From NCBI GenBank assembly GCA_030038475.1, contig JASHOU010000057.1, positions 1 to 64,000 of the forward strand: a stretch of DNA of 64,000 nucleotides, read 5' to 3'. How positions within the stretch are numbered: the first letter of the stretch is position 1; every line of letters begins with the position of its first letter. Made by a program: the position numbers and the translations under genes. This document shows positions 1 through 64,000 of the stretch, in pieces. Under the pieces are notes generated by a model, which was not told the DNA's origin, did no database searches, and saw only the letters and a list, made by a program, of their open reading frames with translations. This stretch comes from Terriglobales bacterium (GTDB lineage Bacteria; Acidobacteriota; Terriglobia; Terriglobales; Acidobacteriaceae).

Positions 1-1138
1 TTTCGGCATCGCTCGAGGTTTGCAATCCGAGTTCTACCGTTCGCTCCTCTAGTTCTCCATTTGCGCTCACCGCAAAAACGGTGGTTCGTTCGCCTTCGTG
101 ATTCAAAGCCTGCACCGGGACGGTCAGAACGTCGTCTCTCCGATCCAGCGAAAGCTGCGCATCGGCATAGAGACCCGGCAGCAAAACTCGCTCGGGATTG
201 GGAACATCCACTTCGGTGTGCATGGTGCGGGTGTCTTCGCGCACATCGACAGAGAAGCGCGCCACTTTGCCTGGAAACGTTCGGTTCAGCGAGGGCACGT
301 GAACATCCACGTGATCGCCAACCTTGATGTACCGGACATACGATTCGGGAACGGGAATGACCAAACGGAACAAGTCATCTTGCGAAAGCCGCACGATCGG
401 CATTGCCTGCGTGCTCGAGCCCGTGCCGGCCTGCACCAGCGTGCCCAGGTTCGCGTAGCGCTGCGTCACAACTCCGGAGAACGGCGCAGTGATTTTCGAA
501 TAATCGAATAGGCTTTGATCATGCACCAGCTTTGCCTTGGCTACAGCGAGCTGGCTTTGGGAAGCCTCCAGAGCCGCCTGGCCAGCCTCGACCTGAGACG
601 AAGCCGCAAGATCTTTTCCCTGCGCGTCATCGACTTCCTGCTGCGCGACAATTCCCGGCTGGCTCTGGAATACATTGTTCAAGCGCGTGAATTCCAGGTG
701 CAGCGCCGTGTACTGCGCCTCATAGCGTTTCAAGTCGTGCTCGGCCCGGTTGACTTGGTCGTTCGCATTCTTGATCGCCGCCTGATCTTCATCGAGCTGT
801 GCCGCCAGTTCCGGGATCTCGAGCACCGCCATGACCTGGCCGGTCTTCACATGTGTCCCATAGTCGACAAATAGCTTTTTGACGAAGCCGGATTCTTTAG
901 CGTAGACATCGATCTCCTCGAACGGCACTAGCTCGGAAGACAAAGTGATCTGCCGCCCCAGCGACTTGCGCACAACTTTGGTTACGCCGACGGTAATCGC
1001 TGGCTCCTGAACATGCGCGCTCCCAGAGCACCCGACGAATGCGGCCAGCAAAAACACAAGGCCAGCCAGCAGGACCAAATTGACGACTCCGGTCGCGCGC
1101 CTCGACATTCGTCCCGTTGTTTTGCTGCTTTGATTCAT
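1..1138 (-). CDS. RND efflux pump periplasmic adaptor (partial)
   Basis: The gene is cut by the window edge: 379 codons from the N-terminus are visible and the C-terminus lies before position 1. Proteins of this HlyD/MacA-type family bridge an inner-membrane RND pump and an outer-membrane channel. A hydrophobic N-terminal segment ends in GCSGS near residue 37, so it may be a lipoprotein, though the residue three before Cys (Phe) is not classical. Two lipoyl-like half motifs follow (GFVKKLFVDYGTHVKTGQ and ITAPFSGVVTQRYANLG), separated by about 110 residues rich in Ala, Gln and Glu typical of the coiled-coil hairpin. Beta-barrel sequence follows (LVIPVPESYVRYIKVGD). The start may instead be the ATG at 1108, giving an N-terminus MSRR directly before the hydrophobic stretch. 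The pump gene would be expected beyond the window edge. Confidence 0.9.
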   Translation of the reverse strand, partial: MNQSSKTTGRMSRRATGVVNLVLLAGLVFLLAAFVGCSGSAHVQEPAITVGVTKVVRKSLGRQITLSSELVPFEEIDVYAKESGFVKKLFVDYGTHVKTGQVMAVLEIPELAAQLDEDQAAIKNANDQVNRAEHDLKRYEAQYTALHLEFTRLNNVFQSQPGIVAQQEVDDAQGKDLAASSQVEAGQAALEASQSQLAVAKAKLVHDQSLFDYSKITAPFSGVVTQRYANLGTLVQAGTGSSTQAMPIVRLSQDDLFRLVIPVPESYVRYIKVGDHVDVHVPSLNRTFPGKVARFSVDVREDTRTMHTEVDVPNPERVLLPGLYADAQLSLDRRDDVLTVPVQALNHEGERTTVFAVSANGELEERTVELGLQTSSDAE

Positions 1139-1209
1139 CGAGTTCTGTTCACTAGCTTTTACGGGCATCGCCCGCCAGCAAATTCTTTTGAGTGCAAGTT
1201 TGGAGACCA

Positions 1210-1914
1210 TCACCGCCCTGTCGCTTTCAGCATTTCGTCTAACTTGGCAACGGAGAAATCACTGGACCGGCAAAAATCGATCACGGTGCGTTCCGACTGC
1301 TGCAATCGGGAAGCAGCGTCTGGAATTTTTGTTGCGAAATCCATAGGAATCGTTAGCACACCGTGGCGATCGCCGTGCAGTAAATCTCCGCGGTGGACCT
1401 CCATGCCACCGATCGTTACAGTGGCTCTCAAATCGAAAATGTGAGCATAAGCATGAGAAACCGCGACGTTCCCGGCAAATAGATAGAGGCCCATGGCGCG
1501 CAGCTCGGGCAAATTGCGCACCGCGCCATTGGTCAAGCAGCCGATGCATCCCAAAGCCTTAAGAATGGCGGCATCCATCTCGCCGACGAATGCGCCGCGG
1601 CCCGGCGGATCGTCCAGATCCTCCAAAACCAGAACGCGAGGCTCGGGAATTTCGAGGATGCTGTTCCAGAAGGTGGTCCGATCGTGAAAACTTTCGCCGA
1701 TGATCGGCGGCTCCTCACTCCGAAGTCGAGCAGTGGCCGCATATCCAACCATGGGAACGTCTCGATCTGGATACATGCGGTGAATGCTGCGATCGGTAAA
1801 TCCCGTGTTCCGCAGCCGGGCATGAAACGTCTCAATGGCATTCGAGATTGTGCAGGTGCTGAACCGCCGAAGAGCGTCGAGGTCTTTTTCCGCCGGCAAA
1901 GACTTAGTGGCCAC
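1210..1914 (-). CDS. RraA family protein
   Basis: 234 residues of the RraA / 4-hydroxy-4-methyl-2-oxoglutarate aldolase fold. Family members are either RNase E inhibitors or class II aldolases/decarboxylases, and the sequence alone does not decide between them. The signature GEMDAAILKALGCIGCLTNG followed by AVRN corresponds to the conserved metal and substrate loop, and HGDRHGVLTIP is the usual C-terminal motif. The frame stays open to an ATG at 1989, but the GTG at 1914 is preferred: AAAGGAG lies five bases before it, and the extra 25 residues resemble nothing in the family. It lies between a partial efflux adaptor and a poorly conserved stretch, so the context gives no functional clue. Confidence 0.85.
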   Translation of the reverse strand: MATKSLPAEKDLDALRRFSTCTISNAIETFHARLRNTGFTDRSIHRMYPDRDVPMVGYAATARLRSEEPPIIGESFHDRTTFWNSILEIPEPRVLVLEDLDDPPGRGAFVGEMDAAILKALGCIGCLTNGAVRNLPELRAMGLYLFAGNVAVSHAYAHIFDLRATVTIGGMEVHRGDLLHGDRHGVLTIPMDFATKIPDAASRLQQSERTVIDFCRSSDFSVAKLDEMLKATGR

Positions 1915-1937
1915 GTCCACTCCTTTCGCGTAGAAAA

Positions 1938-2114
1938 CTAAATTTTCATAGGACGAATTTTCGAGGAAAATCCGACGCCCGATTGCCATGGAACCACCGC
2001 GGTGAGCGTGAACTTGATGCTCCGATGTCCGGGAACGTTGTCCGGAATCTCAAACTGGCCCGGAAGTGATCCATGCACGCGGGCACCGTGTTCCAGCCAT
2101 ACCCCATCCGTCAA
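1938..2114 (-). pseudogene. possible decayed coding fragment upstream of the RraA gene
   Basis: A 58-codon open frame with coding-like composition (EHGARVHGSLPGQFEIPDN, then IKFTLTAVVPW) ends at a TAG 23 bases before the preferred GTG start of the RraA-family gene. It opens with TTG and has no ribosome-binding site. I do not recognise the family. It could be a short leader gene or the 3' end of a deleted gene. The support is only that it reads like protein and fits the downstream start. Confidence 0.25.
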
Positions 2115-2175
2115 CTTATACGGCTGGAATTAAATTCAATAGATTAGCGATTTGCCCGCAAAGAAGCACTAAGAG

Positions 2176-2508
2176 TCAGCAGGAAGGTGGAGGCCGGTTA
2201 TAAAGCCATGTCTCGGAACTCAGGCTCTTAAATGAGATTACCAGCGCGACCGCAAAGAAAGAAGAGCGAGGCGGTCGAAAAAGCGTGGGATTAGAGGTTG
2301 GATCTCTCCATTGCAGCGCATTGCGAAGCAGATTCTGACGCTTGGCGTCCGGAGATTGGGATTTTACCGTGGTCGCTTTTTGTATTTCCGCACCGGATAA
2401 GGTGAAGCGGGTAGCAAGGCTGGCCGTGAGCGAGCAGATAGCTAAAACAATAAGCACAACTCGGCAGCAAGACCAGAAGCTCATTGGATTGCGAGAGTAA
2501 TCGAGCAT
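2176..2508 (-). CDS. small membrane-anchored hypothetical protein (YNRPPPSC tail)
   Basis: 110 residues of unknown function. One hydrophobic segment near the N-terminus (SFWSCCRVVLIVLAICSLTA) could be a signal anchor. After it come SPDAKRQNLLRNALQW and a conserved-looking C-terminus with TLFRPPRSS and ending YNRPPPSC. I recall short acidobacterial proteins with the same pattern (a SPDAKRQ-like motif, FKPPR-like motif and RPPP end), but this cannot be checked here. ATG at 2508 and ATG at 2484 are both possible starts and neither has a clear ribosome-binding site. The gene is divergent from the kinase gene at 2721 and stands alone. Confidence 0.5.
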   Translation of the reverse strand: MLDYSRNPMSFWSCCRVVLIVLAICSLTASLATRFTLSGAEIQKATTVKSQSPDAKRQNLLRNALQWRDPTSNPTLFRPPRSSFFAVALVISFKSLSSETWLYNRPPPSC

Positions 2509-2720
2509 CGGTAGTTCAGCTGGCTTCGCCGAGCGAAGACGAGCGAATTATACATGATGGCCGCTGGGCGCGCTGACAACGCACGTCACAAATGCTCGTC
2601 AAGGTATTTTGACGCGCCGCGGAACGATTTGGGTTGTGTGTGCAGGCAAAGCGATTGCGATGAAAACCCTCGCGGCGTTTGGTATCTTTATGAGGGCCGC
2701 GGCATTCGCAAACTAACTTC

Positions 2721-4148
2721 ATGGAAATTCTCAAGAAACTTTTTGAGCAGCATTTCCATTCGCCGGTTGAGCGAGTACAACCGCTGCAAGGCCAGCTTGG
2801 CGGATCGGGGCGAAAGATTGTTCGGCTTTCGAACGATGACCGGAGTGCGATTGGCATTCTTTATGACGTGCGCGAAGAGAATATTGCCTTCCTCGAATTT
2901 TCGCGGCACTTTCGGCACCATGGCCTGCCGGTGCCGGAAATCTATAGCGAAAATTTGAGCCAGGGCGCTTATCTAGAAGAGGACTTCGGCGACACCACGC
3001 TCTTCCAGTTTCTCTCCGAGCATCGAAACGGACTTGCCATCGCGCCCGAGGCCGTTGCCGCGTATCGCAAAGTGGTCGCGATGTTACCGCGTTTTCAAGT
3101 CGAAGCCGGGCGCGACTTGAACTATGCCCTGTGTTACCCGCGAGCCAGTTTCGACCGCCAATCGATTACCTGGGATTTGAATTACTTCAAATATTATTTT
3201 CTGCGGCTCGCCGGCATCTCGTTCAACGAGCAGGCGCTCGAAGACGATTTCAGCTCGCTGACAACATTTCTGTTGGACGCGCCCCGCGATTATTTTCTCT
3301 ATCGCGATTTCCAGTCGCGCAACATCATGCTGCGCGAAGGCGAGCCATTTTTTCTCGATTATCAGGGCGGTCGCAAAGGCGCACTGCAATATGACATCGC
3401 TTCTCTTCTGTTCGATGCCAAGGCCGACCTGCCGCCGGAACTGCGGCAACAGTTGCTCGATCATTATCTGGAAAGCTTGGCGGCTTTCCTCGATTTCGAT
3501 CGCTCCGATTTCATGCGGTTTTACTACGCTTACGTTTATGTCCGCATCATGCAGGCGTTGGGTGCTTATGGTTTTCGCGGTTTTTATGAACGCAAAGAAC
3601 ATTTTCTGCAGAGCGTACCCTTCGCCCTGAGGAACCTGCGCTGGCTGCTTCACAATGTTGAGTTACCCATCACATTGCCGGCACTGATGGAAGCGTTCAA
3701 AGGCATGGTTGCCTCGGATAAGTTGCAGGGCTTGAGTTCCGAGCCGGAAACATTGACCGTGCGCATCTTCAGTTTTTCGTTTCATCGAGGTTTGCCCCAG
3801 GATGAAAGCGGAAATGGCGGCGGATTTGTGTTCGATGGACGCAGCCTTCCCAATCCGGGTCGCGAAGAGCGCTTCAAAGCCCTAACTGGCAAGGATGCAG
3901 CGGTGATCGAATATCTCGATCGACAGGAGAGCGTCCGCCAGTTTCTTTCGAGCGCAATCTCGCTCGTGGATGCGAGCGTCAGCACGTATCTGCAGCGCAG
4001 CTTCAAACACTTGATGGTTTCATTCGGCTGCACCGGCGGCCAGCATCGCTCGGTGTATCTGGCGGAGCAATTGGCAAAACATTTACGAAGCAAGAATGGA
4101 GTAGAGGTAGTGGTGCATCATCGCGAGCAGGAGCAGCTCAATCCATGA
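2721..4148 (+). CDS. sugar kinase (AmgK-like) fused to RapZ C-terminal domain
   Basis: 475 residues in two modules. Residues 1 to about 335 are an aminoglycoside-phosphotransferase-fold kinase like AmgK, which phosphorylates the anomeric carbon of MurNAc/GlcNAc during peptidoglycan recycling. The catalytic loop reads YRDFQSRN (Tyr replaces the usual His) and the metal-binding Asp lies in FLDYQGGRKG. Residues from about 345 match the C-terminal domain of RapZ (IFSFSF, RGLP, FVFDGRSLPNPG, SFGCTGGQHRS), which in enterobacteria senses glucosamine-6-phosphate. The N-terminal P-loop kinase of RapZ is absent. The next gene starts 13 bp downstream and encodes a MurU-like nucleotidyltransferase, so the pair plausibly converts recycled amino sugars to UDP-sugars, with the RapZ domain as amino-sugar sensor. 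The sensor role is inference. Confidence 0.88.
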   Translation: MEILKKLFEQHFHSPVERVQPLQGQLGGSGRKIVRLSNDDRSAIGILYDVREENIAFLEFSRHFRHHGLPVPEIYSENLSQGAYLEEDFGDTTLFQFLSEHRNGLAIAPEAVAAYRKVVAMLPRFQVEAGRDLNYALCYPRASFDRQSITWDLNYFKYYFLRLAGISFNEQALEDDFSSLTTFLLDAPRDYFLYRDFQSRNIMLREGEPFFLDYQGGRKGALQYDIASLLFDAKADLPPELRQQLLDHYLESLAAFLDFDRSDFMRFYYAYVYVRIMQALGAYGFRGFYERKEHFLQSVPFALRNLRWLLHNVELPITLPALMEAFKGMVASDKLQGLSSEPETLTVRIFSFSFHRGLPQDESGNGGGFVFDGRSLPNPGREERFKALTGKDAAVIEYLDRQESVRQFLSSAISLVDASVSTYLQRSFKHLMVSFGCTGGQHRSVYLAEQLAKHLRSKNGVEVVVHHREQEQLNP

Positions 4149-4161
4149 AGGCGATGGACCG

Positions 4162-4920
4162 ATGAGGGCGATGATTCTGGCTGCCGGATTGGGCACGCGC
4201 CTGCGGCCGCTCACCGACCATCGTCCCAAAGCGCTGGTTGAAATCAATGGCCGCACATTGCTCGAAATTACGCTTTCACGCTTGCGTAGCTTTGGCGTTC
4301 GCGAGGTGATCGTCAACGTCCACCACTTTGCCGACATGATGGTGGATTACTTGAAAGCGAATCACGATTTCGGCATGAGAATTAAAATTTCACGCGAGGA
4401 ATCGCTGCTTGACACTGGCGGAGGACTCAAGAAGGCAGCACCTTTTTTTTTCGAGGATTCCAAGCCTTCGGCCAGCCGCGCTGACCATCCATTCATTACC
4501 CACAATGTCGATGTTCTTAGCGCGATTGATCTCGCGCGGCTGGTGCGATTTCACATTGACAATCAGGCTCTCGCGACCTTGGCAGTGCAGCAACGCAAGA
4601 CTTCTCGATACCTGTTGTTCGACAATCAGCTTCAGCTCTGCGGACGGCGATCGGGGAACGATCCGCCGGAGATGATTCGAGATTGCGGACAGGCGGAGGC
4701 GTTGGCATTCTCCGGCATTCACGTTATCTCTCCGCGTCTTCTTACGATGATGAGTGAAGACGGTGCTTTCTCCATCATCTCTACATATTTGCGTCTTGCG
4801 GCCCAGGGCGAGAAGATTCTCGCCTTTCGCGCCGATCAGTATTATTGGCGCGATCTCGGCAAGCTGGAGAATATTGCGCAGGCGACCGAGGATTTGAAGC
4901 ACAAAATCATTGCACAATAG
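4162..4920 (+). CDS. MurU-like sugar-1-phosphate nucleotidyltransferase
   Basis: 252 residues, typical length for single-domain nucleotidyltransferases such as MurNAc-1-phosphate uridylyltransferase (MurU). These join a nucleotide to a sugar 1-phosphate in the cytoplasm. The nucleotide-binding signature LAAGLGTRLRPLTDHRPKAL is at the N-terminus, followed by the Lys of PKAL, LLDTGGGLKKA, the metal Asp in HNVDVLS, and YYWRDLGKLENI at the C-terminus. The gene starts 13 bp after the kinase-RapZ fusion, so the two are very likely co-transcribed and act in sequence (kinase, then nucleotidyltransferase) as in AmgK-MurU peptidoglycan recycling. Glucose-1-phosphate or mannose-1-phosphate specificity cannot be excluded. 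Confidence 0.88.
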   Translation: MRAMILAAGLGTRLRPLTDHRPKALVEINGRTLLEITLSRLRSFGVREVIVNVHHFADMMVDYLKANHDFGMRIKISREESLLDTGGGLKKAAPFFFEDSKPSASRADHPFITHNVDVLSAIDLARLVRFHIDNQALATLAVQQRKTSRYLLFDNQLQLCGRRSGNDPPEMIRDCGQAEALAFSGIHVISPRLLTMMSEDGAFSIISTYLRLAAQGEKILAFRADQYYWRDLGKLENIAQATEDLKHKIIAQ

Positions 4921-4951
4921 CTCGCCGTCGCTAAGCGGTCGAAGGGCCACG

Positions 4952-5446
4952 CTACGTGCTTTTTGAGACCTTCGGAACGACCGACAGAGCAGGACCTTTC
5001 TTGTGTTTCTTTTTCGAGTTTGATCGTTTGGCTTTCGACGGTTCGCCGACGATGTCGGCAACGGATGTGCTTTCCAGAATCTTGGCGGCGGCGTCACGTA
5101 CCTCTAAAAATACGCTATAGAGTGCGCGGTGGTCGGGATCGGTTGTGATCAGGCTGCGGAGTTGATCTGCATCTCCAAACGGCGCGAGCGGGCCATCGAC
5201 CAGGCGAATGACCTCGCTGAGTTTGATCTCTTCGGGAGCGCGCCGCAGGCGGTATCCGCCCTTGGCGCCGCGCACGCTTTCAACGATGCGCGCGTTCTTG
5301 AGCTCCAGCAAAATCAGCTCAAGGAACTTTTCCGGCAGATCGCTTTCCATGGCGATGTCGCGGATCTTGACCGTTTCAACTCCGTAGCGGCGGCCAAGCG
5401 TCATAATCGCTTGCAACGCGTAAAGCCCTTTTTGCGAAATCTTCAC
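4952..5446 (-). CDS. Rrf2 family transcriptional regulator, cysteine-free
   Basis: 164 residues. The N-terminal winged helix is typical of Rrf2 regulators (MKISQKGLYALQAIMTLGRR, then IRDIA, LPEKFLELILLELKNARIV and RGAKGGYRL). IscR and NsrR coordinate an iron-sulfur cluster through three cysteines after residue 90. Here the corresponding region reads FGDADQL and the whole protein contains no cysteine, so it cannot carry that cluster and would have to sense something else, as CymR does through a partner protein. The tail is rich in Lys and Ser (SKAKRSNSKKKHKKG). It is convergent with the MurU-like gene, and nothing in the flanks shows its target. Confidence 0.9.
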   Translation of the reverse strand: MKISQKGLYALQAIMTLGRRYGVETVKIRDIAMESDLPEKFLELILLELKNARIVESVRGAKGGYRLRRAPEEIKLSEVIRLVDGPLAPFGDADQLRSLITTDPDHRALYSVFLEVRDAAAKILESTSVADIVGEPSKAKRSNSKKKHKKGPALSVVPKVSKST

Positions 5447-5623
5447 TTCCGATCCCCGTGTGGCTGGTTTTTGTTATCTCTGCTGCTCCTGAACGCGGCG
5501 CAGCTTCTGCCTTCGACGTACTCTAGTGCGACTGCAGCCGCTTTGCAACTAATCTTATCGGGTGATCTCAGATGGGTAATCTCAAATGGAACCAGCAAAT
5601 GCAAACGCGCGTTTTACCCCACC

Positions 5624-7744
5624 CTACTTCCATTGAATTACCCCGGCTTCCGCGCACGCATCCAGATAATCGGCGACAACACTCACCGGCAACGGTCCGT
5701 ACTCGGCTGAAACCGCGTCACGTATCTCACCCAGGGTGCGCTTGCCATTCACAAAGTTGACAATCTCGTAAGCATACAGCTCTGACTGGTCTTGCGCATG
5801 CAGCATCCGTGACGCTTCGGCATTCATCAGTTTGATTCTCCCGAAGCGCTCCCTGCCAAGCCGCGTCAACAAAACATCCTCATTCTGGTAGGTCAGCGGT
5901 CCGAATTCTCCCACACGCACGGGCACGCGTTTCGCTTCGGGAGCACTGGCCCAGGGCGCGCGGGGTGCGGTTCCTGTTGCTCCTCGCAGCTCCGCCTGCA
6001 CGTCGATCCATGCCTGGAAGGTTGCCGCTTGTTCCCTGAGGGCTTTCGCTTCCTCAGCGTCAGCGTCCGCTCGTCCCCCGGTGAATTCGACGATCGAGTG
6101 CAGCGTAGCGCTCTCACCCAGCAATGCCTGATGCAGCAGATTGCGCGATTCATACCACGCAACGTCGGCGTCGAGTTGAGGCTCATTCACTAATTGCTGT
6201 GCCATCCCAAAGTTTTGCGCGAGGCGAGCTTCGGTTTTGGCGGCCAAGAATGGCAGCAGTACGGGAAGCCGACCCGCGTCGAGACTGGCATAAACATATC
6301 CCGAAGCCGTCCCGAGCAGCGCCACCCGGCGCAGCTTTGTCGCGTCGATCTCGTCCAGACTATCGTGGTCGGTGTGAATGTAAATATCGGGCCAGTCGCG
6401 AAGATACAGCGATGGGACGGCGATAGTTGAAGAATCGTAGTCGTCGTGATCGCTGCCGCTGGCGTAGGGCGTCACGTCGGCGAAAAGTTCGTTGCGCGTG
6501 CCTTGTGCGCCGGCACGGGTTTCAACAATGCCCGCATCGGCCAAGGTTTCTCCACCCGCATATCCGCTAGCGGCGGTGCGAATCGCATCGAGAAACGTCA
6601 CGCCAACATCGGTCACAAAGCTGGGCAACGACCACGGCGTGCCGGTGAGATGAAACACGGATTTGTTCTTGAACGGGTCGCCGCCCACCATATCCATGTG
6701 GATATCGGCGCGCAGGCGCTGGCGAGTCTCTGGGTGGCTGGCGAGAAATGCCATCGTTCCTTCGACCTCCGGCCCCCAGATAAACCGCAGCGTGCGCAAC
6801 GGCCTCGGCAACTTGCCCGAATCGATCAGACGTTGCAGCATCCGCGCCGATTCAAGGATGGTCACGCAACCGCTGCCGTTATCGTTTGCGCCGGGACGCT
6901 CATGATCGAGATGACAGCTGTAGACAATTTCCCCGGCAGCCGGGTCCGTGCCAGGAATCGTTGCGGTGACAACCGTCCAATGACCGGGGACGACCGTCGC
7001 TTTCACGTGAGCATTCAGGATTATGGATTCGCCGCTTCGCAGGCGCGCGCGCAGCGCTTCGGCAGTTTGGTGGGAGACCATGAAGGCGAATCCGGATGGC
7101 TGGCGCGCATTCAGGTGACCCCAGCGAACCACGGTTGTGTCGAGGCCCGACCACGCCGTCGTCTGGTTGGGCATATCGCTCACAATGCCCGCCGCGCCAT
7201 GCTGCGCAATTGCCAGTTCTTGTACCCGAGCCAGAACGCCATCGGCCAGCACGATTTTGCCGCGCACGTCTTTATTGCCCGAGTAATCGGCTTCGCTCGC
7301 ACCGTTGCCGACGTCAACCATTTCGGTTTCCACGTCGGCGCTATGACTGTAGTCGGCGAGGCGAATGGGATCGGTGCTCCAGTCGCCAAGAAGAAGATGT
7401 TGTGGACGAACTTCCCACAGCCGCGTCTCTTCAACTGTCCATGCCAGGTAAGAGCGCATCAGACCATAATTCTTCGAGCCATCGATAGGGAACTGCTCGC
7501 TATGGGCGTCGGCAAGTCCATATTCGCGTGCTCGTTGCAGAATAAATTGCGCCGCCTGATCAAATTCTGGAGTCGTCGGCACACGATGTAGCGTAGTCAG
7601 GTATCGCAGGTTCTCATAGGGAGCGGCGCCATTGGACTCGTCGCGCAACGTGACCCACTGGGAAACTGTGAGAAATGGCTGTTGGGCAAATGCACCGAGA
7701 GAGGAAAGAGCAATCAAGAACCAGATCAATCGAAGGCAGCGCAT
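5624..7744 (-). CDS. secreted M28 family zinc aminopeptidase
   Basis: 706 residues, exported: the signal peptide is MRCLRLIWFLIALSSLGAFA. A PA-like insertion domain occupies roughly residues 120-290. The M28 zinc site is visible as CHLDHERPGANDNGSG, then GPEVEG (catalytic and zinc Glu), MDMVGGD and the late His in GSDHDDYD. The last 70 residues (YAYEIVNFVNGKRTLGEIRD) resemble a small winged-helix domain. The reading frame is open a further 94 codons upstream, but that part overlaps asnB and lacks a signal sequence, so the ATG at 7744 is chosen. It starts 26 bp after the asnB stop and is probably last in the heparinase-asnB-peptidase operon. Its substrate is unknown. Confidence 0.9.
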   Translation of the reverse strand: MRCLRLIWFLIALSSLGAFAQQPFLTVSQWVTLRDESNGAAPYENLRYLTTLHRVPTTPEFDQAAQFILQRAREYGLADAHSEQFPIDGSKNYGLMRSYLAWTVEETRLWEVRPQHLLLGDWSTDPIRLADYSHSADVETEMVDVGNGASEADYSGNKDVRGKIVLADGVLARVQELAIAQHGAAGIVSDMPNQTTAWSGLDTTVVRWGHLNARQPSGFAFMVSHQTAEALRARLRSGESIILNAHVKATVVPGHWTVVTATIPGTDPAAGEIVYSCHLDHERPGANDNGSGCVTILESARMLQRLIDSGKLPRPLRTLRFIWGPEVEGTMAFLASHPETRQRLRADIHMDMVGGDPFKNKSVFHLTGTPWSLPSFVTDVGVTFLDAIRTAASGYAGGETLADAGIVETRAGAQGTRNELFADVTPYASGSDHDDYDSSTIAVPSLYLRDWPDIYIHTDHDSLDEIDATKLRRVALLGTASGYVYASLDAGRLPVLLPFLAAKTEARLAQNFGMAQQLVNEPQLDADVAWYESRNLLHQALLGESATLHSIVEFTGGRADADAEEAKALREQAATFQAWIDVQAELRGATGTAPRAPWASAPEAKRVPVRVGEFGPLTYQNEDVLLTRLGRERFGRIKLMNAEASRMLHAQDQSELYAYEIVNFVNGKRTLGEIRDAVSAEYGPLPVSVVADYLDACAEAGVIQWK

Positions 7745-7770
7745 AGGACAACGAGGATAGCACCAGCAAG

Positions 7771-9723
7771 CTATTGCGTTGTCACCATCTTTAATGCGGT
7801 CTCGCCAACTTCGTCGTGCGCCTCGCCCTCGAGACAAACGCGATGCCACAATTCGAGATTGAGCAACCGCCAGATGCGGTCGTAATTGTCGCGATGCTTC
7901 GTGTGATGTTCTTCGAACAGCTCTTCGATCGCGTCCCGCCGGAAATAGCCGCGATCGAGGCTGCGCGCTTCCAGCAACAGCTCGTGAATCGTCTCCAGGC
8001 GCGGCCCGGCGAGCCAGCCGCTCCACGGTGTCGGGAATCCCATTTTTGTCCGGTAAAGAATCGAGTGCGGCAGCAGGTCTTCGACAGCCTTTTTCAAGAT
8101 CCGTTTACCGGCTAATCCACCAATTTGCACTTCCCGCGGAATCCGCGTTGCAAACTCGACCAGCATATGATCGAGAAACGGCACTCGGCTTTCGATCGAT
8201 GCGGCCATGCTCATGTTGTCCTGCTTCATGAGCAGTTCAACGAGGTAAGTCTTGATGTCCGTGTAGAGCAAGCGCTGCAGCATTTCGCCCGAAGAATGGT
8301 TCCAGTAATCGAGCACATGGTCATAGGCGGCGCTGGGCGGGTCTTCGCGCGCGAACTCCCCGTTCAGCAATTCATTTTGCTCGCCTTCGCCGAAGGCGGA
8401 GAAAAAGTTATCGAAATAAAAAGAGGCCCACGAGTTTCCGTCTTTGCCAAGAAAAGTGTGTTCCAGCTTGCGGCGCAGGTTTGCCCCAAGCAGCGGGGAG
8501 TTCGCGATGGCGTCGCGCAAACCCTGCCGCAAAAAGCCGGGAACGATGCCTCGATAAACGCGATCGAACGCCGCATTTTTTACGGTGAAAGCGTACCGGG
8601 CGTAGCCGGCCAGAGTTTCATCTGCGCCCTCGCCGGTGAGCACCACTGTAACTCTCGCGCGCGCGAGGCGAGCGACAAAATAAAGCGAAACGCTCGACGG
8701 CCACGTGATCGGCTCATCTTCATGCCAGATCAAATGCGGCAGAGCAGAAAAAAAATCCTGCTCGCTGACCAAAACCTCGTGATGCCGGGAACCGATGTGA
8801 TTCGACACCCCGCGCGCAAAAGGCAATTCGCTGTAAGTCTGCTCGGTGTAGCCTACGGAAAAAGTTTCGACCGGCTCGCGGCGCAATTTGCTCATCAACG
8901 CCGCCACCGCGCTCGAATCCACGCCGCCGCTCAAGAAAACCCCCAGCGGCACATCGCTCATCAGGTGACTGTTCACCGCGCCTTCGAGTAACTCGCGATA
9001 ACTCTGAACGTAATAACGCTCGTCGCGTGATTCGTGCGGCTGCGTGGCATTCAGGTCCCAATACTGTCGGATCTCTGCTCTGCCGTCCGGGCCGATCTTC
9101 ATCGTGTGCCCGGGCATTAGCTTGAGAACTCCGTTATAGAAGGTCTCCGCGCCTGACAGATATCCGAACGCCAGATACTCCGGCAGGGCCACGCGATTGA
9201 ACTCCGGAGAAATGCTGCCGTGCGCCAGCAGCGCTTTGATTTCCGAAGCAAACAGCAGTCGCTCGGCCGTCAGGTTGTAATACAGCGGTTTGATGCCCAG
9301 GCGGTCCCGCGCAATAAAGAGCGTCTTTGTGTTCCGGTTCCAGATGGCAAACGCGAACATACCGCGCAGGTGCTGCACGCAGTCTTCACCGTACTCCTCA
9401 TAGAGGTGAATCACGGTTTCCGTATCGCTTCGCGTAGCGTAGCGGTGACCGCGGGCGATCAGGGGCTCGCGCAATGCAAGATGGTTGTAGATTTCGCCGT
9501 TCAACACGATCCAAAGCGTGCCATCTTCATTCGACATCGGCTGGTGGCCTCCGGCAACATCGACAATGCTGAGCCGCCGCATGCCGATGCCTGCCGCAAC
9601 ATCCGTGTAGAACCCTTCGTCGTCGGGTCCACGATGAGCGATCACCTGGCACATTTGGCGCAGAGCCGCCGAACTTGCCCGCGCGTCGCGTCCGAATTCA
9701 AAAATGCCAGCGATGCCGCACAT
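7771..9723 (-). CDS. asnB: asparagine synthase (glutamine-hydrolysing)-type amidotransferase
   Basis: 650 residues. The N-terminal glutaminase begins MCGIAGIFEFG with the nucleophile Cys2, followed by RGPDDEGF and NGEIYNH. The C-terminal synthetase domain carries the PPi-loop FLSGGVDSSAVAALMSK, then ETFSVGY, LTGEGADE and MSMAASIESRVPFLDH. The family makes Asn from Asp, Gln and ATP, but members in polysaccharide loci, including PEP-CTERM/exosortase loci, often amidate sugars or act in surface-polymer assembly. Its start overlaps the heparinase stop by one base (TGATG), so translation is coupled to the polysaccharide gene, which supports the second role. There is no sign of damage. Confidence 0.93.
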   Translation of the reverse strand: MCGIAGIFEFGRDARASSAALRQMCQVIAHRGPDDEGFYTDVAAGIGMRRLSIVDVAGGHQPMSNEDGTLWIVLNGEIYNHLALREPLIARGHRYATRSDTETVIHLYEEYGEDCVQHLRGMFAFAIWNRNTKTLFIARDRLGIKPLYYNLTAERLLFASEIKALLAHGSISPEFNRVALPEYLAFGYLSGAETFYNGVLKLMPGHTMKIGPDGRAEIRQYWDLNATQPHESRDERYYVQSYRELLEGAVNSHLMSDVPLGVFLSGGVDSSAVAALMSKLRREPVETFSVGYTEQTYSELPFARGVSNHIGSRHHEVLVSEQDFFSALPHLIWHEDEPITWPSSVSLYFVARLARARVTVVLTGEGADETLAGYARYAFTVKNAAFDRVYRGIVPGFLRQGLRDAIANSPLLGANLRRKLEHTFLGKDGNSWASFYFDNFFSAFGEGEQNELLNGEFAREDPPSAAYDHVLDYWNHSSGEMLQRLLYTDIKTYLVELLMKQDNMSMAASIESRVPFLDHMLVEFATRIPREVQIGGLAGKRILKKAVEDLLPHSILYRTKMGFPTPWSGWLAGPRLETIHELLLEARSLDRGYFRRDAIEELFEEHHTKHRDNYDRIWRLLNLELWHRVCLEGEAHDEVGETALKMVTTQ

Positions 9724-12344
9724 CAGCGTTTCTCCACGTAAGGCAAAGAACCTTCTTTGGATGAATGATGACTCGATGAATCACGACTGGATGAATGACG
9801 ACCGGATGAATCATGATTGGCTGAACCGTCATTGACTGAACCACGATTGACTGGATTATGGAGCAACTCCTCCGCTAGCGAACGCGAATCACCCGTCAAT
9901 TCTTCAAACAGCGGCGTAAGACTAAATTCCTCTGGCGATGCATTAACAAGCGCTCCCTGCCTGCGCCACTCAAAAAATGCGCCTCCGGACGCCTGCTCCA
10001 GCTTAGGCCGATCGGTCTTAAGGTAATCCAGCTTAAGAAGAGGCTGTTCTTTCCAGACGACGTTCGACCCGCCGATCACGACCAGGTGTACGAGTTTCTC
10101 TTCTTCAAAACGGAAATACAGCACGTCGGCATCCGAAGACCACGGCCCCAAACCCCACTCCCGATCGCCGCTGGCAAATATGAGCCGGTGGCATTCATTA
10201 TCATAATCGAGTTGGTACGCTTGCACCTCAGCGTGCGCCGTCCCGGCTATTGGAGTTTTGTTTTGTCGCACAAAGCTTGGGTTGTCACGTCGCGTATTCT
10301 CCTTGCGGATTGTGCCTGAGCGTGGCACCAATGCGGTGAGAATCTCCGCGGGCAGCGACACGCGCGCGTGACTGCGCACCAGCGGCGCGGACTGAAAAGC
10401 GCCATACGCCGGCGAAAGCAGGGTCTCGCTAACTTCCGTCGTCCAGCTTTTTGCTTCCGGCACAATGACGTTCAGCCACGGTTCGTCTGGAGCCGCACCG
10501 CCTCTCGCTACATCGATCAACTGCCAGCCGCTGCTCTGATCTTCATTTCGAACTTCGAGATCGGGTGCGAAGTGCCAGCGTATCTCAAGTTCATGCTCGG
10601 CTCGGCCCAGAGCCACGTCGCGCACCAACCACGGACCGCCGACAATCTTCAGAACGTGACGCCGGTGTACAACCGGATCGGCCAGCCGCTCATATCCATT
10701 ATGACTGCCCACAAAATAGGTGAAGCTTTTCCCGGCGATCCAGTTTTCCGTTCTTGTGGTAGGAATCTGCTTCCATGAGAAAGGTTCACCGGCAACCGCC
10801 TGATCCATTCCATCCACGAGCATCGTGTTGTGCGCAGCGGCTCCGCGAAACCTGTTTCGCTCCGCCGCATCTTTCGCAATGTAGACGCCGCTCCCGGAGT
10901 CCACAAGCCATCGCCTTCCATTCACAGTAAGGCGCAGGCTGAGTGCATCGGCGTGCCCATGACCGGAGCGCCCGACGCCCTGCGGGCCGCCATCGACCAT
11001 CATCACTTGCTCAAACGGCTGTGAATCTGCCATCACGTAAACGCCGCCGTCAGAAAACGCAATCGACCGCGGTTCCGTTGTTGCTCTTCCGCCCGCAAGT
11101 TCCTCAACCGCTCGTGCGCCAAACAGCCAGATCGCTTCCTCTGTCCGTCGCGCCGCAGAAAATTTGCGCGCATACATCAGCGCACCCAGGATCAGCGGAT
11201 CGGTCATGTGCTCCGTGCGATTGCGCCGCGGATTCCACAACCGCCCGCCATCGTCGTCGCCGAAGCCCTCGGCCGGTCCCGCTTGCGCGAGCGCCGCGAG
11301 TACAGCTAACATTCGCTGCAACACCGCATCGTACGACGGTGAAATTTCCATGCCATTGCGAGCCGCAAGCAAACGCGCATACAAGAAAAAGTCGAGCGCA
11401 TAAACGTGGTAATAGAGCGATTGCTCGAAGTAAACCCCATCCGGACGAACCTGCCGCTCCGCCTCGCGCAAAACAATGTCCCAGCCGGTTTGTTTCCAGC
11501 GCGCAGCGCAGCGCATCTGCGGGTACAGAGTGCCAAGAAAGAACAGCACAACCGCTTCGCCCAGCAGATGCGTGTTGGGGGAAAAATAAGTAGATAGATA
11601 GCGTTCAATGTAACGCCCATGAAGCGCAAGCGCCGGCAACATTTTCGAGCGGAGCTCGCAGATTGACGAACGAATCTGCGCGCGAAGCTCCGCCGCGCCA
11701 CTCTCGCCGGCCAGCAAATGATCGACCCAGATCCACGACAGAGCGCGGAAGGCAACTTCAAGCGTGCTGGCCCAATTGATGCCCAACGGGTACGGATTGG
11801 CTTTGACCCAGCTACGCCATTGCGCCATCAGTTCGCGAACGTACTTCTCTTCTCCACCCAGCAGCCAGGCCTTGGCCAGTGTTACCAAGTGCTGATGCCG
11901 ATTTAATTCCCACGTGACTTTATGGTCGCCAACGGCGGCAAAATCCAGAAACGGAATCCTGAACCAAGGAGCGAGCGGCGCGCGTTTGCCGTGCACCACA
12001 TCGAGATGCCAGTCAATCTCGTCGCCGTAGTCGAGATTCTCGTAGCCGAGTAAGCGAAAACGATGCGCGCAGATTCCATCTGCCTCGCGGAGAATTTCCG
12101 CCGCTTCGTCGGGAAGATGTTTGCGCAACAACTGGGCGCGCTCTGAAACCTCGGTGTTTAAAAAAAAGAAATTTCCTATTTCGGCCGATGCATCGCGATT
12201 CAGCTGAATCGACCCATTCCGCACTCCCAACCGGTATTTGAACCAGTCGCTTCGCTTATGGAATGCTTGCTCCAGGCGCACGCGCACCTCTACCCAGTCC
12301 ATTCGGCAGACCCGCGTCAGCTTGCTTTGCCATCCTGGAGCCAT
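9723..12344 (-). CDS. heparinase II/III (alginate lyase-like) family polysaccharide lyase
   Basis: 873 residues. An N-terminal all-alpha toroid (roughly residues 60-400; GINWASTLEVAFRALSWIW, YFSPNTHLLGEA) is followed by the beta-sandwich of heparinase II/III-type lyases (GHGHADALSLRLTVNGRRWL, with HNTMLVDGMDQ after it). The family cleaves acidic polysaccharides, and members in export loci trim or edit the polymer. No signal peptide is evident. The C-terminus ends in seven 5-residue Ser-rich repeats (positions 9747-9851), unlike the rest of the protein. GAGG lies before the ATG at 12344. The gene heads an operon with asnB and the M28 peptidase and is divergent from the AlgD-like dehydrogenase, so together they form a surface-polysaccharide block. 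Confidence 0.88.
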   Translation of the reverse strand: MAPGWQSKLTRVCRMDWVEVRVRLEQAFHKRSDWFKYRLGVRNGSIQLNRDASAEIGNFFFLNTEVSERAQLLRKHLPDEAAEILREADGICAHRFRLLGYENLDYGDEIDWHLDVVHGKRAPLAPWFRIPFLDFAAVGDHKVTWELNRHQHLVTLAKAWLLGGEEKYVRELMAQWRSWVKANPYPLGINWASTLEVAFRALSWIWVDHLLAGESGAAELRAQIRSSICELRSKMLPALALHGRYIERYLSTYFSPNTHLLGEAVVLFFLGTLYPQMRCAARWKQTGWDIVLREAERQVRPDGVYFEQSLYYHVYALDFFLYARLLAARNGMEISPSYDAVLQRMLAVLAALAQAGPAEGFGDDDGGRLWNPRRNRTEHMTDPLILGALMYARKFSAARRTEEAIWLFGARAVEELAGGRATTEPRSIAFSDGGVYVMADSQPFEQVMMVDGGPQGVGRSGHGHADALSLRLTVNGRRWLVDSGSGVYIAKDAAERNRFRGAAAHNTMLVDGMDQAVAGEPFSWKQIPTTRTENWIAGKSFTYFVGSHNGYERLADPVVHRRHVLKIVGGPWLVRDVALGRAEHELEIRWHFAPDLEVRNEDQSSGWQLIDVARGGAAPDEPWLNVIVPEAKSWTTEVSETLLSPAYGAFQSAPLVRSHARVSLPAEILTALVPRSGTIRKENTRRDNPSFVRQNKTPIAGTAHAEVQAYQLDYDNECHRLIFASGDREWGLGPWSSDADVLYFRFEEEKLVHLVVIGGSNVVWKEQPLLKLDYLKTDRPKLEQASGGAFFEWRRQGALVNASPEEFSLTPLFEELTGDSRSLAEELLHNPVNRGSVNDGSANHDSSGRHSSSRDSSSHHSSKEGSLPYVEKR
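9747..9851 (-). repeat. 15-bp tandem repeat, seven units, inside the heparinase gene
   Basis: Seven imperfect 15-bp units encode consecutive pentapeptides at the C-terminus of the heparinase-family protein (VNRGS, VNDGS, ANHDS, SGRHS, SSRDS, SSHHS, SKEGS). The period equals five codons, so unit gain or loss would keep the frame and only change tail length. Confidence 0.85.
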
Positions 12345-12492
12345 CCGATACCTCGCTTTAATCTTACATGCCGAAAAGGACGCGTCTGCCTATCGGTTAC
12401 CGTCGTCACTCTCGCCAGTCGTGGCAAGCGATTGGTATAGTGCATAGTGCCACACAGTTGCATTCAGAAGTTTTATTTCCGGGAGAATTCTT

Positions 12493-13818
12493 TTGGGCTT
12501 GTCTATCAGTATTTTCGGCTTGGGATACGTCGGCTCGGTTTCGGCCGCCTGTTTCGCCTCGATGGGGCACAGAGTTATCGGCGTCGATATCAGCCGCGCC
12601 AAAGTAGAAATGATGGATTCGGGACGCACACCGATCATCGAGGCGCGCATGGGTGAGATGGTCGCCGATGCGCATCGAGCCGGCCTGCTTCGAGCTACCA
12701 ACGACGCCACAGAGGCCGTGCTGAATTCTGAAGTCTCGTTTGTCTGCGTGGGAACGCCCAGCCTGAAAAATGGCAAGCTCGACCTCAGCCACATCGAGCA
12801 CGTCGCGCGCGAAATCGGTGCTGCCATCCGCCAGAAAAACTCGCCGCACGTTTTTGTTCTGCGCAGCACAGTGCTCGCAGGAACCACTGAAACTATCGTG
12901 CTTCCCATCCTTGAAAAAGAAAGCGGCAAGCGATGCGGGCAAAGTTTTACGGTTTGCTACAACCCCGAGTTCATGCGCGAAGGCAGCGCGGTCGCCGATT
13001 TCATGAACCCGCCCTATACGATTCTGGGCGCGAGCGATGCGAATCATCTCGCGCCGCTTCGCGAGCTTTACAAGAACACTCCAGGCACGCTCTACGAAAC
13101 GACAATTTCCGTCGCAGAAATGGTCAAGTATTTTTCCAACTGCTATCACGCCGTAAAGGTTGGCTTCGCCAATGAAATGGGAACGATGTGTAAGCACCTC
13201 GGTGTCGACGCCGACGCGGTCGCCAGAATTTTTACCTCCGACACCAAGCTGAACATTTCTCCCGCATATCTTTCTCCCGGATTCGCTTTCGGTGGCTCCT
13301 GTCTCCCGAAAGATTTGCGAGCGATCACCTACAAAGCCAGGGAACTCGACCTGAAGCTGCCACTGCTCGAATCGCTCACGCCAAGCAACGCCGAGCACGT
13401 GGACCGCGCGGTGGAAATGGTGTTGAGCACGGGAAAAAAGAAAATCGCGCAGCTCGGACTGAGTTTCAAAGCCGGTACCGACGATTTGCGCGAGAGCCCA
13501 CAGGTGCAGTTGATCAAGCGCCTGCTGGGTGAGGGACTGGAAGTCAAGGTCTGGGACGAAGACGTCTCGCTCGGCCGCCTCGCCGGATCGAATCGCCAAT
13601 ACATCGAAGAAGTCATTCCCCACATCGGATCGGTGCTCTCGGCCGATCTGGAAGCTGTGCTAGCCCATGCGGAGGTCGTCATCCTCGGCAACAAATCAGC
13701 CAGCAAAGATCGGCTGGCCAAGCATCTTCGCCCCGAGCAGATTGTGATTGACCTCATCCATCTCGACAAGGCGCGGCGTCCGGAGGGCGTCAAGATCTAC
13801 GAGGGAATCTGCTGGTAG
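12493..13818 (+). CDS. UDP-glucose/GDP-mannose dehydrogenase family protein (AlgD-like)
   Basis: 441 residues. Oxidises a nucleotide sugar to its uronic acid with NAD+. The Rossmann motif ISIFGLGYVGSVSAA is at the N-terminus. NPEFMREGSAVADF, the motif around the catalytic Cys, GGSCLPKDLRA, and FKAGTDDLRESP are all present. The NPEF-RE and GGSCLPKD patterns are closer to GDP-mannose 6-dehydrogenase than to UDP-glucose dehydrogenase. The start is a TTG at 12493 behind GGGAG, or possibly the TTG at 12499; no ATG precedes the Rossmann motif. It is divergent from the heparinase-like gene across 148 bp, consistent with a uronic-acid-containing surface polymer made by this locus. Confidence 0.9.
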   Translation: MGLSISIFGLGYVGSVSAACFASMGHRVIGVDISRAKVEMMDSGRTPIIEARMGEMVADAHRAGLLRATNDATEAVLNSEVSFVCVGTPSLKNGKLDLSHIEHVAREIGAAIRQKNSPHVFVLRSTVLAGTTETIVLPILEKESGKRCGQSFTVCYNPEFMREGSAVADFMNPPYTILGASDANHLAPLRELYKNTPGTLYETTISVAEMVKYFSNCYHAVKVGFANEMGTMCKHLGVDADAVARIFTSDTKLNISPAYLSPGFAFGGSCLPKDLRAITYKARELDLKLPLLESLTPSNAEHVDRAVEMVLSTGKKKIAQLGLSFKAGTDDLRESPQVQLIKRLLGEGLEVKVWDEDVSLGRLAGSNRQYIEEVIPHIGSVLSADLEAVLAHAEVVILGNKSASKDRLAKHLRPEQIVIDLIHLDKARRPEGVKIYEGICW

Positions 13819-13824
13819 GAATTT

Positions 13825-13860
13825 CTGCCGCGCACAGCCCAGCGACTTCTGCTGCGGCAG
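13825..13860. terminator. possible hairpin between convergent genes
   Basis: CTGCCGC at 13825-13831 pairs with GCGGCAG at 13854-13860 across a 22-base loop. It lies in the 68-bp gap between the convergent dehydrogenase and polX genes. There is no T-tract, so intrinsic termination is uncertain. Confidence 0.3.
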
Positions 13861-13886
13861 AGGCCCAGCAACCGCGTCTCTACCGA

Positions 13887-15629
13887 TTACCATCCATGCT
13901 TCATCGCCCGCGCAAACTTAGCCACGGGCAGCGTATTCAGCACATCATCTTTGGTCAGCCAAGCCCTCCGCGCCTGCGTGATTCCAAAACGAATCTTCTC
14001 CATGTGCGAAGTATGGTGAGAGTCGGTGTTGATGACGATCTTCACTCCATGCTGTTTGGCCACCCGCAGATGAACGTCGCACAGGTCCAGCCGGTCGGGA
14101 TAGGAATTCAGCTCCATCGCTACTTTGCGCGTCGCCGCGGCTTTCAGAACCGCATCGAGATCGAACTGGTAGGCATCGCGCCGTAAGAGTTGCCGTCCCG
14201 TAGGATGCCCAATCACCGATGTATTCGGATTGGCAATCGCTTTCTGCAGCCGATCGGTCATGGCGGCGCGATCCTGATTGAAATGGGAATGCACGCTGGC
14301 AATCACGACATCCATCTGTTCGAGCACCGAATCCGAGAGATCGAGCGAACCATCCGCCAGAATGTCGACTTCGATGCCCGCAAAAATGCGAATACCATCC
14401 AGCTCCTTTTCCGCAGCGCGAATCCTTGCGATGTGCGCAATCGCCCGTTCATCGGTGAGCCCATTGGCGAACGCCAGATTTTTCGAATGATCGGTGATCG
14501 CCATGTACTCATACCCGCGGTCTCGGGCGGCTTTGGCCATTTCTTCAATCGTGTTGCGGCCGTCGGTTTCAACCGTGTGCATGTGCACATCGCCGCGAAT
14601 ATCGCCCAGTTCGATCAGCACCGGCAGCGCATGAGCCGCGGCGGCTTCGATTTCTCCCAGATTCTCGCGCAACTCAGGAGGGATAAAATCGAGCTTGAGC
14701 TTGGCGTAGATCTCTTCTTCGGTCTTGCGCACGACTGGCGTTTCGTCCTCGACTTTCGCCAGGCTATATTCATTGAGCGTGAAACCCATTTTGAGCGCGC
14801 GCTGGCGCAAAGCCACGTTGTGCGCCTTCGAGCCGGTGAAATATTGCATGGCCGCTCCGAATGACTCGGGCGGCAGAAAACGCACGTCAACCTGCATGCC
14901 GTTGCGGTGCCGGAAGCTGACTTTGTTTTCGCCCTGTGCGATCACATCCATCAGCCCGGGAAAGCGGAGCAGATGCTCAATGATCTTTTGACGCGCCTTT
15001 GGTTCGCAGCAGGCTGGTCCGGTTACGAGAATATCGAGATCGCCAACCGTTTCGCGTCCGCGGCGCAGCGATCCGGCGGGCGTAACTTTTTCGATGCCCG
15101 GAGTCGAAAGCAAGTGCTCCGTCAGCTTTTCCGCCAGCTCTTCGGCCTTATCCAGCAAGAACCGTCCGCCGATCCGGCGATAATCTTCAATCGCCTTCAG
15201 CAGTTTCAGTTCATGCTTTTCGCCCATGCGCGGCAACGTGCGGATTTTGCCCTCCCGCGCCAGTTTCTCCACGCCTTCTAGATCGCACACCTGGTAAGCG
15301 CTCCAGATCAAAGCGATCGTCTTCGGCCCCAGCCCTTGAATTTTGAGCAGTTCAAGCATCGAAGGCCGGTATTTTTTCAGCAGCTCGGTGTGCGCCTCGA
15401 TCACGCCCTCTTTGAAAAGCATCTGCAGATTGGCCAGCATGCCTTTGCCAATACCCGGAACTTCGAGCAGTTTTTTCGGCTCTCGAATAAGGTCGGCAAC
15501 TTGTTGTGGCAGCGCCTCAATCGCTGCCGCCGCATTGCGATACGAACGGATTCGGAACGAGTCCTGTGCGTCGATTTCGAGCAGATCAGAAGTCTCGTAG
15601 AGCAGCGTAGCAATGGCTTTGTTGTCCAT
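13887..15629 (-). CDS. polX: DNA polymerase X family with PHP domain
   Basis: 580 residues, the normal length of bacterial PolX, which fills gaps in base-excision repair and carries a 3'-5' exonuclease in its PHP domain. Helix-hairpin-helix segments are visible (LLEVPGIGKGMLANLQ and IQGLGPKTI). The polymerase palm has AGSLRRGRETVGDLDILVTG with the metal aspartates in DLD and a third in QVDVRFLP. The PHP domain from about residue 345 shows GDVHMHTVETDG, ITDHSKNLAFANGL, GIEVDILADGSLD, HSHFNQ, GHPTGR and NTDSHHT. All metal ligands appear intact. The ATG at 15629 matches the family start (MDNKAIA). It stands alone, convergent with the AlgD-like gene. Confidence 0.95.
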   Translation of the reverse strand: MDNKAIATLLYETSDLLEIDAQDSFRIRSYRNAAAAIEALPQQVADLIREPKKLLEVPGIGKGMLANLQMLFKEGVIEAHTELLKKYRPSMLELLKIQGLGPKTIALIWSAYQVCDLEGVEKLAREGKIRTLPRMGEKHELKLLKAIEDYRRIGGRFLLDKAEELAEKLTEHLLSTPGIEKVTPAGSLRRGRETVGDLDILVTGPACCEPKARQKIIEHLLRFPGLMDVIAQGENKVSFRHRNGMQVDVRFLPPESFGAAMQYFTGSKAHNVALRQRALKMGFTLNEYSLAKVEDETPVVRKTEEEIYAKLKLDFIPPELRENLGEIEAAAAHALPVLIELGDIRGDVHMHTVETDGRNTIEEMAKAARDRGYEYMAITDHSKNLAFANGLTDERAIAHIARIRAAEKELDGIRIFAGIEVDILADGSLDLSDSVLEQMDVVIASVHSHFNQDRAAMTDRLQKAIANPNTSVIGHPTGRQLLRRDAYQFDLDAVLKAAATRKVAMELNSYPDRLDLCDVHLRVAKQHGVKIVINTDSHHTSHMEKIRFGITQARRAWLTKDDVLNTLPVAKFARAMKHGW

Positions 15630-15635
15630 TTTTAG

Positions 15636-15719
15636 AAAATAAGGCTAAGGAAATAAGACTAACGAATCAGCGTAACGAAACAAGCCCAACAATAAAGTTA
15701 AACGAGTTAAGCAAAGAGG
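15636..15719. repeat. degenerate 13-15-bp tandem repeat upstream of polX
   Basis: About six purine-rich units of 13-15 bp, each carrying a TAAG/TAAC/CAAG-like core (for example AAATAAGGCTAAG, GAAATAAGACTAAC, GAAACAAGCCCAAC), fill the start-proximal leader of polX. Unit identity is low, so this is a decayed array or a compositional effect. Confidence 0.4.
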
Positions 15720-15785
15720 GCTAGGCGGGAGACGACAGACTGGCCTGCGGAAGTCAGACAAGCAGGCAATAAACGTCAATCGCAG

Positions 15786-16001
15786 TCACGAGATCTTGAT
15801 CACATTCGCCGCTTGCGGGCCTTTCTGTCCCTGGACAATCTCAAACTCCACCTTATCGCCTTCCTGCAGGCTTTTGTAGCCCTCAGAGGTGATCGAGCTG
15901 TAGTGAACAAACACGTCGGGTCCATCGTCACGGCCGAGGAAGCCGTAACCTTTGGCATTGTTGAACCATTTTACGGTGCCTTTCAAACGTTCCACGTGCA
16001 T
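15786..16001 (-). CDS. cold-shock domain protein
   Basis: 71-residue CspA-family single-strand nucleic-acid-binding protein. The RNP motifs are visible: [20 protein letters not shown] (RNP1-like KGYGFL) and DVFVHYSSI (RNP2-like VFVH). These act as RNA chaperones in the cytoplasm. The ATG at 15999-16001 has GGAGGGG directly against it, closer than ideal. The in-frame GTG two codons later (15995) has eight bases between GGAGG and the start and may be the real one. A good promoter lies about 65 bp upstream and leaves a leader of roughly 57 nt. Confidence 0.95.
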
Positions 16002-16064
16002 CCCCTCCGTTTGCGGACTTCCCAGGAACGGCGCGATTTCAGGGAATCCGCAAAATGTGTAGGA

Positions 16065-16093
16065 ATTGTGCTGCTCACCGAAGGTGCTGTCAA
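16065..16093 (-). promoter_or_regulatory. sigma-70-type promoter of the cold-shock gene
   Basis: On the minus strand a perfect -35 TTGACA (16088-16093) is separated by exactly 17 bp from CACAAT (16065-16070), a 4/6 match to the -10 box. Transcription would start near 16058 and give a leader of about 57 nt before the cold-shock start. Confidence 0.5.
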
Positions 16094-16241
16094 GGCTTAT
16101 GATCACAGAGCAGTGGTCATGCGAAAGTTACCAGCTAAGTAATTACGGGAAGGTTAACTAACTCGCGGACCGGAGTAGTACAAACGGGAAGGGAACGACT
16201 CCCACTCGCCAGCGATGACATTATGCGGGCGCTTTAGCGCC

Positions 16242-16823
16242 TCAGGCGTACCGGCTCCGCGACAGCCACAGCGTCCCGCAGATCGTTTTGGCATCGCGAA
16301 TGCGCCCATCGAGTGCCATTCGCTTCGCTTCCGACAAAGGAAAAAATCTTATTGCAATCTTCTCATCTGGCTCCGGCTTGGCTTTTCCAGCTTCGAGGCC
16401 GAGGGTGAGGTAGATAGTCATAGTTTCGTCGAGAAAACCCGGACTTACGTAAAAATGCAGGATTCGTTTCCATTTGCGCGCTGCATAGCCCGTTTCTTCG
16501 AGTAACTCGCGCCTGGCAGCGGTGAGCGCAGTTTCGCCATCGTCAATGCGTCCGGCCGGCAGTTCCCACATTATCGACTGCGCAGCATGGCGGTATTGGC
16601 GTTCTAGCAGAATGCGAGGCTCGGATTTGCGGCAAGCCTTCCCCGAGTGCTCGACAGCCAAAACTACAACGGAGCCGGAATGCCGAACGACGTCGCGGCG
16701 CGCGAGCACGCCTCCCGGTTCTTCCACTTCATCGGTGGTGACGCGGAACACCGGTCCGCGATAACTCACCACAGATGAGAGCACACGAGCGTGTTTTGAT
16801 TTCGTTCCCGCCGATTTCGCCAT
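16242..16823 (-). CDS. Nudix hydrolase (ADP-ribose pyrophosphatase-like)
   Basis: 193 residues, the usual length for ADP-sugar Nudix enzymes, which split ADP-ribose and related nucleotides. The Nudix box is complete: GRIDDGETALTAARRELLEE followed by TGY, matching Gx5Ex7REUxEExGU. ELPAG just before it, with the proline and YVSPGFLDE after it, is typical of the ADP-ribose pyrophosphatase subgroup. The start at 16823 gives a Lys-rich N-terminus (MAKSAGTKSKH). The gene stands alone between the cold-shock gene and a dispersed palindromic repeat. Confidence 0.92.
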   Translation of the reverse strand: MAKSAGTKSKHARVLSSVVSYRGPVFRVTTDEVEEPGGVLARRDVVRHSGSVVVLAVEHSGKACRKSEPRILLERQYRHAAQSIMWELPAGRIDDGETALTAARRELLEETGYAARKWKRILHFYVSPGFLDETMTIYLTLGLEAGKAKPEPDEKIAIRFFPLSEAKRMALDGRIRDAKTICGTLWLSRSRYA

Positions 16824-16862
16824 GAGAACAATATAAAATATAAATGGAAAGGAATTAGGTTC

Positions 16863-16924
16863 GAGGTCTCAGGTCTCAGGGATTTAAGAACGGGACTTTT
16901 CCTAACCCCGAGACTTGAGACCTG
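16863..16924. repeat. dispersed palindromic repeat, copy 1
   Basis: AGGTCTCAGGTCTCAGGG (from 16864) pairs with CCCGAGACTTGAGACCTG (ending 16924) across about 25 bases. The same arms recur at 38389-38467, so this is a dispersed REP-like family and not a local hairpin. It lies in the gap just before the DUF2520 gene. Confidence 0.7.
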
Positions 16925-16937
16925 TTATGCTGCGCCG

Positions 16938-17903
16938 GTGAGGCGACGACAGAGCGCGCGAACAGTGACGAGAAGGCCGGGAGCCCGAAAGCGCACCGTG
17001 GCGATTATAGGAGCGGGTCGCCTGGCAAGCTTTCTCGCTATGGCACTGCACGGCGCCGGTTTCATGATCACCGAGATCGTGACGCGAGACTTGCCGGGCT
17101 CAGGTCGGAGCGCGCGCTCTCTCGCCGCCAGAGTGGGAGCGCACGCCGTTACCGCAGCCTCAGCCGCGCTTGACGCCACGTTGCTCTGGTTCTGCGTTCC
17201 GGATAGCGCGATTCGCCGCGCCGCTTCGGATCTTGCGACTCGAATTGCGGCCATAACTGATGTTAAGAAAACACGCGCACCAAACCGCGAGAAGGAAGTT
17301 CGAAATAGAGTTCAAACTAAACCCCGCTTCGCCTTCCACTCGAGCGGAGCGCTTGCCAGCCGCGAGCTCGACCCTTTGCGCGGAGCGGGTGTCGCGGTGG
17401 CGTCAGTACATCCCCTGATGACGTTCGTCGCTGGAGCGCGTCCTAACCTCGCCGGCGTTCCTTTTGCCATCGAAGGCGATAACACCGCGCAGCGCGTGGC
17501 GCGTCAGATCGTCCATGCGCTCGGAGGCAAGAGTTTCTCACTGCCCGCGCCGCGCAAGGCGGCTTATCATGCCTGGGCCACGCTCACCTCACCACTGCTG
17601 TTGGCGTTTCTGGTTACGCTCGAAGAAGCTGCCCGCACCGCGGGATTCACGCGCGAAGATGCGCGCCGCAAAAGCCTGCCCATCCTCCATCAGACTCTGG
17701 CCAACTACGCGCGGCTTGGTCCGGCTAGGTCATTTAGCGGCCCGCTGATTCGCGGAGACGCAGAGACTGTGGAAAAACACCTGGCGGTGTTGAAGAAACA
17801 TCTCGGAGCGCGCGAGGTCTACGTGGCGCTGGCTCGAGCCGCGCTGCGCGGATTGCCGGTAAAGAATCGCAATCGGCTTGAACGATTGCTGCGGGTTCGC
17901 TGA
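16938..17903 (+). CDS. Rossmann-fold and DUF2520 domain-containing protein
   Basis: 321 residues. The N-terminal NAD(P)-binding fold begins RTVAIIGAGRLASFLAMAL after an Arg-rich leader. WFCVPDSAIRRAA and FHSSGAL, with VASVHPLMTF, mark the nucleotide-binding half. The C-terminal helical DUF2520 domain shows AAYHAWATLTSPLLLAFL. The architecture resembles ProC/6-phosphogluconate-type dehydrogenases, but no substrate is established for the family. The start is GTG at 16938. An insertion around residues 110-125 (VKKTRAPNREKEVRNRVQTK) looks like a flexible loop. It is convergent with ribA, with a 9-bp gap. Confidence 0.88.
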   Translation: MRRRQSARTVTRRPGARKRTVAIIGAGRLASFLAMALHGAGFMITEIVTRDLPGSGRSARSLAARVGAHAVTAASAALDATLLWFCVPDSAIRRAASDLATRIAAITDVKKTRAPNREKEVRNRVQTKPRFAFHSSGALASRELDPLRGAGVAVASVHPLMTFVAGARPNLAGVPFAIEGDNTAQRVARQIVHALGGKSFSLPAPRKAAYHAWATLTSPLLLAFLVTLEEAARTAGFTREDARRKSLPILHQTLANYARLGPARSFSGPLIRGDAETVEKHLAVLKKHLGAREVYVALARAALRGLPVKNRNRLERLLRVR

Positions 17904-17912
17904 GCAGAATGC

Positions 17913-18542
17913 TTAATGCTGTCTGCGCTTGCTGAACAGGTGTCCCAGCTTTTCGCGCTTCGTCCTCAAATACTCTTCCGTATGCTCGGTGGGGGCGACT
18001 TCGCAGGGAACACGCTCGGTGACACGAATGCCGGCGCGCTCGAGCGCCGCGACTTTGTCGGGATTGTTGGAAAGCAGGCGCACTTGCTTGATGTCCAATG
18101 CCTTCAGGATCTCGACCGGCATGAAAAACTCGCGCTGGTCGGGCTTGAATCCCAGCCGCTCGTTCGCTTCCACTGTATCGAAGCCGCTGTCCTGCAGGGC
18201 ATAGGCCTGCAGTTTCGCCATCAGCCCGATGCCGCGTCCCTCCTGCTGCTCGTAGATCAGGACACCCGCGCCCTGCTTGGCGATCACGGAAAGCGCCATC
18301 TCTAGTTGCTGGCGGCAATCGCATCGCAGCGAGCCAAACACATCGCCGGTCAGGCACTGCGAGTGGATGCGCACCAGTGGCGAGCCGGAGTGGACCTCAC
18401 CCATCACCAGCGCCACGGCTTCTTCGCTCCTGCCCCCGTCACCCACCATCGATCCCCTGGTCGTAAACCCATGGATCAGGAAATGCCCCCACTGAGTAGG
18501 GAAATCCGCCGATGCCACTTGTTTTACCTTCGACGAACTCAT
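17913..18542 (-). CDS. ribA: GTP cyclohydrolase II
   Basis: 209 residues. Catalyses the first step of riboflavin synthesis, GTP to 2,5-diamino-6-ribosylamino-pyrimidinone phosphate. The zinc ligands are in CLTGDVFGSLRCDCRQQ, the catalytic region is YEQQEGRGIGLMAKLQAYAL, and NPDKVAALERAGI with RVPCEVAP complete the C-terminus. Length fits stand-alone RibA, with no DHBP synthase (RibB) fusion. No FMN riboswitch is visible upstream (18543-18700), and no other riboflavin gene is near. Confidence 0.95.
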   Translation of the reverse strand: MSSSKVKQVASADFPTQWGHFLIHGFTTRGSMVGDGGRSEEAVALVMGEVHSGSPLVRIHSQCLTGDVFGSLRCDCRQQLEMALSVIAKQGAGVLIYEQQEGRGIGLMAKLQAYALQDSGFDTVEANERLGFKPDQREFFMPVEILKALDIKQVRLLSNNPDKVAALERAGIRVTERVPCEVAPTEHTEEYLRTKREKLGHLFSKRRQH

Positions 18543-18734
18543 GATTGAATTATAGCCTTCGCTTTCACGCGATAATTGATGTGGAATATCTTTGGTTTGG
18601 ATGTCTTGGTGGCAGAGTGGTTTCGCTGTCCCGATTAAGAGCCACGAACTACCAAGCCACCGCCAACCGATTTGATCGCAGCTGCGAAATCGAGCGACGG
18701 CTGATAAAATCGAAGAGCAAACTCACCGCTTGAT

Positions 18735-18810
18735 GGGGCTATAGCTCAGTTGGGAGAGCGCATCGTTCGCAACGATGAGGTCGTCGGTTCGAGCCCGACT
18801 AGCTCCACCA
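18735..18810 (+). tRNA. tRNA-Ala (anticodon CGC)
   Basis: 76 nt with an encoded CCA. The acceptor stem GGGGCTA pairs with TAGCTCC (one G-T), the D-arm is GCTC/GAGC, the anticodon arm is CATCG-TTCGCAA-CGATG with anticodon CGC (reads GCG, Ala), and the T-arm is GTCGG-TTCGAGC-CCGAC. A TAAAAT box 25 bp upstream (18705-18710) may be its -10. A second copy of the 3' half lies 1.9 kb downstream (20703-20749). Confidence 0.97.
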
Positions 18811-19330
18811 TATTTTCGCGCTTGCAAACACTCCGCTAGCCAATCTTGTCACGCTTTGTCACACAGGAATTTCAGATCGGCTCGTTGGGAAGTTGTCTGA
18901 CAACCTTGCCGAAGTGCGAGAAGACCGATTCGCCCAGTCGTGGCTGGGTAACAAAGTCAGGTACAAATTTTGAAGATGGATTTGGCGATCATCCCAGCAA
19001 TCTGGGTCGATGAGCGGAATCGCCTGTCTTACAACAATTGACTTCCGATTTGCCTGTATTTACCCACCATCGGAGAGACTCGGGTCTCCCAACGCAATCG
19101 ATACCTGCTGCTCCCATTGGGGATTCTTCGAGTTCGGCCGCATCCAGGAATACCGGATATCTGGTGCTGGGTTACTCTGTGTAGCCTACTACCGAATATC
19201 TTTTACTTTTTCACTTGCTCTTCATAGTACAATTTGTGCCTCGTCGTTCGCATCCGAGACCCAACGGCCGCAGGGAAGCCCGGTCATGCCGGGATTCTCG
19301 CGTATAACAAATCTCAGAAGGGGGAGAACC
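18811..19330. other. 520-bp gap between tRNA-Ala and the secreted-protein gene
   Basis: No convincing gene. On the minus strand 18870-18985 a short frame reads PNPSSKFVPDFVTQPRLGES and stops, without a start. It begins in the direct repeat at 18961. The last 150 bp before 19331 are relatively AT-rich and likely hold the promoter of the secreted-protein gene. Confidence 0.5.
18961..18985. repeat. 25-bp direct repeat, copy 1
   Basis: GTACAAATTTTGAAGATGGA plus five more bases, 23 of 25 identical to 20441-20465, in the same orientation and 1.48 kb apart. The two copies bracket the secreted-protein gene. Confidence 0.7.
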
Positions 19331-20323
19331 ATGAAACAAATGATTCATTTGCCTCGAATCGCCCGCATCGTCGTGCTCGCTGTTCTAAGTGCGGCCTCGC
19401 TTTCTTCCGCCTTCGCCGGGGAAGCGGTCGATGGCATAGAAGCGCGCAACCAGGAGAACTGGCGCGAAGCCATCGCGCGGACGCCGGTACCTGCGGAAGG
19501 ATGCTTCCAGGCCTCTTATCCGAGCCTGACGTGGAACAAGGTTGAATGCGTGGTCGCGCCCGCCATTCCGTACGTGCCCCGAACCGGAGCGATCAGTCAA
19601 ACCGTAGGAAATGGCAATGATTATGCCGCCGAAGTCACCTCGGGGCCGATCAATGCAACCCTAGGCTCCTTCCCTAAGGTCACGGGAGTGACGTCGGAAA
19701 CCGACCCTGGTGGGCTCGGCGCGAATGATTATTCGCTCCAGCTCAATTCCAATTTCATGAACACGGCGGCCTGCGATGGCGCCCGCGACCCGGCGCAGTG
19801 CCTGGACTGGCAGCAGTTCGTCTATTCGTCAGGTTACGAGGTAGCATTCATGCAGTATTGGCTGATCAATTGGAACAATCCCTGTCCCAGCGGGTGGTTC
19901 AGCTACAGCAACGATTGCTACACCAACAGCAACGGCGTGGGCGCGCCTCTGGAGGTGATCACCTCGCTCAACAGACTCAAGCTATTCGGCGCGAACTACG
20001 GGGGCGTTGGGGGCACAGATGAGCTGGTATTCAGTGCGGGAGTGCGTGCTTACAGCACCACAGGACCGGATAGCATCGTCGATCTTGCGACCGCCTGGAC
20101 GGAGTCGGAGTTCAACATTGTCGGCGACGGCGGCGGTTCGGAGGCCAATTTCAACTCGGGCTCGTCCATCACGGTGCAGATCACGGTGTTGAATGGAACC
20201 AGGGATGTGCCGATATGCGCCGCAGATTCGGGAACGACAGGGGAGACCAATAACTTGAATCTGGGGAACTGCTCCGGAAAGGGCGGTCTCAGGCCCTATA
20301 TCGAGTTCACCGAATCGAATTGA
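19331..20323 (+). CDS. secreted protein of unknown function
   Basis: 330 residues with a signal peptide (MIHLPRIARIVVLAVLSAA, cleaved after SSAFA) and a mature part rich in Asn, Gly, Ser and Tyr. Recognisable stretches are YEVAFMQYWLINW, CPSGWFSYSNDCYTNS and TGETNNLNLGNCSGKGG; paired cysteines suggest disulfides. I do not recognise a catalytic motif. I have a memory of similar hypothetical proteins in soil bacteria but cannot confirm it. The frame is open from 19010, but the ATG at 19331 has GGGGAG before it and directly precedes the signal sequence. It is the only intact gene inside the segment bounded by tRNA-Ala and its 3' repeat. Confidence 0.8.
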   Translation: MKQMIHLPRIARIVVLAVLSAASLSSAFAGEAVDGIEARNQENWREAIARTPVPAEGCFQASYPSLTWNKVECVVAPAIPYVPRTGAISQTVGNGNDYAAEVTSGPINATLGSFPKVTGVTSETDPGGLGANDYSLQLNSNFMNTAACDGARDPAQCLDWQQFVYSSGYEVAFMQYWLINWNNPCPSGWFSYSNDCYTNSNGVGAPLEVITSLNRLKLFGANYGGVGGTDELVFSAGVRAYSTTGPDSIVDLATAWTESEFNIVGDGGGSEANFNSGSSITVQITVLNGTRDVPICAADSGTTGETNNLNLGNCSGKGGLRPYIEFTESN

Positions 20324-20440
20324 GGCGGTCGCAGCGGTGGCTGATGATCGACTCGCGGAGGGTGAGGAAGAATTCCCTCGGCCTGAAGTTTGCGGGTGGC
20401 CCGAATCGCTCCCCGCCGCGATCCTTGTCCGGCCTACCCT

Positions 20441-20465
20441 GTACAAATTCTGAAGATGGATTCGG
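20441..20465. repeat. 25-bp direct repeat, copy 2
   Basis: Second copy of the repeat at 18961-18985, differing at two positions. It abuts the end of the decayed kinase fragment. Confidence 0.7.
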
Positions 20466-20474
20466 GGCAACTTT

Positions 20475-20647
20475 CTGGCCCAACGCATAGACATCGGTTG
20501 CAGTCGTGACGGACTGACCGAAAAATTTTCCCGATGCAGCGCACTGGGGAGTGAAGCCAAACCGTCTTCGTGGGTGAGCAAGGTTGCGGTGCCCGTCTCG
20601 CCTTCGCCCTCGAGCAGTTTGGCGATCCCGGAGTCCAGCAGCGATCT
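20475..20647 (-). pseudogene. decayed serine/threonine protein kinase fragment
   Basis: Minus-strand translation gives LLDSGIAKLLEGEGETGTAT then LLTHEDG, matching subdomain VII (LLDFGIAKLL) of bacterial Ser/Thr kinases with DFG changed to DSG. After a frame change it gives FTPQCAASGKFFGQSVTTAT then DVYALG, matching the activation segment (TP-AAPEQ) and the DVYALG helix. Only about 58 codons remain, with a frameshift and loss of the APE motif. No kinase N-terminus is present. Confidence 0.7.
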
Positions 20648-20702
20648 AATGATTCCGTACGAACAAAGGAAAGGGAACAAATCTCAGTTTCTTTGAGGAC
20701 GC

Positions 20703-20749
20703 CGTCGTTCGCAACGCTGAGGTCGTCGGTTCGAGCCCGACTAGCCCCA
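20703..20749 (+). pseudogene. tRNA-Ala 3'-half fragment
   Basis: 47 bases from the anticodon stem to the discriminator match tRNA-Ala (CGC) at all but about four positions, including TTCGCAA, GAGGTCGTCGGTTCGAGCCC and GACTAG. The acceptor 5' strand and D-arm are absent and the anticodon stem has a mismatch, so it is not functional. It is what an attR-like remnant in a tRNA gene would look like. Confidence 0.75.
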
Positions 20750-20847
20750 AACCCGCCATTGGATGCTGCCTCCCAGGGTCTCTGCCTCAACCGCCAAGTG
20801 CCAACAAGGTACAATGCCGCTGAGTCGCAATTCCCCACGGAGGCCTG

Positions 20848-23667
20848 TTGAAATCGGGTCGAGAGATACCGGAAACTATCGAATGGCGGCAACCGCCACG
20901 CCGCCGGAAGTTTTGGATCCTTCTCGGTTTCATCGCGCTTATCTTTTTCGGTAGCCGCACGGCGCTCTCGTATTACGTCGAATTGCTGTGGTTTGGCTCG
21001 CTCGGTTACGCCGATGTGTTCCGCAAAATGCTGAGCCTTCAGTGGGAGGTCTTCGCACTATTTTTCGCCGCCACATTCCTCATTCTGTATGGATGGTTCC
21101 TTGCCCTGCGGCGCTCATACCAGCACGATCTTCTCGATGGCGGCGTCATTTTTGTCGGCGGACATCCGCTTAAGCTTCCCGTTGACCGCATTCTGCGCCT
21201 GATCGTGGTCGTGGTTTCACTCCTCATCGCTGCCGCCACTGGCGCCGGCATGATGCAGGAATGGCCTGCATTCGCGCTCTATTGGTATGCGCCGCAGGCC
21301 ACGGCCGCAGTTTTCGATCCAATTTTCGGCAGGCCGCTGCAATTTTATCTTTTCACTCTTCCCGCCTGGGAACTCCTTGCCGGCTGGATGCTCACGCTGG
21401 CTGTGATCGCCTGCGGCATCGCCGTCTTCTTCATTCTGATTACCGGAAGCACACGCGCTTTCGCCGGACGCCGCGGTGGTCCTATTCCACTGCCTTGGCG
21501 CGGACTCTCGATTGCATTCGCGTTTTTGTTGCTGATGATTGGGCTGCGTGTGTATCTCAGCCGCTTCGACGCTTTGTTTGAACAACACACAATCTTTAGT
21601 GGCGTCAGCTATACCGACGCGCACATCACGCTTACCGGACTGCTCGTGGTTTGCGTCGCACTCATTCTGGGCGCGGCCATCGCTCTCGTCAATGTTGTGT
21701 CGCCTCCGCGCGTCCGCTGGCTGGCCGCGGCAGTCGTACCCGCGATTGTTTGTTATCTTGGGCTGCAGATTGTCGCCTGGTATGTGGGGAACTTCATCGT
21801 CAAGCCGAACGAACTGGTTCGCGAGCGGCCCTACATCGCCAACAATATCGAATTGACGCGCCGCGCCTACGGATTGGATCGAATCTCGCAGCGCGAATTT
21901 CCCGCCGAGACCACGGCTGAGGCGGCCGATCCGGTCAACAACCAAGCCACGTTGCAAAACATCCGGCTGTGGGATTGGCGGGCGCTTCAGGATACTCTGC
22001 GCCAGATTCAGGAAATCCGCACCTACTACGATTTTCCCGACATTGACATCGATCGCTATGAGATCGACGGCGCAATGCGCGAGGTGATGCTCGCCGCTCG
22101 CGAATTGAACGTCGACAAGCTGCCCGAGAGCAGCCGTAACTGGATCAACGAGAAGCTGATCTACACGCACGGTTACGGTATCACCATGAATCCAGTAAAC
22201 GGCTTTACGCTGGAAGGCCTGCCCACACTGATTCTAAGTAACATGCCCGTCCAGACCACGGTGAAGAGCATCAATGTAACTCGCCCCGAGATCTACTTTG
22301 GAGAACTTACTAACACCGACGTATACGTCAAGACGCGGCAACAGGAGTTCAATTACCCACAAGGGCAAACGAATAACCTGACGTCCTATGAAGGAAGCGG
22401 CGGCATTCTCATTGATGGCTTTCTGCGCCGCTTGCTTATCGCGGCTGACCTGGGAGATCTTGGAAAGCTCCCGTTCAGCGACGATGTCAACTCGCAAAGC
22501 CGGCTTCTGATGCGTCGCAACCTGCGCGATCGCGTAAATGCGCTGGCGCCGTTTCTCACTTACGAATCCGATCCTTACATCGTTGTCGGCGAGGATGGTC
22601 GCCTGTCATGGATTATGGATGCCTTCACCACCTCCGACACTTATCCGTACTCCAGCCATTACTCTCTAGGTGACAACGCTATCAACTACATGCGGAACAG
22701 CGTCAAGGTGGTCATCGACGCCTATGACGGCACTACTACTTTCTACGTGTTCGACGCGCAGGACCCAATCATTGGCGCCTACCGGGCGATGTTTCCCTCG
22801 CTGTTTAAGGATGTCTCGGCCATGCCGTCTACGCTGCGCAAACACGTACGTTATCCGGAGTTGTTGCTCAAGCTGCAGGCGGCCGTCTACGGCCTTTATC
22901 ACATGACAGACCCCGAAGTTTTCTACAACCGCGAGGATCTCTGGACCGTGGCCTCCGAGGTCGGCATGGGCGAATCCGGCGAGCAGAGAACACAGGCCAT
23001 GGAGCCGAATTTCGTCTTGATGAAACTGCCGGATGAAACCGCCATTGAGTTTGTCGGGATTCTGCCGTTCACACCTGCCAATCGCAACAATCTGATCGGG
23101 TGGATTGCGGGCCGCAGTGACGGTGCACAATATGGTACGTCGCTGGTCTACGACTTTCCGAAAACCAAGCTGGTCGACGGGCCTTTGCAGATCGAAGCGC
23201 GCATTGACCAGAACGCGCAACTCTCCGGACAATTGACGTTGTGGAATCAGCAAGGGTCGCATGTGCGGCGCGGAACACTGCTCGTGATTCCCTGCGGGCG
23301 CGCTCTGTTGTATGCGGAGCCTATCTACCTTCAGGCCGAGCGCAGTCCGATGCCGGAGTTGCGCCTCGTGGTGCTCGCGTTGCAGGACCGGCTCGCCTAC
23401 GGACCAACCTTCGAATCGGCCATGAAAGCCCTATTTGGCGGAGAGCCCTCGTCCTTGAGCGCCGCCTCTGCTCCCGAAACCGGACGAAACGCAACAGCAG
23501 TCGCCGCGCCCACCTCTGCGACGGATCTGAACACGCTGATTTCCGGAGCGGCCAAAGACCTGGCCGACTATCAGAGACTGACCGCCGAGGGTAAACTTGG
23601 CGAGGCCGGCCAGAAACTAGAACAGCTGAAGCAGAAGCTCGATCAGCTCAACGCCCGTCAAAAATGA
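20848..23667 (+). CDS. UPF0182 family membrane protein
   Basis: 939 residues. Seven or so hydrophobic segments lie in the first 320 residues (for example FWILLGFIALIFFG, LIVVVVSLLIAA, LLMIGLRVYLS, VVPAIVCYLGLQIVAW), followed by a large extracytoplasmic domain with the conserved features of the family (NIELTRRAYGLD, YDFPDIDIDRY, IYTHGYGITMNPVN, YTSHYSLG-like SSHYSLG). The function of UPF0182/COG1615 is unknown. The start is TTG at 20848 with GGAGG six bases upstream. The C-terminus ends in a Lys/Gln-rich helix (EAGQKLEQLKQKLDQLNARQ). The gene stands alone just outside the tRNA-bounded segment. Confidence 0.92.
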   Translation: MKSGREIPETIEWRQPPRRRKFWILLGFIALIFFGSRTALSYYVELLWFGSLGYADVFRKMLSLQWEVFALFFAATFLILYGWFLALRRSYQHDLLDGGVIFVGGHPLKLPVDRILRLIVVVVSLLIAAATGAGMMQEWPAFALYWYAPQATAAVFDPIFGRPLQFYLFTLPAWELLAGWMLTLAVIACGIAVFFILITGSTRAFAGRRGGPIPLPWRGLSIAFAFLLLMIGLRVYLSRFDALFEQHTIFSGVSYTDAHITLTGLLVVCVALILGAAIALVNVVSPPRVRWLAAAVVPAIVCYLGLQIVAWYVGNFIVKPNELVRERPYIANNIELTRRAYGLDRISQREFPAETTAEAADPVNNQATLQNIRLWDWRALQDTLRQIQEIRTYYDFPDIDIDRYEIDGAMREVMLAARELNVDKLPESSRNWINEKLIYTHGYGITMNPVNGFTLEGLPTLILSNMPVQTTVKSINVTRPEIYFGELTNTDVYVKTRQQEFNYPQGQTNNLTSYEGSGGILIDGFLRRLLIAADLGDLGKLPFSDDVNSQSRLLMRRNLRDRVNALAPFLTYESDPYIVVGEDGRLSWIMDAFTTSDTYPYSSHYSLGDNAINYMRNSVKVVIDAYDGTTTFYVFDAQDPIIGAYRAMFPSLFKDVSAMPSTLRKHVRYPELLLKLQAAVYGLYHMTDPEVFYNREDLWTVASEVGMGESGEQRTQAMEPNFVLMKLPDETAIEFVGILPFTPANRNNLIGWIAGRSDGAQYGTSLVYDFPKTKLVDGPLQIEARIDQNAQLSGQLTLWNQQGSHVRRGTLLVIPCGRALLYAEPIYLQAERSPMPELRLVVLALQDRLAYGPTFESAMKALFGGEPSSLSAASAPETGRNATAVAAPTSATDLNTLISGAAKDLADYQRLTAEGKLGEAGQKLEQLKQKLDQLNARQK

Positions 23668-23853
23668 GCAGGTGGGGCATTGCACCTCACAAGCTGGTGT
23701 GCAGAATTTTTCCCATATCAGGACACCAGACCCTTTCAAGTACCTTTTTTGCAATGAAATTCCTTGTATAACTCTGCTAAGATGCACTGTGCTATATAAC
23801 GGCTTCTAAACAACTTCCCCCGAGGCGGGTTTGGATGCCAAAATGCTCATTAC

Positions 23854-23878
23854 AGTTGGCTCTCCCTCTCCGCCAACT
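23854..23878 (+). promoter_or_regulatory. 5' leader hairpin before the PEP-CTERM gene
   Basis: AGTTGGC pairs perfectly with GCCAACT around an 11-base pyrimidine-rich loop, 27 bases before the TTG start at 23905. The hairpin ends about 15 bases before the GGAG and could influence initiation or mRNA stability. No known riboswitch is recognised. Confidence 0.35.
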
Positions 23879-23904
23879 AGCCCTAGCCCGGTAGGAGTGT
23901 AGTT

Positions 23905-24840
23905 TTGAACGACCCTGTTGTCAACCACGCGGCGAGTGGGAAGCGCGTACGGAGAAGGCGGAGCTGGTACCGGCGGCGTCTGCGCAGGCGGCGCATTCTA
24001 ATCGGCGTTGTCTTTGCAGCGTTGTTCGCCGCGGCTGGCTGGCAAGGTCTAGCTAACTATTATTCCTCTGCATTCAATCAGACTTCTTCGGTTTTGTCTG
24101 ACTCCTGGCTTCGTGGCAATAGCCGCCGCAACCTCGGGTCGATAGCGCAATCCAGCAGGCCCATTCGAAGGATTGCCCGCATTCCAGGTGTCTATCCCTA
24201 TTCGGTCATTCCCGGAGGCGTGAAAGACGTTGAAGATCTGCGCTATGCGGCGCTGCGCGATTGGGTGGTTCGCCGCCATTTTGCCCGTTTCGATTACAGT
24301 CACGCCCATCTGGAGCGCACCACCGAACCGCGCGACGTTTATCTTTCGTATCGCATTCGCGATGCAGTCTACTGGACGCGCAAGAAAGTTCGTCTGCAGG
24401 CCGGGGAACTGCTACTGACCGACGGCAAAATTACCGCCAAGGCGCATTGCGGCAACCAGATTTCAGAAACACCGCAACCCCAGGTTTCCGAAGAGGAACC
24501 TTCGGAAGATGTGCTCGACCAGCCCATTGCCGTGATCGAATCGGCGCCGTCGATTTCCATCCGTCCTCGCCTGGCCGCGCCCGATTTGCCCTCGGGACAG
24601 CCAATGCCACCTCAGCTTTTCGCGCACGCCTTCGTTTTCCCCTATGTGCAGGCCGGCGGCGGCGCGCCAATTTCTCGGACCAAAAAATGTCCCGCGGGTG
24701 AAACACTTAGCGACGGACGCTGCAAAAAGCCCCACCCGCGGCCTGTAGTTCCCGAGCCATCCACTGCCATCCTGCTGGGTTCCGGTCTCGCGCTCGTCGC
24801 GTGGCGCTATCGAAGAATTGTCCGCTCGCCTGCCGACTAG
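23905..24840 (+). CDS. PEP-CTERM sorting-signal protein
   Basis: 311 residues. The C-terminus is a PEP-CTERM signal: VPEPSTAILLGSGLALVAW followed by RYRR. An exosortase cleaves such tails and links the protein to surface polysaccharide. The N-terminus is unusually Arg-rich (KRVRRRRSWYRRRLRRRRIL) before a single hydrophobic segment (IGVVFAALFAAAGW), which may act as a signal anchor. The middle part is a domain I do not recognise (residues about 90-170, DLRYAALRDWVVRRHF). CPAGETLSDGRCKKP with two Cys precedes the tail. The start is TTG at 23905 behind GGAG. The exosortase is not in the window. Confidence 0.8.
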   Translation: MNDPVVNHAASGKRVRRRRSWYRRRLRRRRILIGVVFAALFAAAGWQGLANYYSSAFNQTSSVLSDSWLRGNSRRNLGSIAQSSRPIRRIARIPGVYPYSVIPGGVKDVEDLRYAALRDWVVRRHFARFDYSHAHLERTTEPRDVYLSYRIRDAVYWTRKKVRLQAGELLLTDGKITAKAHCGNQISETPQPQVSEEEPSEDVLDQPIAVIESAPSISIRPRLAAPDLPSGQPMPPQLFAHAFVFPYVQAGGGAPISRTKKCPAGETLSDGRCKKPHPRPVVPEPSTAILLGSGLALVAWRYRRIVRSPAD

Positions 24841-24907
24841 CTTACCCCTCCAAATTTTGCTCTCGGCCTTGCAACCTGTACTATCGTTGCGCTCAGGCGT
24901 ATTACAG

Positions 24908-25471
24908 ATGACTTGGCGTTATCTCATAGAAGGGCCGTGGATCATATTTCTTGCTTACTGGTTGGTCGGCGCTCTGAAGACGCGGCCTACCGTCAGCAAG
25001 GAATCTTTTGCCTCGCGTTACGGTGTACTCGCTCTTGAAGTTGCCGGCTTTGTTCTGCTCTTCAGCGATACTGCTGGGATTGGCGTTTTAGGTCGTCACA
25101 TCTTCCAACGAACGTACGTTCTTTCCGTTTTTGGCGTCGCATTTACATGGATCGGCATTGCCATCGCGCTGTGGGCACGCTGGCACCTGGGACAGTATTG
25201 GAGCGCCCGCGTCACACTCAAGCAGGACCACCAGCTCATCCGCACTGGCCCATATGCGCATTTCCGGCATCCCATTTACTCCGGACTCGATCTGGCGGCA
25301 ATCGGCACGGCACTCGCGATCGACCGATGGCGTTGCATCACCGGAGTTGCCTTGATCGTCCTCGGCTATTGGATCAAGGCCAGAAAAGAGGAATCCATGC
25401 TATCGGCGCAATTCGGGGAGATGTTCCAGGAGCATCGCCGCCACACCGGCTTTCTGCTGCCGAAATTTTAG
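24908..25471 (+). CDS. isoprenylcysteine carboxyl methyltransferase (ICMT) family membrane protein
   Basis: 187 residues with four or five membrane segments (WIIFLAYWLVGAL, VLALEVAGFVLLF, VLSVFGVAFTWIGIAIALW). The S-adenosylmethionine-binding motif of the ICMT/PEMT superfamily is present: LIRTGPYAHFRHPIYSG, and EESMLSAQFGEMFQEHRR near the C-terminus. Bacterial members methylate lipids or small molecules and the substrate here is unknown. ATG at 24908 is chosen over an earlier in-frame start that would overlap the PEP-CTERM gene. It follows that gene by 67 bp and may be co-transcribed. Confidence 0.85.
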   Translation: MTWRYLIEGPWIIFLAYWLVGALKTRPTVSKESFASRYGVLALEVAGFVLLFSDTAGIGVLGRHIFQRTYVLSVFGVAFTWIGIAIALWARWHLGQYWSARVTLKQDHQLIRTGPYAHFRHPIYSGLDLAAIGTALAIDRWRCITGVALIVLGYWIKARKEESMLSAQFGEMFQEHRRHTGFLLPKF

Positions 25472-25588
25472 GGGAATCCCTTCTTTGCCCTGGGCGCGGG
25501 AACTTCGGTCGTCTCGCCTTCGTATGTACATCCAGACGACGCGAGGCGCACACGGCGTCGGTCAACATCGCCCGTCAAAGGAGCACCT

Positions 25589-25954
25589 ATGGATGGCAAC
25601 ATTGTCGGTTTAGTTGCGGTTATGCTGATTTTCGGAATGCCGCTAGCAGCCATGTACACGTACTACCGCGTTCGCAAGTTACGTATGGAAGAACGGCTGG
25701 CAGCGATCGCCCGCGGTGCGAACATTGCCATGGAGCCCGATCTCTCCGAAGCCGCTCGTTCGCGGCGCTGGGGAATCCTGCTGGTTGCCATTTCGCTCGG
25801 TTATATGGCGATGATGGCGATCTTAGCGCACTCCGTACCCGACGCTAGGGAAGGGATAGCGATCGGCATCGTTCCCATCGCAGCGGGGTTGGGCTGTCTG
25901 CTGGATTTCGCGTTGATTCGCCGCGACCTCAAAGCAGCCGCCGGCAATCACTAG
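25589..25954 (+). CDS. DUF6249 family membrane protein
   Basis: 121 residues, three predicted membrane segments (IVGLVAVMLIFGMPLAAMYT, WGILLVAISLGYMAMMAIL, IAIGIVPIAAGLGCLLDFAL) and a cytoplasmic YRVRKLRMEERLAAIARG helix that is the typical signature of this small inner-membrane family. Function unknown. AAAGGAG lies ten bases before the ATG. It is followed by a 44-bp hairpin. Confidence 0.8.
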   Translation: MDGNIVGLVAVMLIFGMPLAAMYTYYRVRKLRMEERLAAIARGANIAMEPDLSEAARSRRWGILLVAISLGYMAMMAILAHSVPDAREGIAIGIVPIAAGLGCLLDFALIRRDLKAAAGNH

Positions 25955-26290
25955 GCGCAAGCGACTCCAGAGTGTACGGTCCCATTGTTGACGAGTCTCG
26001 TCGACGAGCTTCGTCAATAATGGGATTTCTCCGTCTTTGCCGCCATCTGGAGGCTTTGGCTCTGTACCACCAACGCCCCCTCGCGCAAATTGAGCGGTTT
26101 GACGCAGCATCTCAAGCATTCATTGACCTTTTCAGCGGATCTTAAGTGTAATCGCCCGATCGCAACAATTGACAATCAGTCGTGCGCTTGATCACAGCGG
26201 TTTTCCAGAAAACAAGTGAGAATGGAACCTCGACGACCCACGAATCGTCCTTCACGTGTTTCGTGTTGAGCTCGAGTTCGGAGGTATCCT
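25955..26290. other. 336-bp intergenic region
   Basis: Apart from the inverted repeat at 25981-26024 no gene or RNA is recognised. GGAGG at 26280-26284 is the ribosome-binding site of the next gene. Confidence 0.5.
25981..26024. terminator. long inverted repeat after the DUF6249 gene
   Basis: CCCATTGTTGACGA pairs with TCGTCAATAATGGG (13 of 14), and the 16-base centre contains the perfect palindrome CTCGTCGACGAG. It lies 26 bp after the stop. There is no T-run, so it may stabilise the 3' end or terminate. Confidence 0.5.
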
Positions 26291-26692
26291 TTGGCCAAGA
26301 AGATCATTTTCTTAATCACATTTTTCTTGATGCTCGGTTCTCTCGGAATCGCTCAAAATGCGCCGCAACAGAAAGCAAAGCCTGTCCAACCACCGCCAAG
26401 CACATCGGATCTGGTTGAAGGCATGGCTCAGCGCCTGAGTCACGATCTCAACGTAAGAACTGTCATAGGAGAGCCGATCAAGGTCGGTTCTGTCACACTG
26501 ATCCCGATCCTTATGCTCGACGTCAAATTCGGCAGCGCGGCCACCAACGTGCCCAGTGGAGCAACTGTCCAACAAAATACCCAGTCTCAACCCAATCTCT
26601 TTTATTTAAGTGGTGAAGCACGACCTCTGGGCTTTGTCGCCGTTACTGCGAGAGGAACTCGTTTCATCAACCTCGTTACTCAGGCAAAGTGA
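26291..26692 (+). CDS. exported GerW/YtfJ-like protein 1
   Basis: 133 residues with an N-terminal signal (KKIIFLITFFLMLGSLGIAQ). The core VRTVIGEPIKVGSVTLIPIL and the following DVKFGS match the GerW (YtfJ, spore-associated) domain, a short beta-rich domain known from Bacillus spores but also found in non-sporulating bacteria. Its role here is unknown. The end FVAVTARGTRFINLV replaces the usual Gly-rich tail. It starts with TTG behind GGAGG and is followed nine bases later by a second protein of similar type, so they form an operon. Confidence 0.65.
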   Translation: MAKKIIFLITFFLMLGSLGIAQNAPQQKAKPVQPPPSTSDLVEGMAQRLSHDLNVRTVIGEPIKVGSVTLIPILMLDVKFGSAATNVPSGATVQQNTQSQPNLFYLSGEARPLGFVAVTARGTRFINLVTQAK

Positions 26693-26701
26693 GGCTATCC
26701 C

Positions 26702-27280
26702 GTGAAATCAAAATACGCATGTTTATCAGCAGCACTGTTGCTATTAGGAATTCCATGTCGTGCCCAGGTGCCCGTGGAAAAGCCGCTGGGCGAGTATGAC
26801 AAACTCGTTTCGCAGTTGAAATCGAACTCGTTGGTGGCCGATCCCATTCGTGCAGGAGCAACTGTCATCCTTCCCTTTGCTTCTGTGAATTTCGCGCTCG
26901 TTGCGGGCGACGCAAAAATTGCATCAGGCGGCGGCCTGAGTTCGAAAACCGTTCCGCTTGGATTTCTGGTCGTAGAAGGCGACGACGTCAGAGTAGAGTT
27001 TCTGACTGAGCCGCAAGACAAGCCCTCCGTTGAGCGTCAACTGCTTCAGGGTATTCTTGACCGCAAAGTCGTCTTTATCGGCAACGGACTGAATATCGGC
27101 AGTGCCGATGGAAATGTTCAGGACCTGGCTCCCCTGATTTCAAATCTGGCGAAACTTATTTCTGAGGGTAATGTAACAACCATAGGCAATGCCTTAAATC
27201 TCGGCAGCATTAAGTCGCCCAAAAAAGATGCTGCACCAGCCGAAGGAGAGCCCAAGCCGACCCAAGCAAGAAAGCCGTAG
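26702..27280 (+). CDS. exported GerW/YtfJ-like protein 2
   Basis: 192 residues with signal peptide (YACLSAALLLLGIPCRA). The core (LVADPIRAGATVILPFASVN then FALVAGDAKIASGGGLSSKT and PLGFLVVEGDDVRVEFL) follows the same plan as the GerW-like protein upstream, with the Gly-rich stretch preserved. A helical region (VERQLLQGILDRK) and a Lys/Pro-rich tail follow. Starts with GTG at 26702, nine bases after the first protein. The two may form a periplasmic pair. Function unknown. Confidence 0.6.
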   Translation: MKSKYACLSAALLLLGIPCRAQVPVEKPLGEYDKLVSQLKSNSLVADPIRAGATVILPFASVNFALVAGDAKIASGGGLSSKTVPLGFLVVEGDDVRVEFLTEPQDKPSVERQLLQGILDRKVVFIGNGLNIGSADGNVQDLAPLISNLAKLISEGNVTTIGNALNLGSIKSPKKDAAPAEGEPKPTQARKP

Positions 27281-27397
27281 TAGGAAGCGAACCTTTGCAC
27301 TGACTTCGAAATCGGCGAATGGATGGCGCAAAGTTGTGAGAACCCTGCTTTAACAACTGACAGAAACTGATGCCGTCATTGGGCTAAACTCATTCAC

Positions 27398-27742
27398 GTG
27401 AAAAACTCACCAGTTGGTTCCACGAGGCGGTACCATCACATCGGAATTCCCACGACCGAGCGTCGAGAAGGTGAACGCCTGGTCAAGGGCTATGCGACGT
27501 TCGTGTCTGGATATGAAACGAGCGCCTACGGAATCGAGTGGATGCGCTTCGAACCTGAAGCGCCGGTCCCTGAGCTTGTGCGTAGGGTTCCGCATGTCGC
27601 CTTCGAAGTCGACGATCTCTCCGCTGAAATCGCCGGAAAAGAGATACTGATTGCGCCCAACTCACCCTCGCCGGGAGTGACCGTCGCGTTTATTGTCGAG
27701 AATGGAGCCCCAGTCGAGTTTCTCCAGTTCAATAAGAAGTGA
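27398..27742 (+). CDS. VOC (glyoxalase-like) family protein
   Basis: 114 residues, one glyoxalase/bleomycin-resistance-fold module. RYHHIGIPTTE supplies the first metal-type His, VPHVAFEVDDL the second region and PVEFLQF the C-terminal Glu. The region VSGYETSAYGIEWMRFEPE is typical of stand-alone VOC proteins of unknown substrate. The start is GTG at 27398. It stands alone after the GerW-like pair. Confidence 0.8.
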   Translation: MKNSPVGSTRRYHHIGIPTTERREGERLVKGYATFVSGYETSAYGIEWMRFEPEAPVPELVRRVPHVAFEVDDLSAEIAGKEILIAPNSPSPGVTVAFIVENGAPVEFLQFNKK

Positions 27743-27986
27743 TGCTTGAGGACCGTCGATGGGATTGTGGCGGATCGTTGGTGAAGAACCCCGATTCCAC
27801 TCATTTGCCACGTCATCGCCATTGGTTTGTTCTCAGGTCTCATCTCGCAATCCACGAGTGTGCAAAGAATTGCGCTAACCGCCGTCAAATGCGCTGCACT
27901 CGTAGTTTCTCTCTTGCATTTCTGAAATCGAGCGGTCATCATTACCGACGGCCTAAAAAGCCGACCGCCTATAGGAGTCAGCCAAA

Positions 27987-29198
27987 ATGAAATTTTCTGT
28001 CGTAGTATCAACCTTTGCCGGGAGTGTGCTCTTTCTCGGCTTAGTCTTTTCTCCCGCTTCCGCGCAAACTCGAATCGAGGGCGTTTTCAACGGCCACAAA
28101 ATTATCTACCCCGCTTCCAGCATTCCTCAGCCCGGTCGCCATCACACCAATTATTTCTTCGTCGATTCCGACCAGCCCCAAGGAGGCCCACCCCCGGGCA
28201 ATGAGACCCCTGGATCCCTGGCTTGCGTCTATGAGTTGGTGAGCGGACCAACCGGTTGCCCGATTGCCACCAGCACCAATGTGCCCCAAGGCGGCGTTGG
28301 CGCGATTGCCATCGTGGACGCTGGGTACTATCCAACGGCCGCTTCCGACCTGGCAGCCTTCAACACCCAATTCGGCATACCGCAAGCTGACCTTACGCAG
28401 GTCTGGCCCGGCAAGACGCAGCCTGACGTACAGCCCGGTTGGGAGGTCGAAGAAGCACTGGACATTGAGTGGGCCCACTCCATGGCGCCGCAGGCCAAGC
28501 TCTACTTGGTGGTGTCAAACCTATGCAACGTGGGAACGTGCGCGACCGATCCGTTTTGGGACGCCGTGACGCTGGCCTCCAAGCTGGTTAAAGAAGCTGG
28601 CGGCGGCGTGGTCAGCATGAGCTGGGGCGATCCGGAGTGGAGCACAGAGAGCCAGGAGGACAAATTTTTCAAGAAAAAAGGTGTTGTCTACTTTGCCGCC
28701 TCTGGTGATTCGGGTATCGGCGTCAGCATCTACCCGGGATCTTCTCCCAATGTGGTTTCGGTCGGCGGAACCTATTTCGAACGCAACCCCGAAAACGGAG
28801 ACTTTGAAACCGAGGTTTACGGTGGCGGTGGTGGCGACCTCAGTCCGTACGAAGCCCGCCCGGCCTATCAGAATGGCATCGAAGGCATCGTCGGGAACCA
28901 GCGCGGATATCCCGACGTCGGTTCCGATTTCTGCTGCGCCGTCATTTATCTCGAAGGCGCCTGGTATTCGGTTGGCGGCACAAGTTGGGGAACGCCGACC
29001 TTTGCCGGCATCGTCAATGCCGCCGGCAGCTTGGAGAAGTCGACCGCGGACGAACTGACCATGATGTATGACGAGTTGGCTAATCCAACCGAATACGCCG
29101 CCGATTTCTTCGACATCACGCAAGGTGCTCCACAGTGCATGGTTGGCTGGGACTTGTGCGCCGGCATCGGCTCGGCACGCACCTATGCAGGTAAGTGA
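27987..29198 (+). CDS. secreted S53 (sedolisin-like) serine protease
   Basis: 403 residues with signal peptide (VVSTFAGSVLFLGLVFSPASA). The sedolisin catalytic Glu and Asp lie in EVEEALDIEWAHSMAPQAKL (ExxxD), the oxyanion Asp in AASGDSG, and the nucleophile Ser in GGTSWGTPTFAG. A calcium-site-like end DITQGAPQCMVGWD is present but altered by cysteines. Sedolisins normally carry a pro-domain of about 180 residues; here the catalytic domain begins almost directly after the signal, so activation must differ or the protein may be inactive. GGAGTCAGCCAAA precedes the ATG. Confidence 0.85.
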   Translation: MKFSVVVSTFAGSVLFLGLVFSPASAQTRIEGVFNGHKIIYPASSIPQPGRHHTNYFFVDSDQPQGGPPPGNETPGSLACVYELVSGPTGCPIATSTNVPQGGVGAIAIVDAGYYPTAASDLAAFNTQFGIPQADLTQVWPGKTQPDVQPGWEVEEALDIEWAHSMAPQAKLYLVVSNLCNVGTCATDPFWDAVTLASKLVKEAGGGVVSMSWGDPEWSTESQEDKFFKKKGVVYFAASGDSGIGVSIYPGSSPNVVSVGGTYFERNPENGDFETEVYGGGGGDLSPYEARPAYQNGIEGIVGNQRGYPDVGSDFCCAVIYLEGAWYSVGGTSWGTPTFAGIVNAAGSLEKSTADELTMMYDELANPTEYAADFFDITQGAPQCMVGWDLCAGIGSARTYAGK

Positions 29199-29278
29199 TC
29201 CGCAAAACAGGAAAGACAAAGAACAAGCTGGATATAAGTTAGTCGATCATCGAAAGTAAGTAACGATCAATCGTCGGC

Positions 29279-29311
29279 ACTGGGTCAGTTTCAGTCTTAG
29301 ACTGACCCAGT
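29279..29311. terminator. bidirectional terminator hairpin
   Basis: ACTGGGTCAGT and ACTGACCCAGT form a perfect 11-bp stem around an 11-base loop, midway between the convergent protease and thiO genes. A clear T-run is missing, but position and perfect stem argue for a transcription end. Confidence 0.65.
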
Positions 29312-29320
29312 ACCCAGCCG

Positions 29321-30403
29321 TCAAATTGCACCACCACCCAATCTTCCCGCCTTAAACGCCTTTAAATCGAATTCCGGCCTTGCTCCGGCAATCACCTGTC
29401 CCATGACTTTCGCCGTAACCGGCGCCAGCAGAATGCCATCGCGAAAATGCCCGGTCGCGACAAAATATCCTGGTGTCAGCGTCTCGCCCAGAATCGGCAG
29501 GCCGTCGGGGGTTCCCGGACGCAGTCCTGCCCAGGCTTCCAGAATCCGAGAACCGGCTAACCTGGGAACTAGATCGATCGCTGCCTGCCGCAGTTTCTGT
29601 ATTGTCTCCGGCACGGTCTGCTTATCAAATCCCGCTTCTTCCGAGGTTGTCCCGATCAGCATTCGCCCGTCGCTGCGTGGGATCAGGTAACCCTCCGGCG
29701 TGCGTAGTACATGGTGCACCATTTCTTTTTCCGGCATCACGACATACAGCATTTGTCCTTTGACGGGACGGGTAGGGATCGCGTGGGGTCCGATCTGTCC
29801 CGCCCAGGCTCCCGCGCAATTGACAACGATTCCTGCAGTGAATTGCGTCTTGTTGGTGCGCACGCCGCACGCCTTGCCGTCCGCAACTTCCACGCTCAGC
29901 ACCTGATCGCCCGAGGAAAAATCAATGCCCCGATGGCGCGCCGTGGCTATGGCAGCTGCCGTCAGTTGCCGCGGATCGACGCATCGCTCTTGTAGATAAA
30001 AGGACGACAAATCCGCCGCCCCCTCGTCGTAAACGCGAAGCGCTGGCTCTAATTGCGATAATGGCGCGGGCAGAGGATAGGAATTTTGAAGTGTGCCGTC
30101 AGCGAGAGAACGCAGAAATAACAGTGTGCCATTCGAGCGCAGATCAATCTTCAACCCTGACTCATCTTCAAGCTCATGCACGAACTCCGGATACATCCGC
30201 ACGCTGGCGCTCGCCATTTCGCGCAAAGCAGGCGCCGTTTCGGCAGGAAAATCGACCAGCATCCCTCCCGCCGCCCACGAAGCTTCGCGTCCCGGCTCGC
30301 CCTTTTCCACGATCAGCACGCGCAGTCCGTGCTTGTTCAGTTCAATCGCCAGCGAAAGTCCAATTATGCCGGCCCCTACGATGATTGCGTCCCAACTGCG
30401 CAC
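29321..30403 (-). CDS. thiO: glycine oxidase ThiO-like FAD-dependent oxidoreductase
   Basis: 360 residues. ThiO oxidises glycine to iminoglycine for the thiazole of thiamine. The FAD-binding motif is DAIIVGAGIIGLSLAIEL, with VEKGEPGREASWAAGGML, the VNCAGAWAG second FAD motif, GQMLYVV, YLIPRSDGRMLIGTTSEEAG and RPGTPDGLPILG with GYFVATGHFRDGILLAP near the end. All are typical of glycine/D-amino-acid oxidases. GTG at 30403 gives the family-like start MRSWDAIIVGAG; a TTG at 30430 is also in frame. No other thiamine genes are near and no TPP riboswitch is visible. Confidence 0.88.
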   Translation of the reverse strand: MRSWDAIIVGAGIIGLSLAIELNKHGLRVLIVEKGEPGREASWAAGGMLVDFPAETAPALREMASASVRMYPEFVHELEDESGLKIDLRSNGTLLFLRSLADGTLQNSYPLPAPLSQLEPALRVYDEGAADLSSFYLQERCVDPRQLTAAAIATARHRGIDFSSGDQVLSVEVADGKACGVRTNKTQFTAGIVVNCAGAWAGQIGPHAIPTRPVKGQMLYVVMPEKEMVHHVLRTPEGYLIPRSDGRMLIGTTSEEAGFDKQTVPETIQKLRQAAIDLVPRLAGSRILEAWAGLRPGTPDGLPILGETLTPGYFVATGHFRDGILLAPVTAKVMGQVIAGARPEFDLKAFKAGRLGGGAI

Positions 30404-30516
30404 GCTTTTTATTCTAGCCGCAAGCCGCAACCACGCCAGAATTCATAACGCGATTGACAGTTCCCCGCATCTCACAAACAATAGCTCTAGTCCACTTCAA
30501 CCGGAGACAAGCTGCT

Positions 30517-31365
30517 ATGTCGATAGGCGAGCAACCGACCGTGCAACCCACCGTTTACCATCCCGAGCCCTCCAGCCATACCGGCGTATGGATCCTTATT
30601 CTGCTGGCCGTCGTCTACGCCGGTGCAACCGCGTTCTTCGTCTACGACCATCACAGCAAGCTGGAGAAACTTACGCAGGATCAGGCTGCCAGCCAAAAAG
30701 AAATTGCCGACTTGACCAAGCGCATGCAATCGGCCGAGGCCGATTCCGAAACCTTGGCTCGCCAGCTAGGCATGACCAAGAAAGAATTGGCAGCGCGCGC
30801 CAATGAATTGCAGCACGAGCAACAAGCCGCCTCGGCTCGCCTGGCCGCCCAGGCGGAAGAAGAGAAAAAAGATGTCAGCGCCGTTTCCGGAGAAGTCGGT
30901 GCGGTCAAGACCGACGTCGGCGGCGTGAAAACCGATGTCGCCGCGACCAAGGCCTCGCTCGATGCCACCATTGCCAAACTGCAAAGCGCAGTCGGCGATC
31001 TGAACGTGCAGAGTGGATTGATCGCGAATACGCGCACCGACCTCGAAGCCCTAAAACACAAGGGTGACCGCCAATACTACGAGTTCACCTTATTAAAGGG
31101 AGCTAAGCCGCAGGCCTATTCGACCGTAGCCTTGCAGCTCAAGAAGACCGATCCCAAGCACGGCAAATATTCGCTGGACGTCACCGCCGACGATAAGACG
31201 ATCGAGAAAAAAGATAAGAACCAGAGCGAACCCGTGCAGTTTTACACTGGCCGCGACCACATGTTGTATGAACTGGTCGTCTGGACGGTGGACAAAAATA
31301 AGATTACGGGCTACCTGAGCACGCCCAAGAACGCTCCTATGCCAATCACCGCCACACCGCAGTAG
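30517..31365 (+). CDS. membrane-anchored coiled-coil protein
   Basis: 282 residues. One membrane segment (GVWILILLAVVYAGATAFFV) is followed by a coiled coil from about residue 50 to 150 (KLEKLTQDQAASQKEIADL, LTKRMQSAEADSETLARQL) with a repeated KTDVGGVKTDVAATK stretch. A C-terminal beta-rich domain follows (YYEFTLLKGAKPQAYSTVAL then QLKKTDPKHGKYSLDV). No enzymatic motif. I do not recognise the family. GGAGA precedes the ATG at 30517 and an in-frame start 63 bases earlier has no support. It is divergent from thiO. Confidence 0.75.
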   Translation: MSIGEQPTVQPTVYHPEPSSHTGVWILILLAVVYAGATAFFVYDHHSKLEKLTQDQAASQKEIADLTKRMQSAEADSETLARQLGMTKKELAARANELQHEQQAASARLAAQAEEEKKDVSAVSGEVGAVKTDVGGVKTDVAATKASLDATIAKLQSAVGDLNVQSGLIANTRTDLEALKHKGDRQYYEFTLLKGAKPQAYSTVALQLKKTDPKHGKYSLDVTADDKTIEKKDKNQSEPVQFYTGRDHMLYELVVWTVDKNKITGYLSTPKNAPMPITATPQ

Positions 31366-31403
31366 CATCGGTCTTAATGAAAATTTGCCTGCCGCAGATC
31401 CAG

Positions 31404-32687
31404 CTAGCCGGCTGCGGCATCCGCGATTTGGCCGAGCGTTAGCGCCTCGCGGATAAGATTATCTTCCAGCAGTTGCTCCAGGGTGCAATATTTGTCAGGC
31501 CGGGTGAGAACCTTGCCGCCCGAAGCGCCTGCAGCTGAAGGCGCGATCGCCGGAGTCATGACTGCCGGAGTTACGCTCGCCGGAGCTACGATACCTGGAG
31601 TCATGCTCACCGGAACCATACCCACGGCCCGATTACGCCCTTGTTGTTTCGCCAGGTAGAGGCCGCGGTCTGCCAGGCGCAGCACTTCCTCGACCGGCAA
31701 ATCCGAGCAAGCTGGCGGCAGCCACGGAAATGCCGCCCACCCGATCGAGCAGGAGCGCGCCAGCTGCCGCTCCTGTCCCAAATCGAATTCCTCGCGATTC
31801 ACCGCTTTCAATATGCGGGACGCCAGCAGCGCGCCATCGTTGCGCTCGGCAGCCCTGCACACGACCAGGAATTCCTCTCCGCCCCAACGAATCAGGAAGT
31901 CCGATTCGCGAACCACACGATTGAGCCGCTGCGCGATCTGCACCAGCACGCGGTCTCCGGCATCGTGGCCGAATTCGTCGTTGATGTCTTTGAAGTGGTC
32001 GATATCCACCAGAAAGAAGATCAGGTCGCGATGATCGTGACTGTAGACTTCCGATCCGCGGTAAGCGCGCACAGCTTGGCTGGCATCGGCGCCGATCATG
32101 CTCTGGAAAAAGCGCCGATTGCGAGCGCCGGTGAGCGGATCGCTGAGAGACGCCTCTTGCAGCTCGCGATTCGCCCGCGCCAATTCCGCGCTGCGCTCGG
32201 CCACAGCCAGCTCCAGACGCTCGTTCTCGCGCCGATCCCGATAACGGCTCCACAGAATTCCCCACACCAGCAGCACCACGCCGCCTGTGCCGACGATTTC
32301 CGTCAACCACCTTTGCCACCACGGAGCGGCAACCGTAAAGGAATATTCCGCTGGCATTACGTCTGTCAGTTCAGGAGAGTCACAGCTGACCTGGAAGGTG
32401 TAGCTCCCCGCAGGCAACGAGGAATAACTAACCTCATGCGAAGTTGTTGGAGTGAATTCCTTCTGCAATCCTTTAAGCCGGTAACGGCAAGTTACATTGC
32501 CACTCTCCTGAAAAGTCGGAGGCAAAAAAGTCGGAGCCAAAGATGAAGAATGAAAAGCAAGATACGAGGGCACGTGAGATGAACGAAGGCTGCGCGACGG
32601 TATCGGCTCTGCGACGATGGCGTTTATTGATGCCTCAATCAGGCACAGCCATAGCACCCATCGCAACTGAGGATGGCAAGAGAGCAT
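31404..32687 (-). CDS. diguanylate cyclase with truncated Y_Y_Y sensor domain
   Basis: 427 residues. From about residue 180 a GGDEF domain (DPLTGARNRRFF, DIDHFKDINDEFGHDAGD, RWGGEEF) should make c-di-GMP. The inhibitory site RESD lies five residues before GGEEF and is intact. A membrane segment (IVGTGGVVLLVWGIL) and a linker helix precede it. N-terminal residues 60-125 match the Y_Y_Y domain (YRLKGLQKEF, SSLPAGSYTFQV) that in sensor proteins follows a large beta-propeller. Here the propeller is missing and only an N-terminal hydrophobic leader remains, so the protein is shortened. The C-terminus carries a 15-bp repeat tract (31549-31623). Confidence 0.9.
   Translation of the reverse strand: MLSCHPQLRWVLWLCLIEASINAIVAEPIPSRSLRSSHVPSYLAFHSSSLAPTFLPPTFQESGNVTCRYRLKGLQKEFTPTTSHEVSYSSLPAGSYTFQVSCDSPELTDVMPAEYSFTVAAPWWQRWLTEIVGTGGVVLLVWGILWSRYRDRRENERLELAVAERSAELARANRELQEASLSDPLTGARNRRFFQSMIGADASQAVRAYRGSEVYSHDHRDLIFFLVDIDHFKDINDEFGHDAGDRVLVQIAQRLNRVVRESDFLIRWGGEEFLVVCRAAERNDGALLASRILKAVNREEFDLGQERQLARSCSIGWAAFPWLPPACSDLPVEEVLRLADRGLYLAKQQGRNRAVGMVPVSMTPGIVAPASVTPAVMTPAIAPSAAGASGGKVLTRPDKYCTLEQLLEDNLIREALTLGQIADAAAG
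31549..31623 (-). repeat. 15-bp tandem repeat, five units, in the diguanylate cyclase gene
   Basis: Five units of 15 bp (consensus near GCCGGAGTYAYGMTC on the plus strand) encode pentapeptides of Met/Val-Thr-Pro-Ala type (VSMTPGIVAPASVTPAVMTP). The units keep the reading frame. Confidence 0.8.
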
Positions 32688-32809
32688 GGATCTCCGCCAA
32701 CATGATAGGCACCATCCACGTCCCTCAGTAACCCGAAATTACAATTCTACGGTTACTTATGTAAGCGAAACCGCAAGTCACGACCGCTTCTCTGGCGACC
32801 TCGACTGCC

Positions 32810-34267
32810 CTACGGATGTGTCATCTTCTCCGGCTTCATCAGCCCATCGAATTCCTCGCCCGTAAGATGACCGAGCTTCAGCGCCGCCTCGCGCAGGCTC
32901 GAGTGCTCCACGTGCGCCGTGTGCGCAATCTGCGCCGCCTTGTCGTATCCCACCTTCGGAGCCAGCGCCGTCACCAGCATCAGCGAATTCTTCACATACC
33001 AATCGATCTTCGCGCGATCGACCTCAATGCCCTTGACCATATATTCCACATAACCATGACAGGCATCGGTGATCAGCGTGACCGAGTGCAAAAAGTTGTA
33101 AATCATCACCGGCTTGAAGACATTGAGTTCAAAATTCCCCTGCGATCCCCCGAATCCCACTGCTGCCGTCGCGCCGTGAACCTGCACGCAGACCATCGTC
33201 ATCGCTTCGCACTGCGTCGGATTCACCTTGCCCGGCATGATCGACGATCCCGGCTCATTCTCCGGAATCACCAGTTCGCCCAACCCGCAGCGCGGACCGG
33301 AAGCCAGCCAGCGAATATCATTCGAGATCTTCATCAGTGACGCCGCCAGCGTCTCCATCGCGCCCTGCGCGAACACGATCTCATCGTGCGCCGAAAGCGC
33401 CGCGAACTTGTTGCCGTGCGAGCGGAAGGGAAGTCCCGTCAACTCCGCAATCTTCTTCGCCGCGCGCTCGGCAAACTCGGGATGCGTGTTCAGTCCCGTT
33501 CCCACGGCCGTCCCGCCAATCGCGAGATCGTAGAGCCCGTCGAGAACCTGCTCCAGCCGGTGAATGTCGCGGTCGAGCAGATTTGCCCATCCGCCAAATT
33601 CCTGTCCAATCGTCAACGGCACCGCATCCTGCAAATGTGTGCGGCCAATCTTCACCACGTCATGGAATTCCTTCGCCTTCGCCGCAATCGCATCGCGCAC
33701 CGTCTTGATCGCCGGAATCAGCGCGTTCTTCACCTGCTCCGCCGCCGCAATGTGCATCGCCGCCGGAAACGTGTCGTTCGACGACTGCGACATGTTGACG
33801 TGATCGTTCGGATGCACCGGTTTCTTCGATCCCATCTCCCCACCGGCAATCTCAATCGCGCGATTGGAGATGACCTCATTCACGTTCATGTTGGTCTGCG
33901 TGCCCGAACCCGTCTGCCAGATACGCAGCGGGAACTGGTCAATCAGCTTGTCGGAGATGACTTCATCGGCCGCCTGCACGATCAGCTTCGCTAGCTCCGG
34001 CTTGAGTTTGCCCAGATCCTGATTCACCAGCGCGCAGGCCTTCTTCAGAATGCCAAAGGCGCGAATCAGCTCCGGAGGCATGGTGTCGCGTCCAATGTTG
34101 AAATGCAACAGCGAGCGCTCCGTTTGCGCTCCCCAATACACATTGGAGGGAACTTCGATTTTCCCCATGCTGTCCGATTCGATGCGGAACTTCGTTTGGA
34201 TCGGCATTGATTTCGACGCGGCAGGTTCGGCGTCAGGTTTAGCGGCAGGTCTAGTAAGAGTAGACAT
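32810..34267 (-). CDS. fumC: class II fumarate hydratase
   Basis: 485 residues. Interconverts fumarate and malate in the TCA cycle, a soluble iron-free homotetramer. Signatures are [57 protein letters not shown] and the SS-loop [15 protein letters not shown] with the catalytic Ser. The N-terminus has about 25 extra residues ([16 protein letters not shown]) before [14 protein letters not shown]. The ATG at 34267 has AGGAG nine bases upstream; the frame is open further but that sequence contains a TreY remnant and is not coding for FumC. Confidence 0.96.
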
Positions 34268-34354
34268 GATGAAATCTCCTGTATGTCGGGCCTCGGTTCG
34301 AGAGGAAATTGCGAGCGCGCCGACGGATATAAGGAACCGATTATTATACGGCGC

Positions 34355-34422
34355 GACGTCGTTCAACGAGACGAGGCGGTTGTAACGGTAGAACGCCGTG
34401 TCTTCCAGACTTTCGCCATGAC
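34355..34422 (-). pseudogene. TreY (maltooligosyltrehalose synthase) remnant
   Basis: Minus-strand translation gives VMAK, then after a one-base deletion [18 protein letters not shown]. This is the highly conserved TreY stretch [23 protein letters not shown]. Only 22 codons remain. Its upstream edge meets the GH15 remnant on the other strand at 34420. Confidence 0.6.
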
Positions 34423-34708
34423 GAAATAGTCGACGCGGCGGCGCAATATGCGTTCGCTGGCGGGTACGTCGACCGAGAAATGCAGAGAGTCCTGATCGGT
34501 TTCGGGAAGTACGTCGTGAAAATTTGGAATCAGCCCGACCAGGGAATCTGGCAAGCCACGGCACGCGCCGCAAAACCACACGCATTCGCGCCTCTTGTGC
34601 TGGACGGCACTTGATCGACTGGTGCTTCTCAGCGACCGCGGTATCCTGTACGGAGCGCCGGTCGAGCTCTTCAAACCGTTTTTCTTCCCCATGCGATCTT
34701 CGGCGTAA
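34420..34708 (+). pseudogene. GH15 glucoamylase-like gene remnant
   Basis: Plus-strand translation gives [20 protein letters not shown], then [20 protein letters not shown] and, after a one-base insertion near 34557, [20 protein letters not shown] and [15 protein letters not shown] before a stop at 34708. This matches the catalytic-region end of family 15 glucan hydrolases (PDxGIWE, [14 protein letters not shown]). The rest of the gene is missing. A 121-codon open frame on the opposite strand is its shadow. Confidence 0.65.
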
Positions 34709-34979
34709 TCATGGGGTCGCTTTATCATGCTCGATGAACGGATCGGACCCGTTCGATTTGGACATAAAGTGCATTGTTAGATGTTATATACAAATCAATC
34801 ATTACAAGTAACTTGTTGATGTTTAATGCGGTTTCTCGGCTTGTCTCGTGGTTCTTAGACGAAAGTCCGCCAACATCCGCCAATCTCCACTATGTTACAT
34901 TTGCTGCAACCAAAGAAGCTGCATCTCATCTATTTGTAAACGACAAGCCGTTAGTAAACCTGATTGAAAGAGAGCGAAT
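34709..34979. other. AT-rich upstream region of the radical SAM gene
   Basis: 271 bp, clearly richer in A and T than its surroundings, with no gene. It probably holds the promoter of the radical SAM-dehydratase-activase locus. No confident -35/-10 pair was found. Confidence 0.4.
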
Positions 34980-36287
34980 ATGCCTGCCCTTCACGAGGAA
35001 TTCGACGAAATCAGTTCACCGCCGCCATTTCGTTTGGATGTTCAACTCCACGAACTGCTAACGAATTCAGCTCCAGTAAAAGCGGTTCTGCCCCCGACCA
35101 CAGCGGAAATCAGATTTCCCGAGCCGGTTTTTCCGCAGTATCCCAAGATCATGGCGCAGGACGACAATTATGATGAGAACCTGAGTCTGGCCAAAGCGGG
35201 AAAGCGGCGCTGGACGACTCCGCTGGTGCTCAGGGCCATGAATGGCTGGCTCTTTCCGTATTTCAAATCGCGCCTGCTACCCGGAGACTTTCACCCCATC
35301 ATTGCTTATCTGTTCACCGAGTGGAAGTGCAATCTCGACTGCCATTACTGCTGGGCTTTCGACAACAGCGTGAAAGGCATGACGGAGGAAGTCGCCAAGC
35401 GCTCGATCGATTGGCTGCATTCGACGACCTGCCGCGTGCTGGCCTTTATGGGCGGAGAACCGCTGCTGCGTCCGCAGCTGGTGCACAAGGCTTGCTACTA
35501 CGCGGCTAAAAAGGGTTTCTGGATTTACATGCCGACCAACGCGCGCCTGCTGCGTCCTGACGTGATCGACCGGCTGGCGGATTCCGGCGTGGCGATTTTT
35601 AATTTCGCCGTCGACGTCGTCGATGAAAAGCCGGGACTGGCTAAGGCTCTGACGCCCGTGCGCAAGTACTTCGATTATCTGGTTCACAAGCAGTACAAGT
35701 ACGGCTACACGGTGTTTTTCAACATCAACATTTGCCGCAACAATCTCGAGGACGTGAAGCAACTCACCGAGATTGCCCGCGAGCACGGCATCGCCACCGA
35801 TTACCACCTGAACGAATCGCCGATGATCGAGCAGAACCATTTCAAGCACTACGACGACAACGACACTTTTATCTATCCTCAGGACTGGCCGAGGGTGGAT
35901 GAATTGGTGGATTGGATCATCGAGAAGAACAAATCTGGCTACAAGATGGTGAACTCGGTGAAGCGGCTGCAGGATATGAAAGACTTCATGCGCGGCAAGG
36001 TGGAACCGTGGAACTGCCGTGCCGGACAGAACTCGATTATCATTCGCGTGGATGGATCGCTGGCGCCGTGTTTCCCGATGTATTCGGCGACCCACGACTG
36101 GGGAGTCATCGAAAACCACAAGTTCGAGGTTCCGCAGTTGAACGAAATGAAGAAGTCGTGCCAAACTCATTGCTTCTCGACCTTGAATCACAACCTCGGT
36201 TTCTGTTACAACGATGCCAGGGTCATCAAATGGGTTATGAAGCAGGCTGCCCATGGTTTCCAGGGAGTGAGCGGCAGCTTTGCGTAA
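34980..36287 (+). CDS. radical SAM protein with C-terminal Cys-rich region
   Basis: 435 residues. The radical SAM cluster motif is CNLDCHYC (CxxxCxxC) near residue 120, followed by LAFMGGEPLLRP, the GGE SAM-binding motif. The C-terminal part has CRAGQNSIIIRVDGSLAPC and later CQTHCFSTLNHNLGFC, a SPASM-like pattern for auxiliary clusters. The first 55 residues are a Pro-rich extension (ALHEEFDEISSPPPFRLDV); an alternative start is the ATG at 35151. The role is unknown. It lies just upstream of the dehydratase-like and activase genes on the same strand and may modify or mature one of them. AGAGAG precedes the ATG at 34980. Confidence 0.85.
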   Translation: MPALHEEFDEISSPPPFRLDVQLHELLTNSAPVKAVLPPTTAEIRFPEPVFPQYPKIMAQDDNYDENLSLAKAGKRRWTTPLVLRAMNGWLFPYFKSRLLPGDFHPIIAYLFTEWKCNLDCHYCWAFDNSVKGMTEEVAKRSIDWLHSTTCRVLAFMGGEPLLRPQLVHKACYYAAKKGFWIYMPTNARLLRPDVIDRLADSGVAIFNFAVDVVDEKPGLAKALTPVRKYFDYLVHKQYKYGYTVFFNINICRNNLEDVKQLTEIAREHGIATDYHLNESPMIEQNHFKHYDDNDTFIYPQDWPRVDELVDWIIEKNKSGYKMVNSVKRLQDMKDFMRGKVEPWNCRAGQNSIIIRVDGSLAPCFPMYSATHDWGVIENHKFEVPQLNEMKKSCQTHCFSTLNHNLGFCYNDARVIKWVMKQAAHGFQGVSGSFA

Positions 36288-36588
36288 CAGCCGGGCGTAG
36301 GAGTTTGCAGACGTGGGGTCCGGTTGCGAAAATTGGGGGAATTGTTTTTCTTTAGTTCGGGCCGCGAGAATTGTCTCTGAACTTTCTCGTCGGCGTCAGC
36401 ATCGAAGCTCCTAGTACGCTACAAGGAGATTCTGGTGGTTTACATCGCAGGCTCCTGGCACTCACGCCACATTCTGAGAGATCTGCGTCCTTTGTCCGTC
36501 TTTCTGGCGCGGTCAGCCCGGCTGGTTTCCGCGTCGTCACCCTTACAAATCACACCGCAATTCACACCGTATTATGCCGGAGGAAATA
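36288..36588. other. 301-bp gap before the dehydratase-like gene
   Basis: No gene or RNA recognised. Contains GGAGG at 36579-36583, the ribosome-binding site that fixes the ATG at 36589 as the start of the next gene. Confidence 0.5.
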
Positions 36589-38373
36589 ATGGCGACTAAT
36601 CTCGTTCAGATCGATAACGATCAGGAAATCAAGCAGCGCCTCGAAGCCGAACGCGCCAGGTTACGCAAGATCGCTGGCCTGGACCAGCCAACGCATTTCC
36701 ATCGTCCTGTGGAGCGGGCGTTTACCGCCGAGGAACGCAATCGCGTCACGATTCTTTTTGGCGGATTTACCTGGAAGCATGAGGATCTGATCCGAGCTGT
36801 CTTCCAGGGCTGCGGCTACCGCTGCGAGAAGTTACCGGTTCCGAATGTTGCCGCCTTTCAGACGGGCAAAGAGTTTGGCAACAACGGCCAATGCAATCCG
36901 ACGTATTTCACCGTCGGCAATCTGGTGCAGTATCTCCAGTTCCTCGAAAAGGAAGGACTGTCGCGCGACAAGATCCTGAACAATTACGTTTTCTTTACCG
37001 CGGGATCGTGCGGTCCTTGCCGTTTCGGCATGTATGAAGCCGAGTACCGCTTCGCGCTGAAGAACGCGGGCTTCGACGGCTTCCGCGTTTTGCTATTCAA
37101 AGATAGCGACGGGATCAGGGCTGCCTCCGGCGAGCCGGGTCTGAAATTCACCATCGACTTCGGGCTGGGAATGCTGAATGCGATGCATCTGGGCGACGTG
37201 ATCAACGACCTGATCTACCAGATTCGTCCGTTCGAGGTGAACAAAGGTGAGACCGATCGCGTGTTCCGCGAGATGGTGGATGGCCTGTGCGACGATCTCA
37301 GGAATCGCGACTCGTTCGAGATCGAGCAGAGCGCGCCCAATTGGCTCAAGCCAAAGGTCAAGAGCAACAAAGTTCTGAGAAACACTTTTAACGTGCTGGG
37401 CAAGATGCACGAGCACATGTGGGGCAAGGATTATCTCGGCGCTCTACATACGGCCCGCGACCGCATGAATGCGATCGAAGTCGACCGCACCAAGGTCAAG
37501 CCGGTGGTAAAGATCACGGGCGAGTTCTGGGCCCAGATCACCGAAGGCGATGGCAACTTCCACATGTTCGATTTTCTGGAGCGCGAGGGAGCGCAGGTGA
37601 TTGTGGAACCGATTGCGACCTGGGTCGCTTATCTGATGTATCAGGCGAAGGCGCACGCGATTGCGAAGTGGCCGGTGAATCGTCCGCATCGCAATCCGGA
37701 GTGGCATGAGTTCAAGAAGCATTTTGCGAATTACATCGGTCTGCACAAAAAGCTGTGGGGCATCGGCTTCGGCGAGAAAGCGTGGCAGTTCTTCTATCAC
37801 CGAACCATCAAGAACATGGGCGGAATTACGCATCATCTGGTGCCGCAAAAGGAACTGGCCGATTTCGCGCATCCTTTCTATAACCAGTTTGCGCGCGGCG
37901 GCGAAGGGCACCTCGAGGTGGGCAAGAATGTTTACTACACGGTTCACAAACTGTGCCACATGGTGCTGGCGCTGAAACCGTTTGGCTGCATGCCTTCATC
38001 GCAGTCGGATGGCGTGCAATCGGCGGTGATCAACAAGTTCAAGGACATGATCTTCCTGCCGATTGAAACCTCCGGCGAGGGCGAAGTCAACGCGCACAGC
38101 CGGGTGCAAATGGCGCTCGGCGAAGCGAAGGTCAAGGCGAAGACCGAATTCGAGCAGTGCCTGAAAACAACGGGCAAGAGCATGAACGAGATTCGCGAGT
38201 ACATCGCGGAACACCCCGAGCTGCGGCGGCCTTTCTATCATGTGCCGCACCGTGAAGGGATTGCCGGAACCGCGGCGCAATTTGTTTTGCATGTCAGCGA
38301 CCGGATGGATAAAAGCACGCGGCTGCGGAAGCGTTCGCGAGTTTCGGGAATAGCGCTGCCGGATGCGGCGTAG
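36589..38373 (+). CDS. 2-hydroxyacyl-CoA dehydratase-like (COG3581-type) protein
   Basis: 594 residues, related to the iron-sulfur component of 2-hydroxyacyl-CoA dehydratases and benzoyl-CoA reductases. Conserved segments include TILFGGFTWKHEDLI, NNGQCNPTYFTVGN, TAGSCGPCRFGMYEAEYRFA (candidate cluster cysteines), EGDGNFHMFDFLEREGA and LKPFGCMPSSQSDGVQSAV. In many bacteria this module is fused to the C-terminus of a giant BadF-type activase; here it is a separate gene upstream of the activase (38480). The GGAGGAAATA site places the start at 36589 and not at the ATG 15 bases earlier. The reaction is unknown; the family performs ATP-driven one-electron reductions of difficult substrates. Confidence 0.85.
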   Translation: MATNLVQIDNDQEIKQRLEAERARLRKIAGLDQPTHFHRPVERAFTAEERNRVTILFGGFTWKHEDLIRAVFQGCGYRCEKLPVPNVAAFQTGKEFGNNGQCNPTYFTVGNLVQYLQFLEKEGLSRDKILNNYVFFTAGSCGPCRFGMYEAEYRFALKNAGFDGFRVLLFKDSDGIRAASGEPGLKFTIDFGLGMLNAMHLGDVINDLIYQIRPFEVNKGETDRVFREMVDGLCDDLRNRDSFEIEQSAPNWLKPKVKSNKVLRNTFNVLGKMHEHMWGKDYLGALHTARDRMNAIEVDRTKVKPVVKITGEFWAQITEGDGNFHMFDFLEREGAQVIVEPIATWVAYLMYQAKAHAIAKWPVNRPHRNPEWHEFKKHFANYIGLHKKLWGIGFGEKAWQFFYHRTIKNMGGITHHLVPQKELADFAHPFYNQFARGGEGHLEVGKNVYYTVHKLCHMVLALKPFGCMPSSQSDGVQSAVINKFKDMIFLPIETSGEGEVNAHSRVQMALGEAKVKAKTEFEQCLKTTGKSMNEIREYIAEHPELRRPFYHVPHREGIAGTAAQFVLHVSDRMDKSTRLRKRSRVSGIALPDAA

Positions 38374-38388
38374 AAAAGCAGGTCTCAG

Positions 38389-38467
38389 GTCTTAGGTCTC
38401 AGGACAACACCGGTCTGAGATGCGAGCACATGGTGTCCCGAGACCTGACAACTGAGACCTGATACCT
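38389..38467. repeat. dispersed palindromic repeat, copy 2
   Basis: CAGGTCTCAGGTCTTAGGTC plus TCAGGACA on the left pairs with TGTCCCGAGACCTGACAACT plus GAGACCTG on the right; the stem is extended by ACACC/GGTGT in the centre. The arms match those at 16863-16924. It lies in the 106-bp gap between the dehydratase-like and activase genes. Confidence 0.75.
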
Positions 38468-38479
38468 GGTTCTGGAGAG

Positions 38480-41400
38480 ATGATGCACGATCATTTGGGA
38501 GAAAAACCGAAGCCAGCGCTGTTGCAAATAGCGCCCGCGCCTGCGCCCAAGCCGCACGATCATCACACCGAGTTTATGGTTGGACTCGATGTCGGCTCGA
38601 CGACGGTGAAAGCGACGGTCGTGGATGCGGCAAGCGACAAGGTGCTTTGGCAGGATTACCAGCGGCACGAGACCAAGCAGCCGGAGAAGACGCTGGAATT
38701 TCTACGGCGCATGGAAAAAGAAGTCGGCATCAATCGCCACAACACGCGCATGTTCATGACCGGCTCTGGCGGCGGCGCCATTGCCGACCAGATTGGCGCG
38801 AAGTTCGTGCAGGAAGTAACGGCTGTGTCGTTAGCTGTCGAAAAGATGCACCCGGAGGTTTATTCGGTTATCGAACTCGGCGGTCAGGATGCCAAGATCA
38901 TCGTCTTCAAGGATGACGAGGAAACCGGGCGCAAGAAGAAGATTCCATCGATGAACGATAAGTGCGCCGGCGGCACGGGCGCGGTCATCGACAAGATCAA
39001 TGCCAAGCTGAAAATTCCGACCGCGGAACTTTGCGAACAGAAGTATCACGGAATTAAGTTGCACAAAGTAGCAGGGAAGTGCGGCGTTTTCGCGGAGACG
39101 GATATCAACGGCCTGCAGAAAGTGGGCACGCCTGCCGACGAGCTGATGGCGTCGTTGTTCGAGGCCATCGTTCTGCAAAATTTGAGCGTATTGACGCGCG
39201 GCCACACCCTGCGGCCGCACGTTCTGCTGCTTGGCGGGCCCAACAGTTTTATTCGCGGTATGAGGGAAGCGTGGCAAGCGAATATTCCGCGCATGTGGCA
39301 GGAGCGTAAGGTTGCGATTCCCGATGGCGCGAAGCCAGAGGATCTCATCAAGGTCCCGCAGAACGCGCAGTATTTCGCGGCCATGGGCGCGATTGAGTTT
39401 GGCAAGAGCGAGGAAGATTGCGTCGGCTGCTACCGCGGATACGAGCAACTGCTTCACTATATCGAATACGGCCGCCAGGAAGAAAAGGCAAAGTCTGGCG
39501 CCAAAGGCTTGACCACGAGCGACACCGAGCTGGATGATTTCAAATTTGCCTATCGCCGCAAGAAATTCACGCCAGCGGCGTTCCACACCAACCAAACGGT
39601 TGGCGGTTTCATCGGCATCGATGGCGGCTCGACTTCGACCAAAGCCGTCTTGATCGACGAAAAGGGCGACATCCTTTGCAAGTCGTATCAGCTCTCGAAC
39701 GGAAACCCGATTCAAGACACGATTGAGATGTTCGAGAACCTGCGCGGCCAGGTGGAGGCGCAGAAGGCGAAGCTCGAAGTGCTGGGCGTTGCGACCACGG
39801 GCTATGCGAAAGACATTCTCAAAGACGTGTTGCACGCAGACGTGGCGCTGGTGGAAACGGTCGCGCACACCGAATCGGCGCTGAAATTTTACGACGATCC
39901 GCACGTCATCGTCGACGTGGGCGGGCAGGATATCAAGATCATCATTCTGCACAATGGGCGCGTCAAGGATTTCAAACTCAACACGCAATGCTCGGCGGGC
40001 AACGGATATTTTCTGCAATCGACCGCAGAGGGCTTTGGGCTGGGCGTGGAACAATACGCCGACCTGGCGTTCTCGGCGCAATCCATGCCGATTTTCGGTT
40101 ACGGCTGCGCGGTTTTCATGCAGTCGGATATTGTGAACTTCCAGCGGCAGGGATGGCGCGCGGAGGAAATTCTCGCCGGGCTGGCCGCGGTGCTGCCGAA
40201 GAATGTGTTTCTGTATGTGGCGAGCATTCCTAATCTCGCCGCGCTCGGCACGCGTTTTGTTCTGCAAGGCGGAACGCAGAACAACATGGCGGTGGTGAAG
40301 GCGGAAGTGGATTTCATCAACAATAGTTTTCGCGCGGCGGGCAAGAAGCCGGAAATTATCGTGCACGAATTTTGTGGCGAATCGGGAGCCATCGGCGCGG
40401 CGGTTGAATCTCTACGCCTGTGGCGCAATGGCCAGCAGACAACGTTTGTCGGACTCGACGCGGTGCGCAAGATCGAGTACCGCACCACGCGCAACGAAGC
40501 CACGCGCTGTTATTTCTGCAAGAACAATTGCCTGCGCACCTTTATCGACATTCGCACCGCACCGAAAGACGATCTGGCATTGATCCCGATTCAAAAGGTC
40601 ACAAAGGTTCCGCTGATGCACGGCGAGCAGCGCCTGATCATCGCGACTTGCGAAAAGGGCTTGGTCGAGGATGTCAACGACATGAAAGACATCAAGGCCG
40701 GCCTCGACCAGATCAAAGACAAGCATCCGAACTTTGTGGATATGGCCGCGCATGAGGTCTTCCGGCCGGTGAACGCGAAGAGCGCGGCCGATCCGATTCC
40801 GAGCGCGAAGTTCTGGAACAAAGCTGCCAAAGAGCGGATTCCGCTGATGGAAAACCGCAAGAAGCTGCGCGTGGGCATTCCGCGCGTGCTGAACATTTAC
40901 ACCTACGCTCCGCTTTTCAATGGGTATCTCGAGAGCCTCGGCGTGCAGCCGGAGAACATCATCTACTCCGATTACACCAGTTCCGATCTCTACCGCGCCG
41001 GCGCAAGCCGAGGCGCAATCGATCCCTGCTTCCCGGCGAAGATCGGCATTTCACACGTCTACAACTTGATTCAGGAGAAGCACCGAAAGAAGCCGCTCGA
41101 TGTGATCTTCTTCCCCATGTACGACGTGCTCACGTCGCCGCTGGTGAAGATCGTCGGCATGAACGCCTGCCCTACGGTGACGGCGACGCCGGAGACCGTG
41201 AAAGCGGCGTTCACCAAAGAAAACGACGTATTTGCCGAGCACAACGTCAAGTACGTCGACCCGGTTCTGAACTTTGCCGACCGAAAGCTGTTCGCCCACC
41301 AGATGCTGCAGGCGTGGCAACCGATTCTCGGCTTGTCACAGGAGGAAAACGACCGCGCGGTTGAAGTCGGCTACAAAGCATTGGCCGATTATGAAACCAG

Positions 41401-42064
41401 CATTCGCAAACGCGCCCGCCAGGTTCTCGATCAACTGGAGCGCGAAGATCGAATCGGCATTGTGATGCTCGGCCGACCGTATCACCATGATCCAGGGCTG
41501 AATCACGAAATCATGGAGGAGTTCCAGAAGCTCGGCTATCCGATCTTTTCGCAGAACACGTTGCCGCTCGATGAAGACATGCTGGAGCGTCTGTTCGGCG
41601 ATGAGGTCCGCGCGGGAGTCATTAGCCATCCGCTCGATATTGGCGATGCCTGGAAGAATTCGTATTCGTGCAGCACCAACCACAAGGTGTGGGCGGCGAA
41701 ATTCACGGCGCGGCATCCCAATCTCGTTGCGCTCGAAATCTCCAGCTTCAAGTGCGGTCACGACGCGCCGATTTATGGCGTGATCGAGGGCATCATCGAG
41801 CAATCGGGCACGCCGTATTTCTGCTTCAAGGATCTGGACGAGAACAAACCCACGGGATCGATCAAGATTCGCGTTGAGACGATCGATTATTTCCTGCGGC
41901 GCTACCGCGAAGAGGTGATCCGCAAGCGCAAAGCCGTTCAGGATATCGAGGCGCAGCTTGCGGCCCTCGAAGCCGAGCTCCGCAGCGAACGCCGCGACGC
42001 CGAACAGCCGGAGATGGTGCTGGAAAACTGCGAGGCGGAAGCCCAGGGAATGGCGGCGGATTAG
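38480..42064 (+). CDS. double BadF/BadG-type acyl-CoA dehydratase activase with DUF2229
   Basis: 1,194 residues. Two ASKHA ATPase modules: the first (about 30-330) with GLDVGSTTVKATVVD, GSGGGAIAD, ELGGQDAKII and NDKCAGGTGAVIDK; the second (about 380-640) with GIDGGSTSTKAVLID, TTGYAKDI, DVGGQDIKII, QCSAGNGYFLQ and GYGCAVFMQSD. Each has the Cys that would hold the [4Fe-4S] cluster of HgdC-type activators. RCYFCKNNCLRTF follows near 685. The C-terminal DUF2229/COG3580 part has RKKLRVGIPRVLNIYTYAPL, DPCFPAKIG and LGRPYHHDPGLNHEI. Activators of this family use ATP to inject low-potential electrons into a dehydratase/reductase. The target is probably the 594-residue protein upstream. The ATG at 38483 has slightly better spacing to GGAGAG. 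Confidence 0.88.
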   Translation: MMHDHLGEKPKPALLQIAPAPAPKPHDHHTEFMVGLDVGSTTVKATVVDAASDKVLWQDYQRHETKQPEKTLEFLRRMEKEVGINRHNTRMFMTGSGGGAIADQIGAKFVQEVTAVSLAVEKMHPEVYSVIELGGQDAKIIVFKDDEETGRKKKIPSMNDKCAGGTGAVIDKINAKLKIPTAELCEQKYHGIKLHKVAGKCGVFAETDINGLQKVGTPADELMASLFEAIVLQNLSVLTRGHTLRPHVLLLGGPNSFIRGMREAWQANIPRMWQERKVAIPDGAKPEDLIKVPQNAQYFAAMGAIEFGKSEEDCVGCYRGYEQLLHYIEYGRQEEKAKSGAKGLTTSDTELDDFKFAYRRKKFTPAAFHTNQTVGGFIGIDGGSTSTKAVLIDEKGDILCKSYQLSNGNPIQDTIEMFENLRGQVEAQKAKLEVLGVATTGYAKDILKDVLHADVALVETVAHTESALKFYDDPHVIVDVGGQDIKIIILHNGRVKDFKLNTQCSAGNGYFLQSTAEGFGLGVEQYADLAFSAQSMPIFGYGCAVFMQSDIVNFQRQGWRAEEILAGLAAVLPKNVFLYVASIPNLAALGTRFVLQGGTQNNMAVVKAEVDFINNSFRAAGKKPEIIVHEFCGESGAIGAAVESLRLWRNGQQTTFVGLDAVRKIEYRTTRNEATRCYFCKNNCLRTFIDIRTAPKDDLALIPIQKVTKVPLMHGEQRLIIATCEKGLVEDVNDMKDIKAGLDQIKDKHPNFVDMAAHEVFRPVNAKSAADPIPSAKFWNKAAKERIPLMENRKKLRVGIPRVLNIYTYAPLFNGYLESLGVQPENIIYSDYTSSDLYRAGASRGAIDPCFPAKIGISHVYNLIQEKHRKKPLDVIFFPMYDVLTSPLVKIVGMNACPTVTATPETVKAAFTKENDVFAEHNVKYVDPVLNFADRKLFAHQMLQAWQPILGLSQEENDRAVEVGYKALADYETSIRKRARQVLDQLEREDRIGIVMLGRPYHHDPGLNHEIMEEFQKLGYPIFSQNTLPLDEDMLERLFGDEVRAGVISHPLDIGDAWKNSYSCSTNHKVWAAKFTARHPNLVALEISSFKCGHDAPIYGVIEGIIEQSGTPYFCFKDLDENKPTGSIKIRVETIDYFLRRYREEVIRKRKAVQDIEAQLAALEAELRSERRDAEQPEMVLENCEAEAQGMAAD

Positions 42065-42114
42065 GTAGGGCTGCAAACAAGTTTGGTGGTGTCATTTATT
42101 TCGGAGAGCGGCGG

Positions 42115-44463
42115 TCATGGGTTGCCGTGCGCGAATCTTGCGGCTGCTACCAATGCCTGTCCTAAACTCAAACCGCCGTCTCCAGCGGGAACTTCTTTTT
42201 GTGTAAATACTTCAAATCCAGCTTGCGAGAGCCGTGTTTCGAGGCGTTGCGACAAAAAGATATTGTGGAAGGTTCCACCGCTCAAACAAACGCGATTGAG
42301 TTGATTCTTCTTTCGCAGCAGCATTGCTAATTGCGCGAATGCCTCAACCAGCCCGTTGTGAAAGCGCGCGCTGATTGCTGCCACGTTAACATCTCGAAGA
42401 AGATCGTCGAGCAAGGCTTCAAACAGCGGACGCGTGCCGATGATCCAGCCGTCGTCGTGCCGCACAAGATCCAGCGGATAGAAGTTATTTTCCGATGATA
42501 AAGTCTCTGACGCCATCGACATTTCCAATTCAATGGCAGCCTGTGCCTCGTAATTGACCTGCTGACGGATTCCCGCCAACGCAGCCACAGCATCGAACAG
42601 ACGCCCGCAACTCGATGTAAGCGGAGAATTCACGCCTTTTTCCATCATGCGGAGAATTAGATCTACTTTCTTTTGGTTGAGCTGCCTCACAAATGGAATG
42701 TCGAACTTCAAAAACTCGCGTCCGAAATGATGCGCCAGATAGCTGACGGCCATGCGCCAGGGTTCACGGATGGCGGCCGCTCCGCCGGCCAAGGGCACAT
42801 ACTCGAAATGAGCGGCACGCTCGAAGTCCTCGTAGCCAGCGACGAGAACTTCTCCACCCCAGATTTTTCCGTCCGTCCCGTAGCCGGTTCCATCGAGGGC
42901 AAATCCAATCACGCGGCCTTCAAGATGATTCTCTGCCATACAACTTGCGATGTGTGCGTGGTGGTGTTGCACACCGGCCAACTTTATTCCGCTTCGCCGC
43001 GGCACCATTCCGTTCTGCTGCAGCGTCATCTGCTGGAGCGCCCATTTGGTGGAGAAGTAGTCGGGGTGGAGATCGTAAGCGATAATTTCCGGGTGGATTT
43101 CGAGAATCCGCTCCAGATGCTCAATCGCTTCATGAAAAAAGCCATAACTCTCAGCATTCTCCAAATCGCCGATATGCTGGCTGAGAAAGGCGTTCTTACC
43201 TTTGACGAGGCAGATGGTGTTCTTCAGTTCGCCGCCGACAGCCAGCACCGACGGTTGATCATTTTTCAGGAAGACCGGTACGGGAACAAAACCGCGCGAA
43301 CGCCGCAACTGCCGCGTGACTCCGCCTGTGACGCGCACCACCGAATCGTCGCAACGGAGCAGGATGTCACGGTTATGGACGAGGAAATAGTCGGCGAGGC
43401 CATCTAGTCGCTTAACCGCTTCCCGGTTATCGGTGGCGATCGGTTCCTCACTCAGGTTTCCGCTGGTCATGACCAGAGCCTTGAAGCCTCCGATTGCGAA
43501 AAGCAAGTGATGAAGCGGCGTGTACGGGAGAAAGATACCCAGGTAGCGATTGAAGGGCGCGACCTCGTCGGGAATTGCGTTGGGCGATTTTTTCGGCAAA
43601 AGAACAATTGGCCGCTGTATCGATTGCAGCGCAGTGATCGCAGCGTCATCCAGTTCGCAGATTTCGCGGGTGGCGGCGAGATCGGGAACCATGACGGCGA
43701 AGGGCTTTTCGACGCGGCGCTTGCGCTGGCGCAGCAGGGCCACGGCAGCGGGGTTGGTTGCATCGGCAGCAAGATGGAATCCGCCCAAACCTTTTACGGC
43801 GACAATGCGCCCGTCACGCAATGCGGCGACTGCTTCGGCGATGGGATCGGCGCAGGTAATTTTCTCTCCCGACTGGTCCCAGAGTTCCACGCGCGGCCCG
43901 CAGTCCCAGCAGGCGTTCGGTTGGGCGTGAAAGCGACGGTCGAGCGGATTTTTGTATTCCGCCTGGCAGGCTGGACACATGAGAAACGCCGCCATTGACG
44001 TGCTGGGCCGGTCATAGGGAATGTCGCGAATGATGGTGAAGCGCGGCCCGCAGTTCGTGCAATTGATAAACGGATAACGGTAGCGCCGGTCGTGCGGGTG
44101 GAACAGCTCCTGCAGGCAATCGGCACAGATGGCAACATCGGGAGAAATGAGAGTGCGAACCTCTTCACCTTCGTGGCTGTGAACGATGCGGAAATCCAGA
44201 TCGCCGTTGCAGGGGAGCTCAGTTACGGTGACGCCAGTGATCCGTGCCAGGGGCGGCGCTTCAGTGGGCAGGCGCTCAACAAAATCCTGAACGCTCTCTG
44301 CCGGGCCCTGAATTTCAATGGTAACTCCCGCGGGCGTGTTGCGGATGGTTCCACCAAGATGCCGGCCGATAGCGAGGCGGTAGACGTAGGGCCGGAACCC
44401 CACCCCCTGGACAATGCCGGAAACCTCGATCTGACGCCGTACGTCTGCCATTGCGTCGGCCAT
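42115..44463 (-). CDS. hypF: carbamoyltransferase HypF
   Basis: 782 residues. HypF makes thiocarboxamide on HypE from carbamoyl phosphate, the source of the CN ligands of [NiFe]-hydrogenase. An acylphosphatase domain (SGIVQGVGFRPYVYRLA) comes first, then two zinc fingers (CADC...CTNCG, CPAC...CWDCG), the YrdC-like domain (VAVKGLGGFHLAADA, KRRVEKPFAVM) and the Kae1-like carbamoyltransferase domain (GVQHHHAHIASCMAEN, GFALDGTGYGTDG, CLSGGTFHNIFL). All are intact. It starts 16 bp after hypB and is last of the hyp operon; convergent with the activase gene. Confidence 0.96.
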   Translation of the reverse strand: MADAMADVRRQIEVSGIVQGVGFRPYVYRLAIGRHLGGTIRNTPAGVTIEIQGPAESVQDFVERLPTEAPPLARITGVTVTELPCNGDLDFRIVHSHEGEEVRTLISPDVAICADCLQELFHPHDRRYRYPFINCTNCGPRFTIIRDIPYDRPSTSMAAFLMCPACQAEYKNPLDRRFHAQPNACWDCGPRVELWDQSGEKITCADPIAEAVAALRDGRIVAVKGLGGFHLAADATNPAAVALLRQRKRRVEKPFAVMVPDLAATREICELDDAAITALQSIQRPIVLLPKKSPNAIPDEVAPFNRYLGIFLPYTPLHHLLFAIGGFKALVMTSGNLSEEPIATDNREAVKRLDGLADYFLVHNRDILLRCDDSVVRVTGGVTRQLRRSRGFVPVPVFLKNDQPSVLAVGGELKNTICLVKGKNAFLSQHIGDLENAESYGFFHEAIEHLERILEIHPEIIAYDLHPDYFSTKWALQQMTLQQNGMVPRRSGIKLAGVQHHHAHIASCMAENHLEGRVIGFALDGTGYGTDGKIWGGEVLVAGYEDFERAAHFEYVPLAGGAAAIREPWRMAVSYLAHHFGREFLKFDIPFVRQLNQKKVDLILRMMEKGVNSPLTSSCGRLFDAVAALAGIRQQVNYEAQAAIELEMSMASETLSSENNFYPLDLVRHDDGWIIGTRPLFEALLDDLLRDVNVAAISARFHNGLVEAFAQLAMLLRKKNQLNRVCLSGGTFHNIFLSQRLETRLSQAGFEVFTQKEVPAGDGGLSLGQALVAAARFAHGNP

Positions 44464-44479
44464 TCATCAATCTGCAAAC

Positions 44480-45157
44480 CTAACTGGCAGTCTCCACCAG
44501 CGATTTATGCGCCTTGCGTTTCGCCTCCAGCCACGTGATCCATTCGTGCAATCCAGCGCCGGTGAGGCTGGATACCTTAACAATCTCCATCCCCGGATGC
44601 ACCTTGCGGGCGTTCTCCGCGGCTGCGTTGATGTCGAACGGAACGTAGGGAAGCAGATCGATTTTGTTAAGCACCAGCAAGTCGGACTTGAAGAATATGG
44701 AAGGATACTTCAGCGGCTTATCTTCGCCTTCGGTGACGCTTAACACCACAATCTTCGCCGCTTCGCCCAGATCGTAACTGGATGGGCAAACCAGGTTGCC
44801 TACATTTTCGACGAACAAAAGATCCAGGTCTTGGAGCCGCCAATCCGCCAGATGACGCTCGATCATGCGAGCATCGAGATGGCAGGTGCCACCGGTGGTG
44901 ATCTGCTTTACCGGGAAATGAAAGCGCTTCAGCCGGTTGGCATCGTTTTCCGTCTGAATGTCGCCGGTCAGCACGGCCACGCGATCCTGCCGGGGCAGCG
45001 CTTCGAGGGTGCGCTCCAGAAGGCTGGTTTTGCCGGAGCCCGGAGAACTAATGAGGTTGAGGCAGAGAACGCCGTGCTCAAGAAATCGCGCCCGCAGATC
45101 AGCTGCGATGCGATCGTTCTCACTGAGTACTTTTCGCTCCAACGGTACCCGGTCCAT
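44480..45157 (-). CDS. hypB: hydrogenase nickel incorporation GTPase HypB
   Basis: 225 residues. A GTPase that with HypA inserts nickel into hydrogenase. P-loop LISSPGSGKTSLLERTL, GDIQTENDANRL, the inter-subunit metal site GGTCHLDA, FVENVGNLVCPSSYDLGE, LSVTEGEDKPLKYP and NKIDLLPY are all present. The N-terminal CxxCGC high-affinity site and His-rich stretch of some HypB proteins are lacking, so it cannot store nickel. The start at 45157 overlaps the end of hypA by 38 bp; GGAGG nine bases upstream supports it. Confidence 0.95.
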   Translation of the reverse strand: MDRVPLERKVLSENDRIAADLRARFLEHGVLCLNLISSPGSGKTSLLERTLEALPRQDRVAVLTGDIQTENDANRLKRFHFPVKQITTGGTCHLDARMIERHLADWRLQDLDLLFVENVGNLVCPSSYDLGEAAKIVVLSVTEGEDKPLKYPSIFFKSDLLVLNKIDLLPYVPFDINAAAENARKVHPGMEIVKVSSLTGAGLHEWITWLEAKRKAHKSLVETAS

Positions 45158-45500
45158 ATTCTTCCACCTCCAGATATGCCAACTCCAACTGATCTCCACT
45201 GACGCAATTGATTGCAAAATTGGCGCATTGCGGACAGCGGAAATCGTAATCGCGCACAATGAACTCGTGGTCACAGGCATGACAATGATGCCGCCGCGGA
45301 CAAAACTCGATGGCCAACTCCAGCGCTGCCCAATCGGTATCCCGGATCATCGCTTCAAAACAAAAGCGCAAGGCGTCCGGGTCGAAGGCCGACATTTCGC
45401 CGATTCGAAGGCCGACCTTGCAGGGATAGGATTCCGGATAGCGCTGCATCTCGGTCTTCACCGCTTCCAGCACCGAACTTGCGATTCCCATCTCGTGCAT
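45120..45500 (-). CDS. hypA: hydrogenase nickel chaperone HypA
   Basis: 126 residues. Carries nickel to HypB and the hydrogenase large subunit. The nickel-binding N-terminus MHEMGIA (His2) and the zinc site CPRRHHCHACDHEF with CPQC are present. Spacing in the zinc domain is normal for HypA. It lies between hypE (23 bp gap) and hypB (38-bp overlap). Confidence 0.95.
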   Translation of the reverse strand: MHEMGIASSVLEAVKTEMQRYPESYPCKVGLRIGEMSAFDPDALRFCFEAMIRDTDWAALELAIEFCPRRHHCHACDHEFIVRDYDFRCPQCANFAINCVSGDQLELAYLEVEEYGPGTVGAKSTQ

Positions 45501-45523
45501 ACAATCGCGTCAATATCTTTCTT

Positions 45524-46591
45524 TCAGCATATCCGCGGCAGTTGATCGCCTGCCAGCATATCTACGACGCGCGTCGTGCCGAACGCCGTGCGCATTGTCA
45601 CCAATCCGGCGCGGTCATTATTGACCGTGCCAATGATCTGTGCCTCACGTCCCAGCGGATTTCTGCGCATCGTCTCAACGATGGCGTCAGCGGCTCCCGG
45701 CGCCACGATTGCGATCAGCTTGCCTTCGTTCGCCACGTAAAGTGGGTCCAAGCCGAGCAACTCACATGCGCCTCGAACCTGGTCTTGGATGGGAATGGAA
45801 GTTTCCTCCAGTTCGATACCAACCTGGGAGCGTTCGGCAATTTCATTCAGCGTGCTGGAGACGCCGCCGCGCGTGGGATCGCGCATGCAACGAATACCGG
45901 AACTGACGCCCATGATTTCAGCCACCAGCGTGTGCAGGGCGGCGCTGTCACTCTGAATCTGGGTTTCGAATTCCAGCCCATCGCGTTGCGCCAGAATGGC
46001 AATGCCGTGATCGCCAATCGCGCCGCTGAGGATTACTTTATCGCCGGCGCAGGCGCGGTCGGCGGAAAGATCGATTCCCTCCGGCACCAGTCCGATTCCG
46101 GTCGTGTTGATAAACAGCCCGTCACCTTTGCCTTTTTCGACAACCTTCGTGTCACCGGTAACCACAGGCACGCCCGCATCTGCCGCGGCTTGGCGAAGCG
46201 AATTTACGACGCGGCGTAGTTCGTCGATGGAGAAACCCTCTTCGATGATGAAGGCTGCGCTCAAGAAAAGTGGGGTTGCGCCGCCCATGGCCAAATCGTT
46301 GATGGTGCCGTGAACCGCGAGGGAGCCGATGTTTCCGCCGGGGAAAAATAACGGTTGGACGACGAAAGAATCGGTCGTGATGGCCAGACGCTGGCCGTTT
46401 ACATTTACGATCGCCTGGTCATCGAGGCGCTCCAGCACCGGATTCTGGAACGCAGGCAGGAAAACGTCGCGAATCAGTTCGGCGCTCAACTTGCCGCCGC
46501 TGCCGTGCCCCAGCAGAATTGTGTCTTTGGCGGGAAGCGGCGCCGGGCAACTGAGTTCGAAATTTATTTCGGCAGAAGCTTTGGCTGACAT
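45524..46591 (-). CDS. hypE: hydrogenase maturation protein HypE
   Basis: 355 residues. Dehydrates the thiocarboxamide transferred by HypF to thiocyanate, using ATP. The PurM-like fold shows LGHGSGGKLSAELI, ITTDSFVVQPLFFPGG, TINDLAMGGA and VTGDTKVVEKGKGDG, and RDPTRGGVSSTLNEIA. The essential C-terminal PRIC, whose Cys receives the carbamoyl group, is present. ATG at 46591 is used; an upstream in-frame ATG (46645) overlaps hypD. It starts 8 bp after hypD. Confidence 0.96.
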   Translation of the reverse strand: MSAKASAEINFELSCPAPLPAKDTILLGHGSGGKLSAELIRDVFLPAFQNPVLERLDDQAIVNVNGQRLAITTDSFVVQPLFFPGGNIGSLAVHGTINDLAMGGATPLFLSAAFIIEEGFSIDELRRVVNSLRQAAADAGVPVVTGDTKVVEKGKGDGLFINTTGIGLVPEGIDLSADRACAGDKVILSGAIGDHGIAILAQRDGLEFETQIQSDSAALHTLVAEIMGVSSGIRCMRDPTRGGVSSTLNEIAERSQVGIELEETSIPIQDQVRGACELLGLDPLYVANEGKLIAIVAPGAADAIVETMRRNPLGREAQIIGTVNNDRAGLVTMRTAFGTTRVVDMLAGDQLPRIC

Positions 46592-46599
46592 GCTTACTC

Positions 46600-47703
46600 C
46601 TACTCGGCAACTGCATGACGCCGATAATGATAATAGGCGGCGCATGCCCCTTCACTCGAAACCATCGGCGCTCCCAAGGGGTTTTCCGACGTACACTTCA
46701 TGCCAAACGCCGGACAATCCGTGGGTTTTTTCAATCCCTGCAAAACCAGCGCACTGATGCACTCGGCCGGTTCATCTACGCTAATTACGCCGAGGTCGAA
46801 TACACGGTCTGCATCATACGCCGCATACTCTTCGCGCAGGCGCAAGCCACTCTGCGGAATCGAACCGATGCCGCGCCACTTCTGGTCGGCGACTTCAAAC
46901 ACCTCGGCCATAATCTGCTGCGCGGGTACGTTTCCCTGGTAGCTTACCGAGCGCACATACTGATTCTGCAGACGCGCCTCTCCGGCTTCGAGTTGCCGAA
47001 CCAGCATGAGAACCGCTTCCAAGATATCTGCCGGCTCGAATCCGCCAACCACGATCGGGACGTGAAAATCGCGCACCAGCGATTCATACTCTTTGCAGCC
47101 CATGACTGTGCACACATGTCCCGGGGCAATGAAACCCTGCACGCGATTCGTGCTCGTAACCATCAGCGCGCGGATCGCCGGCGGCACCAGCACCTGCGAA
47201 ACCAGCAAAGAAAAATTAGTGAGACCTTCGCGTTTGGCTTGCCAGGCGGCCATGGCATTCGCGGGAGCTGTGGTTTCGAAGCCAATTGCCAGAAACACAA
47301 CTTTGCGATCGGGATTCGAGCGGGCAATCTTTACCGCCTCAGTCGGCGAGTAAGCGATACGAACATCCGCACCCTGAGCCTTAGCGCGAAACAGATCCGA
47401 ATGCGATCCCGGCACGCGCAGCATGTCGCCGTAGGAAACCAGAATCACGTCTGGTTGCGGCGCCAGCGCAATGGCTTTATCCACAGTTTCAAGCGGGGTA
47501 ACGCACACCGGACATCCAGGGCCATGCACGAGTTCGATTCCGCGCGGCAGCAATTCATCGAGGCCGTAGCGCATGACGGTGTGTGTCTGGCCTCCGCAGA
47601 TCTCCATCAGCACCCACGGCCGCGTGGTTGCTTGCCGAATCTCAGCTGCCAATCCCTTGGCAATGCGATGATCGCGGTATTCGTCAAGGTATTTCATGAC
47701 CAA
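46600..47703 (-). CDS. hypD: hydrogenase maturation protein HypD
   Basis: 367 residues. Iron-sulfur scaffold on which the Fe(CN)2CO unit is built with HypC. Conserved motifs: [52 protein letters not shown], and the C-terminal [20 protein letters not shown] then EGACAAYY, which together hold the [4Fe-4S] cluster and redox cysteines. The start may be the ATG at 47697. It lies between hypC (20 bp gap) and hypE. Confidence 0.96.
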
Positions 47704-47723
47704 GACCCAAGCCGAAACGAAAC

Positions 47724-47978
47724 CTATGTCTCTGCCGGCGGCAGTTCCGATTCCAGCGCTCCCATCTCCGCGAGAAGTTGGTAAGTGCGCTGGGCCTCGG
47801 CCGCGTCCACGCGGCTTATGGCGAAGCCAACATGGACCATCACATAATCCCCCAGTTCGGCCTCAGGGACAAAGTTCAGCGATACCTGGCATACAATTCC
47901 GCCAAACTCGACGCGAGCCGAGCGTAACTCGCCCGATTCCTGAATTTCCAGTATCTTCCCCGGAATCGCAAGGCACAC
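47724..47978 (-). CDS. hypC: hydrogenase assembly chaperone HypC
   Basis: 84 residues. Small chaperone that binds HypD and the hydrogenase large-subunit precursor through its N-terminal Cys. The N-terminus [12 protein letters not shown] is canonical, and [16 protein letters not shown] is the usual core. The start is GTG with AGGAG seven bases upstream. It is the first gene of the hypCDEABF operon. The 276 bp upstream show no hydrogenase structural gene and no recognised promoter. Confidence 0.94.
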
Positions 47979-48254
47979 GGTGATTCTCCTGTGATCAGTA
48001 GATCAGCGAGCGTTTACAGCGATCTGTGACGGAGAACACACCGCTGGGTGATGGCACACGTACGGCAGACGTGGGAAAGCGCGAGGAAAAACGCACAGGA
48101 AGACGTAGTCCTGGATACTCGCGCTCCGCAGGGCTCTATGGGGACTGGTGCCGTTTCACGGCAACCAGCGCCGCTTTACGATTTTCTTTGACAGTTCTGG
48201 CTCTGTTCCGATTTAATCCTCGCTGCATCGTAGATTGCAGAAAAAGCGACGCCG

Positions 48255-48782
48255 GTGATCAGTTGGTCAACGCCGGCGCCGATTAGTTATGGCACGGCGC
48301 TCAGCGCGACTCAACTGGATGCCACAGCGAATGTCGCGGGAAGCTTTACCTACGATCCCGCGGCAGGGAAGATAGAGGACGCGGGGAACGTCACCCTTGA
48401 AGTGACATTCAAACCAACCAGCACCAACTACACGACGGCGACCGATTCGGTAACGTTACAGGTGCTGCAAGCCGCCACCGTTACGACGATCACTTCGCCG
48501 AGTCAAACGATCACCGAGAATAAGAAGGGAGTCGCCTCAACAACTCTCGATTTCAACGTGAGCTCCTATCTGCCGACGGGCAGTGTTACATTGACTGCCA
48601 GTACGGGCGAAACATGTTCTGGAACACTAACTGCCTCGAGTGGAGATGGACATTGCAAGCTGACTTTCTCTACAACGGGGACGAGGACGATCACTGCGAC
48701 CTATGGAGGAGATAGTAACCACACCGGCAGCAACAACTCTGGGCAAAGCCCGGCGATTACGGTGACAGTGAATCCGTACTGA
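48255..48782 (+). CDS. fragmentary Ig-like repeat surface protein
   Basis: 175 residues, no signal peptide. WSTPAPISYGTALSATQLDA is the usual opening of repeated MBG/Ig-like domains of large surface proteins, followed by SFTYDPAAGKIEDAGN and a second Ig-like unit (TASTGETCSGTLTASSGDG, then TITATYGGDSNHTGSNN). In intact proteins many such units follow a signal sequence. Here a stop codon lies just upstream in frame and the only start is an internal GTG at 48255, so this is most likely the 3' end of a lost gene. Confidence 0.5.
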   Translation: MISWSTPAPISYGTALSATQLDATANVAGSFTYDPAAGKIEDAGNVTLEVTFKPTSTNYTTATDSVTLQVLQAATVTTITSPSQTITENKKGVASTTLDFNVSSYLPTGSVTLTASTGETCSGTLTASSGDGHCKLTFSTTGTRTITATYGGDSNHTGSNNSGQSPAITVTVNPY

Positions 48783-48841
48783 CGTAAAGGACGAACCAGC
48801 CAGCTGGCAGTCAGTCCGCCTAATGGCTGGTTTGCCCGCTG

Positions 48842-49240
48842 TCATTGCTGACGATGAGGCTCGAGACGTTTGCCGGCTCGAAGTCCGACAAGGTGAGACT
48901 GGTAAGAAAGATCATTATCGTTCGAGCGCGCGTCGGGTGTGTCGATCAAGCCGCCGTATGTGATTGTCGAGGTCGGGCTCATGTTTGTGGAACCGCTTGC
49001 CGATGTGGAAGTGAATGTTCCTGGAGTAATGGCAAAACTGGTTGCACCGCTCGTTACCCAACTAAGTGTCGCGCTCGCACCTAAAGTTACGTTAGCCGGC
49101 TGAGCCGCAAAGGAAGTGATCGCCGGCACGGAGCCTTTTCCAGGGGACAAGCTCGACGAATTCGAGCCGCAACCCGCAAGGACAGCACAGGCAGATAGGA
49201 TGAGGGCACAGACGCGAAGATCCAGTCGCGTTTTTGTGAT
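48842..49240 (-). pseudogene. frameshifted Ig-like lipoprotein fragment
   Basis: A lipoprotein signal (ALILSACAVLAGC, lipobox LAGC) and an Ig-like segment (ITSFAAQPANVTLGASATLS then WVTSGATSFAITPGTF) are clear, but no ATG, GTG or TTG lies in frame after the cytochrome c stop. The sequence goes off-motif after SPTSTITY, while a neighbouring frame continues as LTSLTLSDFEPANVSSLIVS. This points to a frameshift and a missing start. Confidence 0.5.
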
Positions 49241-49251
49241 GGCTGGGGTGG

Positions 49252-49686
49252 CTATTTCGCCTGCAGCGACTCCAGATACCGGTTCAGGTTTGCAATTCGT
49301 AACTGCACTTGCTCCTCGTGCCCCTGGCTCATTTTCCAGAACACTGGTCCCCAAACCGGCATTTCCTGGTCTCCGTGCGCCTTCAGATTCGCTTGCCCGC
49401 GAAGCACGCTGGTCACGAGATCGCTGGGATATTTCCCCCCATTGCTCTTGGTTAGCATGGTCAAGTCGGCGGGAGCCTGTTTCAGAGCGCTCGCCGCCGG
49501 GCCGTCGCCCTTGGCATCCTTGCCGTGGCACGCAGCGCAGTAACTCAGAAACATCTCCTTGCCCGAAGCTGGAGAGGTTGCCGCGGCGGCCTCATGTTTA
49601 ACCGTGGGCTTTGTCTCCTGCGCCAAGGAAATCATTGCGCACGCGACCACCATTGCGACCAGGCAAATCGAATAGCGAACTCTCAT
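49252..49686 (-). CDS. secreted c-type cytochrome
   Basis: 144 residues with signal peptide (YSICLVAMVVACAMISLAQ). One haem site, CAACHGKDAKGDGPAA, and a candidate axial Met in DQEMPVWGPVF. Length and spacing are those of small class I periplasmic cytochromes. ATG at 49686 is used; the extended frame lacks support. It starts 44 bp after the TonB receptor gene and is likely transcribed with it. Confidence 0.9.
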   Translation of the reverse strand: MRVRYSICLVAMVVACAMISLAQETKPTVKHEAAAATSPASGKEMFLSYCAACHGKDAKGDGPAASALKQAPADLTMLTKSNGGKYPSDLVTSVLRGQANLKAHGDQEMPVWGPVFWKMSQGHEEQVQLRIANLNRYLESLQAK

Positions 49687-49730
49687 GACTTTCTCCTGCA
49701 AGCTGGTGCTGAGAACTTCAAACCGAATCC

Positions 49731-52700
49731 TTAAAACGAAAACCTTACCGAGAACTGCAGTTGGCGTGCGTTGAGCATCGTCCGCGGCAGGCCGAAGTTC
49801 GAATTCGGCAAAGCCGGAATGAACAGGCACGACGACTCCGCTGGTAGCGTGGAGCACGTCTGACCCACCAGCGGTGTTATTGGAGTAGAGGCAAAGCTCC
49901 CGACGCCGGGGATGGCCGCTCCATCGCCTAACGGGCAGGCTGTTGCTGGATTTCCCGCTTCGATGGCGCGACTGACGGCATCTTTGTAGTGGCGGGGAAT
50001 GGTTGGAGTCGTGCCGCAGAACACGGGCGAACCATATACCGAGGTGACCTCGTCCACGTTCGGACGGTTGAGAAGGTTGAAGGCATCAACGGCAGCTTCC
50101 ATCTGAATTTTTTCTGTGAGATGGAACCCACGTGCGACGCGCAGGTCCCAATCATATTCGGGATCGCCGATGTAGGTGTTTCTCGGGATCATGGTCTGGC
50201 AGTTCGCGACCGAGGGGCAGTTGCTGTAGGCCGGCGCACCGCCAACGCGATCTGTGGAACCGCCCGCTACGTCGTTGAGCGTGTTCGATCCGTAGAAAAT
50301 GGTGAAAGGCCGGCCGGATTGAAGGGTGACGATGCTGCTGGCCTGAAAATTCCGCAAGAAGCCATTGTTGGGGCCAAAAGCGGTGACATTCGCTACCAAG
50401 CGATGGCGAGCATCCTGGTTGGAGTTGGCGCGTTCCGAGTTGTAGTCGAACTGGTTCGGCGGCAGGTTGATGAAGGTGGTGAAATTGCCATTGTCAATAG
50501 CGTGCGAGTAGGTGTAATTCGCGGTCAAATTCAAATTCTTTCGGCGCTCGGTAACCGTTACCGTCCCACCGTGGTAAACGGCATTGGCTACGTCGTTGTT
50601 GTAATCGTCTAGGCCATTGCTGAGGGTTTGCAAGCCAGAGCCCAAGGCGCCGCCAAAAAACGGTCCCAGGCCCTTCAGCGCACCCGTGCCCAGCGTCGGC
50701 GTGCCCGTACACGGGGAGAGGGTGCCACCCGCGTCGAGTATTCCCGGTACCCATTCAGGCAGCGGATCAGTCGGAGCCGCCGATTTGGTGGTTCCGACCG
50801 GACAGGGTACGTTGATGTTATTTCCGCGAACCAGTTTGTGTGCTCCCACGAACAGGTAACTAAGATTGACCGCCAAACCTCCGCGGAATTGGCGTTGAAC
50901 CTCAAAACTGACCTGCTCGGCGTAGGGCGTTCTGGAGTCGTGGTCCATTCCGCCTTCGCCCACGCCGCAAGCGCCGGTCGTGAAACAAGTGCCAGCCATT
51001 GAGATTCCTGCGGGGAAATCCGCACTATACGAGGCCGTCTGGATGACGCTCGCCGCCAAGCCCGCCGCGTTTTGGCTCGCCGGGTATCCGAACAACTGGT
51101 AGCCCTGATTCGCTTGCCCCAAATTGGACATGATATTGGGGAACTCCTGCGGTTGAATGACCACGCCGGGAATGTAACCACCGTCGCAACCGGCAGCGAC
51201 GGCCGCACTGGGGTGATTGCCGCAGGTATAGCCCGCGACGATCTTCTGCGTGTTGGGAACAAAGAAGAAGGTCAGGTTTTGACGGTCAAAGAAAATGCCG
51301 AAACCGCTGCGAATCACGGTCTTGGAGTCCGGGCTATAGGCAAGCCCGATGCGCGGCTGAAATCCGTTGTAGTCAGGATTCACGTACTGCGCCAATCCTG
51401 ATTCGACGTCCCAGCGCAGGCCGTAATTGAACGTGAAGGTAGGAGAAACGCGCCATTGATCTTGAATAAAGCCACCCCAATAGCCGTGGTTAATGAGCCG
51501 GCTGTAGCGGTTAAAGAATTGCGGCGGATAGGCATTCGCCCAAGACGAATTGGGGAAACCGCCTCCGTTAAGAGGATTGGCCGCCGTAACGGTCGGATCG
51601 CAAGCAGGGTTGGGAAGAGGCGCAGCGCAAACGTTAGGATCGGTCGGCAGCGGTGTGCCGAGATAAGTAAAGACTATGCCGTTATCTTCGGGAACCGCAC
51701 AGCCAGCGGCAGAGGCATCGAGCCCCGGGGTAGTTGGATAGCCGCCGCTGCCTGGCAATCCGTTGAAGTACTCTGCGAAATTTGACAGACACGTTAATCC
51801 CGGTACAAGCATTCGAACAGGGGTGAACCCCGGGAAATTTTCGAGACTCGACAAATAGTTGCCGTCGGCCCCGAATTTGACGATGTGATTGCCTTTGACC
51901 CAAGATACGGATTCGGAAAGCTGCCCGCGGGTCTCGTAGAGCCGGTCGTTGGTTCCGAAATTGTGGCCTAACTCGAGATCGTTGAGGACGCTGAAGTCGG
52001 GCTGGCCCGTGGCGCCAGCGAAGTTGTAGTGCCGACGCGCGAACTGCGCGAGCACTGTGTTGACCACGTTGGGCGACAGCACCGAGTTCACGGTGGCAAC
52101 TACCGCCTGGTCGCGCACGAAGAGATTGCGGCCGCCGCTGGGAACGCCGATTCCGCCGCCGTCCAGGGTGTTGCCGACAAGCTCGTTGAGGGCGCGAATA
52201 TCTTCCACGTTGTAGCGAACCGCCAGGCGGTTATTCGCTGTGATCTGATGGTCGAGCCGGGCGAAGCCGAAATCGTCGTTCCCAGTCTTGAGGAAGCCCT
52301 GGAGGTAGGCGAAAGCTTCCGCTTGACTGATATTCGCCGGATTGCCGGAGAAATTGGGGAAGCAGCTGTTGAGCGCGGCGGTGCAGCCTTCGGGGGCGAG
52401 TCCCATCAACGCCTTTGCCTGATCGATCAACTGGATATTGTTGACAAGATCGGGGGGATAAACCGGCGAATTCGCGCTCCTTTTGCCCTCATAGTTCAGG
52501 AAAAAGAAAGTCTTATTCTTGACAATCGGACCGCCCAGGGCGGCTCCAAATTGGTTCTGCCGAAGGAAGTGTGGCAGGGGTGCGGGCTGGAGAAGCGAGC
52601 GCGCGTCGGTGGCGCTGTTCTGGAAATACTCGTAGAGCGATCCGTGGAGATCGTTGGTGCCAGATTTGGTGATGATATTGACAATGCCGCCAACCGCGCG

Positions 52701-53411
52701 CCCGTATTCGGCGCCAAAGCTGTTGTTGACGACGCGAAATTCCTGCACCGAATCTTGCGGGGGCGTGGCGCGCTGGATGCCACTAGCGGCGTTGACGAAA
52801 TCCGCGCCATCCACCGTGATCTCGTTACTGAAGGAGCGCATGCCGCCGAAAGAGATCTGCGTCACCTCGAACTCGGTGAATGTCGTGCCCAGGCTGGTGC
52901 GACTGGTGGCCACGCCTGGGGTGAGAAGAGCAAAGTCAGTAAACACGCGGCTGCTGGTGGGGAGCGAGTCCACCTGCTGCGCGGCCACCACCTGACTGAT
53001 CTCGCTACGGGTCGGCTCGATGGTGGGCGCTTCCCCTGTGACCACAACGGTTTCGCCTTTAGTAGCGACCTGCAAGGCTAGATTAACCGTCGCCAGCTGA
53101 CCTACCGTCAGCACAATTCCCGTTTGCGTGAAGTTAGCAAACCCGGTTCCGGATGCCTTCAGCTCGTATGTGCCCGGTGGCACATTGGCAATCGCGTAGA
53201 ACCCTCTTTCGTTTGATGTCGCCGTGTACGTCGCATCGGTCGCGGTGTTGCGCACACGGATGGAAGCGCCCACCACCAGGCCCCCGTTTGGGTCGGTGAC
53301 CGTGCCGTTCAACTGCGCGTTCTCAATTCCTTGCCCGAATGTTTGATGAGCGTTGGAGAAGAGAAGGAAAAAACCAAGCAGAACCGGCAACAGTGTCGAA
53401 CAGCGTTTCAT
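49731..53411 (-). CDS. Oar-like TonB-dependent receptor with carboxypeptidase-regulatory domain
   Basis: 1,226 residues. Signal peptide (LLPVLLGFFLLFSNAHQTFG), an N-terminal carboxypeptidase-regulatory-like domain (LNGTVTDPNGGLVVGASIRV, NERGFYAIANVPPGTYELKA), a plug domain (about 120-250) and a large outer-membrane barrel ending in FSVRFSF with the C-terminal aromatic. Such Oar-like receptors are typical of Acidobacteriota, often import complex carbohydrates or other large ligands, and the substrate is unknown. ATG at 53411 has AGGAGG five bases upstream; the GTG immediately before it is less likely. The cytochrome c follows on the same strand. Confidence 0.92.
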   Translation of the reverse strand: MKRCSTLLPVLLGFFLLFSNAHQTFGQGIENAQLNGTVTDPNGGLVVGASIRVRNTATDATYTATSNERGFYAIANVPPGTYELKASGTGFANFTQTGIVLTVGQLATVNLALQVATKGETVVVTGEAPTIEPTRSEISQVVAAQQVDSLPTSSRVFTDFALLTPGVATSRTSLGTTFTEFEVTQISFGGMRSFSNEITVDGADFVNAASGIQRATPPQDSVQEFRVVNNSFGAEYGRAVGGIVNIITKSGTNDLHGSLYEYFQNSATDARSLLQPAPLPHFLRQNQFGAALGGPIVKNKTFFFLNYEGKRSANSPVYPPDLVNNIQLIDQAKALMGLAPEGCTAALNSCFPNFSGNPANISQAEAFAYLQGFLKTGNDDFGFARLDHQITANNRLAVRYNVEDIRALNELVGNTLDGGGIGVPSGGRNLFVRDQAVVATVNSVLSPNVVNTVLAQFARRHYNFAGATGQPDFSVLNDLELGHNFGTNDRLYETRGQLSESVSWVKGNHIVKFGADGNYLSSLENFPGFTPVRMLVPGLTCLSNFAEYFNGLPGSGGYPTTPGLDASAAGCAVPEDNGIVFTYLGTPLPTDPNVCAAPLPNPACDPTVTAANPLNGGGFPNSSWANAYPPQFFNRYSRLINHGYWGGFIQDQWRVSPTFTFNYGLRWDVESGLAQYVNPDYNGFQPRIGLAYSPDSKTVIRSGFGIFFDRQNLTFFFVPNTQKIVAGYTCGNHPSAAVAAGCDGGYIPGVVIQPQEFPNIMSNLGQANQGYQLFGYPASQNAAGLAASVIQTASYSADFPAGISMAGTCFTTGACGVGEGGMDHDSRTPYAEQVSFEVQRQFRGGLAVNLSYLFVGAHKLVRGNNINVPCPVGTTKSAAPTDPLPEWVPGILDAGGTLSPCTGTPTLGTGALKGLGPFFGGALGSGLQTLSNGLDDYNNDVANAVYHGGTVTVTERRKNLNLTANYTYSHAIDNGNFTTFINLPPNQFDYNSERANSNQDARHRLVANVTAFGPNNGFLRNFQASSIVTLQSGRPFTIFYGSNTLNDVAGGSTDRVGGAPAYSNCPSVANCQTMIPRNTYIGDPEYDWDLRVARGFHLTEKIQMEAAVDAFNLLNRPNVDEVTSVYGSPVFCGTTPTIPRHYKDAVSRAIEAGNPATACPLGDGAAIPGVGSFASTPITPLVGQTCSTLPAESSCLFIPALPNSNFGLPRTMLNARQLQFSVRFSF

Positions 53412-53745
53412 CACCGCCTCCTAGGAGAAGACGTAGCACGACATGGTGAAAGGGGGTGGCCCCGATGTCTTGTGAACTTTTTTTCGCCTGAGAAACCCAC
53501 CCGACTGACGCAACGTGTTTATCACCTAACTTATTTGATTGTCAACGCAAAAATTGCATACGTTTTTACTATTTCTGGGGCACATTTTTGTAACCACTAC
53601 GCAAGAATGTATGCATCGTCGAGGTAGAAGTTGCACAATGCAGGCGATTCTAGAAGGCTTGGTTGTCAGCGGATGAGATGAACCACGAATCTGGAAAGTG
53701 AACAGCTGAGAGGGAAGAAATTTGTAATCGCTGTTGATATTGTTC
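53412..53745. other. 334-bp AT-rich gap upstream of the TonB receptor
   Basis: No gene. Contains the receptor promoter (53518-53545) and its leader of about 100 nt. AT-rich runs around 53470-53480 and 53550-53595 may be binding sites, but no operator is recognised. Confidence 0.5.
53518..53545 (-). promoter_or_regulatory. sigma-70-type promoter of the TonB receptor operon
   Basis: On the minus strand TTGACA (53540-53545) is followed after 16 bp by GATAAA (53518-53523), a 4/6 match to the -10 box. A start near 53510 gives a leader of about 100 nt to the ATG at 53411. Confidence 0.5.
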
Positions 53746-54594
53746 TCAAACTGCTCCACTGAGGGTCAGCAGTTCAGCCAGGTTGCGCAACACGCGGCGC
53801 GGGCTTCGGCTCAAGGGTTGCTTCGCCCAGTCCCGCATACTACTCATACCGGTTGTAACCCCGAAACCGACCGCACCTCCGCGGCGAGCCATAATCATTT
53901 CCACCAGCGGATCGTCGCCAACCACGCCAACCCTGCGCATGGGCACTCCCAGCTTACGAGCCACCAGCCGCAAAGCATGGAGAGAAGGTTTGCCGGTAAG
54001 CACCATGGGTGCGCGGGTGATCTTGCGAACGGCAGCGGTAATGGCGTGCGAATGGCCTAATGTCTTGCCGCTCGCAGTGGCGAAGAAAGGCACATCCGAC
54101 GCGACATACAGCTCGGCGCCATTCCAAATTGCCTTCACCGCCGTCTCGATATCCTTCATGCCGCACTCCGGATGCCAACCGATGTACACAGCCTGAGCCT
54201 GCTCGGCTCCTTCTTGCCCAGTGGAAAGAGTTTCAATTCCGCTTTCTCTCAGTGCATGTCCCACGCCGGAAGTGCCTAAGACGAGGGCGCGCTTAATGCC
54301 ACGGCGCGGCATCAGGTCGGCCGCTACGGTCGACGGAGTAAGCAGAGCATCATCAGTAATAGGCAGACCGAGTGCACGCAGCTTGGGTGCCTGCTCGGCG
54401 GCCGGATAATGGGTGCCATTCGTAAGCACGACAAATGGAATTCCACGCGCTACGAGCGTAGTCAATACTTCTACCGCGCCGGGCAGCAACTGATAACCGG
54501 TCAGAGAATGATTGCTGAGCACGAGCGTGCCGTCGAGGTCGAACATGAAACCTTCGACTGGACCCAGCGCTTCCCCATTGCGAGATGCTTTCAT
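53746..54594 (-). CDS. HAD-IIA family hydrolase (NagD-like)
   Basis: 282 residues. A haloacid-dehalogenase phosphatase with the nucleophile motif MFDLDGTLVLSNH, the IIA cap (VLTNGTHYPAAE, GIKRALVLGTSGVG) and TGKPSLHALRLVARKLGVPM followed by VGVVGDDPLVE. Members dephosphorylate sugar phosphates, nucleotides or phenyl-phosphate-like model substrates. It overlaps the carboxyltransferase-like gene by four bases (ATGA) and closes the five-gene operon, so its natural substrate is likely a phosphorylated intermediate of that pathway. Confidence 0.85.
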   Translation of the reverse strand: MKASRNGEALGPVEGFMFDLDGTLVLSNHSLTGYQLLPGAVEVLTTLVARGIPFVVLTNGTHYPAAEQAPKLRALGLPITDDALLTPSTVAADLMPRRGIKRALVLGTSGVGHALRESGIETLSTGQEGAEQAQAVYIGWHPECGMKDIETAVKAIWNGAELYVASDVPFFATASGKTLGHSHAITAAVRKITRAPMVLTGKPSLHALRLVARKLGVPMRRVGVVGDDPLVEMIMARRGGAVGFGVTTGMSSMRDWAKQPLSRSPRRVLRNLAELLTLSGAV

Positions 54595-56081
54595 GCTTCC
54601 ACATCTCCTGCGGCGCTCGTACTTAACTCAAGACTGAAACCCGGCTTCGTCACGGAGAGATATGCGATGTCGCGGCGGGCGGCGAGTTGGCGGATCAGGT
54701 TCTTCACCGGAATCATCTCGGGATCGTAGATGCGCGGCGCGACGCCAAGTGGTTTCATCGCGTCAACCTGGTTCGCCGGCATGGTGGCTCGAAGCAAAAA
54801 CTCTTCGTCGCTGAGTTCTGGTCCGATACGCTGGCGCAGTTCGCTGAGCGGTGGCATGCCGGGTTCCTTGCGAAGCTCCGCGGCTCGGGGCAGAGAATCG
54901 ATGCGGTCCATCACCTCCGACGCGATGGGAATATTGGGCCGGCCGAATTTTCCGAACGCATAGCGGATCACTTCGTCAGGAATCACGGCATATCGTTCCT
55001 TGCCGGTCACGTTCATCACGGCCTGGGTCAGCACGATCTGCGAGAACGGCGTCATCACGATTGGCCAACCGAGTTCTTCGCGCACCCGGCCGATCTCATC
55101 GATCACGGCCCGCTCCAAGTGTGACAACCTGCTTTCGGCAAGGTGACGGCGCATGGTGCCGATCATCCCACCGGGTAGTTGATGTCGAAGATAGCCGGCG
55201 TCGAAAGCCTGCGGCTGCCCCGCCGGAAAACCTTCCGCTTCCGCAAGGCGAGTGAAGTAGCGGCTAACCTCGGCCAGAGCCTCGTCGTCGATGTCAACCT
55301 GATGGCCAAGAGCGCGCAGATTCGATACCACTCGTTCCGACGGCGGATTGGAAATCCCGTCGGAAGCCGCACCCGAGGCGCATTGTACTGCGCTCACTCC
55401 CCACTGCGGCGCGTCCATGTAGACCAACTCTCCGAGACCGATGGTGCAATGAGAATGCAGCTCCAGCGGTTTGTCGCCGATGACCTCGACGATTGCGGGG
55501 ATCAGCGTGCGGGCACGAAGTGGAGTGAGAAGACCTCCCGGATCTTTGATGTAGAGAGCGTCCACATCGCGGCTGGCGACGAGCTTGTGAGCGCAATGGA
55601 CGTAGTGCGCATCATCGTGAATAGGGCTGATCGTGAAGACGAGCGCGACAACAACATATTCGCCGCCTGCGGCTTTTGCCATGCGCGCGCAGGCGACATT
55701 GGAATCGGTGTCGTTCATTGGATCGGCAAGGGCAAAGCGCCGAATGCCATTCTTCACAAGAGTTCTGAACGCCAACGCCATGAACTCAGGGCTTGCCGTC
55801 TCCCACGAGATAAAGCGAAAGCCGGTGGAGAGAAACTGCAACGGCGTCTTCGGCATCGCCTCGGCCATCAGACGGATTCGTTCCCAGGGATTTTCCTGCT
55901 TGTAGCGCACGGCAACGCCCATGTGCGTGGAAGTGGTGAAGTCGATGGCCTTGAAGCCCACGCGCTCCATGGCGGGCGCGATGCTCAGAGTCTTGGCTGT
56001 GTCGACACCGAGTGCAGCCCAGAGGCTTTGATTCCCGTCGCGTAATGAGGTCTCAACCAGTTGAATATTCGCCATGCTCAC
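54591..56081 (-). CDS. biotin-dependent carboxyltransferase-like (HMGL/PycB-OadA family) protein
   Basis: 496 residues. HMGL-like TIM barrel related to the carboxyltransferase of pyruvate carboxylase and oxaloacetate decarboxylase. ETSLRDGNQSLWA, DFTTSTHMGVAVRY, YKQENPWERIR, FALADPMNDT, the Lys in YIKDPGGLLTP, LELHSHCTIGLG and the conserved-carboxylase-type region ending PRAAEL are present. Several family residues differ (GGATF is TTSTHM; HTHDTSG is HSHCTIG), so the substrate is probably not pyruvate. No biotin-carrier domain is attached; the preceding gene supplies one. Start GTG 56081 overlaps that stop; ATG 56075 is equally possible. Confidence 0.8.
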   Translation of the reverse strand: MSMANIQLVETSLRDGNQSLWAALGVDTAKTLSIAPAMERVGFKAIDFTTSTHMGVAVRYKQENPWERIRLMAEAMPKTPLQFLSTGFRFISWETASPEFMALAFRTLVKNGIRRFALADPMNDTDSNVACARMAKAAGGEYVVVALVFTISPIHDDAHYVHCAHKLVASRDVDALYIKDPGGLLTPLRARTLIPAIVEVIGDKPLELHSHCTIGLGELVYMDAPQWGVSAVQCASGAASDGISNPPSERVVSNLRALGHQVDIDDEALAEVSRYFTRLAEAEGFPAGQPQAFDAGYLRHQLPGGMIGTMRRHLAESRLSHLERAVIDEIGRVREELGWPIVMTPFSQIVLTQAVMNVTGKERYAVIPDEVIRYAFGKFGRPNIPIASEVMDRIDSLPRAAELRKEPGMPPLSELRQRIGPELSDEEFLLRATMPANQVDAMKPLGVAPRIYDPEMIPVKNLIRQLAARRDIAYLSVTKPGFSLELSTSAAGDVEA

Positions 56082-56557
56082 GACTCGGGACGCAGGCGCA
56101 GCAGAATCTCGCCATATTCGACGGCCGTGCCGTTCTCAACCAATATCTCGATCACTTCACCCTTCACGCCCGCACGGACCGTGTTCATCAGCTTCATTAC
56201 CTCGATGATGCCGACTACCGTATCCTCTTCCACATGCGAGCCCACATCCACGAAGGCCGGTTCGCCGGGTTTGGGCGCGCGGTAATAGATTCCAAGCAAC
56301 GGAGAAGGAATTTCGTACAGACCAGGTTCTGATGGCGGCTTGATTTTTTTCGCCAGTCGCGGCGGCGCTGCCGGCATGACGGAGGATGACGCGGCATGCG
56401 TGGGCGATTGGATTCCGTCTGGGTCGTGTCGCACGGATTTCGCCGAGCTGCGCTGCAGGTGCAGCTTCATGCCGTCGACCTCAATCGATAAGTTGTCGAA
56501 GCTGGAGTCTTCGAGCAACCGCATGATCTCGGCCACATCTTTGGCCGTCAGACTCAT
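56078..56557 (-). CDS. biotin carboxyl carrier protein
   Basis: 159 residues, AccB-like layout: an N-terminal helical part (DVAEIMRLLEDSSFDNLSIE), a linker rich in Pro, Ala and Ser, and the biotinyl domain (GLYEIPSPLLGIYYRAPKPG) with the biotin-accepting Lys122 in EVMKLMN. The SPLLGIYYRAPKPG thumb is of the acetyl-CoA carboxylase type. It overlaps both neighbours by four bases, so it is translated with them and serves this operon, not fatty-acid synthesis. A GGAG site precedes the ATG. Confidence 0.92.
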   Translation of the reverse strand: MSLTAKDVAEIMRLLEDSSFDNLSIEVDGMKLHLQRSSAKSVRHDPDGIQSPTHAASSSVMPAAPPRLAKKIKPPSEPGLYEIPSPLLGIYYRAPKPGEPAFVDVGSHVEEDTVVGIIEVMKLMNTVRAGVKGEVIEILVENGTAVEYGEILLRLRPES

Positions 56558-57618
56558 CTCCGGCCTCCGAAAATGTTCATTACATGGCTAACTGGACTCT
56601 CCGCGGGTCGGGCGACGGGGTTGACGGCTTTGGCGGACCACACCGTCTCGGGCCGGCTCTGCAGTAAAAGAATTTTTCCGTTCCGGTCGATGGCCCATTC
56701 AATATCCTGCGGGCGCCCGTAATGGCGCTCGACTTTACGGCCGATGTCCCGAAGCGCCGCTAATTCATCGTCGCTAACGCTCGGCACACGGCGCATCTCG
56801 TCGGGTGTTTCAACCTCATCAACGCCACCACTTGGCGCGGGCAGATGCTGGACGTGCTTGTCGGAGATGTCGCGTACGGAAATCTCGCCGGTGATCTTGG
56901 CAATGACGAATCGGTCGGGCGTCACCTCGCCGCTGACTACCGCCGATCCCAGTCCCCAAGTCGCCTCGATTGTGATCACCGACCGGTCGCCGGTTAGCGG
57001 GCTGCGCGTGAACATCACTCCCGCGGTGCGGGCATCGACCATCTGTTGCACAACCACGGCCATTGCCACTCCATCTTCGCGCATCCTGTGTTTGCGACGA
57101 TAGGCGATGGAGGCGACGGAGTAGAGACTTGCCCAGCACGAGCGCACATATTTCAACGTTGCTTCCGCGCCCATAACCCACAAATAGGTGTCCTGCAGGC
57201 CGGCGAAGCTGGCATCCTCCGCATCCTCGGTGGTTGCCGAGGAGCGCACGGCCAGCGGCCAATCCAGTCGATCGCCGCAAAGCTCGGCATGCGCCCCGAG
57301 AATTTCCGATTGCAGATCCTGCGGCAGCGCCACATTTTCGAAGCGCGCGCGCACACGCTCAGAAAGAGCGGTAATGGCGTCGAGTTCATCTTCGTCCGTT
57401 TGATTCTGGCACAGCGACTCGACACGCGAACGGATCGTCTTTTCTATTTCGAGCATGGCGAGGAAGCGTTCGAAGGCGCCAGTGCGCACCACGAACCCCG
57501 GCGGCACGGCGATTCCAGCGCGCGTGAGTTCGCCCAAAGACCCGCCTTTGCCGCCGACCGCGAAACGATCCGCCAGCGTGATATCGGCGAGCGAGCTGAG
57601 GTTTTGCGATGAGCGCAT
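56554..57618 (-). CDS. PEP-synthase-like ATP-grasp subunit (phenylphosphate synthase PpsB-like)
   Basis: 354 residues. This is only the N-terminal, ATP-binding half of a PEP synthase: VGGKGGSLGELTRAGI, VPPGFVV, AVRSSATTEDAEDASFAGLQ, QQMVDARTAGVMFTRSP, EATWGLGSAVVSGEVTPDRF and DIEWAIDRNGKILLLQSRPE. The phosphohistidine half is encoded by the preceding gene. Such a split (about 40 kDa plus about 70 kDa) is known from phenylphosphate synthase of Thauera aromatica (PpsB and PpsA). The start is ATG at 57618, or TTG at 57636. It overlaps the biotin-carrier gene by four bases. Confidence 0.85.
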   Translation of the reverse strand: MRSSQNLSSLADITLADRFAVGGKGGSLGELTRAGIAVPPGFVVRTGAFERFLAMLEIEKTIRSRVESLCQNQTDEDELDAITALSERVRARFENVALPQDLQSEILGAHAELCGDRLDWPLAVRSSATTEDAEDASFAGLQDTYLWVMGAEATLKYVRSCWASLYSVASIAYRRKHRMREDGVAMAVVVQQMVDARTAGVMFTRSPLTGDRSVITIEATWGLGSAVVSGEVTPDRFVIAKITGEISVRDISDKHVQHLPAPSGGVDEVETPDEMRRVPSVSDDELAALRDIGRKVERHYGRPQDIEWAIDRNGKILLLQSRPETVWSAKAVNPVARPAESPVSHVMNIFGGRR

Positions 57619-57682
57619 GGCAATGTGGCGAAGCAAAATGTGTTGAAAGACCTGAAACTTCGAAAAGTAGAGCCAGCCTGTT

Positions 57683-59506
57683 CTACCCGAGAATCGTTAC
57701 TACACCTCGCCCTCCATCCACGCGGACGCGCTGACCGTCTTTAATTTTTTGCGTAGCCGTACCCGTGCCCACCACCGCAGGCAGTCCGAATTCGCGGGCC
57801 ACGATGGCGGCGTGGCTCATCGAGCCTCCAATATCGGAGACGGCCGCTGCGATCTTCTGGAAGATCGGCGCCCAGGTAGGATTGGTGACCTGGCAAACCA
57901 ATATGTCTCCCTGGCGCAGGCGACCGATCTCGTCGACCGACTTTACGACTCGCGCCACGCCCTCAGCCACGCCGCGGGAAGCGGCAAATCCCTTGATCTC
58001 GTTGGAGTCCGGCTGATCGCCTGCCGTCAGCCACGCGTCCAGACCCTCGCGGGTAATTCCCCACAGCATGACGATGGCGGGATCGTCGATGATGTCGGGA
58101 ACCGGCCCGAGCGCCGGCGCAGTATCGTGCTTTGTCCATTCCGCAATCGCTGCCTTTCGTTCTTCGACAATAGGAGGCCAACGTGACGGGCCACGCGGAG
58201 GCGAACCGTTGGACCACGACGTCATCAAGTCGACGATCGCTGCTTCCACTTCGAAGTGAGTGAGATGGAAAACGTCCTCCTGATCGGGGAAGAAACCATG
58301 CGCGGAAAGCAGCACGCCGAACTCCCTGATCTTGTTAAAGAACAGGTTTGTATACCAGTGTTCGCAATAGAACTTATGTCCCTCGACGTAGGGGAAAACG
58401 CGATGCGCGAGGCCAATCATCTGATCGTAGGCGGCGCGGTCTTCGTCGGTATTCAGAAGTTCGCGGTAATCTTCGATCAGCTTTTTGCGCTCCGCCATCA
58501 GTTTCTCGATTGGCCTTTCGAGCCGCTGGCCTGCCTTGGCATTGGCGATGTATCCCGGCAGCGCCGCGAACGGCATGGACAGATCGTCGTTCCATGACCG
58601 GTGATAGTGATAGAAGCCGTCGCCGACGTTGATGTTGAACCAGGGATCGCGCGACACGGCGAGTTCTTTCAACCAAGCCTTGCCGGGATCGCCGAGTTGC
58701 TCGAGAGACTTGATGATTTCGCCTGGAGAGCTACCCTCTCGAATCTTGTCATCGACGCCGAGTTCGATGGCGCGCCTGGCAAGGCGTCTGAGTTCGTCGT
58801 CGGGGCGAAAGATCTCAGCTTGCATGCCCGCGACCATGCGGGCCACCGTCTGGTCGCTGATCTCAGGAAATGCCTTCTTGCAGAAGTCAAAGAAGGTGAG
58901 ATAGGCGCCATAGCCGAGCAGGAGAAATTCGAAATGGTACTGCCACATCCGGTAATAACCTTCGAGCGTTTTCTGATAAATATCGAGCAGGTAATGGTTG
59001 GAGGCGACACCGCGGCCTGCATAAACATGCTCCAGCGGCTCCAACTCCGGGATTTCAACTTTCGGCAGCCTTTGCGCATCCCGGATCAGCGCCATCATTT
59101 TGTCTTTCCAGTGGGCGAAGAGCCGCTCCCAGTTGCCATAGTAATAAAAAGCGCGCTGCTTGAATTCTTCGGTGCGGCGCGCGATCTCAGCCGGATCGGT
59201 CACCCCGTTTCCGCCGATGTAGATGCGGCCGTTGATGATTCGGTAATCGATACCGAGCGTTGTGGGCAGGCAATGCACTCGCGTGTTGGCTGCGCCCAGG
59301 GCACAATACGCAGCCTCGGCGGTGATGGTGTCGAAGAGGCACATCGGTGCCGGGAAGTGCATGGAGTTGTAGAACCAGAAGCGTTCGTCGTCTTCCGCGG
59401 TGAACTGCATGTAGTAGGGATAAGCCGCCTGTGCTCGTTCGGTTCCTGCGATTACTTCAAGCGAGCTCGGAAGCGGAAACCGCCTGGCTTTGACCGTTGT
59501 GCTCAT
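57683..59506 (-). CDS. PEP-utilizing mobile-domain subunit (phenylphosphate synthase PpsA-like)
   Basis: 607 residues, the length of phenylphosphate synthase subunit PpsA. The C-terminus has the phosphohistidine swivelling domain GGSMSHAAIVAREFGLPAVV with His565, followed by KDGQRVRVDGG. The remaining 500 residues (WFYNSMHFPAPMCLFDTIT, GRGVASNHYLLDIYQK, AHRVFPYVEGHKFYCEHWYT) resemble the substrate-binding part of that protein, not classical PEP synthase. With the ATP-grasp subunit downstream (64-bp gap) it should transfer the beta-phosphate of ATP via His565 to an acceptor, such as a phenol or an enol. It is first in the operon with the biotin-dependent genes. Substrate unproven. Confidence 0.82.
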   Translation of the reverse strand: MSTTVKARRFPLPSSLEVIAGTERAQAAYPYYMQFTAEDDERFWFYNSMHFPAPMCLFDTITAEAAYCALGAANTRVHCLPTTLGIDYRIINGRIYIGGNGVTDPAEIARRTEEFKQRAFYYYGNWERLFAHWKDKMMALIRDAQRLPKVEIPELEPLEHVYAGRGVASNHYLLDIYQKTLEGYYRMWQYHFEFLLLGYGAYLTFFDFCKKAFPEISDQTVARMVAGMQAEIFRPDDELRRLARRAIELGVDDKIREGSSPGEIIKSLEQLGDPGKAWLKELAVSRDPWFNINVGDGFYHYHRSWNDDLSMPFAALPGYIANAKAGQRLERPIEKLMAERKKLIEDYRELLNTDEDRAAYDQMIGLAHRVFPYVEGHKFYCEHWYTNLFFNKIREFGVLLSAHGFFPDQEDVFHLTHFEVEAAIVDLMTSWSNGSPPRGPSRWPPIVEERKAAIAEWTKHDTAPALGPVPDIIDDPAIVMLWGITREGLDAWLTAGDQPDSNEIKGFAASRGVAEGVARVVKSVDEIGRLRQGDILVCQVTNPTWAPIFQKIAAAVSDIGGSMSHAAIVAREFGLPAVVGTGTATQKIKDGQRVRVDGGRGVVTILG

Positions 59507-59634
59507 AACATTGTGCTCATTGCGTCCCCCCGCTACTTCCCCCCCGCGCCGACTTAATCTACACCAGTTTGGCCCGGGTGCAGCCGCTATCTTTAAGCGT
59601 GATCACTTTGCGGCATCATTAGCGTCACGTGGCG

Positions 59635-61560
59635 TCATCTCCTTGTGTCATCACAAGGGATGCGCAATACCCGATCATCCGTTTCCCCAAAAAGCATATC
59701 GAGCAGTTCCGGGCGGTTGCGCTGCAATCCACGGCTGTTTACTGTACCTTTTTCGGTCAACTCCCCAGCTGCGCTTGAAGGCGGAATCTCAACCAACAGG
59801 GCGGCGACAATCCGGTTGGAACTGCCGGTTCCGGTCGAAGCCAACTGCATCAATCGTTCGCGAAAGGTTGCCCGTAATTTCTTGTTTGCGGCGGTCTGTG
59901 CGGGTGTTGCCTCGCAACCGAGGCCGGCGGCCTCGGCGCATGCTTTCCAGTCGGGAAAGATGAGCATCCGCACATCCTCGCGGTCCGCGCCTACGATCAC
60001 AACTTCGTTGGCTAGCGGCCGCAGGGCATCGAGCGCGGCCAACCGCAACTTGCCGGCGCTGACGCGCGTGCCCGAAGTCAGCTTGAAGTCTTCACTGATC
60101 CGGCCATCAAAGCGCAAACCCGCTCTCGGCTGTTCCGGATCGATGAAGCTGAGCAGGTCACCCGAGCGGAAGAAGCCATCCTCATCGAAGGACGATTCCG
60201 TGGCCGACTGGTCGCGCCAGTAACCAGGAGTGACATTCGGGCCACGATACCAAGCCTCAAAGCTGTCATCATGCGGAACCAGTTTCAGATCCATTCCAGC
60301 CACTGGGATACCAACGACTCCCGGGCCGGTAGCGTAGAGGTTGCCGAAAAGAGCGATGGGACTGGTTTCGGTCATGCCGAGGCCGCTGACGGTCAAAATT
60401 TTTTGACCGGTGGCTTTGATCGTCAGTTGCTCGAGAGCGTTCCAGGTTGAGGGCTGCATCGATGCCGCGGCGTACCAGAGAAACTTGATGCGGCGGAAGA
60501 AGTGTTCGCGAAAGCTGCGATCGGCTTCGAGGTGCGGGATCAACAGTTCAAAACCCTTCGGCACATTGAAGTAAATCGTCGGCGATATCCGGCGCAATAG
60601 CTTCAGACTCTCGCCGAACAGCGCGGGCGTTGGCTTCCCCGGATCGATGTAGAGCGTGCCTCCGTTGTGCAGGACAATACTGAAATTGCTGTTACCACCG
60701 GCCGTGTGATTCCACGGAGCCCAATCCACCATCACCGGTGGCTCATCCGCCAGGATGGGCGCAACTTGCCGCTTCATTTGCGCGTTCGAGCAAAGCATGC
60801 CGTGCGTGTTGATCACTGCCTTAGGCACTCCGGTCGAGCCGGAGGTAAACAAATACTTCGCGACGGTTTCTCTGCCAACGCATGCCGCGGCTGCCATCAC
60901 GGTATTCCGCCGGCTGCCGTCGCCACGCAGCGAGGGAAAACTGATGATGTCCGATGAGGGCGGTAAATTGCGGAGGGCGACAACGGGAATACGACTCCCG
61001 GCCATGCCGAGCGCCTTTTCGATGGCTTCGCGATAAAGTTCTCCGTCATCCACGACCACCATGCCGGGAGTCAGCAGACGAAAGCTGTGCGACAGCTTGA
61101 GATAGTCGGTGGTTTGAAGCGCATAAGCGGGCGCGATAGGAGCAAATGGAATGCCAACATACACCGCCGCCAGAATGATCAACGCATAGTCGATGCTGTT
61201 CGCGGCCAGTATTGCGATCGGCCGCTCGGGGCCGAGATCGTAGGTGAGCAGACCCTCGGCCAGAGCCAATGCCGCCTCGCGTGCCTCGCGGTAAGAGATG
61301 GTCCGCTCGCCGTCTTTCGTCTGCTCGTTTTTCGTTTGCTCAATGATGAAAGCACGATCCGGCGCCTCCGCGGCCCAGCGGTCCAGCCAATCGCCGATGC
61401 GGCGGTCATAATCCGCCAGCGGTTCGACCGACCGCATCAGGTAACTTCCATCGGCTTGGCGGGTTAGTTCGACGTCGGGAGAGAAAAAACGTACTGGCCG
61501 TACGGGCGCATTCACGAGGGTTACCGGGGTTTCAGTGTACTCAACGTTAAGTGTACTCAA
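59635..61560 (-). CDS. fcs: feruloyl-CoA synthase-like acyl-CoA ligase
   Basis: 641 residues. AMP-binding ligase: YLFTSGSTGVPKAVINTH (P-loop), TVSGLGMTETSPIA, YRGPNVTPGYW, FRSGDLLSF and the C-terminal DGRISEDFKLTSGTRVSAGK. The layout (long form, VNVP-type gate region IYFNVPKGFELL) is that of feruloyl-CoA synthase and related aryl-CoA ligases. The substrate could be ferulate, 4-coumarate or another arylacid. The start is TTG at 61560, which overlaps the stop of the thioesterase gene. The gene lies 128 bp upstream of the split PEP-synthase operon on the same strand. Confidence 0.82.
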   Translation of the reverse strand: MSTLNVEYTETPVTLVNAPVRPVRFFSPDVELTRQADGSYLMRSVEPLADYDRRIGDWLDRWAAEAPDRAFIIEQTKNEQTKDGERTISYREAREAALALAEGLLTYDLGPERPIAILAANSIDYALIILAAVYVGIPFAPIAPAYALQTTDYLKLSHSFRLLTPGMVVVDDGELYREAIEKALGMAGSRIPVVALRNLPPSSDIISFPSLRGDGSRRNTVMAAAACVGRETVAKYLFTSGSTGVPKAVINTHGMLCSNAQMKRQVAPILADEPPVMVDWAPWNHTAGGNSNFSIVLHNGGTLYIDPGKPTPALFGESLKLLRRISPTIYFNVPKGFELLIPHLEADRSFREHFFRRIKFLWYAAASMQPSTWNALEQLTIKATGQKILTVSGLGMTETSPIALFGNLYATGPGVVGIPVAGMDLKLVPHDDSFEAWYRGPNVTPGYWRDQSATESSFDEDGFFRSGDLLSFIDPEQPRAGLRFDGRISEDFKLTSGTRVSAGKLRLAALDALRPLANEVVIVGADREDVRMLIFPDWKACAEAAGLGCEATPAQTAANKKLRATFRERLMQLASTGTGSSNRIVAALLVEIPPSSAAGELTEKGTVNSRGLQRNRPELLDMLFGETDDRVLRIPCDDTRR

Positions 61561-61982
61561 TGGCCGCCGAATTTGTTTTTCACTTCCTCCGGAATGGCGC
61601 GCGTCTCAAATTTTTCGGCGTCTCCATTGGGATGCGCAACCCAGACGCGCGTCTCGAAGCATTCGATTGCCATTGCCATCCCGTCGCCTTTCATCAACTG
61701 GTGGCGGACAACAAAGCTGCTCTTGCCCCACTTTGACACGGTCGATTCCACCACGACATCGTCGCCAAACCGGGACGGAATCATGAAGCGCGCCTTCATA
61801 TCTACGACGGGAATGCCGGCGATGCCGTAGGTCTTCAACATATCGCGTTTGAAAAGGCCAGCACGTTCAAACAGCGCGCGAGTGCAGGCGTCAAAAAACT
61901 CAAAATAGCGCGGGAAATAGACGATCCCGGCTGGGTCGCAATCTCCCCATTCGATGCGGATGGTTTGTCGATTCGTGAGCAT
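61557..61982 (-). CDS. hotdog-fold acyl-CoA thioesterase (4-hydroxybenzoyl-CoA thioesterase-like)
   Basis: 141 residues. The 4HBT motif is visible: IRIEWGDCDPAGIVYFPRYF, with the catalytic Asp and the following EFFD helix. VVDMKARFMIPSRFGDDVVV is the central part. It hydrolyses an acyl- or aroyl-CoA to the acid. ATG at 61982 (MLTNRQTIRIEW) matches the family start; an in-frame GTG at 62069 would add 29 residues. The stop overlaps the ligase start by four bases, so the two are coupled. Confidence 0.88.
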   Translation of the reverse strand: MLTNRQTIRIEWGDCDPAGIVYFPRYFEFFDACTRALFERAGLFKRDMLKTYGIAGIPVVDMKARFMIPSRFGDDVVVESTVSKWGKSSFVVRHQLMKGDGMAMAIECFETRVWVAHPNGDAEKFETRAIPEEVKNKFGGH

Positions 61983-62069
61983 GGAGGCGAATGTGGAATT
62001 ATAAGCGTTGACGGGATTGAATCCATGCGAGACCAATTTTCGGTGCTGATCTAAATCAGCGCTCTGCAC

Positions 62070-62198
62070 TCAATCATCTATTCGCTCTCCCCGAAAGAGA
62101 CGCCAAACCTTCACGATTTTCCCAATTGGATCAGGAATTACCCAAAGGGCAATGAGAAAGAGCGGTATTAGGGCATACCTCAAAACTTCTATGAACAT
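62070..62198 (-). CDS. possible 42-residue membrane protein
   Basis: A short open frame starts at ATG 62198 and ends in TGA immediately before the GTG of the thioesterase frame. It encodes MFIEVLRYALIPLFLIALWV then IPDPIGKIVKVWRLFRGERIDD: one hydrophobic segment and a basic amphipathic tail. This looks like a small membrane protein, but there is no strong ribosome-binding site and I recognise no family. Confidence 0.35.
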   Translation of the reverse strand: MFIEVLRYALIPLFLIALWVIPDPIGKIVKVWRLFRGERIDD

Positions 62199-62361
62199 GT
62201 CAATGAGTCTCGCATCGTCGAAATTAGATTAGTACCGGATTTTCGACTAAACTTTACCGTCTCTTTAGTTTGTTTTAGTTTGTCGAAACTTGGTTGATCA
62301 AAACCTAGACTATCAAAACGACTCACCGAATCCTGAATTCGCCGAAGCATGAGGAGATGAG

Positions 62362-63102
62362 ATGGCGAGATTCGTCCTCGTACATGGCGCCTTTTGTGGC
62401 GCATGGATCTGGAAGCCGCTAATCGAACGATTGAAGGCAAAAGGCCACTCTGTGGAGGCCCTCGATTTGCCGGGGCTGGGCGAGGACCACACGCCCGTAA
62501 GCGAAATTAGCCTCGATGCCTGCGCCGCCCGATTGTGTGAAGTGCTGGCATCGCATCCCGATCCGGCCATGGTTGTCGGCCACAGCATGGGCGGAATCAT
62601 TGCTACGCACGGAGCAGCACGCTGTCGCGAGCGGGTTGCGGCGCTCGTGTATGTAGCCGCATTTTTGCCCAAGGACGGCCAGAGTCTTCTTGACTTGACG
62701 AACCTTCCAGAGGGAGCGGGCGATCAGGTGCAGGCAAACATCGTGATCGAGGGAGAACCCCCGGTTGCCGTCATGCCCGTCGCTGCCTCGCGTCAGGCGT
62801 TGTACGACTGCTGCGCGGAAAACGTTGACGCCTGGGCGATCGAACAACAGCGCCCGCAACCGGTCGGGCCATTCGTTACACCTGTATCCATACCGGCCGG
62901 AGCCCTCGAGGACGTCAACCGGTACTACGTCGTATGCACGCAGGACCGAGCAATCATGCCGGCTTTGCAGCGCCGGATGATCGCCGAGAATCCATGCGCA
63001 GAGGTCGCTGAGCTCAATACAGATCACACACCGCAGTTGTCGATGACCGGGGAACTGGCTGAAGCGCTGCACCGTTTCGCGGTGCGATCACCGTTTGGCT
63101 GA
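62362..63102 (+). CDS. alpha/beta hydrolase
   Basis: 246 residues, single-domain alpha/beta hydrolase close in style to EstC/MenH-type and methyl-salicylate-type esterases. FVLVHGAFCGAWIWKPLIER (oxyanion region), the nucleophile Ser in VVGHSMGGIIATHG, an acid around CTQDRAIMP and His in NTDHTPQLS complete the triad. AGGAG precedes the ATG. It is divergent from the thioesterase-ligase operon. Its last 15 bases overlap the 3' end of the neighbouring dehydrogenase gene on the other strand. The substrate is unknown. Confidence 0.88.
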   Translation: MARFVLVHGAFCGAWIWKPLIERLKAKGHSVEALDLPGLGEDHTPVSEISLDACAARLCEVLASHPDPAMVVGHSMGGIIATHGAARCRERVAALVYVAAFLPKDGQSLLDLTNLPEGAGDQVQANIVIEGEPPVAVMPVAASRQALYDCCAENVDAWAIEQQRPQPVGPFVTPVSIPAGALEDVNRYYVVCTQDRAIMPALQRRMIAENPCAEVAELNTDHTPQLSMTGELAEALHRFAVRSPFG

Positions 63103-64000
63103 ATCATCGGCGAGGGTCGAGCGTTCGAAGGTTGAGTTTGCCGCTGCCAGGCGTTCAATCAATTCCGCCGGACGCCAATAATGGCCGAGCTTTTCGTGAT
63201 AGTAACGTATGCGCTCGGCAACATGACCGAGTCCGAGCGTGTCGGCATAAAACATCGGGCCGCCAAGGTGGCGCGGGAAACCATAGCCGCTCGTCCAGAC
63301 CACGTCGATGTCTGAGGCGCGCGAGGCGATGCCTTGTTCGAGAACCATCGCTCCCACGTTGATCAGCGACAGGATGCAGCGCTCAACGATTTCGTCATCT
63401 TTGATGTCGCGCCGCACCATATTTCTCTGCGCGGCGAGCGTCTCAATCAGGGCTGTCACTTCCGGATCGGGCATGGCGTCGCGACTGCCACTCTCGTACC
63501 GGTAGAAGCCGCGACCGGTCTTCTGGCCAAGCCAGCCGAGTTCGGTGAGGCGGTCGGCGATCACGAAGTAGGGATCGGGACGGCTCTCGCGCTTGTAAAG
63601 CTGAATTCGAGTCTTGGTTCCAACGTCGTTTCCGCCCAGATCGCTGACGCGCTGCGGACCCATTGCAAATCCGAATCGCTCAAGGGCCGCATCCACCTGC
63701 ATTGGCGAGGCGCCTTCCAGAAGCAGTTGCTCGGCTTCGCGAAAATAGCCGTCGAGCATCATACGATTCCCGATGAAACCGAAGGCGTCACGCGACACCA
63801 CCGGATTTTTCTTTAGCAATTTTGCCACCTGGAGCGCGGTTGCGAGCGTCTCGCCCGACGTGTCATTGCCACGCACAATCTCAAGCAACCTGGTAACGTT
63901 TGCCGGAGCGAAAAAGTGCAGTCCCAAGACGCGGCCCGGATGCGCGGTCGCGCGCGCCAGCTCGGTCACCGAAAGAGTCGAAGTATTCGAGGCAAGCAGA
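63088..64000 (-). CDS. 3-hydroxyacyl-CoA dehydrogenase (C-terminal part, partial)
   Basis: The gene is cut by the window edge: the N-terminus lies beyond 64000. The visible 303 codons contain LASNTSTLSVTELARATAHP, the catalytic motif GLHFFAPANVTRLLEIVRG (His, HFFxP), KNPVVSRDAFGFIGNRMM with the conserved domain start, and a second helical domain (DVVWTSGYGFPRHLGGPMFY). The long C-terminal part resembles the FadB/FadJ-type fused enoyl-CoA hydratase/dehydrogenase. It oxidises 3-hydroxyacyl-CoA in beta-oxidation with NAD+. Location upstream of the ligase-thioesterase genes suits side-chain oxidation of the aryl acid. Confidence 0.92.
   Translation of the reverse strand, partial: LLASNTSTLSVTELARATAHPGRVLGLHFFAPANVTRLLEIVRGNDTSGETLATALQVAKLLKKNPVVSRDAFGFIGNRMMLDGYFREAEQLLLEGASPMQVDAALERFGFAMGPQRVSDLGGNDVGTKTRIQLYKRESRPDPYFVIADRLTELGWLGQKTGRGFYRYESGSRDAMPDPEVTALIETLAAQRNMVRRDIKDDEIVERCILSLINVGAMVLEQGIASRASDIDVVWTSGYGFPRHLGGPMFYADTLGLGHVAERIRYYHEKLGHYWRPAELIERLAAANSTFERSTLADDSAKR

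Follow-up and report, generated by a model that had tools for sequence, protein, structure and literature searches.

A probable PlsA/Ger-type split reductase of Acidobacteriota and its recurrent radical SAM gene neighbour

The window analysed here is a stretch of 64,000 nucleotides from a soil acidobacterium of the Terriglobales. It was found to carry a radical SAM gene followed by two genes, here called RED and ACT, whose products probably form an ATP-driven Fe-S reductase of the PlsA/Ger type, with the radical SAM protein in an accessory role, most likely as a tailoring enzyme for the lipids of the same pathway. I hold this reading with moderate confidence. A bolder version, put forward tentatively as something short of probable, is that radical SAM-RED-ACT forms a repeatedly reshuffled three-enzyme cassette for ether lipids in Acidobacteriota, where the radical SAM protein would carry out an undescribed radical step on membrane lipids, for example the coupling of the chains of diethers or the saturation of a vinyl ether to an alkyl ether.

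Why would such a gene set matter? Branched GDGTs are widely used as soil palaeothermometers, and the formation of their ether bonds in Acidobacteria is unsettled. Only some Acidobacteria carry elb genes, and PlsA and Ger are inseparable by sequence (PMC11868695, PMC13274423). An earlier proposal assigns ether formation in Candidatus Solibacter usitatus to homologues of PlsA-PlsR (PMC10087280). This species and Edaphobacter aggregans are the reported producers of branched GDGTs. An acidobacterial PlsA/Ger-type clade that some cultured Edaphobacter strains carry and most of their sisters lack provides a directly testable gene set, and its recurrent radical SAM neighbour would be a candidate for one missing step of ether-lipid synthesis.

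Modules and cysteines of the three proteins

An ORF check of the window revealed that the radical SAM gene, RED, and ACT are intact and lie in this order on the plus strand, from position 34980 to 42064, as had been noticed in a sequence-only reading that placed a radical SAM gene directly before the genes of a 594-residue and a 1,194-residue protein. The radical SAM gene (34980-36287, plus strand) encodes 435 amino acids with an N-terminal extension (residues 1-103), a PF04055 domain, a CX3CX2C motif, and four invariant C-terminal cysteines. From its first ATG, the RED ORF spans 36574-38373 on the plus strand and encodes 599 amino acids. Since a Shine-Dalgarno sequence, GGAGGA (36579-36584, plus strand), lies directly 5′ of the second ATG at 36589, translation likely starts there and yields a protein of 594 amino acids (36589-38373), which is exactly the length given in the earlier reading. 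A promoter-like sequence, TTCACA and AATAAT separated by 18 nucleotides (36561-36590), overlaps the RED start, with the total of the scan at about the background level; an own promoter for RED-ACT at this site is only possible. Terminators were likewise at background level in the scan, with no clear signal.

The ACT gene (38480-42064, plus strand) encodes 1,194 amino acids. Two PF01869 (BcrAD_BadFG) matches and one PF09989 (DUF2229) match were found, all above the cut-off. The first ASKHA activase module covers approximately residues 33-370 (38576-39589; the limits are approximate) and has the cluster cysteines 162 and 201, and the second covers residues 378-642 (39611-40405) and has the cluster cysteines 504 and 543. 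They are followed by a linker with cysteines 677, 680, 684, and 724 (40508-40651), which is probably an extra [4Fe-4S] site, and by the DUF2229 reductase module at residues 797-1026 (40868-41557), with cysteines 850 and 897 inside it and cysteine 1092 just after it. Thus, the two ASKHA ATPases with their cluster cysteines and the DUF2229 domain were recognised correctly from the sequence. The two cluster pairs are invariant in 19/19 relatives within the phylum and in 26/26 more distant PlsA-like proteins. All 11 of these cysteines (162, 201, 504, 543, 677, 680, 684, 724, 850, 897, and 1092) are kept in 19/19 proteins of the acidobacterial family, so that the ligands are indeed conserved in the family alignment. 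Their positions are also common to distant PlsA-type proteins, except for C680, which is replaced in four of them.

The activases of the HgdC/HadI type are homodimers with two cluster cysteines per subunit. Since the two modules of ACT are in one chain, the natural inference is that one bridging cluster per ACT would be held between them. From the remaining cysteines, one further cluster may be expected in the linker and one in each of the two reductase modules.

RED has no match to any Pfam or NCBIfam family, PF06050 (HGD-D) gave no match in either RED or ACT at E-values up to 10, and a PDB profile search with RED returned no matches. Its likeness to known proteins came from a fold search. 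The AlphaFold model of RED (mean pLDDT 85) matches 2-hydroxyisocaproyl-CoA dehydratase (HadC), BzdNO, MbdON, and double-cubane cluster proteins (DCCP) with Foldseek E-values from 1e-4. The Z-scores, 8 to 9.6 for about 270 residues, stand out from those of the remaining matches. The low TM-scores reflect the larger size of RED, of which only parts were matched. Judging from the model, RED most likely adopts a benzoyl-CoA reductase/dehydratase (BCR/HAD) family fold, enlarged in its middle part, and it may be regarded as the equivalent of PlsR/Red2. The GSCGPCRFG motif contains C146 and C149 (all RED cysteines are numbered in the 599-aa frame). C107, C149, and C472 are present in 25/25 family proteins of the phylum and C146 in 24/25. 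The first three are shared across the PlsA/PlsR/Ger superfamily, whereas C146 occurs in only 2/25 proteins outside the clade. The earlier description of RED as a separate catalytic-like module with the GSCGPCRFG cysteines agrees with these results.

Kinship of RED-ACT with PlsA-PlsR and Ger

Two BcrAD_BadFG modules followed by DUF2229 are a feature of the PlsA/PlsR/Ger superfamily, and ACT has it. It was revealed that the ACT profile and then the RED profile run collinearly along fused acidobacterial proteins of 1,300 to 1,530 amino acids, along two-gene forms (about 1,020 and 440 amino acids) of other Acidobacteriota, along the fused proteins of Listeria, Haliovirga, Collinsella, and Acetoanaerobium, and along a gene pair of Fusobacterium. 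This one-chain form, at about 1,400-1,530 residues, bears out the earlier remark that both modules form one polypeptide of about 1,400 residues in many bacteria. The 11 ACT and three RED cysteines were also found in the homologues from Listeria (L228), Fusobacterium (L230), Haliovirga, Collinsella, and Acetoanaerobium, with C680 varying in a few of the distant proteins. From this collinearity and the superfamily-wide cysteines, RED-ACT appears to belong to the PlsA/Ger (plasmalogen synthase/glycerol ester reductase) family, with ACT as the probable PlsA equivalent, and is filed there.

The PlsA-PlsR and Ger enzymes convert ester-linked glycerolipids into vinyl or alkyl ethers (PMC12838417, PMC8788747, PMC13274423). 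Plasmalogen synthase PlsA-PlsR consists of two activation and two reduction domains (PMC12838417), and the same architecture was assigned to Ger (PMC13274423, PMC8788747). Listeria has plsA/plsR orthologues, and plasmalogens were reported there (PMC9702350). RED-ACT shares two ASKHA modules, DUF2229, a second reductase of the BCR/HAD type, and cysteines with PlsA-PlsR of Clostridium perfringens, which is fused in Listeria, Enterococcus, and Lactococcus, and the module order is the same if ACT is read before RED. In contrast to the known PlsA-PlsR pairs, the RED gene precedes the ACT gene, RED is about 594 residues long with a larger middle part while PlsR has about 404-440, and there are an extra Cys146, a separate deep clade, and a radical SAM partner. 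The separate acidobacterial clade, the inverted order of the split genes, and the recurrent radical SAM partner set RED-ACT apart within the superfamily. Ger, the PlsA-like enzyme of Thermotoga and Desulfatibacillum, has two Pfam activation domains, as does ACT, and these two domains of Ger have been correlated with saturated alkyl ethers in the literature. The use of two PF01869 stretches as a criterion of Ger versus PlsA was rejected, since the PlsA homologues of Listeria and Fusobacterium also have two.

If RED-ACT works like its relatives, one [4Fe-4S] cluster would sit between the two ASKHA modules of ACT, each giving two cysteines. With ATP, an electron would be pushed from this cluster through the four-cysteine linker cluster and on to those in the DUF2229 module (three cysteines) and in RED (three or four cysteines). 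It would be used there to reduce an ester carbonyl in a membrane glycerolipid, leading to a vinyl or alkyl ether. The radical SAM protein would tailor the same lipid rather than mature the reductase. The sequence-only reading had proposed an ATP-driven, low-potential, split reductase of unknown substrate; its first part stands, while the second gives way to the homology and collinearity with PlsA-PlsR/Ger, which act on glycerolipid esters.

Has RED-ACT moved to another substrate, such as a CoA thioester or a small unsaturated or double-cubane-type substrate, so that the lipid link is only ancestral? In the tree, the RED-ACT clade of the window is one acidobacterial group with 100/100 support on a long stem branch (1.71), apart from the characterised PlsA, and another substrate is possible from this position. 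The clade-specific Cys146 and the enlarged middle part of RED point the same way, as does the RED model, to which nothing comes closer than DCCP and HadC. The absence of the radical SAM gene from 20/59 decidable loci, and from some genomes altogether, counts against the main reading as a whole, as do the 6/25 radical SAM genomes without a DUF2229 protein. In one study, several Edaphobacter strains, which may or may not carry these genes, yielded no glycerol ethers (PMC11354219). On the other hand, no CoA-pathway gene is conserved at the locus, the superfamily cysteines and module order are kept, and the clade groups with that of the Listeria/Fusobacterium-type PlsA references, other acidobacterial forms lying elsewhere in the tree; the tree was midpoint-rooted, with C. 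perfringens and Thermotoga sequences and the HAD/BCR enzymes left out, and its sister relations are provisional. I consider a change of substrate rather unlikely, while giving it real weight. RED-ACT resembles 2-hydroxyacyl-CoA dehydratase and benzoyl-CoA reductase with their activases, as well as DCCP:DCCP-R, in the architecture of ATPase-driven electron transfer, in the ASKHA homology, and in the predicted fold of RED. It differs from these systems in having no PF06050 match, no conserved CoA genes, and both activase modules in one chain. The earlier statement that the substrate is not an acyl-CoA by context is probably right.

Genomic linkage of the radical SAM gene

Is the radical SAM gene a regular companion of RED-ACT? 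I scanned 84,980 genomes and analysed the best 80 related loci. RED is followed by ACT on the same strand in 75/75 loci with ACT on the contig. A radical SAM gene lies within about 1.1 kb of RED-ACT in 39 of the best 80 loci (on the same strand in 36), namely upstream in 20, between RED and ACT in 10, and downstream in 9, three of which have it on the opposite strand. It is absent from 20 of the best 80 loci, all with full flanks, and 21 are undecidable; 39/59 is an upper estimate, as positives were counted even with short flanks, and a stricter count gives 32/60. The presence of the gene changes at least 12 times on the RED tree, as forced by well-supported branches. Thus, the radical SAM gene has been repeatedly gained and lost, yet keeps landing beside RED-ACT.

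In Edaphobacter, RED was found in 11, the radical SAM gene in 10, and ACT in 12 of 62 genomes. All 10 genomes with the radical SAM gene are among the 11 with RED (p of about 1e-10, which ignores relatedness and is indicative only), and the one RED genome without it is partial, its contig starting within RED. In nine genomes, the three genes are neighbours, and the matched stretches are separated by 79-88 and 39-257 bases. In one genome (G341, contig 7, about 10931-15348; L250 and L251), radical SAM, RED, and ACT have all decayed together, while the C-terminal part of ACT is the sole remnant of the cassette in another (G155). The co-occurrence analysis proposed earlier therefore bears out the description of the radical SAM protein as an unusual partner of the pair, recurring with RED-ACT both across loci and within Edaphobacter. 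Adjacency by chance would be compatible with the absence of the gene from many loci, that of the window's nearest relative included, but it is very improbable: the gene lies beside the pair in 39 loci and three orders, its presence has changed repeatedly and independently, and in one genus it occurs exclusively with RED and has decayed jointly with the pair.

Among 297 acidobacterial genomes, a DUF2229 protein is present in 19/25 genomes with the radical SAM gene versus 51/272 others (relatedness ignored), and 6/25 have the radical SAM gene without a DUF2229 protein. The nearest relative of the window (L102 in G297) has intact RED-ACT and no radical SAM match in its assembly, which is possibly incomplete. 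Taken together, the radical SAM gene is a true partner of RED-ACT, though one that the pair can do without.

For the radical SAM genes away from RED-ACT, no one constant neighbour was found. Two such homologues (L090 and L095), in genomes without DUF2229 proteins, have genes for a HemB-like protein, an acyl-CoA synthetase-like protein, and a membrane-like protein of 182-184 amino acids nearby, as read by eye. In a further genome (G148), the radical SAM gene is broken by in-frame stops or a frame break (L091, 275-1414), and intact RED-ACT lies elsewhere.

Candidate roles of the radical SAM protein, and flanking genes

The CX3CX2C cysteines of the PF04055 domain (117, 121, and 124) are invariant in 22/22 relatives, and so are C346, C364, C394, and C398 in the C-terminal part, which probably serve an auxiliary cluster. 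The cysteines described earlier as SPASM-like are thus conserved; the SPASM Pfam score is 15.5 bits, below the cut-off of 21.5.

Does this protein mature or repair RED-ACT, by cofactor insertion or protein modification? The tight linkage on the same strand, the three positions including the one between RED and ACT, and the joint gain, loss, and decay in Edaphobacter would suit such a role. Against it, the whole assemblies of close relatives with RED-ACT lack the radical SAM gene, known PlsA is active in E. coli with no such gene supplied (PMC12838417), and radical SAM genes are present in genomes without DUF2229 proteins. I regard this role as unlikely; the absence of the gene from the nearest relative argues that the protein is not an obligatory maturase, and the earlier suggestion that it may mature a cofactor is weakened. 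Since the gene is dispensable and also found without DUF2229 proteins, an accessory step is favoured, most economically on the same lipid. Its recurrence beside the pair in other species points to a third component of bacterial ether-lipid synthesis that has not been described before. No paper describing its association with RED-ACT was found in a literature search that did not cover the 2022 paper defining Mss and Ger.

Would the accessory step be the tail-to-tail coupling of lipid chains, as by Tes/Mss, which would make the locus an mss-ger cassette for branched GDGTs? The protein shares a radical SAM core and possibly a lipid context with GDGT-MAS/Tes and Mss. Its match to GDGT-MAS is good (profile 5e-10, structural Z 14.6), the comparison being made with GDGT-MAS and without Mss sequences. 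In the window's genome, no protein stood out as a full-length homologue of Tes; a search there with the MAS core fragment yielded only heme/NirJ-like proteins, MoaA, PqqE, and other short radical SAM proteins, as judged by eye. However, the best structural matches are BlsE (Z 19.6), SkfB, and viperins, and the profile match to the CteB-type structure 5wgg is also better (1.6e-12). The protein has 435 residues versus about 500 for GDGT-MAS/Tes/Mss, with one C-terminal set of four auxiliary cysteines. Moreover, all six tested strains of Edaphobacter contained iso-diabolic acid (PMC11354219), yet the gene occurs in just 10/62 genomes of Edaphobacter; a role as the general iso-diabolic acid synthase is unlikely, the tested strains not being matched individually to the genomes. 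I find the Tes/Mss-type role quite doubtful, while a role in coupling diethers is conceivable.

Two further gene runs were noticed on the minus strand. The run at 42115-47703, convergent with ACT, begins with hypF (Pfam), followed by hypB-, hypA-, hypE-, and hypD-like ORFs read by eye. A hydrogenase link via hypFBAED was rejected, since hypF, hypD, and fumC were found near 0/80 related loci, and this neighbourhood is regarded as incidental. The run at 53746-61560 encodes an acyl-CoA synthetase, a HAD-IIA hydrolase, a protein like pyruvate carboxylase B/oxaloacetate decarboxylase, and, as separate proteins, a PEP-synthase N-terminal domain (PPDK_N) and a PEP-utiliser mobile domain. It has the look of an operon for a split phosphotransferase-ligase.
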